Origin: Entrophospora sp. SA101
Lineage: Eukaryota; Glomeromycota; Glomeromycetes; Entrophosporales; Entrophosporaceae
Length of the DNA: 64,000 bases
Assembly (NCBI GenBank): GCA_958430865.1
Contig: CAUDNR010003335.1
Span: 25,840 to 89,839 of the forward strand
Direction: 5' to 3'
In this document: piece by piece, positions 1-64,000 of the stretch
How the letters are laid out: the number at the start of each line of letters is the position of its first letter
Position numbering within the stretch: the first letter of the stretch is position 1
The notes under the pieces: generated by a model
Databases searched by the model: none
The model's input: the letters and a program-made list of their open reading frames with translations, nothing else
Told to the model about the DNA's origin: nothing
Translations under genes and position numbers: made by a program

Positions 1-108
1 TATGGCTTAATCATCTACAAAATTATTATTATTAAAAGTTGTTACAATAATCGGGAAATCCGTAAACGGACAACATTTCAAAATAAAAATATCAAATAAA
101 TAAATTAC

Positions 109-355
109 TTTGATCTTTATTTTCAATTTTTTCTTTTGTAATGTATATAGCATTGACCTGAGGGTCGGTTGCAAATTTCCCAAGCTTTTCAAGAGTTTCA
201 GGAAAATTCCATAAAGTGTTTTTTAAGTCATTTTCCTCAGCTCTTAGAAGTAAAGATAAAAGTTTGTTAAGATAATCTTGTAGTAGTGCAGGCTCGAAAA
301 TCGGTGGAACTGGTGCGGTGCCGTTTGAATTTTGTTTATTAATAGTAATAGTCAT
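109..355 (-). CDS. Probable cytoplasmic dynein heavy chain, N-terminal exon only
   Basis: The minus-strand reading frame starts at ATG 355 and runs about 82 codons to a GTAATT donor at 108-107. The gene continues beyond the left edge of the window. The protein has a short Asn/Pro-rich start, then a segment ending in FATDPQVNAIYITKEK. An acidic leucine-rich stretch followed by an F-A-[ST]-D-x-Q-V-x-x-[IL]-Y-I-x-K block is, from memory, how fungal cytoplasmic dynein heavy chains begin. Dynein heavy chain is the microtubule minus-end motor that moves nuclei and cargo. Only this first exon is visible, so no motor domain can be checked. The identification rests on one short block and is tentative. 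Confidence 0.42.
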
Positions 356-896
356 TCTGTTAAAATTTAATTTATGTTTTTTATAATTTAGTTAAATAAA
401 ATAATCCATATTTTAATAAAAAATAATAATAATCATTTTTTATACCAAAAAAATGGGGCCCATTGATCTATATACATTGCCATAAATATCCACATGATGA
501 TCACTTTAATAATTGGAAATGTTACGCCTTATAAACAGGACCCCGGACAAACTTAGTAGATGGTACATTTCAATTTTGGGTAGAATCGGTTCAAATTTCA
601 TTGATCTGTTCGGAGTCTTAGTAATAATAATAATTTAATGGGTTAAAAAGTCTCACTACATTAATAAATGAATATATTTAATATTGTATTTAATACAAAT
701 CAGTGAGCCAAATCTGAAGTACAAGAATATATAACAATGTTGTTTTAACAATTTACAATATATAAATTCAATCAATTATATATTTATTAACATAAAAAGA
801 ATTAAAATGATCAAATCCTAGAACTATGTGCACAACTTCATTAATTGATGAGATTGGAATAAATGTTGTTTTTATACATTTGAAATTTGCTGTTTG

Positions 897-1190
897 TATA
901 TCTACCTTCTGTATAATCTTGAAGATCATTATACTTATGTTTTTTCCTTTATTTTTTTCCAAGACATACAGTAGCCTTCTGTATATCTTGAAGATCATTA
1001 CAACTTTTTTTATTTTTTTTTTCAAGATATACAGTATATCTTTGAAGATCATTATGGCTTTTTCCTTTATTTTTTCTCCAAGATATACAGTAGCCTTCTG
1101 TATATCTTGAAGATCATTATGCTTTTTTTATTTTTATTTTTTCAAGATATACAGTAGCCTTCTGTATATCTTGAAGATCATTACACTTTT
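897..1190. repeat. Tandem repeat whose unit is a perfect hairpin
   Basis: About four to five units of 56-64 bp. The core of each full unit is AAGATATACAG, TAGCCTT, CTGTATATCTT, an 11-bp inverted repeat around a 7-base loop, followed by GAAGATCATTA and a T-rich spacer. Full cores start near 961, 1080 and 1144. The unit near 1024 has lost the loop, and a partial unit lies at about 897-937. A degenerate half-unit recurs near 1651. Confidence 0.8.
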
Positions 1191-2077
1191 TCCTTTATTC
1201 TAAACTCATTTTCCTTCCTATATTACTATTATCTATTTTTAAAATTTAATAAAATTTTTTAACTCAAATTATAAAATATATAATTTGTATTGTCTTCTAA
1301 ATCAAATCATTTGATACTGGTTGTATACCTAGCCATTTTGAATTAATATCTGCACAGAATTTAACAGTTCTTTGTGACTACAAATTCTCTGAATTATTTA
1401 ATTCAACCTTGATATAAATAAATATATTTTAATTAATTAATATATTTTAATTAATAAATATATTTTAATTGATAAATAACATATAAATAATAATTTTGAT
1501 TAAAATAATTACATCATAATTTTTTCCTACAGAGCTTCAACAACTTCTAGACATTTTTTGAAAAATCAAAGTTTCATGAATTTCAAAGTAATAGTATATA
1601 TATATTTATTTGACACAGGGTATTATATAATACATCAACAGGAGCCAATGTGTACTGTATATCTTGAAAAAAGTACTCTTCTGTATTTAGGTACTCCCTT
1701 TTGTTATATTTTTAGATGATCCAATATATCCAAACATTAAGCTTCAATTAAAAAGTTGGCGGATAAATGTGATGCGAGACTACAATCATATTAATTGTTT
1801 CGCATGTTCATTGCATTTTATAGAAATTATTCTGTTTTTAAAAAAAAAAATTAAATAAATAAAATTCATGTTTTCAATTAGTGATTTTGATATTAGTATG
1901 GATTAATAGCAACTAAACATGTTTTACCATTATTAAACAAAATACGTTTTATTCAGTATTATTCCCGTATTATTTCCAGGTTATTTCAATATTATATTTA
2001 TACTAATACTAGTACGGGAATACGGAAATTGCATATTCCCAGTACTTTCCATACTAATACTAATACTAATATGTGTT

Positions 2078-3715
2078 TTTTATTATCTAAAATTCCATGA
2101 TTTCCATATGGTTTATTCTGTATCTTTTCTGTATTTTGTTTTTTATAGTAATAGAAAGCTGAGTCAAAGGGAGTTTAAGCGAAATTAGCTAATCGTTGGT
2201 TAGCTTCTCATTGAGATAGATCAATAAAAAAAATTTTTAAATTGATTATTTTATTTGTATTACTATAATAATAGTTTGAATATGCTCGCATAGTAATAGC
2301 GTGTGTACCCATTCGTTATCTGGCCGATAGGGGACGTCGTGGCCGAATATAAAATGTTGAGCAAGTTCTTTAAACCAAATGGTCTGGTGGAAATGTCTCT
2401 ATGTTGTTGTTGGTGTTGTGAAAAAAATGTGGGAATGGCTATCCATTTATATATTTCGAATTTAATAAAATAGACTATAGTCTTGACCCAAATGATGTGA
2501 TTTTTTGTTCATTACAACAAAGATGCAATCCAAACTCAACTTAATAAATTTTTGATCTCGAGTGGTGCAGCATACGTGATATTGTGTAAATTCGTAAAAA
2601 GCAAAAGGCCCAATTTGCGTTCTAATAAGAATAATGTTTTATGAAAAAAATTTTTTGGGTGCAAAGCACAAACTAACGGAAATTATCGTTGATAACTTAC
2701 TTTTTTATTATTATGGAAAGAATTTCAAAAGTTTACAGTACAAAATTTTTCCTTAGTATTAAGCTATAAAAGTGTATTAGTATGGTTTATATTTTTTTTT
2801 TAGATAAAATTTTGTTGTATAAACTACAAAGCCAAATGATCATTTTGATGTTTATAAATGATAAAAATTTTTGTTTTTGGTTACTAGCACAATCGATTTA
2901 AAACTGGTTCCATTTTTCATATTATTATCTAAAATTCTGTATTTTCCATACTAATACGGTTTATTTCATATCTTTCTGTATTTTATTTTTTATAGTAATA
3001 GGAGCTGAGTCAAAAGGGGTTTTAAGTGAAATTGGCTAATCGTTGGTTAGTTTCTCATTGAGATCAATAAAAAAAATTTTAAATTGATTGACTTGATTTA
3101 TTTTATTTTGTATCGCTATAATAATAGTTTGGATATACTCACATAGCGTATATACTTATTCGTTATCTTAGCTTCCTGAAGGACAGAGACGTCGTGAACG
3201 AATATAGAGGTTGAGTAAGTTCTTTACACCAAATGGTCTGGTATAAATATCTCTACGTTGTTGGTGTTACAAAAAAAATGTGGGAATGGCCGTACATTTA
3301 TATGTTTCGAATTTAATAAAATAGACTATTGTCTTGACCCAAGCGATGCGATTATTTTGCTCTTTACAACAAAGGTACAATTCTAACTCAATAAATTTTT
3401 GATCTTGAGTGGGTGATATTGTTGTTGAGTAATTTGTAAAAAGCAAAAGGCTCATTTTGCGTTCTCAATGTTTACAGCGTATATTGTTTCCTTGTTTTCA
3501 TTAATAAACAACAAGTTTACAAATGAGAACATTCTATAAAAAAAATTGTTAGACAAAATCTATTTTATATTTATATTATTGTTTATTGCCGACAGATATT
3601 TAATTCAAACAAAAAAAAAATATTATTTTATTGGAAATTATTGGAGATCATTTACTTTTATGGAAATGATTTTAGTTTGAAATGCCTAAAAGTTTGCAGT
3701 ACAAAATTTTTCATA
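2078..3715. repeat. Imperfect direct duplication, two copies about 840 bp apart
   Basis: Copy 1 (about 2078-2755) and copy 2 (about 2918-3715) share many blocks in the same order. Examples are GGCTAATCGTTGGTTAG-like text near 2188 and 3033, AAATGTGGGAATGGC near 2427 and 3278, and GTACAAAATTTTTC near 2740 and 3698. Divergence and indels are substantial, so the duplication is not recent. No coding capacity is apparent. It may be a non-autonomous element or simple segment duplication. Confidence 0.6.
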
Positions 3716-3877
3716 TTTTTTTTTTGATATAAAAATTTTTTGTCCAAATATTCTGAAACTGACTATTAGCAATTAATGGATTATAGATGATCTGCGCCAT
3801 ATATAGAATATTCATTTTGAAGACAATGCAATAAAAGCAGGTTAATACTGCAATTTTTCTATTGCTTCTTTTTAAAA

Positions 3878-6155
3878 ATGGATAATTATCATCATCACAA
3901 CTATTTAAAATCATTAAATTTATTAATAATAATTTTTAATTTATTTTTATTAGATTTTTTGGTTTCTGGTCAATTATTAGATATAGATCATCAAAGTTCA
4001 ATAGTGTTAAATGATAAACTCTATTATTTCGGAGGTGTTTCTAAAAGTTCAGGACATACAAACCAAATAATTTACCTAGATTTATCCACATCATTTTCAC
4101 TTAAGCAAACATTACCAATAAAATCAATTGTTCCAAAATCATTAATACCTCCATTTAGTCATGCATCATTAGCATTAGGAGGGGCTAATAATGACACACT
4201 TTATGTTATAGCTGGATATAAAGGTGAAACAGCAGCACCTGGTTCTATAGCCTATGGGTCTATAGTTTATTCAATGAATACAAATTCATTTGATACATGG
4301 ACTCCAGAAACCTTAAATGGACAATTTAAATTAAATAAAGTTGGTGCAACAAGATATACACAAGATAATTATGGAAACACATATATATTCAATCTAAAAG
4401 ATCCAAATATATATAAATTCAATGCAAATAGTAAGATATTTACAACCTTAACACCAAGTATTAGTGGTCCATCAGATGTATATTTATCCAATTGTCATGT
4501 GTTGAATAATGAGAATATAATTTACCTAAATCTTTATGCAACTAAAGTAATATTATAATTTGTTTTTTTATTATTTAATTAAAATAAAAGGAATGAGAAT
4601 ATTATATTTTCTAATAATACATATTATGTTTAGATATACTTGTATAATATTAATCAAAATTCATGGTCTATTATTGTAAGTTATATAATCATCAGCAATA
4701 AGATTTTTCAACTAAAAAGTTATTAATAAATATTTGGTTATATTAGACAACAATTGGTGATATACCTTCTATACGATATGAATATTCTTCAGTATTAAGT
4801 AACTTAATTAATTTTATTATTAATTATTTAATTAATATATTTTTTAACTTATATATTGTAACAAATTACTCCGAAGTCATGTGTAACATCGGGGTGGTAC
4901 ATAAATATTTACATTAGAAACGTGACACATTTATTATTATTATTTGTATTTCGTGTCTTTAATTATATTTATTATTATTATCTATGTCCACAAAATCTTC
5001 CGGATAGATTGATAAGAATCTTATGATTATTATTATTTATATTTTATTTATATTTTATCAATCTTATATTATTATTTATATTTTATCAATCTATGTAATT
5101 TTATATATAAAGGACATCATATTAAGATAATAAAGATTAACTTGTATTTTTACAATCATTAAAATACCGTTCGAGAAACTATTATCGTTAAGAAAAGTAA
5201 ACATTACATATATACACCTATTTATTTGTTTTAGCACCTGATGGAAGGATAGTTGTGTATGGTGGTACTTCAAAATTAGATAAAATAGCAATATTGGATG
5301 TAACAAAATCTCCTTTCCAATGGACAGTCCCAAAAAATATTACTAATTATCCTGTTAATCTAATTGATAAAGATCATTGGGGGCATACTTCAAATTTATA
5401 TAAAGATTACATGATAATCTCGCTTGGTAACTTATAACAATAACAATTTAAAATTCATACATAAATATATTATTTATTTATATTAATTATATTTATATTT
5501 AATAATAATAATAGGTTACTTTTATAGTAATGGTGATTCTAGTGGTTATAAAAATATTTTATTATTAGATATTAGTGACAAATATAATTATAGATGGTTG
5601 GACACATTTGATCCTAAAATCATTACTAGTACTGTTAGTGAACCAACCACCACTGGTACTAATCCTTCAACAGTTATATCCACCACCAGTACTAATCCTT
5701 CAACAGTTATAACCACCACCAATGTTGCTGCTGATCAACAAACTACTGGTATAATTATTGGATCAGTTACATCTGGTGCAATCTTCATCATTATTTTTAT
5801 TTCTATTAATATTTTTTATAGAAGAAAAAATAAATCCAATGAAATGGTTAATAATGTTGTTAGTGATGATGAAAAAGACAGAGAATTAAATCAACAAACT
5901 CATAATGAAAATGAAAATGAAAATAAATTTACTAGTAATATTAAAATCATTTCAAACAATGATAATAGCCACAAATATACCAATAGTGATAGTAATACTG
6001 AAGTTGTAGTAGATACTAGTCATAAAGACATCATTGATGATAATAATATTAAAATTTTGAAAAATAATAGTGATAATGGTAATGTTCAGAATGACCAGTT
6101 AATTACAATTAATGACATGGTCTATTATTGTAAGTTATATAATCATCAGCAATAA
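3878..6155 (+). CDS. Kelch-repeat single-pass membrane protein, five exons
   Basis: Splicing 3878-4546, 4634-4675, 4747-4798, 5235-5426 and 5515-6155 gives an open frame of 531 residues with GT-AG introns throughout. The protein has a hydrophobic signal segment (about residues 11-32), then kelch-type blades containing YYFGGVS, LYVIAGYKG and VVYGGTSKLDKI. After a Thr/Ser/Pro-rich stalk with a repeated TNPSTVI unit comes a transmembrane helix (about 395-418), an RRKNK stop-transfer and an acidic Asn-rich cytoplasmic tail. Such proteins are numerous in Rhizophagus; their ligand is unknown. Intron 3 carries a solo LTR. The last 13 or so codons (from 6116) come from a duplicated copy of this gene's own exon 2/intron sequence, so the native C-terminus has been replaced. 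Confidence 0.85.
4857..5208 (+). mobile_element. Solo LTR in intron 3 of the kelch gene
   Basis: This 352-bp LTR begins TGTAAC and ends TTACA. It is flanked by the 5-bp direct repeat TATAT at 4852-4856 and 5209-5213, the expected target-site duplication for a Ty3-type insertion. It sits entirely inside the 436-bp intron 4799-5234, so splicing should remove it. It differs from the 5' LTR of the downstream full element by a single base indel. Confidence 0.85.
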
Positions 6156-6310
6156 GATTTTTCAACTAAAAAGTTATTAATAAATATTTGGTTATATTAG
6201 ACAACAATTGGTGATATACCTTCTATACGATATGAATATTCTTCAGTATTAAGTAACTTAATTAATTTTATTATTAATTATTTAATTAATATATTTTTTA
6301 ACTTATATAT
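6116..6310 (+). pseudogene. Partial duplicate of the kelch gene (exon 2 end to intron 3 start)
   Basis: This 195-bp segment is identical to 4662-4856: the end of kelch exon 2, intron 2, exon 3 and the start of intron 3. It runs straight into an LTR at the same position as in the parent gene. It cannot encode a working protein. It forms the 5' flank of the chromovirus and supplies the stop codon of the upstream kelch gene. Confidence 0.85.
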
Positions 6311-6661
6311 TGTAACAAATTACTCCGAAGTCATGTGTAACATCGGGGTGGTACATAAATATTTACATTAGAAACGTGACACATTTATTATTATTATTTG
6401 TATTTCGTGTCTTTAATTATATTTATTATTATTATCTATGTCCACAAATCTTCCGGATAGATTGATAAGAATCTTATGATTATTATTATTTATATTTTAT
6501 TTATATTTTATCAATCTTATATTATTATTTATATTTTATCAATCTATGTAATTTTATATATAAAGGACATCATATTAAGATAATAAAGATTAACTTGTAT
6601 TTTTACAATCATTAAAATACCGTTCGAGAAACTATTATCGTTAAGAAAAGTAAACATTACA
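6311..6661 (+). repeat. 5' LTR of the chromovirus
   Basis: 351 bp, starting TGTAA and ending TTACA. It matches the solo LTR at 4857-5208 except for one missing A in an A-run near 6450. It contains nested repeats of TTTATATTTTATCAATCT. Confidence 0.88.
6555..6564 (+). promoter_or_regulatory. TATA box candidate in the 5' LTR
   Basis: TATATATAAAGG lies about 100 bp before the LTR end, the usual place for the element's pol II promoter. The same motif is in the other two LTRs. Inferred from sequence and position only. Confidence 0.5.
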
Positions 6662-6664
6662 ACT

Positions 6665-6676
6665 TGGTAGCAGCGG
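6665..6676 (+). other. Primer-binding site for initiator Met tRNA
   Basis: TGGTAGCAGCGG begins four bases after the LTR end. It is complementary to a tRNA 3' end of the form CCGCTGCTACCA, as in eukaryotic initiator methionine tRNAs, which Ty3-type elements commonly use as the minus-strand primer. Confidence 0.75.
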
Positions 6677-6758
6677 ACGTTTTATATCTACACCCACACA
6701 CACATACTAACACTTCACATATTTACACACATATCGATATTATTCTTATACACACAAA

Positions 6759-7220
6759 ATGACAGACATTAATAATTTGATAGCTGCCTTGGGACAATTG
6801 GTACAATCTCAGCAACAACTGACCCAAACGTTAGGACAACAACAACAAGGGACCCCCCAAAATACAGGAGCTGCTCCTCCAAAAATCTCGGTACAAATTC
6901 CCCCTTTTAAAGGAGAAGTGAAAGAAAATGTCATAGCATGGTTATTACAAGCACAAAATGTTCTAAGAACGCAAGGAATCACTAATGAAGCCACCCAAAT
7001 TAATTATGCTACAACTGGATTCAAAGATGCAGCGCTACACTGGTATTTAAACAAAGTTGTAGGAAATAATAATACACCACCATATACTACTTGGGACACT
7101 TTTGCCAATGCCCTGAGAACTGCTTTTCAGCCACCGAACTATCAACAATATCTCCGACAACAACTTAAAAGACTACGACAAACTAGCACTGTGCAAGAGT
7201 ACACGTCTCAATTTCAAATT
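6759..7220 (+). CDS. Retrotransposon Gag (first frame)
   Basis: The 153-residue product begins [14 protein letters not shown]. It has a Gln-rich stretch and a Ty3-type capsid region with PPFKGE near residue 48, WLLQAQ near 67 and WYLNKV near 96. This frame ends at a stop at 7218-7220. The homologous capsid sequence resumes one base offset ([13 protein letters not shown]), so gag and pol were probably one continuous frame. No canonical slippery heptamer lies at the junction. A one-base loss in an A-run, or a sequencing error, is likelier than programmed frameshifting. Confidence 0.8.
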
Positions 7221-7240
7221 TAATTGGACAGATTGAGGGT

Positions 7241-10200
7241 ATGGGAGAATTGGACCAGGTAACTTATTATATAGACGGTTTAAAGCCATCCACGAGAATG
7301 GAAGTGGCCTACCAAGCTCCAGACACTTTGGAAAAAGCTACTGCACATGCCATTCAATTCGATACCGCAATGTTTGGAAGTGGAAGACCTTTTTCAAACA
7401 ATAGTCAATTTACAAAAGCCTCCTCCTCAAAACGTAACCAAAGAAACAATAATCATAGCAACTATAACAACAACAATAGCAATAATTATTATAATAGTAA
7501 TAATGACAATAACGGATATGTTCCTATGGAACTAGACCAAGCAGAAACCCCCCGCCGAAATTTTTATAACAATAATAATAAGGGCAATGACAAAAAGCCT
7601 AAAGGAAATTGTTATAAATGTGGTATTACAGGACATTACGCTCGTGACTGCAGAAGAGGCAAGGCAAAAATTTCCAACATTGAAAACAATGAACAAAACG
7701 GTAATGGCAATAACAATAATGTTGAATTTTCAAACATAGAAGAAAATAGAGAACAACTTATCCGACTTCAAGGAAAAATAAATGGATACCCTGCTCGAAT
7801 TCTGATCGATAGTGGAGCATCACGAAATTTCTTAGATAAACAATTTGTTGAACGACAAGGCATTCAGACTCAGAGTATTGATCATGTAACAGTAGAACTA
7901 GCAGACGGAAGGAAGATGGGAACTAACAAGATAGTCAATATTAAAAATTTGGAATTAGATACATACCACACTACAGGGATTGTTGCTCAAGTCATTGGGT
8001 TACAACGATACGACGCCATCTTGGGAAAACCCTGGTTGTTTCACGCCAACCCCAACATCAATTGGAGGGATAACACCATGACCTTCCACTATGGATCAAA
8101 AACTATTGTTGTAAAGGCCAATTCCAACCAAACAACAACCAATCCTAGTTGCCATTCTGTGTATATTTCCCGCCAACAGTTAGCAAAGGTACCTACAAGT
8201 GCTGAACTTTTTGCTGTATATATTAATGAGGTTAAGCCAACAGCAACTGATGCAATTCAACCAGATGTCACTACAATGATACAAAAGTTTACCGATGTAT
8301 TTCCTGAGTCCTTGCCTAATCAATTACCCCCAAAGAGAACTGTTGATCATGCCATTAAACTAACACCTGGAGCTGAACCCCCTTCTCGCGCTATTTATCG
8401 AATGTCATATGAAGAAACTAATGAACTGAAGAAACAACTTGCAGACTTATTAAAGAAAGGATATGTTCGACCCAGTACATCACCATTTGGAGCACCTGTG
8501 TTATTCGTTCATAAGAAAGATGGTACATTGCGTCTTTGTGTTGACTATCGGGCATTAAACAAAATTACTATCAAAAATAGATACCCATTGCCTCGCATTG
8601 AAGACTTGATGGATAGACTTGTTGGAGCAAAGTATTTCACTAAAATTGATTTGTATTCTGGATACCATCAAATCCGTATTAAAGAAGAAGACATCCATAA
8701 AACTGCTTTTCGAACTAGATATGGTCATTATGAATTTCTTGTACTTCCTTTTGGTCTGACTAATGCACCAGCAACATTCATGACTTTGATGAATGACATT
8801 TTTCGGGAATTCCTAGATCAATTTGTAATTGTATATTTGGATGACATCTTAATTTATAGTAAAACCAGAGAAGAGCATTTACAACACTTGCAACAAGTTT
8901 TACAAATTCTTAGAAAACATCGTCTATATGCCAAACTTAGTAAATGTGAAATCTTGAAACAAAAAGTTGAGTATTTGGGACACTACATTTCATCGGAAGG
9001 AATATCTGTTGATTCAAGAAAAATTTCAGCTGTCAAGGAATGGCCTAAACCCACTAATGTCTCAGAGTTAAGATCTTTCTTAGGACTTGCTAGCTATTAT
9101 CGAAAGTTTGTCAAGGGATTTTCTACCATTGCTACACCATTGACCTTGTTGTTACATAAGGACCAACCATATAAGTGGGATAATGCACAACAAGTAGCTT
9201 TTAACGAACTTAAAAGATTGTTAACATCTGCACCTGTGTTAGCACTTCCAGACCCAACTAAACCCTTTATTGTAACCACAGATGCATCAGAAATTGCAAT
9301 TGGAGCAGTGCTAAGTCAAGACCAAGGGAAAGGAGAACAACCTGTTGCATATGAATCAAGAAAATTATCACCAGCAGAACAAAACTACCCTGTACACGAG
9401 AAAGAATTATTAGCAATCGTGCATGCCATTAAATTGTGGCGGACTTATATAGAAGGGCAAAAATTTACTGTTGTAACTGACCATGCATCATTAGAATTTA
9501 TTAAGACACAAGCAAATTTATCAAGAAGACAAGCTCGATGGTTAGAAGTGTTACAATCAAGTACTTTTGAGGTGAAATATCGACCCGGGAAAACAAACGT
9601 AGTGGCTGATGCACTTTCTCGTCCACCTCACCTTGCCAATATCACCAGTGTGTCAACTTACTTGACAGAAGAAACGTTAGAAAAAGGATATCACCAGGAC
9701 AAGTATTTTGCACCAATTTTCGAAGCATTGAAAAACTTAGAAAAGAGTGATGAAAAACAAAAGGCACGAGCTGTACATTACGAATTAAGAAATAACAAAT
9801 TATACTTGAAACAAGGCCAACAACTTGCTATTCCTAAAAACAAAGAATTGCGGACTAGTTTGTTGCAAGAATACCATGACATTCCTATTGCTGGACACTT
9901 GGGAATTGATAAAACATACGAAGCCATTCGAAGAGATTATTTTTGGCCAAAAATGGGAAAAGATGTTCAAAAATATGTAACAAGCTGTGACTCATGTCAA
10001 AGGAATAAAAGTAGCAACAAACAACCAGCAGGACTTTTACAACCACTTCCAACACCAACAAAACGTTGGGAACAAGTCACAATGGATTTTATAGTGCAAT
10101 TACCAACAACACGTGGAGGATATGATGCAATTGTAGTAATTGTAGACCGACTATCAAAACGTGCACACTTTTGTCCAACACATACATCAGTGACTGCACC

Positions 10201-11164
10201 GGAAGTTGCAAAAATCTTCTTTTCCACTATTTTTAAAAATCATGGTCTACCTCAAGTTATTATTTCAGATAGAGATGCGAAATTCACTAGTCGTTTTTGG
10301 AAAACATTATTTGAACAAGTAGGAACTAAATTGGCTTTATCAACTGCATTTCACCCACAAACAGACGGACAAACGGAACGGATGAATAGAACACTGGAAG
10401 AAATGTTACGTGCATACTCCTCATACAAACAAGACAATTGGGATGAATATCTACCTGCCGCTGAATTTGCTTACAACAATTCCAAACAACCTTCAACTGG
10501 ACATACACCATTCGAATTGGATTGTGGTCAACACCCAAACACTCCTAGTTCATTAGCAGCAAAGAAAAACACGCAAGTACCAGCAGCAGATGATTTCTTG
10601 AATCATTGGGACACTATGATTCAAGTCGCAAAAGATACTTTGATGATTGCTCAAGAAAGACAAGTAAAATACTCTAATCAAAATCGACGCTACGAAGAAT
10701 ACAAAGTAGGAGATAAGGTCTTGTTGTCTACACGACATATAACTACACCAATTGATAAGAATCGACCAACCAAGAAGCTTGCACCAAAATACATGGGACC
10801 ATACACAATCATTGCTGAAGTTTCTACAACTGCGTACAAATTAAACTTACCAGGAAATTTAAAGATTCATCCTGTTTTCCATGTTTCTTTATTAAAACAC
10901 TACCAAGAAACACCTGATAATTTCAATCGACCCACACCACCACCAGCAATTATCATTCCTGAAATAGAAGAAGAAGAATATGAAGTAGAAAGTATCCTTG
11001 ATAAAAAGTTAGTACGAACAAAACCACATTATTTAGTTAAATGGAAAGGTTATCCATTACATGATGCAACTTGGGAACCTGCTGAACATTTGAAGAATGC
11101 AGAGAGAAAAGTTAAAGAATTTGAATTGACGAGGACGTCAAATCTTAAGGAGGGGAGAATGTAA
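7241..11164 (+). CDS. Retrotransposon polyprotein: nucleocapsid, protease, RT, RNase H, integrase, chromodomain
   Basis: The 1307-residue frame contains the end of Gag with a CCHC knuckle (C-x2-C-x4-H-x4-C, about 124-137). The aspartic protease has LIDSGAS (Asp about 190). Reverse transcriptase has YLDD (about 532-535), and RNase H has TTDAS (Asp about 681). Integrase shows an HHCC zinc site near 885-920 and a catalytic triad at about Asp949, Asp1010 and Glu1046, with D-35-E spacing. A C-terminal chromodomain (about 1243-1300, YLVKWKGYP and TWEP) marks it as a chromovirus, which typically targets heterochromatin. The TAA stop lies inside the 3' LTR. The frame is open from first motif to last, so the copy is young. 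Confidence 0.93.
11147..11159 (+). other. Polypurine tract
   Basis: AAGGAGGGGAGAA lies directly before the TGTAAC start of the 3' LTR, where plus-strand priming is expected. Confidence 0.8.
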
Positions 11165-11509
11165 CAAATTACTCCGAAGTCATGTGTAACATCGGGGTGG
11201 TACATAAATATTTACATTAGAAACGTGACACATTTATTATTATTATTTGTATCAATTATTTCGTGTCTTTAATTATATTTATTATTATTATCTATGTCCA
11301 CAAAATCTTCCGGATAGATTGATAAGAATCTTATGATTATTATTATTTATATTTTATTTATATTTTATCAATCTTATATTATTATTTATATTTTATCAAT
11401 CTATGTAATTTTATATATAAAGGACATCATATTAAGATAATAAAGATTAACTTTGTAATTTTACAATAATTAAATTACTTATTTCGCTTTTAAACATTGA
11501 ATGTTTACA
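11160..11509 (+). repeat. 3' LTR of the chromovirus
   Basis: About 350 bp, from TGTAAC to a probable end at TTTACA (11504-11509). Relative to the 5' LTR it has an extra 7 bp near 11251. Its final 60 bp differ clearly (TTACTTATTTCGC instead of TACCGTTCGAGAA). The following bases, TCTAC, do not match the 5' flank. Confidence 0.75.
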
Positions 11510-11639
11510 TCTACATAAAAAAAAAAATTACAATAAAAAAGTAATATATATATAATTAATTTCCTTTAAAATTTTTTTTAAATAAAACAAATTTACAATT
11601 ACAAAAAAATAATTTTTAAATAAATTTTACAATTACCTT

Positions 11640-12020
11640 TAATTTTATTAACAGATGGCCTTGTAATAGACTTCATTTCTTGTTTTAAGTTATCTATACT
11701 GTTTTTTAAATTATCTATTTCATTTTGTAAATCTATTATTTCTGAATAAGAAGATATGTTAGTATTTAATTTAATTCTTTTCTTAATTTTTTTGTCATTG
11801 GTAAATATGATTCCTGACTAGTATTAAGTCTATGTCTTTGATATTTGATGTTTCTATCCCATTGAACCTTTGAGGTGTAACACTTTGTACAGAGAGAATC
11901 GCCTATATTAAGTTCAAAGCATCCTTCTCCTTCAGCTTTTCCTTTAGTAGTTTCATTTATTGTTCTAAAATATTCAGATTTAGTTTCTTTACAAAGCATG
12001 CATTGTTTAATTTTTGGCAT
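11640..12020 (-). pseudogene. Small two-CxxC protein with coiled-coil tail, frameshifted
   Basis: From MPKIKQCMLCKETKSEYF at 12020 the protein has two CxxC pairs (CMLC and CTKC) about 38 residues apart, suggesting one zinc site. A basic stretch then reaches a stop at 11766. A one-base shift away, the sequence continues as a clear coiled coil (ISSYSEIIDLQNEIDNLKN) down to about 11640. Either a one-base indel has split the gene or an intron was missed. The CxxC start resembles a relic inside the inverted-repeat element near 31260-31330. Function unknown. Confidence 0.5.
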
Positions 12021-12115
12021 TTTCACTATTATACACTGAAATCAAGGAAGGTCTGATCTAGTCTGATCTGACACGGAAAACGTTTTAAAAGATAAAGGAT
12101 TATAATACTGCAAAG

Positions 12116-12250
12116 TTTGAACACAGGTTAATTAGTGTTCGTCCATTACCTTCCAAATGGGGTGATAGTACTTTAAAATCTTCAATTGAAATGTATATTG
12201 GTGATCGTGTAACATACGAATGTCCATCATGCTTAAAAAACCCTTATTAA
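12116..12250 (+). pseudogene. Orphan coding fragment
   Basis: An open 44-codon stretch without an ATG reads as ordinary protein: FEHRLISVRPLPSKWGDST, then MYIGDRVTYECPSCLKNPY and two stops. I do not recognise the family. It is probably the end of a truncated gene. Confidence 0.3.
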
Positions 12251-12336
12251 TAAAAATTTATATATTAATATGTGACCGACTATGTTTGTAAATCATATGA
12301 TGTGGGACACCCCAGTAATTGTTGAAGGATCAAATT

Positions 12337-14723
12337 TTATTTCATCCATTTTCTTAAATTCATCTTTAAATTCATTTCTATAATTCCAATTATAAATAAT
12401 ATTTTTAATTTCTTAGCAGTTGGACATTTATCTGGATTAGCATCCATGAATTTGAATGCTAGTTCAATATAGAGTTTTGGTGTATTGTTTGAAAATCCAG
12501 GTCTTGCACCTCTACATATTTTCATTGCAAGATATTCATCATGTGCCAAATTATTAAATGGTTGTTGGCCAGTTGATACTACAGACATTAGAACCCCAAA
12601 ACTGTATACATCTGATGCTTTTGTATATGGTTTCTCTTTTAAAACTTCTGGTGCAATATATGGTAGTACTCCACATATATCATTTTTGTTTGATGATGAT
12701 GTTTGACTATCTGGGCATGATAAACCTAAATCTGCAATGAATGAATACTGTTTTCCCTTTTGAAAAATATTACCACTATGAAAATCATGATGAATAATTT
12801 CTTTTTCATGAATATCTTTTAAACCACTAATAATTTGTTTAAGAATATTAATTTTATCATTCCATTTTAAAATTTTAAAATCTTTAGTTAAATAATTTTG
12901 GAGACTTCCATCTTTCATATAATCCATTACAAAAATATATTCTTTTGTAATTGGATCTTGTGTTAATCCATAAATATGAATTATATCACTTTTATCATGA
13001 AGCTTTATATAATTTTTGAACTAAATAATAAATAAAATATTTAATTATAACAATAATAATTGATAATATCTAAAAAATCTGAAAATAAATAGAAGAATAA
13101 AATAATTTACCTCATTAAGAAATTCATCAGAAATATTCTGTGAATTGTGTAGTTTTTTTAATGCCACAGGCATATCCTTGCTAGTTCTTTTATTTCTACT
13201 ATTAACTTTCTGGCCATTTAACCAAGTAGCTTTGAATATAGTTGCAAACCCACCTTCACCAATCTTTTCAATATTTGTTAAATCATTATAAGGAATTCAT
13301 TGAAGATAATCATAATTTCTATATCTTGTTGCTTTAAGTTGTGTACTTTTAATCAACTCATTTAATGTTTCATTGTCACTAGTCCATCCTTCAGTTAATA
13401 GTTTTTGATCACATGATTGACACCATGAATAACTAGTATTATATCTATTGCAGGTTGGGCATTCCCCATACTTTTCACCTCTTTTCTTTGAATATTCATC
13501 ATTTTGAAAGCCTCCATCTTCCATGTAATGCATTACAGAGATATATTCTTTTGTAATTGGATCTTGTGTTAATCCATAAATATAAACTTTATCATAAAAC
13601 TTTGTATAATTTTTGAACTAAAATAACAAAAATATTTAATTACAACAATGATAATCAATGATATTTTTGTATTAATATAATAATTTACCTCATTAAGAAA
13701 TTCATCAGAAATATTCTGTGAATTATGTAGTTTTTTTAATGTCACAGGCATATCCTTGCTAATTCTTTCATTATCATGATTTATACTTTTATAACCATTT
13801 AACCAAGTAGCTTTGGATATAGTTACAAACCCACCTTCACCTATCTTTTCAATATTTGTTAAATCATTATAAGGAATCCATTGAAGATGATTACTATAAT
13901 GATACTTAGTTGCTTTAAGTTGTGTACTTTTAATCAACTCATCTAACGTTTCATTGCCACTAGTCCACCCTTCAGTTAACAACTTTGGATCACATGATTT
14001 ACACCATAAATAATCAGTATTATATCTATTGCATGTTGGACATTTCCCATAATATTCTCTTCTTTCCTTTGAATATTGATCATCATAATCTTGAAGACTT
14101 CCATCTTCCATGTATTCCATTATAAAGATATACTCTTTTGTAGCTGGATCTTGTGTTAACCCATAAATTTTATTTATAAATGATTTACCATGAAATGTAA
14201 CATAATTTCTAAACTATATAAAAAAAATATATTAAATTCAGAATAAGATTAAAAAATCTGAAAATAAATAATTTACCTCATTAAGAAACTCATCAGAAAT
14301 ATTCTGTGAATTATGTAGTTTTTTTAGTGCTACAGTCCTATCTTTTCTAGTTCTTTTATTTCCAATAGCCAGTTTATCACCATTTAACCAAATAGCTTTG
14401 GATATAGTTGCAAAACCACCTTCACCTATCTTTTGGATATTTGTTAAATCATTATAAGGAATCCATTGAAGATAATTATTATAATGATACTTAGTTGCTT
14501 TAAGTTGTGTACTTTTAATCAACTCATCTAATGTTTCATTGCCACTAGTCCACCCTTCAGTTAACAACTTTGGATCACATGATTGACACCATGCCAAATG
14601 GGTATTATATCTATTGCAGGTTTGACATTCCCCATACTCTTTATATCTAATATATGGATCTTCATTTTTGTCAGTAGGAGTATCATAATGATGTTTGTTT
14701 TCATTCAAAGTGTTTTTCATCAT
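12337..14723 (-). CDS. TKL-like protein kinase gene with triplicated zinc-ribbon plus N-lobe module
   Basis: The minus-strand exons 14723-14277, 14213-13689, 13617-13111 and 13020-12337 all join in phase 0 across GT-AG introns. Exons 1, 2 and 3 each encode a CxxC-x9-WC-x2-C ribbon, a WTSGNETLDELIKSTQLKAT-like linker and a kinase N-lobe with IGEGGF and a VALKKL lysine. Exons 2 and 3 each begin with the kinase hinge (EYMEDGSLQ) fused directly to the next ribbon. Only exon 4 supplies a C-lobe: HHDFHSGNIF catalytic loop, DLG instead of DFG, and APEVL. Exon 3 has an in-frame TGA at 13299-13297, where the other copies have TGG. A one-base loss near 12403 shifts the frame after the kinase domain. 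Skipping exons 2 and 3 would give a normal-length kinase of about 376 residues. Confidence 0.8.
12960..14640 (-). repeat. Roughly 580-bp tandem repeat inside the kinase gene
   Basis: Three units repeat with periods of 588 and 578 bp, measured between the equivalent splice donors at 14277, 13689 and 13111. Each unit spans ribbon, N-lobe, intron and hinge. The units differ by scattered substitutions, so the array is not a simple assembly stutter. Confidence 0.8.
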
Positions 14724-14936
14724 GGCTTTTGTATAATTTATCAAAAAAAAATTTTTTTCCCAAAGAACTTTTTTTTTCGGCCACAAATATGTATCACACA
14801 AAATATTAATTGGCGAAACGTGTACGAAGCAAGGGATTTACATATAAAAATTTGGGGCATACTAATTGAAGAAAATAATCGACTGTGTTTGTGAAATAGT
14901 TATACAACATACAAAATTTATATCGCACCAAATTTT

Positions 14937-14946
14937 NNNNNNNNNN
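14937..14946. other. Assembly gap (10 N), contig 1/2 junction
   Basis: Ten N characters. The sequence to the right enters the duplicated block 14957-16316 almost at once. Confidence 0.99.
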
Positions 14947-14956
14947 GAGTGAAAGT

Positions 14957-16316
14957 GGTAATTAATTACGTTAATTACGAATTACGTATTTACGGTAATT
15001 AGCTAATTACCATATCATGTATAGTAATGATAGTGGGGTGCATACTACTACTTTATGCAAAACTAATGTCATATTCTTTTCTATTAAGTGCTTGTTGCCA
15101 AAGGACTTTTGTTAGTAGAATACTGACATTTAATTTGAATATTGTAATAATAAAATTCAAAATCCACCTCATTTCTGCTAGTTTCTATTTGTAAATTTGT
15201 AATACAGATTCTTATTCAAATTATTCATAATGCACACAACTCAATCTTAATTCAAATTATTTGTTTTATTCAAATAGAAACCCTAGTTCTGGTCAAGTGC
15301 AAGGTTTTCTTTATAGCTGCACATGTATTATTATTGCAGGTGAATTCTGGTCAAATGTCTCAGTTTTATGTCCAGCTTCATATATTCTAAAAAAAAAAAA
15401 ATAGAAATATACTACTTGAGGCATTACTATGTAAATTAAAGGGGTTCCTAACTAATAGTTAAAGGTTGGCTGAACCATTAATCATCAGAAAGGATTATGA
15501 ATCAACCCCACCAGCTTTATTAATTAATCAAATGTATATTATTAAAAAATGAAGGAAATTTTTAAGTGTTTATACTTCTTGAAGCATTACAAACAATATG
15601 ACTTTTTACATGATTTTGTCCAATAAAATATAATAAATAGAATAATTAAATGAATGACTAATATTAATTACTAATGTTAATTACTAATGTTAAATGCCAA
15701 AATGCATCATTGATGTTATCATGATATAAAATGAAGCAATTGGGATCCAAGCTGGACCTCAATTTACTATTAATATCTTGTATGGCATTTATTTGGGTCA
15801 TGTATATTATCATTTTGCATATTCTCTCAAGCAAGCTGTGTTAAAGTCAATTCTCTTTCAAATTCTCTCCAACATTAGGAGGTTCCTACATGGAATTTAC
15901 AGTCAAATCTTGTCACAACAGGCCTCACCACAGCAGATTTCTTGTTATTATTAATAATATTAATTATAATTTAGATTTGGAGAGATCTGCATTTTATTTC
16001 AGGTCACGTGAATCAGTTATAGGAAGTGTTAATTTATATGAGCATAACGGAATTTCTTTGTGATTGGTCAATAATGATCAACAAATTTAATTGAGTTTGT
16101 TGACCAAAATAAAATTTGATTTTATCAATCAGAGGCAATTAAATATTAGCAATGTGTACATCTACATATTATGTTAATATACATATAAATAAACAATACA
16201 TGGTTTCCAAATAATTAAATCAATTGCATATCTAATAAAAAAACAAGTATTATTAATAAATAAATATTTAAAATGATAAAAATGACATGTTTGCATCTAC
16301 CTCTAAATGGTTTCAT
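14957..16316. repeat. Segmental duplicate A (partner 49387-50745)
   Basis: The offset is a constant 34429 bp from about 14981 to 16316, with only a few base differences (for example near 15315 and 15474). Homology stops inside the left terminal repeat of the MITE-like element. No gene is visible here. Confidence 0.9.
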
Positions 16317-17073
16317 CCTAGCAAAAAGGTGCTTCAGGAAAAAAGAGTTTTTGAGAAATCAGCTAATTTTTGTTTTTCTCTCTATTTTTGTCAAACATTC
16401 CGCTCAGTCTAAAGACCTCATAAATTTTGGGCAAATTTTAAAAGTATAGAAGTCACTTTCTGTCCTACCTTTTAAAAAAATAACTCTATTAGTTGATAGA
16501 ATATGTCTTTAGCTTTAATTTAATAGAGATTTTCTCAAAAAAATTGTTTGTTGTAGAGTTCTATTCTTTTTAAAACATGTACTTTGCTCGCGAGGAATTT
16601 GTCTCCCATAATCATTTCTAAATTTAGGAAAAAATATTACCAATTTAGATTAGCTCGTGACTATCGTATCTAAATTTGACAGTAAGAAAACTAAAATCAC
16701 GTGAAGTCCTATTTTTGAAAAATTTTATTACATTTTTGAACGAATTACAAAGTTGCTATTTTGAAATTTGGTCGCATGGCGCAGCAATAAGAGTCTTTAG
16801 ACCGAGCCAACCATAAAAATAAATTACTAACCCCTTTTTGTCCATATAAAATAATTTTTTTAATTTAAAAAATTTTTTTTGTAAGATTATCATTTCCTTT
16901 TTGTCATTATAAAATTTTTGGGACTAAAATTCAATAAATCTTTGTTACACTTTTCTATTAAATTGAATGTTGACAAAAATTATAATCATCACTTCAAAGA
17001 ATATAGCGGTGTCAATAACTCATTTTGGGATTTTTGAGCCCGAAGCACCTTTTGCTAGGATGGAACCCATTTC
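16305..17073. mobile_element. MITE-like element with about 30-bp terminal inverted repeats
   Basis: The left end (AAATGGTTTCATCCTAGCAA, continuing AAAGGTGCTTC) matches the reverse complement of the right end near 17041-17073 with few mismatches. An inner inverted pair (AGTCTAAAGACCTC near 16405 and GAGTCTTTAGACC near 16789) supports a foldable structure. There is no coding capacity. The other copy of this locus breaks off inside the left repeat at a gap, so presence or absence cannot be judged. Confidence 0.6.
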
Positions 17074-17654
17074 CCTGAGGCTGCTTTTCTATGTGAAAAT
17101 AAATTCGAAATTCGTGTCACATGAAGTTTTTTAAAATATCTTGTTACTTTTATAATAAAATCGAACTTTGTTGTTAGAGTAAAATGAAAGTACTCCATTA
17201 AAGCTTTCTAATGAATACTCTTTCATACTGAAAGGCCTTCTCTACATGAATTCATAGCTATTCAAAAACGGTATTACTTTTTCACTTCAAGGCTCAGATT
17301 ATTTCTCAATATCACTTTAAAAGACTTGATAGTAAATGAGAAGGTGTAGAATACTTTAAGCTTTCATATGGTCATTACTTTATGGGGGGTATTGGTTAAT
17401 AAGTTTTAGAGAGGTTCACGAAAAACTATTTTATAGAAATTTTAATAGTCATGAAGAATTTATGTAGATGGGATTCAGCAAAAACTAAAAGGTATTTTAT
17501 TAGTGATTGTTTTATATTTCTGACTTTATATTGATTAAAGTTTCATTAATGATTATTATGAATATCCATCAATCAGTAGTTGTTATAGCAACATTAAACA
17601 ATAATATGCAAATGACAATAACAAATCATCTTTTTTGAGGATGATAATAAAGTT
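17074..17654. other. Intergenic, no feature seen
   Basis: AT-rich sequence without an ORF, repeat or RNA gene that I can support. Confidence 0.5.
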
Positions 17655-18275
17655 TAAGATCCAGTTTGTGTAGGAGTGATCAAATTAAGCATTAAGGACA
17701 AGATCTATGAACAAAACATATTAACAAATGTTTTATCAATTATTCAATAGTTTGTGTGGGAGTGATCAAAGTGAGCATTAAGGACAAGATCTATGAACAA
17801 AGCATACTAACAAATATTTATCAATTATTCATTAAGAACAAGATCTATAAACAAAATTTACTAACAAACATTTTATCAATTATTTGATAATTTGTATAGG
17901 AATGATCAAAGTAAGCATTAAGGACAAGATCTATGAACAAAACATTCAATAGTTTGTGTAGGAGTGATCGAAATAAGCACTAAGGACAAGATCTATAAAC
18001 AAAATATACTAACAAACATTTTATCAATTATTCAATAGTTTGTATAGGAGTGATCAAAGTAAACAAAATATACTAACAAATGTTTTATCAATTATTCAAT
18101 AGTTTGCAGAATGATCAAAGTAAGAGTTAAGGACAAGATCTATGAACAAAACATACTAATGAACATTTTATCAATTATTCAATAGTTGTATGGGAGTGAT
18201 CAAATTAAGTGTTAAAGACAAGATCTATGAAACAAGTTTTACAAAAATGAACATTTTATCAATCATTCAATAGTT
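17655..18275. repeat. Minisatellite, unit about 87-90 bp
   Basis: Seven or eight copies of a unit containing AGGAGTGATCAAAGTAAGCA, then GGACAAGATCTATGAACAAA and TTTTATCAATTATTCAATAG. Several copies have internal deletions. Starts are near 17665, 17750, 17888, 17948, 18038, 18098 and 18182. Non-coding. Confidence 0.85.
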
Positions 18276-19713
18276 ATGTTTATTATTTATTTATGTATAT
18301 AAATTTCTCTTTTTAACTTATATTTAATAACATTGCTATGCTAAATAATTAAATGAATAAAGTCAGAGATAAAACACCTTTTAATTTAATCATTATTGTT
18401 GCTTGTTATTATTCTAATCATTATTTATGTATATAGGTAAAGAAAATTTCTAAAATCTATTTATTTATAAAAGACATACCTAAGCAATCAAAAATCTGTA
18501 AATATTCATAATAATGTAATATTTGGTCATTTATTTCTGCCTATACTTTTATACTTGCAATTGGATGCATCAAACAAATTTTATGCATATGAATATAAAT
18601 GCAAAATTTGACTTTGAGGGTCATATTATTTTTGGTTTTATTAACAACCTGCCTTAAATTTTCTTAAAGCAGATACATATGATAAAGAAGTTAATCTCAA
18701 ATTTGGTAGTGGTTTCTACACAAGCAAGGGTATCAAATGAGGGTGTGAAGACATTCAATTATAAAATTTTACTATGATGCAGATCATCCAAATTTACTAC
18801 TATTGATCGGAGAATGCGCAGAAAATGCACAGTAATAGTTTTCAGAAATGCACAAAAAACCGAAATTCCGTTGTTTTTTGGAGAAGTGGTGTAATAAATG
18901 CAGAAAACCTAATACTAAAAACACAAAGAATTTTACTCTCTATGTGTTTTCTGAAAACTAATGCTAAGGACATTTTTTGTGTGTTTTCCGTGCGTTCTTC
19001 CATATGTTTCCTATGTAAAACGTGCTCTTTGCGGGAAGATTCCATACATTTCCTGTTTTGGTATTGTATTTCCCGTGTATTTTCCATACAAGATTTTTTA
19101 TAGGAAGTTGGGAAGCAATTGTGTTATCCCCATTACCTTGACATCATAAACCCCCGATCACAATAATAGCTTAGCTAGAAATAAAAAATATACAAGGTGA
19201 TATTAAAACAAGTCCCTATCACAATAAAACTCTTGTTTTTGCCACAAAAATTCTAGTCTTGTATACAAAAACAAAGAAAAGAAAATAAAACACCCAGCTA
19301 ATTCTAAACAACGTTGGAGGAAGCTAAAAATCATTATTGAGAAGATTATTTAAGGAGGAGCTATGAAATGCATTAATCCTAGAATGACAGTTGTTGCACG
19401 TAGAAGTTGAATAATTTTGATGGTATGTACAGCCAAACCTCGTTTCAAAAATCTATAGGGAAAACATAAGAAATTGCATTTAAAATTTGTTTTGACAAAT
19501 TTATGTTTTTATATGTAAAGCAAGTGAAGCAAAATTTATTAAAAAATTTTGTTGTAACGCGAATTTAATTATTGAAGGTTTAGCTGTAGATCATCATATT
19601 AATAGGTGGTGTTACAATCAATGATCTTTTTGTAATAAATAAATAAAGTGTATCGTTTTTTTTTTTAATAATATTCCACTTTTTACCAAAGAAAATTTGA
19701 ATTACATCTATAA
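18276..19713. other. Intergenic; possible short inverted-repeat element at about 18797-19171
   Basis: CTACTATTGATCGG near 18797 roughly mirrors CCGATCACAATAATAG near 19153. This suggests a decayed 375-bp element, in which the overlapping ORFs at 18825-19149 are chance. AAATTTTACTATGATGCAGATCA just upstream (18767) recurs near 33190. The remainder holds nothing supportable. Confidence 0.3.
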
Positions 19714-20245
19714 ATGGATAAACTTAAAGAGGTAAACAAATGTTTTCAAAAAGATGGACTTAATAAAGACATTCTATAATAATAAAATAATTAATATTAT
19801 TACTTCTTATTGTTCATAGAAAATAAATACACTTAGAGATGAACGTGATGCAGCAATTTCTAGTAGTGAAGAAGTAAAAAATGAAAATAAGAAAGTTCAA
19901 GATGAGCTCACTGCTAAAGAGCGAGAAAATCATTCTCTTACAAAGAAAGTTTCACAACTTGAGTCTGACCTGGATGAAGCTCTAAAAAACTTGAAAGAAA
20001 TTACTGAAAAGTAAGGGTTTGAATTATTATTAGATTCGTAGTACTGATATATTTACTAATTTATGTATATTTTTATTTATAGACTTCGTGAGATTGATGT
20101 TAAATCAGAAAGTCAAGAACGTCATATTGCTAAACTTGAAGAAGAATGTACAGAAAAAGATGCACAAATAGAAGAAAAGAAAAAGGCATATGATGAATTA
20201 AAAAATGAATATGATGAAACTATTAAACATCTTGATAATATTTAA
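19714..20245 (+). CDS. Tropomyosin
   Basis: Exons 19714-19731, 19820-20010 and 20083-20245 join to a 123-residue protein with standard splice sites. It starts MDKLKEKINTLRDERDAA and is one continuous heptad coiled coil. Towards the C-terminus it matches the fungal tropomyosin pattern (ITEKLREIDVKSESQERHI, KLEEECTEKDAQIEEK), ending HLDNI. Tropomyosin wraps along actin filaments and, in fungi, stabilises actin cables and the cytokinetic ring. Fission-yeast Cdc8 and budding-yeast Tpm2 have 161 residues. This product is 38 shorter, close to one actin-spanning period, apparently missing from the middle of exon 2. Either this is a three-period isoform or an exon is missed in intron 1 (88 bp, no obvious exon). 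Confidence 0.82.
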
Positions 20246-20410
20246 AAATGTTTTATTATTTTATTTAAATGTCATTAATAATTTATTATTTTATATGATT
20301 TATATATTATATTTATTAGGTGAGACTACATATCATAATTATCATGAACATTTATGTTTAACCAATAAATAAAATATAAATATTATCATTTTATGTTATA
20401 ATTGATTGGT

Positions 20411-20990
20411 TCATGATTTTTTAATCTCTGATACAACATATCTAGTTTCTAATAATTCATCTTCTGTCACCTTAACTGTTGGTATGATTGATTGGTCAAG
20501 TTTAAATACTAAATTCTTTGAAGATCTAATGTCTCTCTCCAAATCTTTAATCCCATCTCTTGTTTCCTGTTATTATTAATATCATATTTATTATTATTAG
20601 TAAATATTATTACTATTATTATTAATAAATTATTATTAATGACTAATAGTAATTAATAATAACAACCTCAACAGATTTTTGAATTGTTTTCAATGAATTT
20701 ATATTTTGAATAATTGAATTATTTACATATGATAAATGATTATTAGTTATGTTATTTATTTCTTGCCATAATTTTTGATTTGATTCAACTATTTTTTTTT
20801 AAAAATCATTTTAGCATTAAATTTTTACAAGAAAATCAAATCAACAAAAACAAAAAACATACTCAGTTCCTTTTCCAAAGGTGTTCTTCTAATAATTGTG
20901 GATAATTATCAGTAAAATGAAAATTTTTTTAAAAAAAAATCATAAATCTAGAAATAATTTAATTTATATTTACTTTGTTGAAGAAGACAT
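20411..20990 (-). CDS. Small coiled-coil protein, 106 residues, four exons
   Basis: Found by splicing on the minus strand: 20990-20974, 20888-20863, 20788-20667 and 20566-20411 give an uninterrupted frame with GT-AG introns in phases 2, 1 and 0. The product begins MSSSTKRTPLEKELIESNQK and is helical and hydrophilic. It ends in DELLETRYVVSEIKKS. There is no membrane segment. Size and pattern recall small subunits of BLOC/BORC-type or kinetochore coiled-coil complexes, but I cannot name the family. It is convergent with tropomyosin, the two stop codons lying about 165 bp apart. Confidence 0.6.
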
Positions 20991-22986
20991 TTATAAATAT
21001 TTTTTGTTGAAAAAAGATTGAATTACACACATTATTTGTGTTACAATTAATTATTTGTTTCATTTATTTTGAAAGAGGGGGGTTCTTTATCAATTAAAGG
21101 AGTAGCAGCAGTGATTAACTAGTGAGTAAATCAGATTCAGAAGAGGAAGAAAGTGATGAATGAATCTGCTGCATTAAATTAGGACGAACTTTGTAAAAAA
21201 AAAACAGCATGTAAGAAAGGTTGTATATAACTATATCTTTAATAAAAATCAATTAGCATGTAATAGTAGAGATTTCTTGTAATGTTTTCTTGCTTATATC
21301 AGATAAGTAATTATAATAATGATGACTGTGGTGTTGATTTGATTATAATATTGATGATTTTATTTTTTAAAATGTTATGTTGTGTTTAGGAAATTTATGT
21401 GATATAATGGTACAGTCAAGGTTACCTTTTTTCATTGAGAAAAATCACAAACTTCCAATTGGAATGACATTAACAAGTGGAGTAATTAATTATATGAACC
21501 ATCAATAAGACATTAGTATTAATGCACGATGTTTAACATTGTCAGTGCTAGAAAAATATGGCGATGATGATTTGTAAAAATCCTTGAGGTGATGGTAAGC
21601 TTATTAGAGAGTATTATTAATTTGGATGATACAGGATTTAGCATCGAGAGCAAATCAGGTAAATAAAATGGTTTCTCGGAACAGACGATGATCAAAAGAT
21701 TTATATTCTTGTGATAAATTGGTTGAGATTACTAAAAGCTAAATTATATATAGAATCAAAGATCCAACACTATATAGACTATGTAAATTATATAAAAAAA
21801 TTATTATCGCTATGTTAAATTTCAATATATATATGTATAACTATTATTTTCCATCATCTATCATTACTATTACCATCTTTCCACCAATTCTCTTATTTTA
21901 CGTTCAATAATCAAGTTTCCTAATGGTTACATTTCATTGGACTACCATTGGATCATCATTATGTATTTGTAAAAATTTCATAATCCCAAAAAATCATACT
22001 GTTACTTCACTAATAGTACACGATGGATATTGATATTGAATAATCGAAAGAATGTGTAATAAAAAATGAGGAAAAGAAATTAAACGGTCACACATGTATG
22101 GTGCATTGGAGGTCATAAAATTTTCAATTTAGAAGTACTGCTTATCCCAAAACCTACAATTGATAAACCCGACTGGGTATTTGGGAATTAAATTGATTCT
22201 CGCAGATAAATTTAGCTGGAAGGTGAATCAGTTTGCCTATATATAAAGAACAATCTTAATAATTATATAATAGGCCCACATTCTCATTAATATCTACATT
22301 TCTTCGGTTAAACTAAAACCATCTATATTTCGTCGTTACCTATTATGTAATTTCATGAAATTGCCATGTTGATTATGGTAATTACTGTACACAAATAATA
22401 ATAAAATAAATTTGATCGATCGGCTCAGGATTATCAAAATTTCAAAAGAGCATTTTAAGCAATTCGAAATATTAATAAATCACAAGAATATTACGATCTT
22501 AAATACATGTTGGTGTAGAGCCAAACATTCTAGAGATTCACACGCATCCATTCGTTCTTTAACAAAAAGACAATCGGTATTATGTTGTAAGGCGTCACAT
22601 ATTAAACTAGTGAGGCAGTTTTAAAACAATCTTCAGGTAAGTTTATTAAAATGGAGCTTTTCAATAAAACGCGTGAAACTTGAAAAGATACCACTATTTT
22701 TATTAATAACAATATAATAATCCCTCCCTGTGATTGTGTGATCTTGTGATTAATCCCGCTTCATCGATTAATAAGATTGCATTATTCACTTTAACGAAAA
22801 GTTTTTAAGTTCATGTGTCAAATTTGGATCTTTTTTTCAAAAGAATTTTGATTGAAATTTTAGTTTAATAATTAACAGATAAATCTTAGAAATGTGCAAA
22901 TTTTCTCGAGATTATATTCTACAAAATGCAGATCTGTTGTGAAACTACAAAAATTTGTTGATCAATTTTATCAATTTTATCAAAAA
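20991..22986. other. Intergenic upstream of ZNHIT2
   Basis: At 21131-21170 a short plus frame reads KSDSEEEESDE and stops, perhaps the acidic end of a lost gene. At 21430-21570 another stretch reads KNHKLPIGMTLTSGVINYMN with stops nearby, a likely decayed coding fragment. A 70-codon ORF at 22412-22624 has no recognisable family and may be chance. From 21254 on, everything is duplicated at +29514. Confidence 0.4.
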
Positions 22987-24611
22987 ATGTCAAAATTAAT
23001 TAGTAGTATAATTACTGAAAATTCCGATGATAGTATTATAAAAGAACAACAAAATCAAGTTTGTGGCATGTAAATTATCTTAATTATGTATATTATTGTA
23101 ATTACTATAGTAATTTGAATTTTTTTTTGTTAATGAAGTCATTTTCTAAATTCTAATTTTTCTAAAAAAAAAAATTATAGATGTAAAAAGCAAAATTCAA
23201 AATATAACTGTCCGAGATGTAATCTTAAATATTGTTCATTAGATTGTTATAAGCATCAAGTACCCATCATTTTTTACATGAGAGAAATTGATTACTATAA
23301 AATTTTGGTTTTAAAAATTATTAATTTTTTGTTTTTTTTTTTTAAAAAAAAATACAATTGCTACCATCATATAGAGTCATTTAACATGTACAGAATCGTT
23401 TTATAAAGATAATATAATGGAAGAGATTAAGAGTCAAGGACTTGTTGATGAAGATCAAAAAAATAAAATGTTAAATTTCTTAAGAAAATTTGAACAAGAA
23501 AATGATGAGACAATTAAGGAATCTATATATCAAGATCAAGATTTAGAAGGTTCATCCATTTAATTAATTGATTAATTAATTATAATGATTAGCATTTATA
23601 TATATTTGTTATAATTTAGATGAAGAAGATATTATTGAAAGATTTAAAGATATAAATATTGGTATGAAAATTCAATTAAATAAATTGATGCTTTATTATT
23701 AATATTAAAAAATATATCAAGAGACCATAATAATCAATTAATAAACACATAATATATGAATAAATAAATGGATGATTAGATTCAGCAGATTTTCAAACAA
23801 TATGGAATAAGTTGACAGAGAAAGAACGTCAAGAATTTTTAGAAGGAAAAATAGAAAATTTTATTGTAGAATTAGAATTATGGAAACCTTGGTGGCAATC
23901 ATTAAGTCAACAACAATCATCTAAAATAATTGAACTTACTAATGATGATGATGATAAATTAAATAATAATAATAATAATAACAATAATGTGAAAAATTCA
24001 ACTAGACCAAAAATAATTTCCAATATTGTTAAATTAGATTTTGCAAAAAAACCTCCAAATCCTGGTATTATTTATAATCTTGTGAATATTTTGTATCCTT
24101 TTTATGTTTATTATTATTATTATTATTGCTATTATTATTATTATTGAAAATATTCTCAACTTGTATCATAATCAAATAATTAATTAGGTATGCATATGCT
24201 TATACTTGTAGATTTTTTAATGGGGAAATATTAGAAAATTTAGAAGAATCATGTTTAGTAATATGGGATTTATCACCTATTCTATCATCAAATCAAAATC
24301 TAGTATATGAAAATGCTTCACATGCAATTTCTATGAGTTTGCAATTAACTTTAAAGGTAATAAATGCGTTTCTGCATATGTGTACATTATAATTTCATTA
24401 TTTACTTGTTATTTTTGTTATTTATCATTTATCTTTTTTCAAAAATTAGAATACTAAATACAAACAACCTCCAGATTTTTCATATTTGATAATAAATGAT
24501 ATTATTTCATTATTATCTACACATGAAAATACACTTGCAGCATTATCAGATCTGTTAAATCTTTTTCAGAAATTTAATTCATCTGCATCTGTATCCACAA
24601 AAATAACCACG

Positions 24612-24642
<31 letters not shown>

Positions 24643-24956
24643 TAAATAAAAAATCAAAGTCTAAACAAAAATCTTTTTTAAATGGGAAAAAAATTGAATT
24701 TTATTTGTCATACACAGGTTATTTGCTATCAATAGATAAAGAAAAGGAAAAGTTTGACAAGGTTGATGAAATGACATTGAGAATGAAATTGTTGATTAGT
24801 GAACTTGAAATTTTTAAACAAACCAAAATTTTGGAACATGATAATCATCAAATATTGCAAAAAGATGTCGAAAAAGTTTTAGAATATAAAAAAGTAAGAT
24901 TTGAAAATAATGATGATGATGATGAGAAAGATCAAAGGATTATTGAAGAGATTTAA
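22987..24956 (+). CDS. Zinc finger HIT domain protein 2 (ZNHIT2-like), seven exons
   Basis: Exons 22987-23069, 23181-23259, 23375-23549, 23620-23661, 23780-24092, 24188-24356 and 24450-24956 give 455 residues. The N-terminus has a HIT-type zinc finger: CGICKK, NCPRCN, YCSLDCYKHQ, then HLTC after intron 2. ELELWKPWWQSL (about 150-160) and a helical C-terminal half follow, as in ZNHIT2, an adaptor of the R2TP/HSP90 machinery that helps assemble complexes such as U5 snRNP. Poly-Asn and poly-Ser runs interrupt weakly conserved regions. It is convergent with the LIM gene, the two stops lying about 150 bp apart. An apparently identical copy lies at 52501-54470. Confidence 0.85.
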
Positions 24957-25104
24957 ATAAAATAGCAATGGCATTCAAACTGCCAAAAAAAAATTTTATT
25001 ATTATTATTGTTACAACTCAAAGTTCTCTAATATATATTCTCCAAAAAATAAAAATGATTGTTATTATTAAAATTACATAAACAGTATATTATTATTGTT
25101 ATTA

Positions 25105-26050
25105 TCAGCTTAACATTTCTCTATAATGTACATCACAATAAGGTTGTCCTTGGTGAATATAATAATATGAACTATTGAATGGTTGTTTACAAGTCTAAGA
25201 AAATAGAAATAAAAATTAATTAATATATATCTAATACAAGGATTTACACAATTAAATAACCTACCTTGCAACCGAAACAATCACGGTGCCACTTTCCATC
25301 CAATGCATTTGTAAATTCTCCTTTGATTGGGTTTTGACAACCCTTACATTTTGGCGCTAAATAATAATATTAGTTTATTGATTTAATATAATACATACAT
25401 TTCTAATAGTAGAATTAATGAATGAATGATCTATTTACCAAATTTTTTCATCCAATCTTTTTCACAGTATGGAAAACCATCATGCACCATGAAACCACCA
25501 CTTTCAAATGGACCGCCACATTCACGACAAAAGAAATGTCCTACATGCCAAGATTTTCCAAGTGCTGTAATAGATTGCTAATAATTTTTTTTTTAAAAAA
25601 TTTTATATTATTATAATGATGAATCACAAATATTTTTTTTCCTCTCCAAAATAAAATAAAAATAATTTACCCCTTCAATAGGTGTATTACAATAACCACA
25701 TCTTGGACTAAACAATTCATGAAAATCTAAATGACAATATGGCAATCCATCTTGTTCAAAAAAAGCAACATGTTCTAAAGAAGTATTACATTTTGTACAT
25801 GTGAAATGATCTGGATGCCATTTTTTCCCCATTGCCGACAAAACTTTCCCTGTGATTGATTTACCACAACCCCCACAATTTAATGATGCTATATTATGTA
25901 TAGACGATGATAGTCTACTATTGTTATTATTGTCACCAAGAGGTTGATTATTTGATGGATGTATTTTTGAAGTTGGTGTTGAATTACGTTTATGTTCTTG
26001 ATTATTTTCTGATATATTACTATTGATGCTATTTCTATTACTATTATTAC

Positions 26051-26092
<42 letters not shown>

Positions 26093-27254
26093 CACCACCG
26101 ATACTATTGTTATTAATAGCAATACCATTGTTGTTATTAATTGTATTGTTTGAATTTGAAATATTTTTCTCGTCAGATTTTTCTGAATGAGGGAATTTCT
26201 TTTGAGCGTCATCAAATTGTGCATTCCAATATGATTCATTATTCCCACCACTCCTATCATTATTACCATTATTATTATTTTTTAGTTCATTATTTAATTG
26301 CTTGTCAAATTGATGTTGTTTTTGTAATATATTTACTGTAGAGTTGTATATCTTTTTGTTTTTATTGATTTCACTTTGAATTTGCTCTGGAGTTTGTTTA
26401 ATTAATGACGGGGTCCTTGATGCTGGTTTGGAAGAAGCAGTATGTGACTTGAATGCAGCAGATAAAACATAACTACCTTTTGTGCCATCATCTATTTTTG
26501 TATTAGAAGCATTAGCAGAGATGGCTCCTTCATCAATATTGTTGTTATTATTATAACTACTGTTAACATCTGTAGTTTGATTATTATTTTGTTTAAAAGA
26601 AAGCTTTGTTTCCGTTGGATAAGTTAGATCATTAATTAGTTCATTAATATCATTATTTTTATCAATCTTGTTTGTAATAGTTTCACGAAAACTTGATTCT
26701 GATAAAGCAGAATCTGTGGTGTTTAGTTGTGTAGAGGAAGGAGGCGAATAAGCAGCAGAGCTGGAAACTGATTCAGGAGAAGATGGTGTTTTGATGTTTT
26801 CTTCAATTTTTTGACTAAGTGAACGAGTAAGAATTGAAGTGGTCTTGTTTGGAGAAGGATATACCCTTGGACCATACAAACCTCCTACTTTCCTCTCAGT
26901 TGAATAAGTGGGAATAGAATCAACAATAATCGAAGAGGAGGAGGAGGAGGAGGAGGAGGAGAAGGTAGAAGGAGGAGAAGAAGGACTTAAAATTACATTA
27001 TTAATATTGTTATTGTTATTGGATGGAACAGTTGAAGTTATTGGACTTTTTGGTGGCGTTATTAAACTTGAACGTTTAGGAGGTGCTTTATTCTTTAAAT
27101 TTTTTAAATAATTTGCTAAAAAAAAATATAAATTATTAATGATATTATCATCAGTTAGAAACAATTTATTGGGGATAAATAAAGTATTAGTCTCGGACAG
27201 AATTCAAAAAACTTTACCAAGTTCATCTTTTGTAAGATTTTTTTTATCATTCAT
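25105..27254 (-). CDS. Paxillin-like protein with three LIM domains, five exons
   Basis: Exons 27254-27218, 27115-25671, 25577-25439, 25356-25265 and 25194-25105 give 600 residues. The N-terminus MNDKKNLTKDELANYLKNLK resembles the start of fungal paxillin-like LIM proteins. A long low-complexity Ser/Pro/Asn region follows, including a run of about 13 Asn encoded by an AAT microsatellite (26045-26095). Three LIM domains end the protein: LIM1 from CGGCGKSITGK, LIM2 split across the exon 2/3 junction (CGYCNTPIEG then WHVGHFFC), and LIM3 from CKGCQNPIKGEF to YCDVHYREMLS. Such proteins link the actin cytoskeleton to Rho/Cdc42 signalling at growth and division sites. A second copy is at 54619-56768. 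Confidence 0.85.
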
Positions 27255-28169
27255 CTTTATTATAAATTGTTGTTAAAAAAAAATTTGAGTTTTAAATCGA
27301 AAAAAAAAATAAATCATCCCAATATGGTAATGGGGTTGAATAACTCCTTTATTTATAAAGAAGGTTGTAAGACAAACATGACACAATTGTACTTCTCTTG
27401 TCACATCAGGTATCGAGCATAATTAGAAATTTCATATCACGAAACGTTAAATATAAAAAAAGAACTTTTCTTTCGTTATTACTAATTATGGTACAATAAT
27501 AATTTTTCTTTTCAACTTTTCAATAAAAAAAGGTGTATATTGCATTTTTTTTACTCCTATAACTTTTAGACTCCCTGCTGAGCCGATCATCATTTTTGAC
27601 AACAAAATAATATAAATAAATAGTTTGTTTTATATGTAATAGTAGTATTATGTGGTTTGTTGGAATGCTAAAATCTCAATTAAGGTTTTGGTATGTGGTA
27701 CAAAATGAAATGTTTCGGAAAAAAAACACCAGATCGACAAAAATGTAACTCGATCATCAATCATTATTATTTTCTTATTTTGTATTTTGTCAAAAAATAA
27801 TTATTTTTTTGATTACTTGTTATTCAATTAAATTACTTATTAGATTCGTATTTGTTTTTAACAAATGTTTATATTGAATATAAATAAGCTATAATTTCAA
27901 CGAGCTTGGAAAAAATATTGTGTATGTACATTGTATCGCTGTATGTAATATGCTGCATACATCCCATTTTCGACTTTCTCAAAAAGGAACCCAACACCGA
28001 AACTCCTATATATTACTATAGTAAATAAAAAAATATGAATGATTTACATAAAATCGGATCTTTTTTTAAATTTAATATTAAATACACGTGACGTTTGAAA
28101 TTTTTTCTTATGAAAAATGGAAATTTACTCTGAAACCAAGCTATCGATAATTACATTCGCAAAGAAATC

Positions 28170-28570
28170 GTGAACCGAAATTTTATTCTTGCATTCATTT
28201 TATTGGCCAAACTTTCCATGGTTGATACTATTCCACATCAACTTCATAAAAAAGATGCTACTGTCTTCTATCTCTATTGAAGAAGATAACTACCCTTACT
28301 CACTGTAACATTTTCAGATCGTATCGTTCCCAGAGGAACCGCTGATTTCATTGTTACCGGAAAACTAGCGAAAGATATCGCCTCAGGTCCCGAAGTTATT
28401 ATTGTATTTGGCGAGCCCATATTTTCCCATTTACTGCGGATGTTTACTATATTCAGTGGAAGTTCGGATACCAGCAGATTTACCTAAATTCTAGTTACTG
28501 CTTTAGATTCATCTTCTGAGGCTGTTGTAGGCTGTGCATCGGGTGATGCTGCATTTATTGAGAATACAAC
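28170..28570 (+). pseudogene. Decayed ML-domain lipid-binding protein gene
   Basis: The remains are spread over three frames. A signal-peptide frame reads NRNFILAFILLAKLSMVDT then IPHQLHKK, beginning GTG where ATG is expected. Then come RIVPRGTADFIVTGKLAKD, VEVRIPADLP and AVVGCASGDAAF. The series matches secreted ML (MD-2-related lipid recognition) proteins of Rhizophagus, relatives of the phosphatidylglycerol/phosphatidylinositol transfer protein. Start loss, stops and at least two frameshifts make it non-functional. The duplicate block ends inside it at 28452. Confidence 0.65.
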
Positions 28571-29898
28571 CAAAATTTTCGATTTTGACATAAATGTTGA
28601 TAAAAACATGAAAGGAAATTGGTTTATTCTATCAATACTTAACCAATTTTAGAAATTAGTTAAAGGGGCAATTGACGCCAACTAGATCGCTAGCAAAACA
28701 TTATTAATATTATCAAAACCTAAAATTCCTACCCCAGAATTCGGTTTTTTTAAGTTAGAAATAATCTATTAACGTTAATTATTTGGCACTAATTAAACAG
28801 CGTTTTTACAACGGATACTAATTAATATTAAATTATTATTATAAATTTATTATTTTATATTGTAAATCAATTTCATGCTTATTTATATCACATAGTTCGA
28901 TTTTACTTGATAGTATAGTCATAATAACCGGTTTCGCCGACAAAATCGTTCGTTAGTAAGATGTATAAAAGAACATTCGACTTTCTAGTTTAAATAATCA
29001 TATAATATATTGAATTTATTAATTTTATCCAATGAATTTGTCCTCAAGTTATTTTTACGAATATACAACAGATCACTTTATTGAAAATATTCATGTTTAT
29101 GTAGAAAATATAGTTAAAACATTACAATTAATCTATATATAATAATGAAGCACTTCATAAAAATTGACAGATAAATGTTTAGAAACAGTTTGTGATAATA
29201 GCGACAGATTATTTGGGTCAAGTGAATTTAATTCATATCATCATCATATTGACGGCTGTTCTTGGAAGAGATGTATTAATGAAATAAATAAATGTATGGA
29301 AAAGGAGTAATTATATGTTAATATTACTTATTAGTCAGTATTTTTCCTAAGGATTTATGGGAAACTTTTATGGATTATTATTTATCCTCCACTTTAGATT
29401 TATTACCATCATAATCAAAGAGTAGATTCAGACCAGACCAAAACTTGTTGGTCTCAATAGGCTCGGTCCATTACCATCAATAAAATACTAAATTGTGACA
29501 CCAATAGTCCAGCGTCATAGCCAACCTTTGGTTTAGATCTGAAAACTTGGAAATGGATATAAATAAATAATGGAAATGGTATACAAATTTAATTATGTTA
29601 CTAATAATAATCAAAATATTTAAAATATTTACCATATTTAGATAGTGGTGATGTATATTTTCAACAAGATGGTAGTCTTACTGACAAGTAAAAAACCTAT
29701 AGGCAGTAAATTTGATGAGTTGATTTTCCAATAATTAATATTAAGCTTATAAATAATAAAAAATAAAAATAAAAAAATAAAAATAAAATAAAAATAAAAA
29801 AAAGGATTACAAATCCAACTTCTCCGTTCTCAAATAGATTAGCTCCGTTTGTAATTTTGGATTTTCAATTTTTCATTTCTAGAAGACCGACCATCTGG
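28571..29898. other. Intergenic with coding scraps
   Basis: Short plus-strand protein-like pieces occur at 29032-29127 (MNLSSSYFYEYTTDHFIENI) and 29170-29310 (KCLETVCDNSDRLFGSSEF). The second weakly recalls the BACK linker of BTB proteins, which are abundant in this lineage. I could not join them into a spliced gene. An AAAAT-rich run lies near 29755-29805. Confidence 0.3.
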
Positions 29899-31546
29899 GA
29901 ACAGGAGAGACCGTTCTGGGAACACAAAATTTTAACCCATGCCATTTGTTGATTGACCAATTAAAATCACGAATTTGATAAACGTAGAAATAAATATGGG
30001 TTTGATTCATTTTGTCAACCATCACTTCACCAACAATTGTTTCATTAACGAATTTAAGAAGTTGGAAGAAATAGTCTAATAAATTAAATCGTACTACTCG
30101 AAAATATATTTAAAGGGTTGGTTTTTGACTTGGTCAAAGAATAACTCTCTTCCTAACTCTTCTCTTGACCATATCTCTTGATATAATCAAAATAACCTTA
30201 ATATAATGAATGTCAACGAAATGATTGTAAACACAAAAAATTTAAGATACATGATTGTGACAAAAATGAACAATGTATATATGAAAAATCAATCAAATTT
30301 ATTTAATAAAAACAAAATTTACAACACAAAAAATTTTTTTTGCATGTTCTAATAAAATTTCCATTGTTGCTGTCATCTGTTGCTGATTCAACATTGCCCA
30401 GATCATCATCAACTGTATTTTCATTATTTTCAATAAATTCATTTCATTTAATATTTTTCATCATACTTTCTTTTAGTGTGTTGACATTTTTTTTGATTTT
30501 GACTTGAAGATATCAAACATTTAGATTGACACTTTTGTAGACAATGATTGTGATAAATGGATACACTACAATTATTCAAATTAGTATAGTTAGTGTAATC
30601 ACATTATACGTAATTGCAAAAAATGTTTGTAGATGGTTCCTAGAAGTAACAAAGTTTTGGTAATTAAAGGATACTGATTGTCTCTGGACGTGAATCTATG
30701 ATAATCGTCAACATTCAACAAGAATGTATTTTTTGAATATTTTGTAAGTGCATTCTACATATTTCTCATGTTCATCTGTAACTTGCTTCGTTTTACGGTC
30801 TACTGCTCTTGATGTTGTAGTTACTCCAAGACTTGTATCTACCGAGTCTAGATAGAATGCAAGGTCGAACTTAAAAGAGTTAATTATTGTATTATTTAAA
30901 ACAAGAAGATAACACATGAACACCACCATTAATCTCTTCATATGGTCTATTACGTTCAAATGGCCAAGCTTCTAAATAGAGTTGGTCAAAAAACCTCTTC
31001 AAGCTTGGTTCTATTTCTTGGAGCAATCTTCATATTTCATCAAAATCGTTTATAGGACCTTGATGGCTCTAGTGAAATCAATCTTTTCACTTACCTCTTC
31101 CTCTTCCTCTTCCTCTTCCCCTTCCGCATCTGTGGTTTTTACTCTCCTAGGTTCTCTTTTTAAAAGATTTTCTACAAAATTCATATAACAAATGTTACAT
31201 AAAACAACACGTTACTTTCACTAAGTTGTTGTTCTCAGCTTCTTTCCATTTATTGCCTTTCGTTGATGAAATTTAGCTGATTCAGTGGTTTTACATTCTG
31301 TGCAATGTTTAATTTCAGGCAATTTTTCTTCAAGTAAATCGTATTATGAAAGTTGTGGGATTCAAAGGGATTCAAAAGATATGATAACAACAAAGTGTAA
31401 AGCTTCAAGTTTGTGTAATTATTTACACATGATTTATTGCAAGAATGGGCTACATGATACCCTTGTAAAAGTATTTTAAACTGTATAAAAAAAATTGAAA
31501 TCAATTGTGAAAATTTATTCCTTATATAGGATGGTCTCTCCTGTTG
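29899..31546 (+). mobile_element. 1.65-kb inverted-repeat element, copy 1
   Basis: The ends are GAACAGGAGAGACCGTTC (29899) and, in reverse complement, CAACAGGAGAGACCATCC (31546), terminal inverted repeats of about 17 bp. The whole segment matches 61021-62702 on the opposite strand. Inside, the minus strand has relics in several frames: LAFYLDSVDTSLGVTT (30959-30708), an Arg/Gly or Glu simple repeat near 31100, and CTECKTTESAKFHQRK near 31265-31320. No intact transposase is present and no clear target-site duplication is seen. A decayed DNA transposon is the best reading. Confidence 0.6.
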
Positions 31547-32290
31547 AATAAAGGTGTACTATTACCCAACAAAAAGCAGAAATTTCTGAAGAAAAATAAT
31601 ATGCAATAAATTATTGAAATAATTAATGACCATCATATCGCATTGCTTATCAATAAAAAAAGGTTGTTGAACTTTACATTCAAGAATATGTTTTATAAAT
31701 CTTTGTTTTTCACTCATTGACATTGAAACAAGTTAAATAATTCCACCTTATGTTGGAACACTTATTCACAAGTAAAAAAATCTAATAATTAATCACGATT
31801 TTATTTTGGTTTAAAAACAAATAATCAATAAAATATTTACAATATTTTCAAAAACATACTGTTTATTGGAGTTTTTCTTGATTTCTTACTTCAGTATAAA
31901 AACTCACAACAATCAACTCTATATTATAAATCAAAAATTCATCAAAATAGAACCAAAAAAAAGACAATTTAATAAAACAAATAAACTTATTGGTGATAAA
32001 AACGTTCAAAAGAAATCAAAAATCTATGAAAGGATTTCAGGCAAATATTTGACAAAAAGACTGATTGAATCCCGATTTTTTGTAACAAGCAAACTTCCAT
32101 AGTCATTTCATTAAACTTGTAGAAGGAAAAGATGTTGCTTCTACCATTAAAAATTTCTATCAATGAAAAACAAATCCCAGGATGAAAACAACAGAAGCAA
32201 TTCATCAAAGAAAAAGATGAAAAAGATAAAGAGAGAAAAGATGAAAAAGATAATAAAAACAACAAAGATACAAATATTAGTGATACTATT
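31547..32290. other. Intergenic
   Basis: AT-rich. The 78-codon plus ORF at 31866-32102 and its antisense partners are Lys/Asn or Phe-rich and not recognisable. A K/E/D-rich repeat (32195-32265) underlies the antisense frames. Confidence 0.4.
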
Positions 32291-32291
32291 A

Positions 32292-33000
32292 TTATTTATT
32301 AACAATTTGACATAATTGTTCAAAGAACTTTGAGGGACCACAAGGTGATCTCATGTATGTTGATTGATATTTAACTGGTACATTATTTGAGATGACTTCT
32401 GCAACTTCAATTACACGATTCTTACAATCACAAAGAGAATGATTCTTAGTGGTTTGAGATGCACATATATTAAAGTTATAAACAAGCATCAGAATTATTT
32501 ATTACATTAAACATAGCCTCCAAAATGGAAATCATACATGGAAGTTGTGATGGTTCTGTAGGAATAATTATATTTGATATCATAGTCATCATATATATTT
32601 CCATCAACTTTTAAACTCATTTCATATATTCAAATATGTGTGCCTAAGGGTACAACTAAGTTTTTGGTAAATGGTACAAAAAAAAACTCAAAGTCAATTC
32701 AATTTAAACATCTACCAGAAACCCATATTCCAAATGTTGTGATTCCATTACCATTGTCATTGTTTTCTAATTAATTCATCCAGAGCTCCAGCTTGAAAGT
32801 TTGTAAGTTTAAGAAAATCTTTGTTGATTAATAATGATAAATTCTCATATTTGGTGGTTTTACTTGACCAAAAATAATTCCTTCATTGAATAAATCATAA
32901 TTTTGAAATCAGGTTTTTCACCTATGGCATTTTCTTTATTTACGTTCCATCTTTTTTTTGATGAAATGCTCCACTGTTTGCCCTATTAAGTAAAGCGTCA
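32292..33000 (-). pseudogene. Decayed lineage-specific gene, possibly PD-(D/E)XK nuclease-like
   Basis: From right to left the minus strand gives VEHFIKKRWNVNKENAI, GEKPDFKIMIYSM, then IIFGQVKPPNM, LINKDFLKLTNFQAGALDEL, LPCMISILEAMFNVIN and YMRSPCGPSKFFEQL. These lie in several frames, separated by stops and frameshifts. The order recalls an uncharacterised protein family expanded in Rhizophagus. PDF followed by an FG[EQ]VKPP strand looks like a PD-(D/E)XK nuclease core, with Glu replaced by Gln here. The nuclease idea is inference. This copy cannot be functional. Confidence 0.45.
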
Positions 33001-33416
33001 TTGAATAATGTGATTATAACTTAAATAATTGCACAGCAAATGATGCAAAAAGCCTCTCACCATATTAGTATTTCTTTTATAATGTCATGTAATACCAATC
33101 CATAAGGCTGTTTATATGATAGTGGTAATAGTTAATCCAAAACTCACTATTCTAGTTGAATTAAAAAGATATTTATTAATGGAATTCGAATTTTACTATA
33201 ATGCAGATCACCAAAAATTTACAACCCTCCCTATTGGCGTGATTAAGGGTAGGGGGAATCACGTGTTAATTTAGTAGTAAACCATGGCTCAATTTTTTTT
33301 GCCTGCCGGGTACAATGTTGATCAATATTTTTATGAAATATTAATATACATTAAAATTTCCTATAATAAAAATTAAAAAAAAAAAATTATATATATATAT
33401 ATATTTATTTATTTAT

Positions 33417-34930
33417 TTATAAATAATAATCCCAAGAATGAGAATATATCATTTCTTCAGCACCCTCAGCAATATCTATAATTTTGGAATTTGTCAGCCA
33501 AAATCCTGCACCTGATTTTGCATTGTAACTACTTCTATTATTATCTTTTTAGTTATCAAATCGTCAAGTAAGTAAAATGCCTGTTTCAAATTTCTAATTG
33601 TTCTATTACTATTGAAATTTTCCTCATAAATTTTTAAGTTTGTTCAATTTCCTGTTAATTATTTTTTTATTTTTCAATTGTAGAAAAATTCCAATTATAT
33701 CATCTCTTACAATGTCATTATCTTCTAATTCTTCAAATAACTTTCTTGTGATTTCAATTATTTTAATTGCATCTGTAGTTACATTGATTGAATCTGGGTT
33801 GTCTGCAGCTTTACGCTGACAGTTATTACAATTACTGCAGGAAGAAGTTGCAGCATCAGTTGACTATGCATAAAAGTTAAGTAATGATTGTTGCAAGCAT
33901 TTATATTTTTCTTCACAAAAAAACATTATTTCATGAAGGTTTTGTAAACTTTATCTAAGATAAATTCTTCTTTGTGGGGTTTCATCCTCTCCTGCATCTT
34001 CTCTCAATTCAGAAATGATTCCATATAATAATTTAAAGTCACTTCTTGAATATAAAATAATATATTTTGATTGTTAACCATCTCTACCAGCTTTCCCACT
34101 TTCTTGAATATATTGGCCAAGACTCAAAGGAAAATTGAAATGAATTAGAAGGTATACATCTGAAGTATTTATGCCCATGCCAAAAGCATTTGTTGCTATA
34201 ATTATTTTAGTATTTCCAGTTTTCCATTTCATTAATGACACATGTTTTTTTTTTCCAGATAAATTACCATAGTAAAGGCCAACCTCACAATTTGTAAATT
34301 CATTAATTATATAAATTTTGAGATCTTCACAAATTTTAGGTGATGCACAATAAACTATACATCTTCCAGCAGGATTTTTGTTGATTTCTTCAACAACTTG
34401 ACCATAACTAGCATCTTTTTTTGATTTTTTCTTTTCTTGGACTTCCAAAAAATTGTGAGGATGTGCAAATGATGATTATCTAATTATAGTAAGATCATTC
34501 CATTCTATCTTCATCTTTTCACACAAAATATGTGCATCTTTTTCAGACATTGTTGCACTAACCATCATTATTGAAGAGTTTGGAAAATCTCTTTTTAGAG
34601 TCTCTGCAACACCATTCCAAGCATTTCGAAAATATTGGTGTTCTAATACACAGTGAGCTTCATCAATAACAAATTGAACTCTTGAAGTTATTGATAATTT
34701 TTTCAGCATATTTTGAAAACTTATATTGGCTATAAATTTTTCTGGTGTCAAATAAACAATTTGTACCAATTTTGAAGCAATTTCACTAAATACTTGCTCT
34801 TGGTATGATGGTGGTTTATCTGAAGCTGCATATAATCCTAAAGAAGGTATTCCAGAATGGGTCAACTCCATTACTTGATCTTCAATTAATGCTTTTAGAG
34901 GACTAAGTACTGCGAGCATGCAATCTGAGT
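33417..34930 (-). pseudogene. RecQ-like helicase, truncated and interrupted
   Basis: Two long minus frames (34919-34476 and 34448-34074) carry the second half of a RecQ core: LSPLKALIEDQV (motif Ia), VIDEAHCV (DEAH box), VSATMS (motif III), IIIATNAFGMGI (motif V) and QESGKAGRDG (motif VI). TAA follows motif VI. Beyond it, in shifted frames, lie LREDAGEDETPQRR, a Cys cluster (CSNCNNCQRK) like the RecQ zinc-binding domain, and a tail ending SHSWDYYL. The Walker A end is missing; the contig ends 75 bp upstream. RecQ enzymes unwind DNA 3' to 5' in repair. Many such fragments in this lineage travel with repeats. Confidence 0.75.
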
Positions 34931-35003
34931 TTCCTATTTAATAGGTTATTTATAGCTCAACACACAGCCTACTCGCTGACTTACGGTTGATTCTATTGTT
35001 TGA

Positions 35004-35013
35004 NNNNNNNNNN
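35004..35013. other. Assembly gap (10 N), contig 2/3 junction
   Basis: Ten N characters next to the truncated RecQ-like gene. Confidence 0.99.
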
Positions 35014-35349
35014 TATTTATTAATAAAAAAAAGGAAATAAATAAATCAAATAAATCAAATGTATGTTGTAGAAAATATTCTATGAAAAAAAGTTATTACA
35101 CGAAATTTACTTAGTCTCTATTTCTTAAGTGTATAACAAAATTCGGAATTTCAAAATTCCAAGGCTCAGCCAATTTTCAGTTTAAGAAAAAACCAGCTGA
35201 TAAGTTTTGAAGCTTGAGTCATGAACAATAAAACTTATCAGTTAAATTTTTTAAAATAATATAATTTTTTTTTATTTTAGTATTTTGAAGTTGACCAATT
35301 GTTACTATAAGCAATTAATGATTATAGATGATCTGAACCGTAAGATCAA

Positions 35350-36130
35350 CTAATTAATCTTTTAATCAGGCCAGTTCTTGGTTATATTCTTCCCCAGCCA
35401 GTAAATTGACCAAAAATCTTTAACTTTATGGTGATTCTCTCATTTTTTTTTTTTTTTTTCTAGTTCTTCTGCTACATCTCTTTGGTATTTTTTCACCATT
35501 TTTTCTTTTCCAATGGTTTCAGCTTGTTTCTTTTTTAATAAAAATTTTATGAAAATTTGAATTATTGATAAAATTAGACCAAGTCCAAATGAAGCAAAAA
35601 ATAAATGGTGTTGTCAATTTAACTTTGTGACTTTCCTGAATTGGCAAAATATTTTTTTGTTTATCTCCTTGAAATAACTGATGATTAGTTTGTTTAGCAT
35701 GAATATATTTTTCAATAATTTTATGGCCTTTTTTTTGAAGTCAAGTGCTAATCAAAAATTTCAAAACATCATCTGCAAGCACTTTTTCAATTTCTTGTTT
35801 TTTTTGAAGTTGTAGATTTCTGCTCTTTTTTATTTGTTTTTCTTCTGAAGTATGGCCTTCCAATTCTTTTAAATCAACTGCACTTTTAAGTTTTATGGCC
35901 AGTCTTCTTTATAATTCACAGCAGCAAAAAAAATGTAATATGTGCCAAGTCTATCTCATTAAAAATAGGGATCAATAAAATTTTTTCCATCCTTGATCTT
36001 CTTAAAAAGTTTAATCAGCTTGGATTTTTCATTCATCAAATAAAATAATGAGATTTTTGTAGCCAGCTTCCTTAATTGCCCATGCTACTAAACTGAGCTT
36101 GTGTCTATCCCCCAAAATTGAAAAATTGGC
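35350..36130 (-). pseudogene. AAA+-like relic, left arm of an inverted pair
   Basis: Minus-strand pieces, right to left, are HKLSLVAWAIKEAGYKNLII, RRLAIKLKSAVDLKELEG, QEIEKVLADDVLKFLIST, a TGA, then KYIHAKQTNHQLFQGDK. A membrane-like FASFGLGLILSIIQIFIKFL and KMVKKYQRDVAEELEKKK follow. At least three frames and several stops are involved. The segment is homologous, in reverse orientation, to 36170-36620. I infer part of an AAA+ ATPase only because the right arm continues into such a domain. Confidence 0.4.
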
Positions 36131-36139
36131 AAAATAATC

Positions 36140-37017
36140 TTACAAAAGAAAAGAACAGAAATACAAAAAGGTTATAATTTAGAAAAAGAAGAAATTGAAA
36201 GAATGCTTATGAATGATATTTTGAAATTCTCAGTTAACATTTGAATTCAAGAAAAAAGGGCGTGGAAATTAGAGCAAGCCTGCCATAAAATTGTTGAAGA
36301 ATACATTCATGCTAAACAAACTAACCAGCAAGCATTTCAAGGAGATAAAAAAAAAATAAACCATTCAGGAAAGTCATAAGTTAAATTGATGGTGCTCTTT
36401 TTTTCTCATTTGGATTTGGCTTAATGTTATTAATCAATTGAATATTCACAAGATTTTTAAAAAAGAAGTCAGCCAAAGAAGAAGAAAAGGAAAAGTGAGG
36501 AATAAAATAGTTGAAACCATTGAAAAAGCATAGTGAAAAACACCAAAGAGATGTAGCAGAAGAATTGGGAAAAAGGAGAAAATGGCTCCAAAGTTAAGGA
36601 TTTAAACCTACTAGCTGGAGAAGAATATAACCAAGAATTAGCCCAGTTAAAAGACCAAATTAGTTTAATTGATTTCAATCAACATAATCATGAAAACCCA
36701 GAGTTTATGGAAAGAAAAATTAAAGAGATTTACAATAATCCTCATAACAAAGAACTTATTGAAAAGGGGGGGATTTCCTGACATTTGCTTTAAAATTAGC
36801 CAGAACCAAGCCTTAGAAGAGGCCTTATTACCAGCTTTTGATACACTGAATTATTTAATAAAGAAGTGGATTTATCAAAATTTATTCTCATTGCTACTAC
36901 TTCTGCCTATGAAAGTGAAAAGTTGTCAAACCTTTACTTTCTTGTTTAGGTTGGATTAATACAGATACTACTCAACCAAAAAATTTTTCTTGGGTAAATA
37001 TTATTAATAATTTTTAG
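36140..37017 (+). pseudogene. AAA+-like relic, right arm of an inverted pair
   Basis: Plus-strand pieces are EKEEIERMLMNDILKFSVNI, a TGA, IVEEYIHAKQTNQQAFQGDK, KVKDLNLLAGEEYNQELAQL, then ALEEALLPAFDTLNYL and EVDLSKFILIATTSA. The end is GWINTDTTQPKNFSWVNIIN and a TAG at 37017. KFILIATTSA looks like an AAA+ sensor-1 strand. Frames change several times, so this is a pseudogene. The TGA occupies the same place in both arms. The family is not one I recognise as fungal; a bacterial endosymbiont source is possible but unproven. Confidence 0.45.
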
Positions 37018-37590
37018 TCCTTCACTTTTAATTAATAAGTCTTGTCACTGGTCCCAAAAAAAATTGTAATGTCAATTTTTACTACTGATTTTACAAATTA
37101 CCTTTGTTTTGAATGCATATTTATTATTCCTTACAATCACATTTCATTTAATTCCATGCTTAAAAATTTTGAACCCTAATACTTGGTGATGCAAATGTTC
37201 ACTTTGCCTGGTTTTGTTGCAACATGCATCAAACAAAAACAACCATTGAAAATACTTATTAATATGATGTTCATTTTCTTAGCTCTCAATAATTTTAGCA
37301 TCCTAACACTTGCCATTGTGTTAATTGCTTCCAACATGTAACTTTAGCAGCTAAGTATATAATATAAAGTTTGTGCACATTTAGGCAAACTTATTTTTTC
37401 ATTCCTACCATCTGACAACAAAAGCCTACAATTAATCTTGGAGAACCCATTTTTTTTTTCAAGGCAAAATTGTGAACAATCAATAAATGCCAAAGAAAAA
37501 AAATGTTTGTATTATAATATTTATTTTAATTAAATTAATTTCTAATTATAAAAAAAAATTGTCTAGTAAAATTATAATATATATTGTACA
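37018..37590. other. Intergenic, no feature seen
   Basis: AT-rich, no supportable ORF, RNA gene or repeat. Confidence 0.5.
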
Positions 37591-38270
37591 TTATCTAATT
37601 AAAACATAATAGATAATTATAATTGCTATTATAATGAAAAAAGTCAAATAACATGAAAACAGGCTATCTTGAGATATTGACAATATCTTTAATTTATCCA
37701 TAGTACCACTTAAATAATTTCTAGTATTGGAATATTGGTCAGACTAAGTAAGAAGTGAAAAAATAAAAATTTAATAAAAATTAAATTGTATAGAAAAAAA
37801 GGTTTTAGTTATTTTACAAACCATTGATCCAACTAAACTATTTGATTCTTTTACTGATTCACCAATACTCAAAGTAATCTAAAAAATATATTTATAATCT
37901 TTAAAACTTTAATAGCTTTCTTTTAATGTTAGTTAAAACTTTATTTTTGTGTACCTCTTTTAACAATCTCACTTTCCCTGTTAAGCCTTCTATTTTCTCT
38001 TCATTCTGGCTTTCTAAATCTAAATATTGAAAATTTGAAGAATCTGAAGGCTTCGATTTAGAGCTACCTCCTTTAAGATTACCTTCTGTTGAATCAGTTT
38101 TACCAAATAGTGCTGAGCGATTTTCTCTATAATTAAGACTTTGATTATAACCACTATTAAATAATAACAAGGTTATTGTTATTGTAATGACAAATATTAC
38201 AAATATTTAAAAAGGTGATAAGTAAAGTAGTTGTCATTAATTACGCTATCGGATGCCTTCCTTGATTCAT
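37591..38270 (-). CDS. BET1: BET1-like SNARE, four exons
   Basis: Exons 38270-38245, 38153-37955, 37878-37822 and 37743-37591 join in frame to 144 residues. After a short N-terminus (MNQGRHPIAGYNQSLNYREN) the SNARE helix runs from YLDLESQNEEKIEGLTGKV through LLKEITLSIGESVKESNSL to YSNTRNYLSGTMDKL. It is followed by a C-terminal membrane anchor of about 20 residues (LTFFIIIAIIIIYYVLI). Layout and length fit BET1, the Qc-SNARE of ER-to-Golgi vesicle fusion, which sits in the vesicle membrane by its tail anchor. It is divergently transcribed from the valyl-tRNA synthetase gene; the 148 bp between the starts must contain both promoters. Confidence 0.88.
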
Positions 38271-38418
38271 TATTTAATTTTTTTTAATTATTTTTTAATT
38301 GAAAGATTTACATCATTGTTATCTATTTATTGTTCAAAAAATCTGCACAAAAAATTACGAATTTTAGAAAAAGATCGTGATAGTGAACTTTCAGATAGAT
38401 ATAAAAATTAAATAAAAT

Positions 38419-41400
38419 ATGGAAACCAAAGCGGCTCCCGTTACTGAAAGTTCAACTACTAAAAAATCTAAGAATGCTGATAAAAATGAAGCAAAAAGAC
38501 AAGCAAAGCTAGCAAAATTTGCTGCAAAACAGGCAAAATTATCAGCAACTTCAAAAGTAGGATAAAATAAACAATTAAAATTCATCATTAATTATATCTG
38601 ATAATAATCAATGATTCATAAATAGGCGAGTGAAAATGAAAGTAAAAAAGAAAAAAAGTCCAAATCTGATAAATCCATTACCAAAAATGAAAATGAATTT
38701 ATTGATGATGTCCCTCCTGGACAAAAAAAAGGTTTTTGCTCTTTCCTTTGATCTTTTTTAAAAATTTGAATCAGATGATATTTATCTTCTTTTAAAATAT
38801 ATCACAGATATGTCCAAGCCAATGGCATCAAAATATAACCCAAAAGCTGTAGAATATTCCTGGTATACTTGGTGGGAAAAAGAAGGCTTTTTTGAACCCG
38901 AATTTGACTCTGATGGAAATCCTAAGCCCGAAGGTTTATTTGTTATTCCCTGCCCCCCACCAAATGTCACAGGTTCTCTTCACATAGGTCATGCTTTAAT
39001 GGTTGCAATACAGGATGCTTTGATAAGATGGTGATTTGTTATTACGATTGTTTATGTTTATTTATTGATATTAAATATTGAATTATTGTTAGACAAATTT
39101 TTTAAATTTTGTTTTAGGAATCGAATGTTAGGCAAAACAGTATTGTATAATCCAGGGATAGATCATGCTGGTATTTCTACTCAATCTGTTGTAGAAAAAA
39201 AACTTTGGGTTGAAAAGAAAATAACTCGTCATGATCTTGGTCGTAAAGTTTTTATTGATGAAGTTTGGAAGTGGAAGGATAAGTTTGTACAAATAATATC
39301 ATTTATAAATAATTATTATATACATGTAAAAACAAATTGTTATTTTATTTTAATGTATTATTCCAATAAAATAAAAAAAGATACGAACATCGAATTCGTG
39401 AACAAATGAGACGTCTTGGAGGATCATATGATTGGTCCCGTAATGTTTTTACTATGGATCCGGTGATTATTATTTTTTGAATAATTTTTTAAATTGCTTA
39501 GAAAATTTCTTATTATATTAATTTATTAATGTAAATTGTATTTAGAAATGTAATAAAGCTGTTATTGAAACATTTTGCACTTTGCAAGAAGAAGGAATCA
39601 TATATAGAGCAACAAGATTGATAAATTGGTGTGTAAGATTAAATACGGCATTGTCAAATCTTGAGGTAGAAAATAAAGAATTATCGGGTTCTACACTATT
39701 ATCGGTTCCTGGATACAATCCAGAAGAAAAATTTGAATTTGGTGTTCTAACATCTTTTGCTTATCAAATTGTGGATTCTGGTATTGATTAATTTAAATTA
39801 TATTTATTACTATTTTTAATTATTAATATCTTGTTGAAACAAAGTTTTTTTTTTGGGGGGTTTAATTCTTAGATGAAAAAATAATTGTTGCAACAACACG
39901 TCCAGAAACAATGCTTGGTGATACTGCAGTAGCCATTCATCCTAAGGATGAAAGATATAAGGTGAATTTTATAAATATTTTTATTAACAGTTATCTTTTG
40001 TTATATTAATTTATATATATACTTATATATATATTATTATTAATGATTTAAGCACCTTCATGGAAAGTTTGTGATTCATCCTTTCAATGAAAAGAGATTA
40101 CCTATTGTTCTTGATGATATAATTGTTGATATGAGTTTTGGCACTGGTGCTGTCAAAATTACACCAGCTCATGATTTTAATGATTATGAAGTTGGAAAGA
40201 GACATAATCTTAAATTCATCAACATTCTTAATGATGATGGTACAATAAATGAAAATGGTGGTCCATTCAAAGTATGTTGATAATTATTGTAATTTATTAA
40301 TGTTAAATTTATACAATTGATACAACTTTTTTGTTATTTGAATAGGGAATGAAACGTTTTCATGCTAGAAATGCAGTTGTTGATGCTCTTAAAGAAAAAG
40401 GACTATTCATAGAAACCAAACCAAACCCAATGAGTGTTCCAATTTGCGCGTAAAGAATACTACTTTTTTTTGGAAAAAAATATTATTGTATTTACATTTA
40501 TAATTTATTAAAAAAGATTATTTATTTTTTAGTAAATCTGGTGATATTATAGAGCCCTTATTAAAGCCTCAATGGTGGATAAATTGTTCAGACATGGCAG
40601 CAGAAGCAATGAAGGTTTGTTGACACTTTGTATATATATATATTACTTCTTTACTAAATCTATTAAGGGAAATAGAGAAAGGTGATTCAAAAGATTTATA
40701 TTGAAAAAGAACTTTTTAAATTAGGCTGTAAAAGATGGGATGCTTACTATTGCACCTAAAACTTCTGAAAATGATTGGTTTAGATGGCTTGGAAATATCC
40801 AAGATTGGTGTATTTCTAGACAACTCTGGTGGGGACATCAAATTCCTGCATATTTTATAAAAATAGAAAACAAAGTACAAGATGTATGTAATTATATACA
40901 TACATCTAATTAACATGTTTGTTATAAAATAAATAATAACTTACATTAATGATTTATATTTATAAAAGACATCTGATGGTAATTATTGGGTTGCTGCTCG
41001 AAGTTTAGACGAAGCAACTGAAAAAGCAAAGAAGAAATTCCCTGGTGTTGACTTTACTTTAGAACAAGATCCTGATGTTTTAGATACATGGTTTTCTTCT
41101 GGACTATGGCCATTCTCTATTTTTGGTTGGCCCGAAAATGTAATTATTTATTTAACATGTAAATAAATACATATAAAAGAAATCTGAAAAATCAAAGTTA
41201 TTAAAAAAATTTTTTCAAATAAATAGACTGAAGATCTGAGTAAATTTTATCCAACTACATTATTGGAGACTGGATGGGATATTTTATTTTTCTGGGTTGC
41301 TAGAATGGTCATGCTTGGTATAAAACTTACCGGAAAAACACCATTTAAAGAAATTTTTTGTCATGCCATGATACGAGATGCTCATGGAAGAAAAATGAGC

Positions 41401-42807
41401 AAAACATTGGGAAACGTTGTAGATCCGGTAGATGTAATTCAAGGTATATCATTAAATGATTTACACGGAAAATTATATGAAGGAAATCTTGATCAACGTG
41501 AAATTGAAAAAGCAAAATCTGGACAAAAGGCCGATTTTCCAAATGGTATTCCAGAATGTGGCACAGATGCATTGCGATTTTCTTTATGTGCATATACTTC
41601 TGCAGGTTAATAATCTAAGAGTTATTATTAAAAAAATCTTATTTGGAGAAAAAATAGTAATAAACATATCATTTTTCAGGACGTGATATTAACCTTGATA
41701 TTCTTCGTGTTGAGGGTTATCGTAAATTTTGCAATAAAATATGGAATGCCACAAGATTTACATTAATGAAATTGGGTGAAGATTTTCAACCTAGACCAGA
41801 CTCAAAGGCATTAATTATTTAATTATCATTATCGACTGTTTTATTTTTAAAAATAACAATAGTAATAATATATGTATATTTTTTTATTGTTTATAGAAAA
41901 CTGGTAAAGAAACATTGGTGGAAAATTGGATAATACACAAACTAAATAAAGCTACAATTGAAATGAATAAATTTCTTGGCGAGAAAAATCTTATGAATGC
42001 AACTACCTCTGTTTATAATTTTTGGTTATATGAACTTTGTGACATATATATTGTAAATTTATTTATCTTTTTTGTTTGTAGAGTTATGATGAAATGATAA
42101 TATAATGATAACATCATCTTTTATAATTATTATTAATAGGAATTAATTAAGCCAATGACTGATGTTGATACATCTATTCCAAAAAATGCAGAGCTTAAAA
42201 GATCTGCACAAGATACATTATATACATGTTTAGAAGCTGGACTTAAATTGCTTCATCCATTTATGCCATTTGTGACTGAAGAGTTATATCAACGATTACC
42301 TAGAAGGCCTGGTGATGATACTTTAACAATAGTCAGAGCCAAATATCCACTTGAGGTATATAAATAATAAATTTTTTGAAAAAATTCTATTCTTTAAAAC
42401 TTATCAATATACATAATTATTAAATAGGTCCCAGAATACAGCAATCCAAAAGCTGAAGAACAATTTGATCTTGTGTTCAATGTTGTTAAGGTAGCTCGTT
42501 CACTTATTGTTCAGCACAATATTCAATCTGATGCTACTCGTAAGTTATTGATTTAGATATATATTTATATTTATATACAAAATTATTTATTTACATTAAA
42601 TATTTTGGGGGGACAATATATATAGTTTTTATACAAACAGCTTCTGAACCAATTACATCATTACTGAATTCAGAAGATAAAAGTATTAAAACATTGGTAA
42701 AAAACACTAAATCCATTCAGGTGATTGGAAAAGATGGAGCTTTGCCATCTGAATATGCATCAAGTATTGTAAATGAAGAGATAAGTGTATTGTTACTTTT
42801 GGATAAG
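38419..42807 (+). CDS. VAS1: Valyl-tRNA synthetase, 18 exons, C-terminal arm missing
   Basis: Eighteen exons from 38419 join in consistent phase to 982 codons. A Lys/Ala-rich N-terminal extension is followed by a class Ia synthetase. It has the HIGH motif (GSLHIGHAL, in exon 3), an editing domain with [14 protein letters not shown] and [31 protein letters not shown], and the KMSKS loop ([11 protein letters not shown]). The anticodon-binding helical domain contains [11 protein letters not shown]. The enzyme charges tRNA-Val and edits mischarged Thr. Exon 18 ends LLLLDK at a GT donor (42808), and no acceptor or arm-like coiled coil follows before a MITE and transposons. Exon 14 ends at a GC donor (41808-41809), the only non-GT intron here. 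The gene is either truncated or its last exon is displaced. Confidence 0.9.
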
Positions 42808-43175
42808 GTATTAAAAGTGTTATTTTTATTTTTTTATAAATAATCTTTTATTATTTTAATTAATAAACATTGTTTTCTTTATTTTTTTCTCAAGTAAAAT
42901 AAAAGAATTAAGATCCAATTAAATATTTAATCATTAAAGTATTTTTTCGATAAATACCTAGATTAATTATTATTATATTTATTTGATTAATTTATATATC
43001 TTTTGAATATAATAATATTATTATTATTAATTTATTAATACAAATAAAATTAATTTTGTTGTATAAGCATAGTGGAAATTTGTTGTTACACGAAATGTCA
43101 TACAGAACTCATTGCTCCTGAAACTTCACCAATATACAGTGTGGGACAAAAAATTTTGCCCTCAATGTTGATGTA
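42808..43175. other. Region where the valyl-tRNA synthetase 3' end should be
   Basis: It starts with a plausible intron donor but shows no exon with the expected C-terminal tRNA-binding coiled coil. Very AT-rich. Confidence 0.5.
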
Positions 43176-43637
43176 TGATGCAGGACACCTAGTCCCTACA
43201 ACTTTCTGCGCCACAGCGAACAGATTTGAGAAAAAATTCACAATCAAAAATGCAATAAAATTTTTACAGTCATGTGTTTTAAAATAGATTTGTCACGTTG
43301 CATTCTCTTTATTGATATCACGTGATAAAGGATCTGCAACATAGATTTCAAAATTTTCAATTCTTCCAATTCGTTCATTTTTTAATATAAAAAAAATTTG
43401 TGTGTAACACGTCACTTTGTGGGATTAACATAGTAAATTTGTTAAACTTGTGCAACTTTATGGCTTAATTCCTCCACAACAACATGGCATCTCAACAAAA
43501 TGAAAATGTCATTTTGTAGAAAAAGGTCTTAGCTTCAAAATGACATCTTGTTTTTTAGGTCACACATTTCCATTTTCGGAGGAGTTAAAGGATTTGCAAG
43601 ACTAATAAAAGTTGTAGGGACTAGGTGTCCTGCACTA
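43176..43637. mobile_element. TA-flanked MITE, 462 bp
   Basis: The termini TGATGCAGGACACCTAGTCC (continuing CTACAACTTT) and the reverse complement TAGTGCAGGACACCTAGTCC (continuing CTACAACTTT) match over about 30 bp. TA borders both ends, as for Tc1/mariner-type insertions. No coding capacity. The ORF 43072-43287 overlaps its left end and is chance. Confidence 0.75.
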
Positions 43638-44325
43638 TACAATAATCTTCAAAAATAAATATTTATAAAAGAATAAATATTATTTCATTTCTTACTGTTG
43701 ATGATATGGAATTTCAGCATTATTTTTCATAGGGTAGTAGAAGAAAGTGGTATCTATGCTCCCTAATGGATTACCTTTTATCACTTAAAAGTTCTCAAGC
43801 TCTTTTATATTAAACAAAATCAGAATGTAAAAAAAAATAAAAAAGAATCTAGAAACACATATTGTGAATAAGTTAGAATACATCATCAAATAATCTGGAA
43901 AATTGGAAATGCTGTTAATAAATCATTCAAGACAATAATTTAAGTTCAACAATATTTATATTCACAGAACATTAATTGAAATTAATACTAACATTCACTT
44001 GCAAGCATTGTGGAAATTTGGATATAAACTCAAAAGAATGGAAGTTAAAGCCTGGGACCTTTATTTAAGGGTAGAATGTAGTGCAAGTGTGCAATTTCAA
44101 ATACAGCTTGTGACATGCCCAATAAATATATATAAGATAAAATATGAAAGTCCAATAATATATAGATTTCCCTATTTTGCACACAGCTAAGGGTTCTTGC
44201 ACTCTGTCTCGCACACAGCTCAGGAGTCCTATTCCAAAATAACTCCATTGCGCAATTCTCACTCTTCAGTACTACTACTAAGTACTGTTGGCACTAGCCT
44301 AAGATATTGAAATAAATTATATGTA
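43638..44325. other. Intergenic, no gene seen
   Basis: Short antisense ORFs at 43999-44262 lack protein-like features. A small palindrome AGTACTACTACTAAGTACT lies near 44268. Confidence 0.4.
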
Positions 44326-45414
44326 CACTCCCCTAAAAAAAGTATTGACTCACTTGATGATCCACAAAAATAATTGGGTAAACGGATAATACAAATACTC
44401 AATTTTTACTAAGCAAATTGATGTTGTGTATTGGTAAAAAAATGTTTACTGAAATGATTTCTATAAAATTCTAAAATATCACCTTGGACTGATTGTTATT
44501 GATAATTTTATGATGTTTAAAAGTTAAATTAAAATTTTTCAAAATTTTTTTGAAAAAGTTGCACTTAGAGCTATTTTAAGATACAATATTTTGACGCACC
44601 TTGGGAACTTAGAAAATGTCGTTCTGTTTGTTCTCAAATATATAAATATGAATGTTCATAATTATTGGTGGAATATTCATAGAGAATTAATACAAAACAT
44701 AAAAAAAATCGTAACGAATTTCATTCACAATTTGCATAATATTTTAAATAATAAATATTTATTAAATTTATATCAAAGTATCGAAAAAGTATAAATATTT
44801 GATTTATTTATTCAATATTTTGTTGGGTTTCCTTTTGAATCAATTACAGCTTGAACCTTTCAAGACATGCTGTCTACTAATTTTTACAAATAATGACAAT
44901 CAAGGTTAGCCCACTCTTCCATCAAAAAGAAACTAATTCATTTGTATTTTTTGGAGGATTCCTTTTGCAAATTGCTTTTTCTAATTGATTCCAAACATGT
45001 TCTATTGGATTAAGGTCTGGGCTTTGAGCAGGCCAAGGGAGTGAAGATATTAAATTTGCCTCTTTCCATTGAATTACTACACCAGCTGTATGAACAGGAG
45101 CATTGTCATCCTGAAATGTAAAAGAACCATCCCCCAGTCTGTTGAGAAAGGGTAATAGATTATCTATAAGAAGTTCTTGATAATCTTTACCATTAATTTT
45201 GCCATCTATTACCACCAAAGGTCCTAGACAATTATTAACAAAACAACCCCATACCATTACACCACCTCCGCCATGTTTAAAGGTAGGTACAAGGCAATCA
45301 ACATCGTACTTTTCTTTTGGTAGATGCCAGACTGTGGTGTTTGATGGCTATAGATCATCAAACATATGTTACATCAATATAAAAAATTATTTGTGCGGAT
45401 TTTTTTAGGGGTTA
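44326..45414 (-). mobile_element. Truncated Tc1-type DNA transposon
   Basis: The left terminus CACTCCCCTAAAAAAAG (44328) is mirrored by TTTTTTTAGGGG near 45401-45412, with TA at both borders. Between them lies the C-terminal half of a Tc1 transposase on the minus strand. The N-terminal DNA-binding half is absent, so this is a deleted copy. Confidence 0.6.
44812..45345 (-). pseudogene. Tc1 transposase, C-terminal half
   Basis: The main frame (45257-44922) has VMVWGCF, QDDNAPVHTA and SPDLNPIEHVWNQLEKAI. The second catalytic Asp and the Glu are separated by exactly 34 residues, the Tc1 DD34E signature. The frame opens upstream with VWHLPKEKYDVDCLVPTF. After a one-base shift near 44927 it continues as MEEWANLD and VQAVIDSKGNPTKY to TGA at 44814-44812. 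The first catalytic Asp and the HTH domain are missing. Confidence 0.85.
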
Positions 45415-45604
45415 AATTTTTCAACATGTTACACTGGAATTTATAAAATTTATTAATATTAATATTAAATAAATTCTCATGTTGTCACAAACGTTATTAC
45501 ATGTGTTATTGGAATATATGATAAAGATAAGAAAATTTTTTGATAAAATATGAATTATAAAATAAGAAATTTACATTAACTTATCAGTTACTTCTATTTA
45601 TTTA

Positions 45605-47964
45605 TCAGTTACTTCTATTTTTTGGTATTAAGAACTCTTTTGCCAATCTTATTGCTTCTTCTTCACCAATGACTGGATCTACAGACAAAGAAGCTTCCTC
45701 TCTTCTTTTCACTTGTACTAATGCCAATTTTTCTGCTGTAATTACACTATTAAATGAGGTGGGGCCTGAAAGTCGAAGTCTTGCTTCTTGTAGAGAATCA
45801 CACATGTTTGGATGAGTTCTAATATCAAACCTATTAAACATTCCCTCAAGATGCTGTTGATGAACTATTATTGACCAGATACGATGCCTAACGAAATCAT
45901 ATATCAATGGAAATTCTTTTAACTGAATGTAATTAGCTTTTGAAAATGCAACAAACTGCTCTCTAAAGTTATTTTTTTCCAATGCTTCAAATAACCCTAA
46001 TGAATTACTCTGATCTTCTAAATTCTTATTTAATCTTCCTATATATTTTTTTACTATTACTGTAGGTTGATCATCAGGAAAAGGATGAGAAAAAATTACA
46101 TGGAGAATGGCTTGTGCAAATTCGGGACCATGCTCTCCTCCAAGACTGCATATGCAAAGCAGAAATTTAATCCAGGTAATCAACCATTTTTTGAAAGCAT
46201 TTGAAGTTTTTTCAATCCCAATTTGCATTCTTTGAGCTAAATTCAAGAATTCCTGTTCATTTAAATGATCAGAAGCTGCCAATAATTCATCCATGAAGAT
46301 TTTTTCAGGTTCATGCACAATATTCTCTAATTCACTAATCCAGGTTTGTACCATGTCAGGCATTTGATGAGCACGATATCCATTTGGTAGAGGGTGACTT
46401 GAGTTAGTATCAGAACTGATTAAAAAATACATTAGTTTTTCATAGAACCACTTCCCAAATTTTACCATTATTAAAATTTCTATATTTAATTTTTCATTTT
46501 CTAGGAATCCTAAAAACGTTTTCCATTTATGCAAATATCCCTCAGGTACATTCCTTGAACCTTCTAATTTTTCAACAAACCAATTAGTAAATGTAAGATG
46601 AAGCTCACGACGTTCCAAGTATTGTTTTGCTGTAGTTAACTGGTATAACCAACAGCTTGTAATTGGCTTCTGATATTTTTTGAGGTCTACATTCAGTAAT
46701 GCTTTATACATTTTACTAATAGTTTCATTTTTCATATTTAATAGGTTATCTTTATTAGATTCATTGTGACCACTATGAAGATGATATGCAAGGTTTATAA
46801 CATTGAATGGATGTGGATTCAAGGAAAGACCTGAAGGGGAACTGATCTTTCCAAAAACAGAATTGTCAAATGTTGTTGCTGCAATATGAACAGCATGTAA
46901 GCTACATGGAATTCTAATCGCATTTGTTCCACACCTTTGATTGAAATTTACAACAGCACCACCCTTAGATCCTGACATATAATTAGTATTGTCAGTAAGC
47001 CAATATAGACAATGATTTGGATCCAAGTTAAATGAACTGATTGCCTCAAGTACATATGTAGATACAGTATCTGAATTGCACCGATCCAGATCCTTCATGT
47101 TCAGGATTGTAAGTATAGGTTTCTCTTCTACTACATTCCAATGTGAGACACATACTAAAAATATTTTTTTATCACCTCTTGTACTTTCATCTGCCACGAT
47201 CCCATATGATGAGAATTGAGAAGTGGTCCCTGGAAGATTTTCTGAAACTGTTATTCTTGCTACATCTTGATTCCATTTAGATAAAGTACTTGTTGAGATC
47301 CAAGTATCAGGGGAATCACCAACCAGGAAAGTAAAGAATTCCCTTGTGCATTGTACCGTTGATGACAATGATGATTGACCTATATTGCTCATTTGGGTCA
47401 CTAGAGCAATGAACTCAGGTGTATAGGTATGTTTATTCTCTTTGACCATCTTTTTAATGCCTTTTTGGATTTCTTTTTTAGATATGTATTTTTTTTTTTG
47501 AGATCATTGATCTTATTCGTGAGATATAATGATCTTTATTTTTTTTTATTTTAATTGCTAAAGATTTATGTTTGGAGGCAATAGATTCATTTTTCTTTGT
47601 CAATATTTTATTTTCTTTCTCTATGGATTTTATTTTATTTTCAATCTCTTGGGCACTAGATTCCAGCTTTCCAATAGTTGGCAGAAGTAAATCCATTGCT
47701 TTTTTTTTGTAGATATGGTGAAATAATTTCACCCTTATGATTTCCATCTGGATAAACCATTATTTCAAGCAATTTGGAACATGAAAAAATTTGCTTCTCA
47801 GGTAAAATATTGATTTTATTCATTAATTCCTTTTTAGCTTTTACAGCTTTATTACTGAATGTTGAGGAAATATTAAGGTCAATTGGTGGTTCTATGAGTG
47901 TTTGATTTTGTATTACTGGGGGAGCTTTTAGAAGTTGTTTACTTCTTTTGGTTAATGGTGCCAT
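45605..47964 (-). CDS. Transposase-like protein with RNase H-type fold, three frame breaks near its N-terminus
   Basis: A 614-codon frame (47449-45605) encodes GIVADESTRGDKKIFLVCVS, LYWLTDNTNYMSGSKGG and CSLHAVHIAATTFDN. Acidic residues are spaced as in the RNase H-like cores of hAT-type transposases, and CSLH resembles their CxxH motif. Upstream, 47964-47478 carries the N-terminus (MAPLTKRSKQLLKAPPVI) and a coiled coil (LESSAQEIENKIKSIEKENK) split into offset frames. The breaks fall in A/T homopolymers near 47702, 47535 and 47490. Joined, the protein would be about 790 residues. Breaks confined to homopolymers suggest sequencing errors or a very young mutant copy. The superfamily assignment is tentative and no terminal repeats were identified. 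Confidence 0.55.
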
Positions 47965-48640
47965 TTTATTAGATCAAATTTTTTACTAACATAAACAATT
48001 CCTAAAATGAGATTTTCAAAAGCTAATGTAATGCGGTATAATAATAAGATAACAAAATAATAAATTGAAAGCTTTTTGACAACGTTATGAACGTTTTTGA
48101 ATTTACGTTTTGGTCTGATTTATCCTTAAAAGGAAAAGATTTACAAAAACTGTAGCGGAAATTTTACGGTAATATATCCGAACAACTTTAAACCATGATA
48201 ACTTTTTTTTTTCATAATGAAATTAAAAAAATTTTTTTATAGTTTTATTGTTTAAGTCTTTTATAATAAAGTTACAGAAAGCTTTTTTCTCTAACCCATT
48301 TGGTTACAAATTTTATCTATTAGCGAACTTTTTTCAATGTCTTTACTATATATAAAAAATTTTTTTTTTATTTGGCAAGAAAAAAAACTCTCTGTAACTT
48401 TAAAGCTTGATCTATTTATTATAACTTCGCTTAATTTCATGTCTGTATCTCTTTATTTGAAGGCCTTGATACAATTTTTATTTTATATAGTTTTTATATA
48501 TACTCGTATTTTTTTAAAAAAAAGTTTGTTATTGATCGGCATTATGTTACATCACCTAATTTTGATTTAATTAGGGCATCTCACACCCCAATGCCAGACC
48601 CTTTGCCTACCATCATTTGATGCAAATTATATCTTGATTC
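47965..48640. other. Intergenic; 24-bp inverted repeat and Tc1 scrap
   Basis: AAAGTTACAGAAAGCTTTTTTC near 48277 is mirrored by AAAAAAAACTCTCTGTAACTTT near 48380, with a spacer of about 80 bp. Nothing else is visible apart from the transposase fragment beginning at 48583. Confidence 0.45.
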
Positions 48641-48660
48641 ATCACTATACATGGGATGGT
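48583..48660 (-). pseudogene. Tc1 transposase scrap
   Basis: The minus strand reads MYSDESRYNLHQMMVGKGSG then IGV and a stop. DESRY matches the segment around the first catalytic Asp of Tc1 transposases. This is the part missing from the 44.8-45.3 kb copy, but it lies 3.2 kb away and may derive from a different insertion. Confidence 0.45.
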
Positions 48661-49460
48661 AATTATTTTGTCAAAAACGTAATACGTAATTACGAAATTA
48701 ATTACGGGTGACGAAATTAATTACGGGTGACGAAATCAATTACGAATGACGAAATTAAATGACACCTATTATTTATCTCGTTATACTAGTATAATGACAT
48801 AATTTGTCAACTTTTTTTAGAATTATAGAATTTATTATGTTATAACGACATGTCAGTATAATGGGAGAACCAATCAAAATAATTCTCATTTCTGAAAAAA
48901 CATAATAATAAGGAAATAAAACTTACACCGTGATCAAGATTGACTGGCACCATGGAAAATTCTGATAACACTTCTGTATAATACTGGTCAATTTTGACCC
49001 GGCGTAAGCTTTAAATTTCCTGATAAAACATGAATGAAATAAAAATAAAATATATAATAAAATAAAATTACAAAATCATGTGATAATGATTCTCATATTA
49101 ATATGACTTCTATATGAACTCCCATTATAATGACATTCTTGTCATACTGACATTTTTTGTTTGTATGAAGAGAGTGTTGTTATAACAGGAGTGACTTGTA
49201 TTATGATATTTCCAATAATTAATTCATTGTTATTCATAATTAATTTCGTCACCTGTAATTGATTTTGTCACCCATAATTGATTTTGTCACCCAAAATTGA
49301 TTTTGTCATCCGTAATTAATTTCGTCACCCATAATTGATTTTGTCACCCATAATTGATTTTGTCATCTGTAATTAATTTCGTCACCCGTAATTAATTATG
49401 TAATTACGAATTACGTATTTACGGTAATTAGCTAATTACCATATCATGTATAGTAATGAT
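48641..49460. mobile_element. Foldback-type element with arms of tandem 18-19 bp repeats
   Basis: The left arm (48690-48765) has about four tandem copies of GACGAAATTAATTACGGGT. The right arm (49235-49395) has about nine inverted copies (AATTGATTTTGTCACCCAT and variants). The outer ends also pair: ACTATACATGGGATGGTAAT with ATTACCATATCATGTATAGT. The 470-bp centre has further inverted sequence around TGTTATAACGACATGTCAGT and GACATTCTTGTCATACTGAC. No gene is present. The right end abuts duplicate A. Confidence 0.7.
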
Positions 49461-50745
49461 AGTGGGGTGCATACTACTACTTTATGCAAAACTAATGTCA
49501 TATTCTTTTCTATTAAGTGCTTGTTGCCAAAGGACTTTTGTTAGTAGAATACTGACATTTAATTTGAATATTGTAATAATAAAATTCAAAATCCACCTCA
49601 TTTCTGCTAGTTTCTATTTGTAAATTTGTAATACAGATTCTTATTCAAATTATTCATAATGCACACAACTCAATCTTAATTCAAATTATTTGTTTTATTC
49701 AAATAGAAACCCTAGTTCTGGTCAAGTGCAAGGTTTTCTTTACAGCTGCACTTGTACTATTATTGCAGGTGAATTCTGGTCAAATGTCTCAGTTTTATGT
49801 CCAGCTTCATATATTCTAAAAAAAAAAAAATAGAAATATACTACTTGAGGCATTACTATGTAAATTAAAGGGGTTCCTAACTAATAGTTAAAGGTTGGCT
49901 AAACCATTAATTATCAGAAAGGATTATGAATCAACCCCACCAGCTTTATTAATTAATCAAATGTATATTATTAAAAAATGAAGGAAATTTTTAAGTGTTT
50001 ATACTTCTTGAAGCATTACAAACAATATGACTTTTTACATGATTTTGTCCAATAAAATATAATAAATAGAATAATTAAATGAATGACTAATATTAATTAC
50101 TAATGTTAATTACTAATGTTAAATGCCAAAATGCATCATTGATGTTATCATGATATAAAATGAAGCAATTGGGATCCAAGCTGGACCTCAATTTACTATT
50201 AATATCTTGTATGGCATTTATTTGGGTCATGTATATTATCATTTTGCATATTCTCTCAAGCAAGCTGTGTTAAAGTCAATTCTCTTTCAAATTCTCTCCA
50301 ACATTAGGAGGTTCCTACATGGAATTTACAGTCAAATCTTGTCACAACAGGCCTCACCACAGCAGATTTCTTGTTATTATTAATAATATTAATTATAATT
50401 TAGATTTGGAGAGATCTGCATTTTATTTCAGGTCACGTGAATCAGTTATAGGAAGTGTTAATTTATATGAGCATAACGGAATTTCTTTGTGATTGGTCAA
50501 TAATGATCAACAAATTTAATTGAGTTTGTTGACCAAAATAAAATTTGATTTTATCAATCAGAGGCAATTAAATATTAGCAATGTGTACATCTACATATTA
50601 TGTTAATATACATATAAATAAACAATACATGGTTTCCAAATAATTAAATCAATTGCATATCTAATAAAAAAACAAGTATTATTAATAAATAAATATTTAA
50701 AATGATAAAAATGACATGTTTGCATCTACCTCTAAATGGTTTCAT
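49387..50745. repeat. Segmental duplicate A, second copy (partner 14957-16316)
   Basis: Collinear with 14981-16316 at an offset of 34429, with a few substitutions. It ends at TTTCAT, then 12 unique bases and the gap. Confidence 0.9.
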
Positions 50746-50757
50746 ATTATATAACTT

Positions 50758-50767
50758 NNNNNNNNNN
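50758..50767. other. Assembly gap (10 N), contig 3/4 junction
   Basis: Ten N characters between duplicates A and B. In the first copy these blocks are separated by 4.9 kb (16317-21253). Confidence 0.99.
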
Positions 50768-52500
50768 TAGCATGTAATAGTAGAGATTTCTTGTAATGTT
50801 TTCTTGCTTATATCAGATAAGTAATTATAATAATGATGACTGTGGTGTTGATTTGATTATAATATTGATGATTTTATTTTTTAAAATGTTATGTTGTGTT
50901 TAGGAAATTTATGTGATATAATGGTACAGTCAAGGTTACCTTTTTTCATTGAGAAAAATCACAAACTTCCAATTGGAATGACATTAACAAGTGGAGTAAT
51001 TAATTATATGAACCATCAATAAGACATTAGTATTAATGCACGATGTTTAACATTGTCAGTGCTAGAAAAATATGGCGATGATGATTTGTAAAAATCCTTG
51101 AGGTGATGGTAAGCTTATTAGAGAGTATTATTAATTTGGATGATACAGGATTTAGCATCGAGAGCAAATCAGGTAAATAAAATGGTTTCTCGGAACAGAC
51201 GATGATCAAAAGATTTATATTCTTGTGATAAATTGGTTGAGATTACTAAAAGCTAAATTATATATAGAATCAAAGATCCAACACTATATAGACTATGTAA
51301 ATTATATAAAAAAATTATTATCGCTATGTTAAATTTCAATATATATATGTATAACTATTATTTTCCATCATCTATCATTACTATTACCATCTTTCCACCA
51401 ATTCTCTTATTTTACGTTCAATAATCAAGTTTCCTAATGGTTACATTTCATTGGACTACCATTGGATCATCATTATGTATTTGTAAAAATTTCATAATCC
51501 CAAAAAATCATACTGTTACTTCACTAATAGTACACGATGGATATTGATATTGAATAATCGAAAGAATGTGTAATAAAAAATGAGGAAAAGAAATTAAACG
51601 GTCACACATGTATGGTGCATTGGAGGTCATAAAATTTTCAATTTAGAAGTACTGCTTATCCCAAAACCTACAATTGATAAACCCGACTGGGTATTTGGGA
51701 ATTAAATTGATTCTCGCAGATAAATTTAGCTGGAAGGTGAATCAGTTTGCCTATATATAAAGAACAATCTTAATAATTATATAATAGGCCCACATTCTCA
51801 TTAATATCTACATTTCTTCGGTTAAACTAAAACCATCTATATTTCGTCGTTACCTATTATGTAATTTCATGAAATTGCCATGTTGATTATGGTAATTACT
51901 GTACACAAATAATAATAAAATAAATTTGATCGATCGGCTCAGGATTATCAAAATTTCAAAAGAGCATTTTAAGCAATTCGAAATATTAATAAATCACAAG
52001 AATATTACGATCTTAAATACATGTTGGTGTAGAGCCAAACATTCTAGAGATTCACACGCATCCATTCGTTCTTTAACAAAAAGACAATCGGTATTATGTT
52101 GTAAGGCGTCACATATTAAACTAGTGAGGCAGTTTTAAAACAATCTTCAGGTAAGTTTATTAAAATGGAGCTTTTCAATAAAACGCGTGAAACTTGAAAA
52201 GATACCACTATTTTTATTAATAACAATATAATAATCCCTCCCTGTGATTGTGTGATCTTGTGATTAATCCCGCTTCATCGATTAATAAGATTGCATTATT
52301 CACTTTAACGAAAAGTTTTTAAGTTCATGTGTCAAATTTGGATCTTTTTTTCAAAAGAATTTTGATTGAAATTTTAGTTTAATAATTAACAGATAAATCT
52401 TAGAAATGTGCAAATTTTCTCGAGATTATATTCTACAAAATGCAGATCTGTTGTGAAACTACAAAAATTTGTTGATCAATTTTATCAATTTTATCAAAAA
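50768..52500. other. Intergenic upstream of ZNHIT2 copy 2
   Basis: Same content as 21254-22986: a decayed coding scrap near 50945-51090 and an unrecognised 70-codon ORF at 51926-52138. Confidence 0.4.
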
Positions 52501-54125
52501 ATGTCAAAATTAATTAGTAGTATAATTACTGAAAATTCCGATGATAGTATTATAAAAGAACAACAAAATCAAGTTTGTGGCATGTAAATTATCTTAATTA
52601 TGTATATTATTGTAATTACTATAGTAATTTGAATTTTTTTTTGTTAATGAAGTCATTTTCTAAATTCTAATTTTTCTAAAAAAAAAAATTATAGATGTAA
52701 AAAGCAAAATTCAAAATATAACTGTCCGAGATGTAATCTTAAATATTGTTCATTAGATTGTTATAAGCATCAAGTACCCATCATTTTTTACATGAGAGAA
52801 ATTGATTACTATAAAATTTTGGTTTTAAAAATTATTAATTTTTTGTTTTTTTTTTTTAAAAAAAAATACAATTGCTACCATCATATAGAGTCATTTAACA
52901 TGTACAGAATCGTTTTATAAAGATAATATAATGGAAGAGATTAAGAGTCAAGGACTTGTTGATGAAGATCAAAAAAATAAAATGTTAAATTTCTTAAGAA
53001 AATTTGAACAAGAAAATGATGAGACAATTAAGGAATCTATATATCAAGATCAAGATTTAGAAGGTTCATCCATTTAATTAATTGATTAATTAATTATAAT
53101 GATTAGCATTTATATATATTTGTTATAATTTAGATGAAGAAGATATTATTGAAAGATTTAAAGATATAAATATTGGTATGAAAATTCAATTAAATAAATT
53201 GATGCTTTATTATTAATATTAAAAAATATATCAAGAGACCATAATAATCAATTAATAAACACATAATATATGAATAAATAAATGGATGATTAGATTCAGC
53301 AGATTTTCAAACAATATGGAATAAGTTGACAGAGAAAGAACGTCAAGAATTTTTAGAAGGAAAAATAGAAAATTTTATTGTAGAATTAGAATTATGGAAA
53401 CCTTGGTGGCAATCATTAAGTCAACAACAATCATCTAAAATAATTGAACTTACTAATGATGATGATGATAAATTAAATAATAATAATAATAATAACAATA
53501 ATGTGAAAAATTCAACTAGACCAAAAATAATTTCCAATATTGTTAAATTAGATTTTGCAAAAAAACCTCCAAATCCTGGTATTATTTATAATCTTGTGAA
53601 TATTTTGTATCCTTTTTATGTTTATTATTATTATTATTATTGCTATTATTATTATTATTGAAAATATTCTCAACTTGTATCATAATCAAATAATTAATTA
53701 GGTATGCATATGCTTATACTTGTAGATTTTTTAATGGGGAAATATTAGAAAATTTAGAAGAATCATGTTTAGTAATATGGGATTTATCACCTATTCTATC
53801 ATCAAATCAAAATCTAGTATATGAAAATGCTTCACATGCAATTTCTATGAGTTTGCAATTAACTTTAAAGGTAATAAATGCGTTTCTGCATATGTGTACA
53901 TTATAATTTCATTATTTACTTGTTATTTTTGTTATTTATCATTTATCTTTTTTCAAAAATTAGAATACTAAATACAAACAACCTCCAGATTTTTCATATT
54001 TGATAATAAATGATATTATTTCATTATTATCTACACATGAAAATACACTTGCAGCATTATCAGATCTGTTAAATCTTTTTCAGAAATTTAATTCATCTGC
54101 ATCTGTATCCACAAAAATAACCACG

Positions 54126-54156
<31 letters not shown>

Positions 54157-54470
54157 TAAATAAAAAATCAAAGTCTAAACAAAAATCTTTTTTAAATGGG
54201 AAAAAAATTGAATTTTATTTGTCATACACAGGTTATTTGCTATCAATAGATAAAGAAAAGGAAAAGTTTGACAAGGTTGATGAAATGACATTGAGAATGA
54301 AATTGTTGATTAGTGAACTTGAAATTTTTAAACAAACCAAAATTTTGGAACATGATAATCATCAAATATTGCAAAAAGATGTCGAAAAAGTTTTAGAATA
54401 TAAAAAAGTAAGATTTGAAAATAATGATGATGATGATGAGAAAGATCAAAGGATTATTGAAGAGATTTAA
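52501..54470 (+). CDS. ZNHIT2-like protein, second copy
   Basis: Same seven-exon structure as 22987-24956, shifted by 29514: exons begin at 52501, 52695, 52889, 53134, 53294, 53702 and 53964. It encodes the same 455-residue HIT zinc-finger protein in the parts compared. Upstream DNA is duplicated for 1.7 kb, so the promoter is probably included. If the copies are haplotypes, this is the allele and not a paralogue. Confidence 0.85.
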
Positions 54471-54618
54471 ATAAAATAGCAATGGCATTCAAACTGCCAA
54501 AAAAAAATTTTATTATTATTATTGTTACAACTCAAAGTTCTCTAATATATATTCTCCAAAAAATAAAAATGATTGTTATTATTAAAATTACATAAACAGT
54601 ATATTATTATTGTTATTA

Positions 54619-55564
54619 TCAGCTTAACATTTCTCTATAATGTACATCACAATAAGGTTGTCCTTGGTGAATATAATAATATGAACTATTGAATGGTTGT
54701 TTACAAGTCTAAGAAAATAGAAATAAAAATTAATTAATATATATCTAATACAAGGATTTACACAATTAAATAACCTACCTTGCAACCGAAACAATCACGG
54801 TGCCACTTTCCATCCAATGCATTTGTAAATTCTCCTTTGATTGGGTTTTGACAACCCTTACATTTTGGCGCTAAATAATAATATTAGTTTATTGATTTAA
54901 TATAATACATACATTTCTAATAGTAGAATTAATGAATGAATGATCTATTTACCAAATTTTTTCATCCAATCTTTTTCACAGTATGGAAAACCATCATGCA
55001 CCATGAAACCACCACTTTCAAATGGACCGCCACATTCACGACAAAAGAAATGTCCTACATGCCAAGATTTTCCAAGTGCTGTAATAGATTGCTAATAATT
55101 TTTTTTTTAAAAAATTTTATATTATTATAATGATGAATCACAAATATTTTTTTTCCTCTCCAAAATAAAATAAAAATAATTTACCCCTTCAATAGGTGTA
55201 TTACAATAACCACATCTTGGACTAAACAATTCATGAAAATCTAAATGACAATATGGCAATCCATCTTGTTCAAAAAAAGCAACATGTTCTAAAGAAGTAT
55301 TACATTTTGTACATGTGAAATGATCTGGATGCCATTTTTTCCCCATTGCCGACAAAACTTTCCCTGTGATTGATTTACCACAACCCCCACAATTTAATGA
55401 TGCTATATTATGTATAGACGATGATAGTCTACTATTGTTATTATTGTCACCAAGAGGTTGATTATTTGATGGATGTATTTTTGAAGTTGGTGTTGAATTA
55501 CGTTTATGTTCTTGATTATTTTCTGATATATTACTATTGATGCTATTTCTATTACTATTATTAC

Positions 55565-55606
<42 letters not shown>

Positions 55607-56768
55607 CACCACCGATACTATTGTTATTAATAGCAATACCATTGTTGTTATTAATTGTATTGTTTGAATTTGAAATATTTTTCTCGTCAGATTTTTCTGA
55701 ATGAGGGAATTTCTTTTGAGCGTCATCAAATTGTGCATTCCAATATGATTCATTATTCCCACCACTCCTATCATTATTACCATTATTATTATTTTTTAGT
55801 TCATTATTTAATTGCTTGTCAAATTGATGTTGTTTTTGTAATATATTTACTGTAGAGTTGTATATCTTTTTGTTTTTATTGATTTCACTTTGAATTTGCT
55901 CTGGAGTTTGTTTAATTAATGACGGGGTCCTTGATGCTGGTTTGGAAGAAGCAGTATGTGACTTGAATGCAGCAGATAAAACATAACTACCTTTTGTGCC
56001 ATCATCTATTTTTGTATTAGAAGCATTAGCAGAGATGGCTCCTTCATCAATATTGTTGTTATTATTATAACTACTGTTAACATCTGTAGTTTGATTATTA
56101 TTTTGTTTAAAAGAAAGCTTTGTTTCCGTTGGATAAGTTAGATCATTAATTAGTTCATTAATATCATTATTTTTATCAATCTTGTTTGTAATAGTTTCAC
56201 GAAAACTTGATTCTGATAAAGCAGAATCTGTGGTGTTTAGTTGTGTAGAGGAAGGAGGCGAATAAGCAGCAGAGCTGGAAACTGATTCAGGAGAAGATGG
56301 TGTTTTGATGTTTTCTTCAATTTTTTGACTAAGTGAACGAGTAAGAATTGAAGTGGTCTTGTTTGGAGAAGGATATACCCTTGGACCATACAAACCTCCT
56401 ACTTTCCTCTCAGTTGAATAAGTGGGAATAGAATCAACAATAATCGAAGAGGAGGAGGAGGAGGAGGAGGAGGAGAAGGTAGAAGGAGGAGAAGAAGGAC
56501 TTAAAATTACATTATTAATATTGTTATTGTTATTGGATGGAACAGTTGAAGTTATTGGACTTTTTGGTGGCGTTATTAAACTTGAACGTTTAGGAGGTGC
56601 TTTATTCTTTAAATTTTTTAAATAATTTGCTAAAAAAAAATATAAATTATTAATGATATTATCATCAGTTAGAAACAATTTATTGGGGATAAATAAAGTA
56701 TTAGTCTCGGACAGAATTCAAAAAACTTTACCAAGTTCATCTTTTGTAAGATTTTTTTTATCATTCAT
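54619..56768 (-). CDS. Paxillin-like three-LIM protein, second copy
   Basis: Five exons as at 25105-27254, shifted by 29514 (56768-56732, 56629-55185, 55091-54953, 54870-54779 and 54708-54619). The long exon's 517-codon reading frame is the same as in the first copy, including the poly-Asn run. AAT microsatellites change length quickly, so equal repeat number points to a very recent split or to an assembly duplicate. Confidence 0.85.
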
Positions 56769-57683
56769 CTTTATTATAAATTGTTGTTAAAAAAAAATTT
56801 GAGTTTTAAATCGAAAAAAAAAATAAATCATCCCAATATGGTAATGGGGTTGAATAACTCCTTTATTTATAAAGAAGGTTGTAAGACAAACATGACACAA
56901 TTGTACTTCTCTTGTCACATCAGGTATCGAGCATAATTAGAAATTTCATATCACGAAACGTTAAATATAAAAAAAGAACTTTTCTTTCGTTATTACTAAT
57001 TATGGTACAATAATAATTTTTCTTTTCAACTTTTCAATAAAAAAAGGTGTATATTGCATTTTTTTTACTCCTATAACTTTTAGACTCCCTGCTGAGCCGA
57101 TCATCATTTTTGACAACAAAATAATATAAATAAATAGTTTGTTTTATATGTAATAGTAGTATTATGTGGTTTGTTGGAATGCTAAAATCTCAATTAAGGT
57201 TTTGGTATGTGGTACAAAATGAAATGTTTCGGAAAAAAAACACCAGATCGACAAAAATGTAACTCGATCATCAATCATTATTATTTTCTTATTTTGTATT
57301 TTGTCAAAAAATAATTATTTTTTTGATTACTTGTTATTCAATTAAATTACTTATTAGATTCGTATTTGTTTTTAACAAATGTTTATATTGAATATAAATA
57401 AGCTATAATTTCAACGAGCTTGGAAAAAATATTGTGTATGTACATTGTATCGCTGTATGTAATATGCTGCATACATCCCATTTTCGACTTTCTCAAAAAG
57501 GAACCCAACACCGAAACTCCTATATATTACTATAGTAAATAAAAAAATATGAATGATTTACATAAAATCGGATCTTTTTTTAAATTTAATATTAAATACA
57601 CGTGACGTTTGAAATTTTTTCTTATGAAAAATGGAAATTTACTCTGAAACCAAGCTATCGATAATTACATTCGCAAAGAAATC

Positions 57684-57966
57684 GTGAACCGAAATTTTAT
57701 TCTTGCATTCATTTTATTGGCCAAACTTTCCATGGTTGATACTATTCCACATCAACTTCATAAAAAAGATGCTACTGTCTTCTATCTCTATTGAAGAAGA
57801 TAACTACCCTTACTCACTGTAACATTTTCAGATCGTATCGTTCCCAGAGGAACCGCTGATTTCATTGTTACCGGAAAACTAGCGAAAGATATCGCCTCAG
57901 GTCCCGAAGTTATTATTGTATTTGGCGAGCCCATATTTTCCCATTTACTGCGGATGTTTACTATAT
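57684..57966 (+). pseudogene. ML-domain pseudogene, second copy, cut by the duplication end
   Basis: Identical remains to those at 28170-28452 (signal region and RIVPRGTADFIVTGKLAKD), but the sequence departs at 57967. The VEVRIPADLP and GCASGDAAF parts are absent. Confidence 0.6.
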
Positions 57967-59209
57967 CCACAATTCTTCACACAAATATCCAAGAGCTAAC
58001 AATAACAGTAACAATAAATAGTTATTGTTGTATCAATTGATATAAATAAACCAATCTCACATAAATACATAAATTATAAATACCGTTAAAGCTAACCATG
58101 CAACAGTCGGGTTTCGATGATTCACAAGTCTGACTATATGCATTGCGGCATCCCGTGGACTTTTAGGAATGATTTTTTTGATCGGGGAAAAAAAGATAAA
58201 CATCAATTGTAAGTTGACGGCTAGCTAACTATCTAGTTGGTTAATTGGTTGACGAATTAATACTTAATGAAGCTTACTAGTTTTGTTTTTTCTGATTAAT
58301 CAAGTCTGCTATTTCCAAATTTAAGGCCAAATCTGGTTCTACTGATTGTGGATTACATGCTCTATCTATAGATTACTCAGTTTAGTTATAGTTTATATAG
58401 TAGTTATTAAACAAAATATAAACATTAAAGATTCTTTTTAAAAGACAAGAAATGTTACCTATAAAGTTTTGTATAGTAGGTTTTGGTGTAATAGCGGGTA
58501 ACTATGCATTATAAACAAATTATTAAAGTTGTTTGCGTTTACTAGTTTATTTAATTAATTATTACTCTTTAGAAGATCTCATAATTGTAAAAACGATTAC
58601 TTGAATCGAGCCGAAATTCATTTAATCAAGCAATAAATAGATAAAGTTTTTTTAAAAAAAAAGGATTGTTTCGTCATTCATTATAATTAGTACGGCTATG
58701 TATATTTGGAAGTTGATGTAACATCTAATGTAATAATAATATAAAAAAAGTTCAATTCCTAATCTTAATAAAAATATGTTCTTTAGTAAACTAGAAACTT
58801 AATGAATGTCATTTCATAAATAGGACTCTCCTTTGTTTTTTTAGGAGTCGACTGACATGCATGGGGGAATCCAAGGACCACCTTGATTATGAAATCGTTT
58901 CCTGAATTCAATGAATTAAACGTTAAACTTTTGGTTTCAATGTTAATTATGTATGTCAACGAAGAAATGCACAAATAATTCAAATATAACCTTTGAACTG
59001 AGAACAGCTGCTAGGATTGTCAAGATTTTTCCAGTGAATCAGGAACCTCCATCAATTGACCACACCTAATTCTACATACATATCCGTTGGGACTACCAAC
59101 ATTATCATTAAGATGAGAAATCAACATTTGCTGATCCATTGAATAAAACTTAAAAATTAGCGATGTTATTTGGTGCTTAACCGTCCGACCTAGTCCTATT
59201 ATGGGACTA
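57967..59209. other. Intergenic, no gene seen
   Basis: Unique AT-rich sequence after the duplicate border. Small ORFs near 58783-58983 and 59020-59286 have no recognisable features. Confidence 0.5.
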
Positions 59210-59480
59210 GACTGGGGTACAATGAACTCTTCGAAGAAGGAGTTCAAAGCACGGGCAGATTCTACGCAAGGATAATCCGGGCACAATGAAATCTATAAAT
59301 CCAAAGCATGGGCAGATTCTACGCAAAGGGTAGTCAGGTACACAATGAACTCTAGAAATCCAAAGCGCGGGCGAATTCTATGAAAGAAGGTAACCCGGGG
59401 CATAATGAACTCTTCAAAGAAGAAATCCAAAGCACAGACGGATTTTACGTAAGGGGTAATGGAAAAGTCCAAAGCACGAC
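59210..59480. repeat. GC-richer minisatellite, unit about 60-70 bp
   Basis: Four diverged copies containing ACAATGAACTCTTC, AATCCAAAGCACGGGCAGAT and TCTACGCAAGG-like blocks, near 59215, 59280, 59345 and 59400. It is clearly richer in G and C than the surroundings. The antisense ORFs across it (ALDFFFEEFI repeated) reflect the repeat and are not taken as a gene. Confidence 0.75.
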
Positions 59481-59886
59481 CAAAGAAAAATATTATAAAA
59501 TCATAATTAAAGATGAAAAAAAAACGAAGATAAAATAAAAATATTATACATATCATATTTTTTTCATCTTTATTAAAAAAATTTTTTTAAATAAAGGAAA
59601 AAAATAATCTTAAATTGTGCTTCTGCAAAGTTCGATTGTAATATTTCAATTTTGAAATATTAGAATTACTAATTAATTGAATTGTATATAAGGAGCTTGA
59701 ATTCAATGTACTGTAAAAGCAACTTTCTCATAATTTAATTAGTTTCGACTAAGGAAATAACTTTGTTACAAGTTAATTAGTTTCGACTAAGAAAAACTAA
59801 ATAAGTAAAATAATAAATATTTTATTTAAAACTTTTATCTTCTTTAACAAAATTATTCGCTAATCCAAAATCAATTCATTGATAAC

Positions 59887-60830
59887 CTATTCATTCCGAT
59901 CCACACAAATACAAAAATAATTGTTAAAAAACACTCTCCCAAATTTAATCGGCGACACACTGTTTAATATCTCGATTGTTTGTAATTCTCTAAGGATTTT
60001 TTCATCATTATTGCATTCTTTTGAAAGTTGAATTAACATATCATGAAGCATTTTGCACAATTTCAAGCTGTCTTTAACATACTTTTTTCCATGTTCACCC
60101 TCCCACTCTCTTCTGGTTTCAATTGCACCAAATTCTAATCTACTTCCTTTCAATCTAAATACTCCATCCCCTTTTCTTCCAATTTTCTTCCGATTTGTTC
60201 CATAATTTTCTTGGTTCTTTCTATCACTTGAAGCCATACTCATCCCTTCACCTCATATTAAATTGATATTTGAATTATGAAATGCAATGTCAATAAGTGG
60301 ACCCCATATGTTTAACTGATACCACCCTTCTAATTTTGATGAGTCATCATTGTCACTTTCCCAGAGTGTGTGCATAATGCTATATGCAAGATGAATGTAA
60401 TTTAAATCAAAATGCTCTTTATTGGAGTATGAAGTGCTAGTAGAAAGGGTTCAAAAATAATTTTTTGAAACTTGGATAAATCAGTTGTTGAGTACTTTTT
60501 CATAAGATTAATAATTGATTTATCAATCTTTGGTATCCTTTTAACTTTGAAGGAGAATATTTCATCCCAGTCTTCTTTACTAAATAAGGAATTTGCTTCT
60601 TTATCAACATCATTAATGATAAATGAATGTAAGCATGATTCATGTGACAATTTTCTTGCATATTTGTATATAAATTTTTCCACAATGGTACCACTCTTTA
60701 GCTTCCACATTTTTTGTGGATCCAAGTTATAATATGTGCTATCAAGTTCAGTTAAATCAGGAATTTTTAACTCATCTTCATTTACGTTACTAATATTTGG
60801 TCATCTTGAATTACTAAAATAACTGTTTTT
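59887..60830 (-). pseudogene. Lineage-specific gene, possibly nuclease-like, recently disabled
   Basis: Minus-strand order is VNEDELKIPDLTELDSTYYN, KLSHESCLHSFIINDVDKEA, a frameshift near 60425, then HFDLNYIHLAYSIMHTLWES and LEGWYQLNIWGPLIDIAFHN. A TGA near 60271 stands where the family appears to have Arg before GEGMSMASSDRK. KIGRKGDGVFR, LEFGAIETRREWEG and DSLKLCKMLHDMLIQL follow. From memory this layout recurs across a large uncharacterised Rhizophagus family. GDGVFR followed by EFGAIE could be a nuclease-type core, which is inference. One frameshift and one stop in about 300 codons indicate recent loss. Confidence 0.6.
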
Positions 60831-61020
60831 AACCAAGTATTAAATTTTGTAACTAGAGTGACAACGAGTGGCAATAACCACCATTCTTAAAACACTTATC
60901 CAGCAGTCACCTCCCCTTTGTTATTTTCATTCTTTCTTTTATTGTTGTTGTGTTGTTGTGGCATTTTTTTAATTTTAAAAGAAATAAAAAGAAGTTTGTT
61001 ATTTGATCGACAAATGCATG

Positions 61021-62702
61021 CAACAGGAGAGACCGTCCTATATAAGGAATGGATTTTCACAATTGATTTCATTTTTTTTTTTATACAGTTTAAAATACTT
61101 TTACAAGGGTATTATGTAGCCCATTCTTGCAACAAATCATTTGTAAATAATTACACAAACTTGAAGCTTTACACTTTGTTGTTATCATATCTTTTGAATC
61201 TCTTTGAATCCCACAACTTTCATAATACAATTTACTTGAAGAAAAATTGCCTGAAATTAAACATTGCACAGAATGTAAAACCACTGAATCAGCTAAATTT
61301 CATCAATGAAAGGCAATAAATGGAAAGAAGCTGAGAACAACAACTTAGTGAAAATAACATGTTGTTTTATGTAACATTTGTTATATGAATTTTATAGAAA
61401 ATCTTTAAAAAGAGAACCTAGGAGAGTAAAAACCACAGATGCGGAAGAGGAAGAGGAAGAGGAAGAGGAAGAGGTAAGAGAAAAGATTGATTTCACTAGA
61501 GCCATCAAGGTCCTATTTCCGATTTTGATGAAATATGAAGATTGCTCCAAGAAATAGAACCAAGCTTGAAGGGGTTTTGACCAACTCTATTTAGCAGCTT
61601 GGCCATTTGAACATAATACATAGACCATATGAAGAGATTAATGGTGGTGGTGTTCATGTGTTATCTTATTTTTAAATAATACAAAAATTAACTCTTTTAA
61701 GTTCGACCTTGCATTCTATCTAGACTTGGTAGATACAAGTCTTGGAGTAACTACAACATCAAGAGCAGTAGACTGTAAAAAGAAGCAAGTTGCAGATGAA
61801 CATGAGAAATATGTAGAGAATGCACTTACAAAATATTCAAAAAATACATTCTTATTGAATGTTGACAATTCACATCTAGAGACAATCAGTATCCTTTAAT
61901 TACTAAAACTTTGTTACTTCTAGGAAGCCATCTACAAACATTTTTTGCAATTGCGTATAATGTGATTACACTAACTATACTAATTTTGAATAATTGTAGT
62001 GTACTCATTTATCACAATCATTGTCTACAAAGGTGACAATCTAAATATTTGATATCTTGGACTATCTTCAAGTCGAAATCAAAAAAAATGTCAACACACT
62101 AAAAGAAAATATGATGAAAATATTAAATGAAAATGAATTTATCAAAAATAACAAAAATACAGTTGATGATGATCCGGGCAATGTTGAATCAGCAACAGAT
62201 GACAGCAACAATGGAAATTTTATTAGAACATGCAAAAAAAATTTTTTGGGTTGTATTTTATTTTTATTAAATAAATTTGCTTGATTTTTCATACATTGTT
62301 CATTTTTTGTCACAATCATGTATCTTAAATTTGTTGTGTTTACAATCATTTCATTGACATTCATTATATTAAGGTTATTTTGATTATATCGAGAGATATG
62401 GTCAAGAGAAGAGTTAGGAAGAGAGTTATTCTTTGACCAAGTCAAAAACCAACCTTTTAAATACATTTTCGAGTAGTACAATTTAATTTATTAGACGATT
62501 TCAATGGTTGCTTCCAACTTCTTAAATTCTTTAACGAAACAATTGTTGGTGAAGTGATTTTTGACAAAATGAATCAAACCCATATTTATTTCTACGTTTA
62601 TCAAATTCGCGATTTTAATTGGTCAATCAACAAAATAGCATGGGTTAAAATTTTGTGTTCCCCTCCTGTTAATTTTGTGTTCCCAGAACGGTCTCTCCTG
62701 TT
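61021..62702 (-). mobile_element. 1.65-kb inverted-repeat element, copy 2 (opposite orientation)
   Basis: Reverse-complement homologue of 29899-31546 with the same termini (CAACAGGAGAGACCGTCC at 61021 and GGTCTCTCCTGTT at 62702). Differences include a local duplication around GGGAACACAAAATT near 62655-62690. It contains the same relics, including FYLDLVDTSLGVTTTSRA-like text near 61700-61760 on the plus strand and the CxxC relic near 61270. Neither copy has a full transposase. Confidence 0.6.
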
Positions 62703-63567
62703 CGTTCTCTCCTGTTTGGAAAATGGCGTATTAATTTCCGGTGTCACATTGATAGGTACACATGTAAATCACATGATTAGGAATTCTCACGTTTGAATTC
62801 TTATTAAAAAAGCTCATTGATATTATTATATATTCCATATTTCATTAAATTTACTCATATGACTGAAGTTGATTATAATAGAAATAAGTGTTCGTGATCT
62901 TGTTTTACAAATAATAATAATACTTGTAAAACTTGTAACCATAAAGAATCTTTCCACCAAATAATAATATACATCCACAAAACGTAAAAACTCAAACTAA
63001 AAATCTTTTCATCTGCACAATCTTTTAATAATCAAGAAATTTTCTCTATGCCTGATATTAAATTTAATCCTTATGAAGTAAATAATAGAATGCTCTTATA
63101 AATAATCAAAAAACGGCAATGAGGTTAATAACGATGATTTGAATCAAAATAATTACTCGTACACGAGGCGAGAAGCTAGGTCACATGTTTGAGATACGAT
63201 TGGCCGACACTTCAGTATATTAAATTGGTGGAAAAAACAACCGGGACAAAACCAACTAGCTAATCGACAAGTATAGCCAAGAAGTTAATTCGAATTCGGT
63301 CATAAAACATAAAACAATCGGCATTACAATTCCAAGATTTGGGTGTGAATACATACACACGTTAGAAAGAGATGTTGACACAGCAAATTTTTTTGATTTT
63401 TTATTTGCGTTGATAAAAAAATAAAGGTACAAATAAAAAGAAATTATATATATATTCCCAAAAGATTTTTTTTTGTCTATTTTTTTAAAAAAAATCTAAT
63501 CACAATAAATTGACAGTTCAATAATAATAAAAAAAAAAAAAATATAATTTTACAATAATAATAAAGA

Positions 63568-63616
<49 letters not shown>

Positions 63617-63799
63617 CATACAGAAAGAAAATTAATATATGTGTGTGTGTATATGTCTGTGTAGAGTAATGCAAATAATCAGATTATAAGAAAAAATTAT
63701 TAAAAATAAAAAAAAAAAAGATAACAAAAGTAAAAAGAAAAATTATTATTATTGAAATAAATTAATTATTAATTATTTTTTAAATAGGTTGTTTTTGTT
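62703..63799. other. Intergenic with a possible gene relic at 62859-63100
   Basis: At 62859 the plus strand reads MTEVDYNRNKCS, a TGA, SCFTNNNNTCKTCNHKESFH, and in other frames SSAQSFNNQEIFSMPDIKFN. It has the look of a decayed Cys-rich start of a gene I cannot name. The rest is AT-rich, including homopolymers near 63470-63540. Confidence 0.35.
63571..63613. repeat. (TA)n microsatellite
   Basis: About 20 TA units followed by CATA and, near 63640, short TG repeats. The 65-codon ORF over it is chance. Confidence 0.9.
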
Positions 63800-64000
63800 T
63801 TAGATGGCATTTATTTCTTGATTATCAATGATATCATCTTCATCATCTTCATCCATATTATCATCATTAAAATATTCAGCCTCCCATTTTGAAGTTAATT
63901 CTTCAACAACACCACATGCACCATGCTTCATACCCAAATCTAATTTTTCCATCCATTCATCTGGCACAACAGGTATGAACTCGTTATCTTTTTCTTTACC
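63800..64000 (-). CDS. C-terminal end of an unidentified gene
   Basis: The minus frame is open from the window edge to TAA at 63802-63800, giving 66 residues. It reads EFIPVVPDEWMEKLDLGMKH then GACGVVEELTSKWEAEYF. The tail is strongly acidic (MDEDDEDDIID) and ends QEINAI. The conserved-looking first part and normal composition support a real gene continuing to the right. I do not recognise the family. Confidence 0.6.
   Translation of the reverse strand, partial: GKEKDNEFIPVVPDEWMEKLDLGMKHGACGVVEELTSKWEAEYFNDDNMDEDDEDDIIDNQEINAI

Follow-up and report, generated by a model that had tools for sequence, protein, structure and literature searches.

What is made from a gene that carries three N-terminal halves of a kinase and only one catalytic half? 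The question is posed by a minus-strand gene of Entrophospora sp. SA101, located in the window (the whole 64,000-nucleotide stretch of DNA that was analysed). A sequence-only reading had proposed that joining exon 1 to exon 4 would give a standard kinase, and that the array could act as a splice switch or as a source of decoy N-lobes. We place a probability of about 0.7 on another explanation, based on comparison with related sequences: the gene would be a decayed copy from a large poly-N-lobe kinase family of Glomeromycotina, the upstream N-lobes of which are retained as non-catalytic modules of a serial protein. The repeated half kinases look like preserved non-catalytic modules, not a one-off splicing oddity.

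Gene organization

The gene comprises the following features.

14277-14723, minus strand: exon 1 (447 nt, 149 codons), starting with ATG and ending in FLNE followed by GT
14577-14627, minus strand: CxxC ribbon of exon 1
14277-14462, minus strand: N-lobe of exon 1, beta1 to alphaC
14214-14276, minus strand: intron 1 (63 nt, GT-AG, phase 0)
13689-14213, minus strand: exon 2, fused module H-R-N of type A (525 nt, 175 codons)
14100-14213, minus strand: beta4-beta5-hinge of exon 2
13992-14042, minus strand: ribbon of exon 2
13689-13877, minus strand: N-lobe of exon 2
13618-13688, minus strand: intron 2 (71 nt, GT-AG, phase 0)
13111-13617, minus strand: exon 3, fused module H-R-N of type B (507 nt, 169 codons)
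13513-13617, minus strand: beta4-beta5-hinge of exon 3
13411-13461, minus strand: ribbon of exon 3
13297-13299, minus strand: in-frame TGA of exon 3, at a Trp position (alignment column 106) that is invariant in open modules
13111-13296, minus strand: N-lobe of exon 3, the terminal N-lobe of the serial protein
13021-13110, minus strand: intron 3 (90 nt, GT-AG, phase 0)
12337-13020, minus strand: exon 4 (684 nt, 227 codons plus stop; shortened)
12907-13020, minus strand: beta4-beta5-hinge of exon 4
12769-12798, minus strand: IIHHDFHSGN of exon 4
12721-12735, minus strand: ADLGL of exon 4

The layout described by the sequence-only reading is borne out, and its coordinates, including the TGA at 13299-13297, are exact. 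A ribbon and an N-lobe (CxxC-x8-WCxxC and IPYNDL...LKK...FLNE) are present in each of exons 1-3, and the C-lobe, with HHD and DLG, is confined to exon 4. Exons 2 and 3 each run from the beta4-beta5-hinge of the preceding lobe through the next ribbon to the next beta1-alphaC, so that each hinge is fused to the following ribbon within an exon. Every intron is phase 0, as had been claimed, and all four exon lengths are multiples of three. The tandem modules are 64-88% identical without gaps. Most family members share the donor context AATGAG followed by GTAAATTA.

Exon 4 scores above the curated Pfam cut-offs (PF00069, 2.6e-32, 112.7 bits against 31.7; PF07714, 108.8 against 23.1), as expected for a TKL-type kinase C-lobe. 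The N-lobe of exon 3 has the G-loop (KIGEGGFAT), beta-3 Lys (VALKK) and alphaC Glu (FLNE) of a TKL-type N-lobe. The gene thus has the poly-N-lobe architecture, i.e., at least two ribbon plus N-lobe units and one terminal C-lobe. With the fused exon as query, a search of the sequences of solved structures returned a single match (E 0.031).

The reading frame of the window copy is not intact. The TGA, located immediately before the N-lobe of exon 3, is the sole in-frame stop ahead of the end of the gene, and exon 4 has 228 codons with its stop, compared with 271-299 in the paralogues counted as intact. Given these two lesions, the window copy is probably a pseudogene. Reading of the TGA as Trp is unlikely: only one in-frame TGA is present, open modules never deviate from Trp in this column, the introns of the gene are of spliceosomal type, and TAG stands at the same codon in another copy. 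The same TGA occurs in a paralogue on contig C1683. Its exon 3 is 99.4% identical to that of the window gene, exons 1 and 2 are only 77.5% and 88% identical, and the starts of the last exons are near-identical by eye. This pattern suggests that part of the gene was recently exchanged between the two.

It is extremely improbable that the array is an assembly artefact, with separate kinase genes collapsed or chimerically joined. The window does contain 10-N gaps and a 7.2-kb near-identical duplication, but the gene is gap-free inside, and dozens of contigs, as well as predicted proteins from several genera, show the same arrangement. We discarded this explanation on these grounds.

Other features of the window were also noted. 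A 10-N gap (14937-14946) lies upstream of the gene and outside it. The near-identical duplication (21254-28455 and 50768-57969) is 99.99% identical over 7.2 kb, and a second one (14958-16316 and 49388-50745) is 99.5% identical over 1.36 kb; their ends adjoin or lie near the gaps at 50758-50767 and 14937-14946. They may be either true segmental duplications or assembly/haplotype redundancy. Beside the gene, within 4857-11478, are retrotransposon-like ORFs of 154 aa (6759-7223) and 1307 aa (7241-11164) that by eye resemble Ty3/Gypsy gag-pol, with repeats of ~310 bp at 4857-5167, 6311-6620 and 11160-11478. The window also contains a LIM gene, whose best matches are in Entrophospora sp. SA101 and E. 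candida (61, 59 and 54% identity).

The family in the Entrophospora genome

We searched the assembly (101.3 Mb, 2123 contigs) using the fused exon 2 as a protein query. At least 151 matches were found, including exons 2 and 3 of the window gene; this count is a lower bound, with 150 of 1872 candidates scored. Thus, the fused exon is not due to chance. The matches listed are 66-100% identical and all except one start in the hinge part; six stand in a row on contig C746. The motif DEFLNE followed by GTRAAT occurs 369 times in the genome and a C-lobe motif 203 times, and controls with reversed patterns gave 0.

The 70 loci listed were merged to 52 stretches, ten of which (other kinases) were dropped before counting, and the remaining 42 were annotated. 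The stretches were chosen for likeness to the window gene, so the counts provide no estimate of how frequent arrays are among all kinases, and some of the stretches are near-identical copies. Fused exons occur together with a C-lobe exon in 39 of the 42. The order is RN-(HRN)n-HC (hyphens mark exon boundaries), where n reaches 5 in the stretches retrieved. Complete genes were identified on C1380 (first exon, five internal exons and a 297-codon last exon), C687 and C1374 (four internal exons each) and C1846 (three). All annotated internal exons are open and the last exon is full in 23 of the 39 stretches; the other 16 include six with a broken internal exon and an intact last exon, two with the reverse, four with both broken and four that are end-cut.

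The reading frame of the arrays is preserved. Among distinct internal exons, 76 of 82 have lengths divisible by three and 69 of 82 are open, and none is open in either other frame; the lengths of 107 distinct introns are distributed 30/30/47 modulo 3. Breakage affects 13/82 internal and 6/32 catalytic exons, at similar rates per codon (roughly 0.0009 vs 0.0006), and breakages of the two kinds co-occur (Fisher p 0.043, for stretches that are not all independent). A single 574-aa frame on C1662 was considered as a case of intron-free modules, and so as evidence of serial splicing. We rejected it, as the 63-nt module spacing indicates that introns are probably present and stop-free.

The H segments of internal exons are of two types, A (FRNYVTF..KSFINKIYG) and B (LKNYTKFHDKVYIYG), assigned using custom regular expressions that left nine exons unclassified. 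Neighbouring classified exons are mostly of alternating type (AB 25, BA 11, AA 1, BB 2; e.g., C910, C1380 and C1338), and so arrays probably grow by two-exon units. The alternation is also what would be seen if lobes worked in pairs.

These patterns bear on the idea that the arrays are debris, left behind by unequal exchange within a kinase family duplicated many times over, with functionless internal modules and many pseudogenes. The window copy with its two lesions and the broken internal exons (14/90) are consistent with this, and both the A/B alternation and the near-identical copies point to active unequal exchange. However, intact genes have up to six ribbon-N-lobe modules (five internal exons, C1380), and residues outside the variable columns are under purifying selection. 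Position-specific constraint in relatives, and a clade of terminal modules common to Acaulospora and Gigaspora (both below), also argue against debris, and we consider it quite unlikely.

Some kinase genes recovered in these searches differ from the window gene. Long frames of five (L002, L003, L004, L008 and L009, on contigs C1178, C1773, C1459, C458 and C1735) need TGA=Trp: their lengths are 728, 668, 1163, 445 and 883 aa with table 4, and 290, 281, 223, 191 and 237 with table 1. Four of the five have a visible ribbon like that of the window gene, and leucine-rich-repeat-like stretches were seen by eye in L002, L004 and L009. The contigs look like those of Mollicutes-related endobacteria of the fungus that carry a host-type kinase. 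In addition, a kinase profile match on C1450 (G000, 17765-18367) lies within a stop-free frame reported as 9037 aa.

Relatives in other Glomeromycotina

The sequence-only reading had suggested that related genomes be searched for the same tandem arrangement, and it is present in predicted proteins of several Glomeromycotina genera. When exons of an intact paralogue were joined and used as queries, 166 and 939 proteins were found; from each set we examined the best 120 (203 distinct; 19 LIM proteins were excluded). The named proteins among those listed are all from Glomeromycotina (Rhizophagus, Glomus, Gigaspora, Acaulospora, Racocetra, Diversispora and Funneliformis). These are gene predictions, which we scanned with profiles built from modules of the Entrophospora genome. 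An N-lobe was detected in 201 of the 203, and 154 of these 201 have two or more N-lobes (2-11) and a single C-lobe at the C-terminal end. The rest are 15 plain kinases, 15 proteins with several full kinases or mixed order, and 17 with N-lobes and no detected C-lobe. Judged from these predicted proteins, the N-lobe array architecture is family-wide in Glomeromycotina and not peculiar to the window gene.

Among the proteins listed, 21 have OCT59 names. N-lobe arrays make up 18 of the 21, 14 ending in one C-lobe and four having no detected C-lobe. The OCT59 proteins are very probably from the R. irregularis annotation of Manley et al. 2023, which was refined using Nanopore RNA (PMC10234402). The OCT59 arrays suggest that serial joins are transcribed in R. 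irregularis.

Constraint on terminal and upstream N-lobes

Among the 154 array proteins from other Glomeromycotina, nearly all terminal N-lobes have the second Gly of the G-loop (145/147), which few first (7/138) or internal (41/426) lobes still have (terminal vs rest, p 1e-105). No upstream lobe has this glycine in 107 of the 144 proteins whose terminal lobe has it. The beta-3 Lys is kept in 150/151 terminal, 111/141 first and 361/424 other lobes (p 2e-9). Using simple patterns, we found the HxD motif in 102/154 and D.G in 115/154 of the proteins. By these residues, it is the last N-lobe, and not the first, that is constrained like a catalytic one. As the G-loop is kept in the last N-lobe and mostly lost in the first and internal ones, selection seems to act on the serial array, with pseudo-N-lobes ahead of one competent kinase. 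Relaxation of the Gly-loop could also reflect simple dispensability of the internal lobes, and the Lys is mostly kept upstream too.

The Entrophospora genome shows a weaker split, which counts against our explanation. All 27 of 27 terminal lobes keep GG, compared with 25/31 first and 24/42 internal ones (terminal vs rest, p 0.00017), and the beta-3 Lys is kept in all classes (100/100 distinct open modules, including 31/31 first lobes).

These data also bear on the rival idea of a splice cassette, in which skipping would link the first or another N-lobe to the sole C-lobe and so yield kinases of normal length whose N-lobes can be exchanged. Since every boundary is phase 0 and donors and acceptors are nearly identical, any join is in frame; the exon 1-to-4 join in the window gene, in particular, is in frame and avoids the TGA. 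The first lobes of the Entrophospora genome are mostly intact, and six of its stretches combine an intact catalytic exon with a broken internal one. For most relatives, however, the exon 1-to-4 join would place a degenerate N-lobe on the C-lobe, given the loss of the glycine loop from first and internal lobes. Relatives are also annotated as serial arrays, the 18 OCT59 proteins included. We therefore find the cassette unlikely. The sequence-only proposal of a splice switch holds insofar as any array exon can join the last exon in frame, but the family-wide architecture and the open state of 76/90 internal exons speak against it. Skipping from exon 1 to exon 4 is possible, yet probably not the selected form. 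In Entrophospora skipping may still be feasible, considering the first lobes and the Lys of all open modules, and in-frame shorter arrays could possibly arise in this way. Decoy N-lobes are possible as a function of the full-length product.

Our tree covers 194 modules: 162 come from 38 proteins picked by hand out of 120 (modules with at least 80% profile coverage), and 32 were drawn at random from 100 modules of the Entrophospora genome. The 15 terminal modules from Acaulospora and Gigaspora all group in a single clade (0.90), and each has a terminal module from the other genus as its nearest neighbour. For non-terminal modules, the nearest module of another species is non-terminal in 51/53 cases (Acaulospora) and 17/17 (Gigaspora). 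Thus, from the tree, the division of labour between terminal and upstream lobes is older than the split of these two genera. Terminal/non-terminal labels change 18 times on the tree, compared with at least 31 in 200 within-species shuffles. The split is not clean in R. clarus and R. irregularis, where terminal modules are nearest to a terminal one in 10/13 cases and 42/60 non-terminal modules are nearest to the terminal module of another species. In the Entrophospora genome, terminal modules form no clade, and for 10/10 of those sampled the closest module from another species is non-terminal. Judging from this placement, the modules of this genome are recent copies or have been homogenised.

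Variable loops

Within the Entrophospora genome, first, internal and terminal modules have ribbon plus N-lobe dN/dS values of 0.73, 0.50 and 0.69, respectively; with the most variable columns set aside, the range is 0.32-0.54. Variation is concentrated ahead of the ribbon, in the three residues preceding its WC, ahead of beta1, and in the beta2-beta3 loop; in the last exon it is focused in several loops.

We calculated dN/dS at variable columns chosen in several ways, using pairs that are not independent. Columns picked by residue variability in other module classes gave 2.3-3.3. Columns picked by nucleotide diversity in other genes, a choice made regardless of N or S, gave 1.49-2.48 (5-95%, median 1.66), vs 0.39 for the rest. 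For random halves of the last exon, between which gene conversion may share variants, the values were 2.1-3.1 vs 0.62. These three tests agree on positive selection on the loops. The one that does not relied on columns that vary in A. morrowiae or G. rosea; its values were 0.59-1.05, although column variability is itself correlated between species (Spearman 0.58). Columns picked by third positions gave 0.52, with a bias expected from that choice. On account of the non-independent pairs and possible gene conversion, this evidence is suggestive only. Diversifying selection is likely in the Entrophospora lineage and unproven for Glomeromycotina generally.

Comparison with known systems

The family resembles the expanded TKL kinases of Rhizophagus and other Glomeromycotina (Maeda 2018, PMC6123716; Dallaire 2021, PMC8647823; Manley 2023, PMC10234402) in its PF07714/PF00069 C-lobe and very high copy number, and differs from them, as far as they are described in the accessible parts of these papers, in its rows of N-lobes with one C-lobe and a repeated ribbon. 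The same parts make no mention of such rows or of a ribbon repeat. In the open-access literature, to which our search was confined, we found no description of N-lobe arrays. MLKL-type kinase-domain proteins are expanded in Glomeromycotina alone, according to the accessible part of PMC8778642.

Plant tandem kinase-pseudokinases (e.g., wheat WTK1/Yr15) likewise combine, in tandem, an active kinase and a degenerate kinase part. In the accessible part of PMC6170490, the glycine loop ranks with the least conserved regions of plant pseudokinases, and the pseudokinase modules are proposed to regulate. Those proteins have two kinase domains, incomplete ones being excluded in that study, whereas this family has one to ten upstream N-lobes plus ribbons, and its upstream units do not include a C-lobe. 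Our predicted structure models are of moderate quality (pLDDT 77 and 73, pTM 0.54 and 0.48), and their top Foldseek rows are proteins that we take to be of the JAK JH2-JH1 pseudokinase-kinase type. In JAK the pseudokinase module JH2 regulates the kinase JH1, and a non-catalytic kinase module likewise stands directly ahead of an active kinase. JH2 has both lobes, with no N-lobe repeats or ribbons, whereas the upstream units here are N-lobes only and stop at the hinge. Tandem cassette exons of Dscam are similar in that rows of like exons have equal phase at both ends (phase 0 here). Unlike the Dscam exons, those of the family differ in constraint by position and are annotated as serial in relatives, with no evidence of mutual exclusion. 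A 2019 survey by Kwon reportedly dealt with pseudokinase expansions in the TKL group. As summarised from Kwon 2019 in the accessible part of PMC10211241, the TKL group of plants and fungi is rich in pseudokinases.

Proposed function of the arrays

We propose that upstream N-lobes are retained modules of a serial protein. The family plan, as seen in the arrays, is a variable number of units, each a CxxC ribbon and a complete N-lobe, followed by one ribbon and a complete TKL-type kinase. Arrays probably originated by tandem duplication of the unit, with the new junction fusing hinge to next ribbon within an exon and each module retaining the old phase-0 intron between alphaC and beta4. Intact members would produce one serial protein in which, considering the position-specific constraint, the last N-lobe alone pairs with the C-lobe to make up the catalytic domain. 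The upstream N-lobes are predicted to be folded and, as they lack a C-lobe, the ribbon-N-lobe beads would be incapable of catalysis alone. Their conservation nonetheless points to structural or binding roles, most likely as multivalent docking or regulatory surfaces for the terminal kinase. Unequal exchange probably alters array length, and certain loops appear to diversify.

Implications

Expansion of kinases in R. irregularis or related fungi has been reported repeatedly, with no function explained in the accessible parts of the reports (PMC6123716, PMC8647823, PMC10234402 and PMC4219462). If many of these kinases are arrays of non-catalytic N-lobes plus one kinase, kinase counts need rethinking, the kinase N-lobe would be a repeat module of its own, and the family could be tested as a sensor system. 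N-lobe modules can escape domain counts, because Pfam scores the fused exon of the window gene under its cut-offs. More tentatively, the arrays could form a variable recognition repertoire in arbuscular mycorrhizal fungi, although we regard this as less probable than not by some way. Pseudo-N-lobes, all equipped with a zinc ribbon and diversifying loops, would line up as multivalent sensors that gate one terminal kinase, and exchange of module units between or within genes would create new specificities. Such a role would have parallels in the nonself receptors of fungi that are built from repeats, or in tandem kinases of plants, but its building block would be new.
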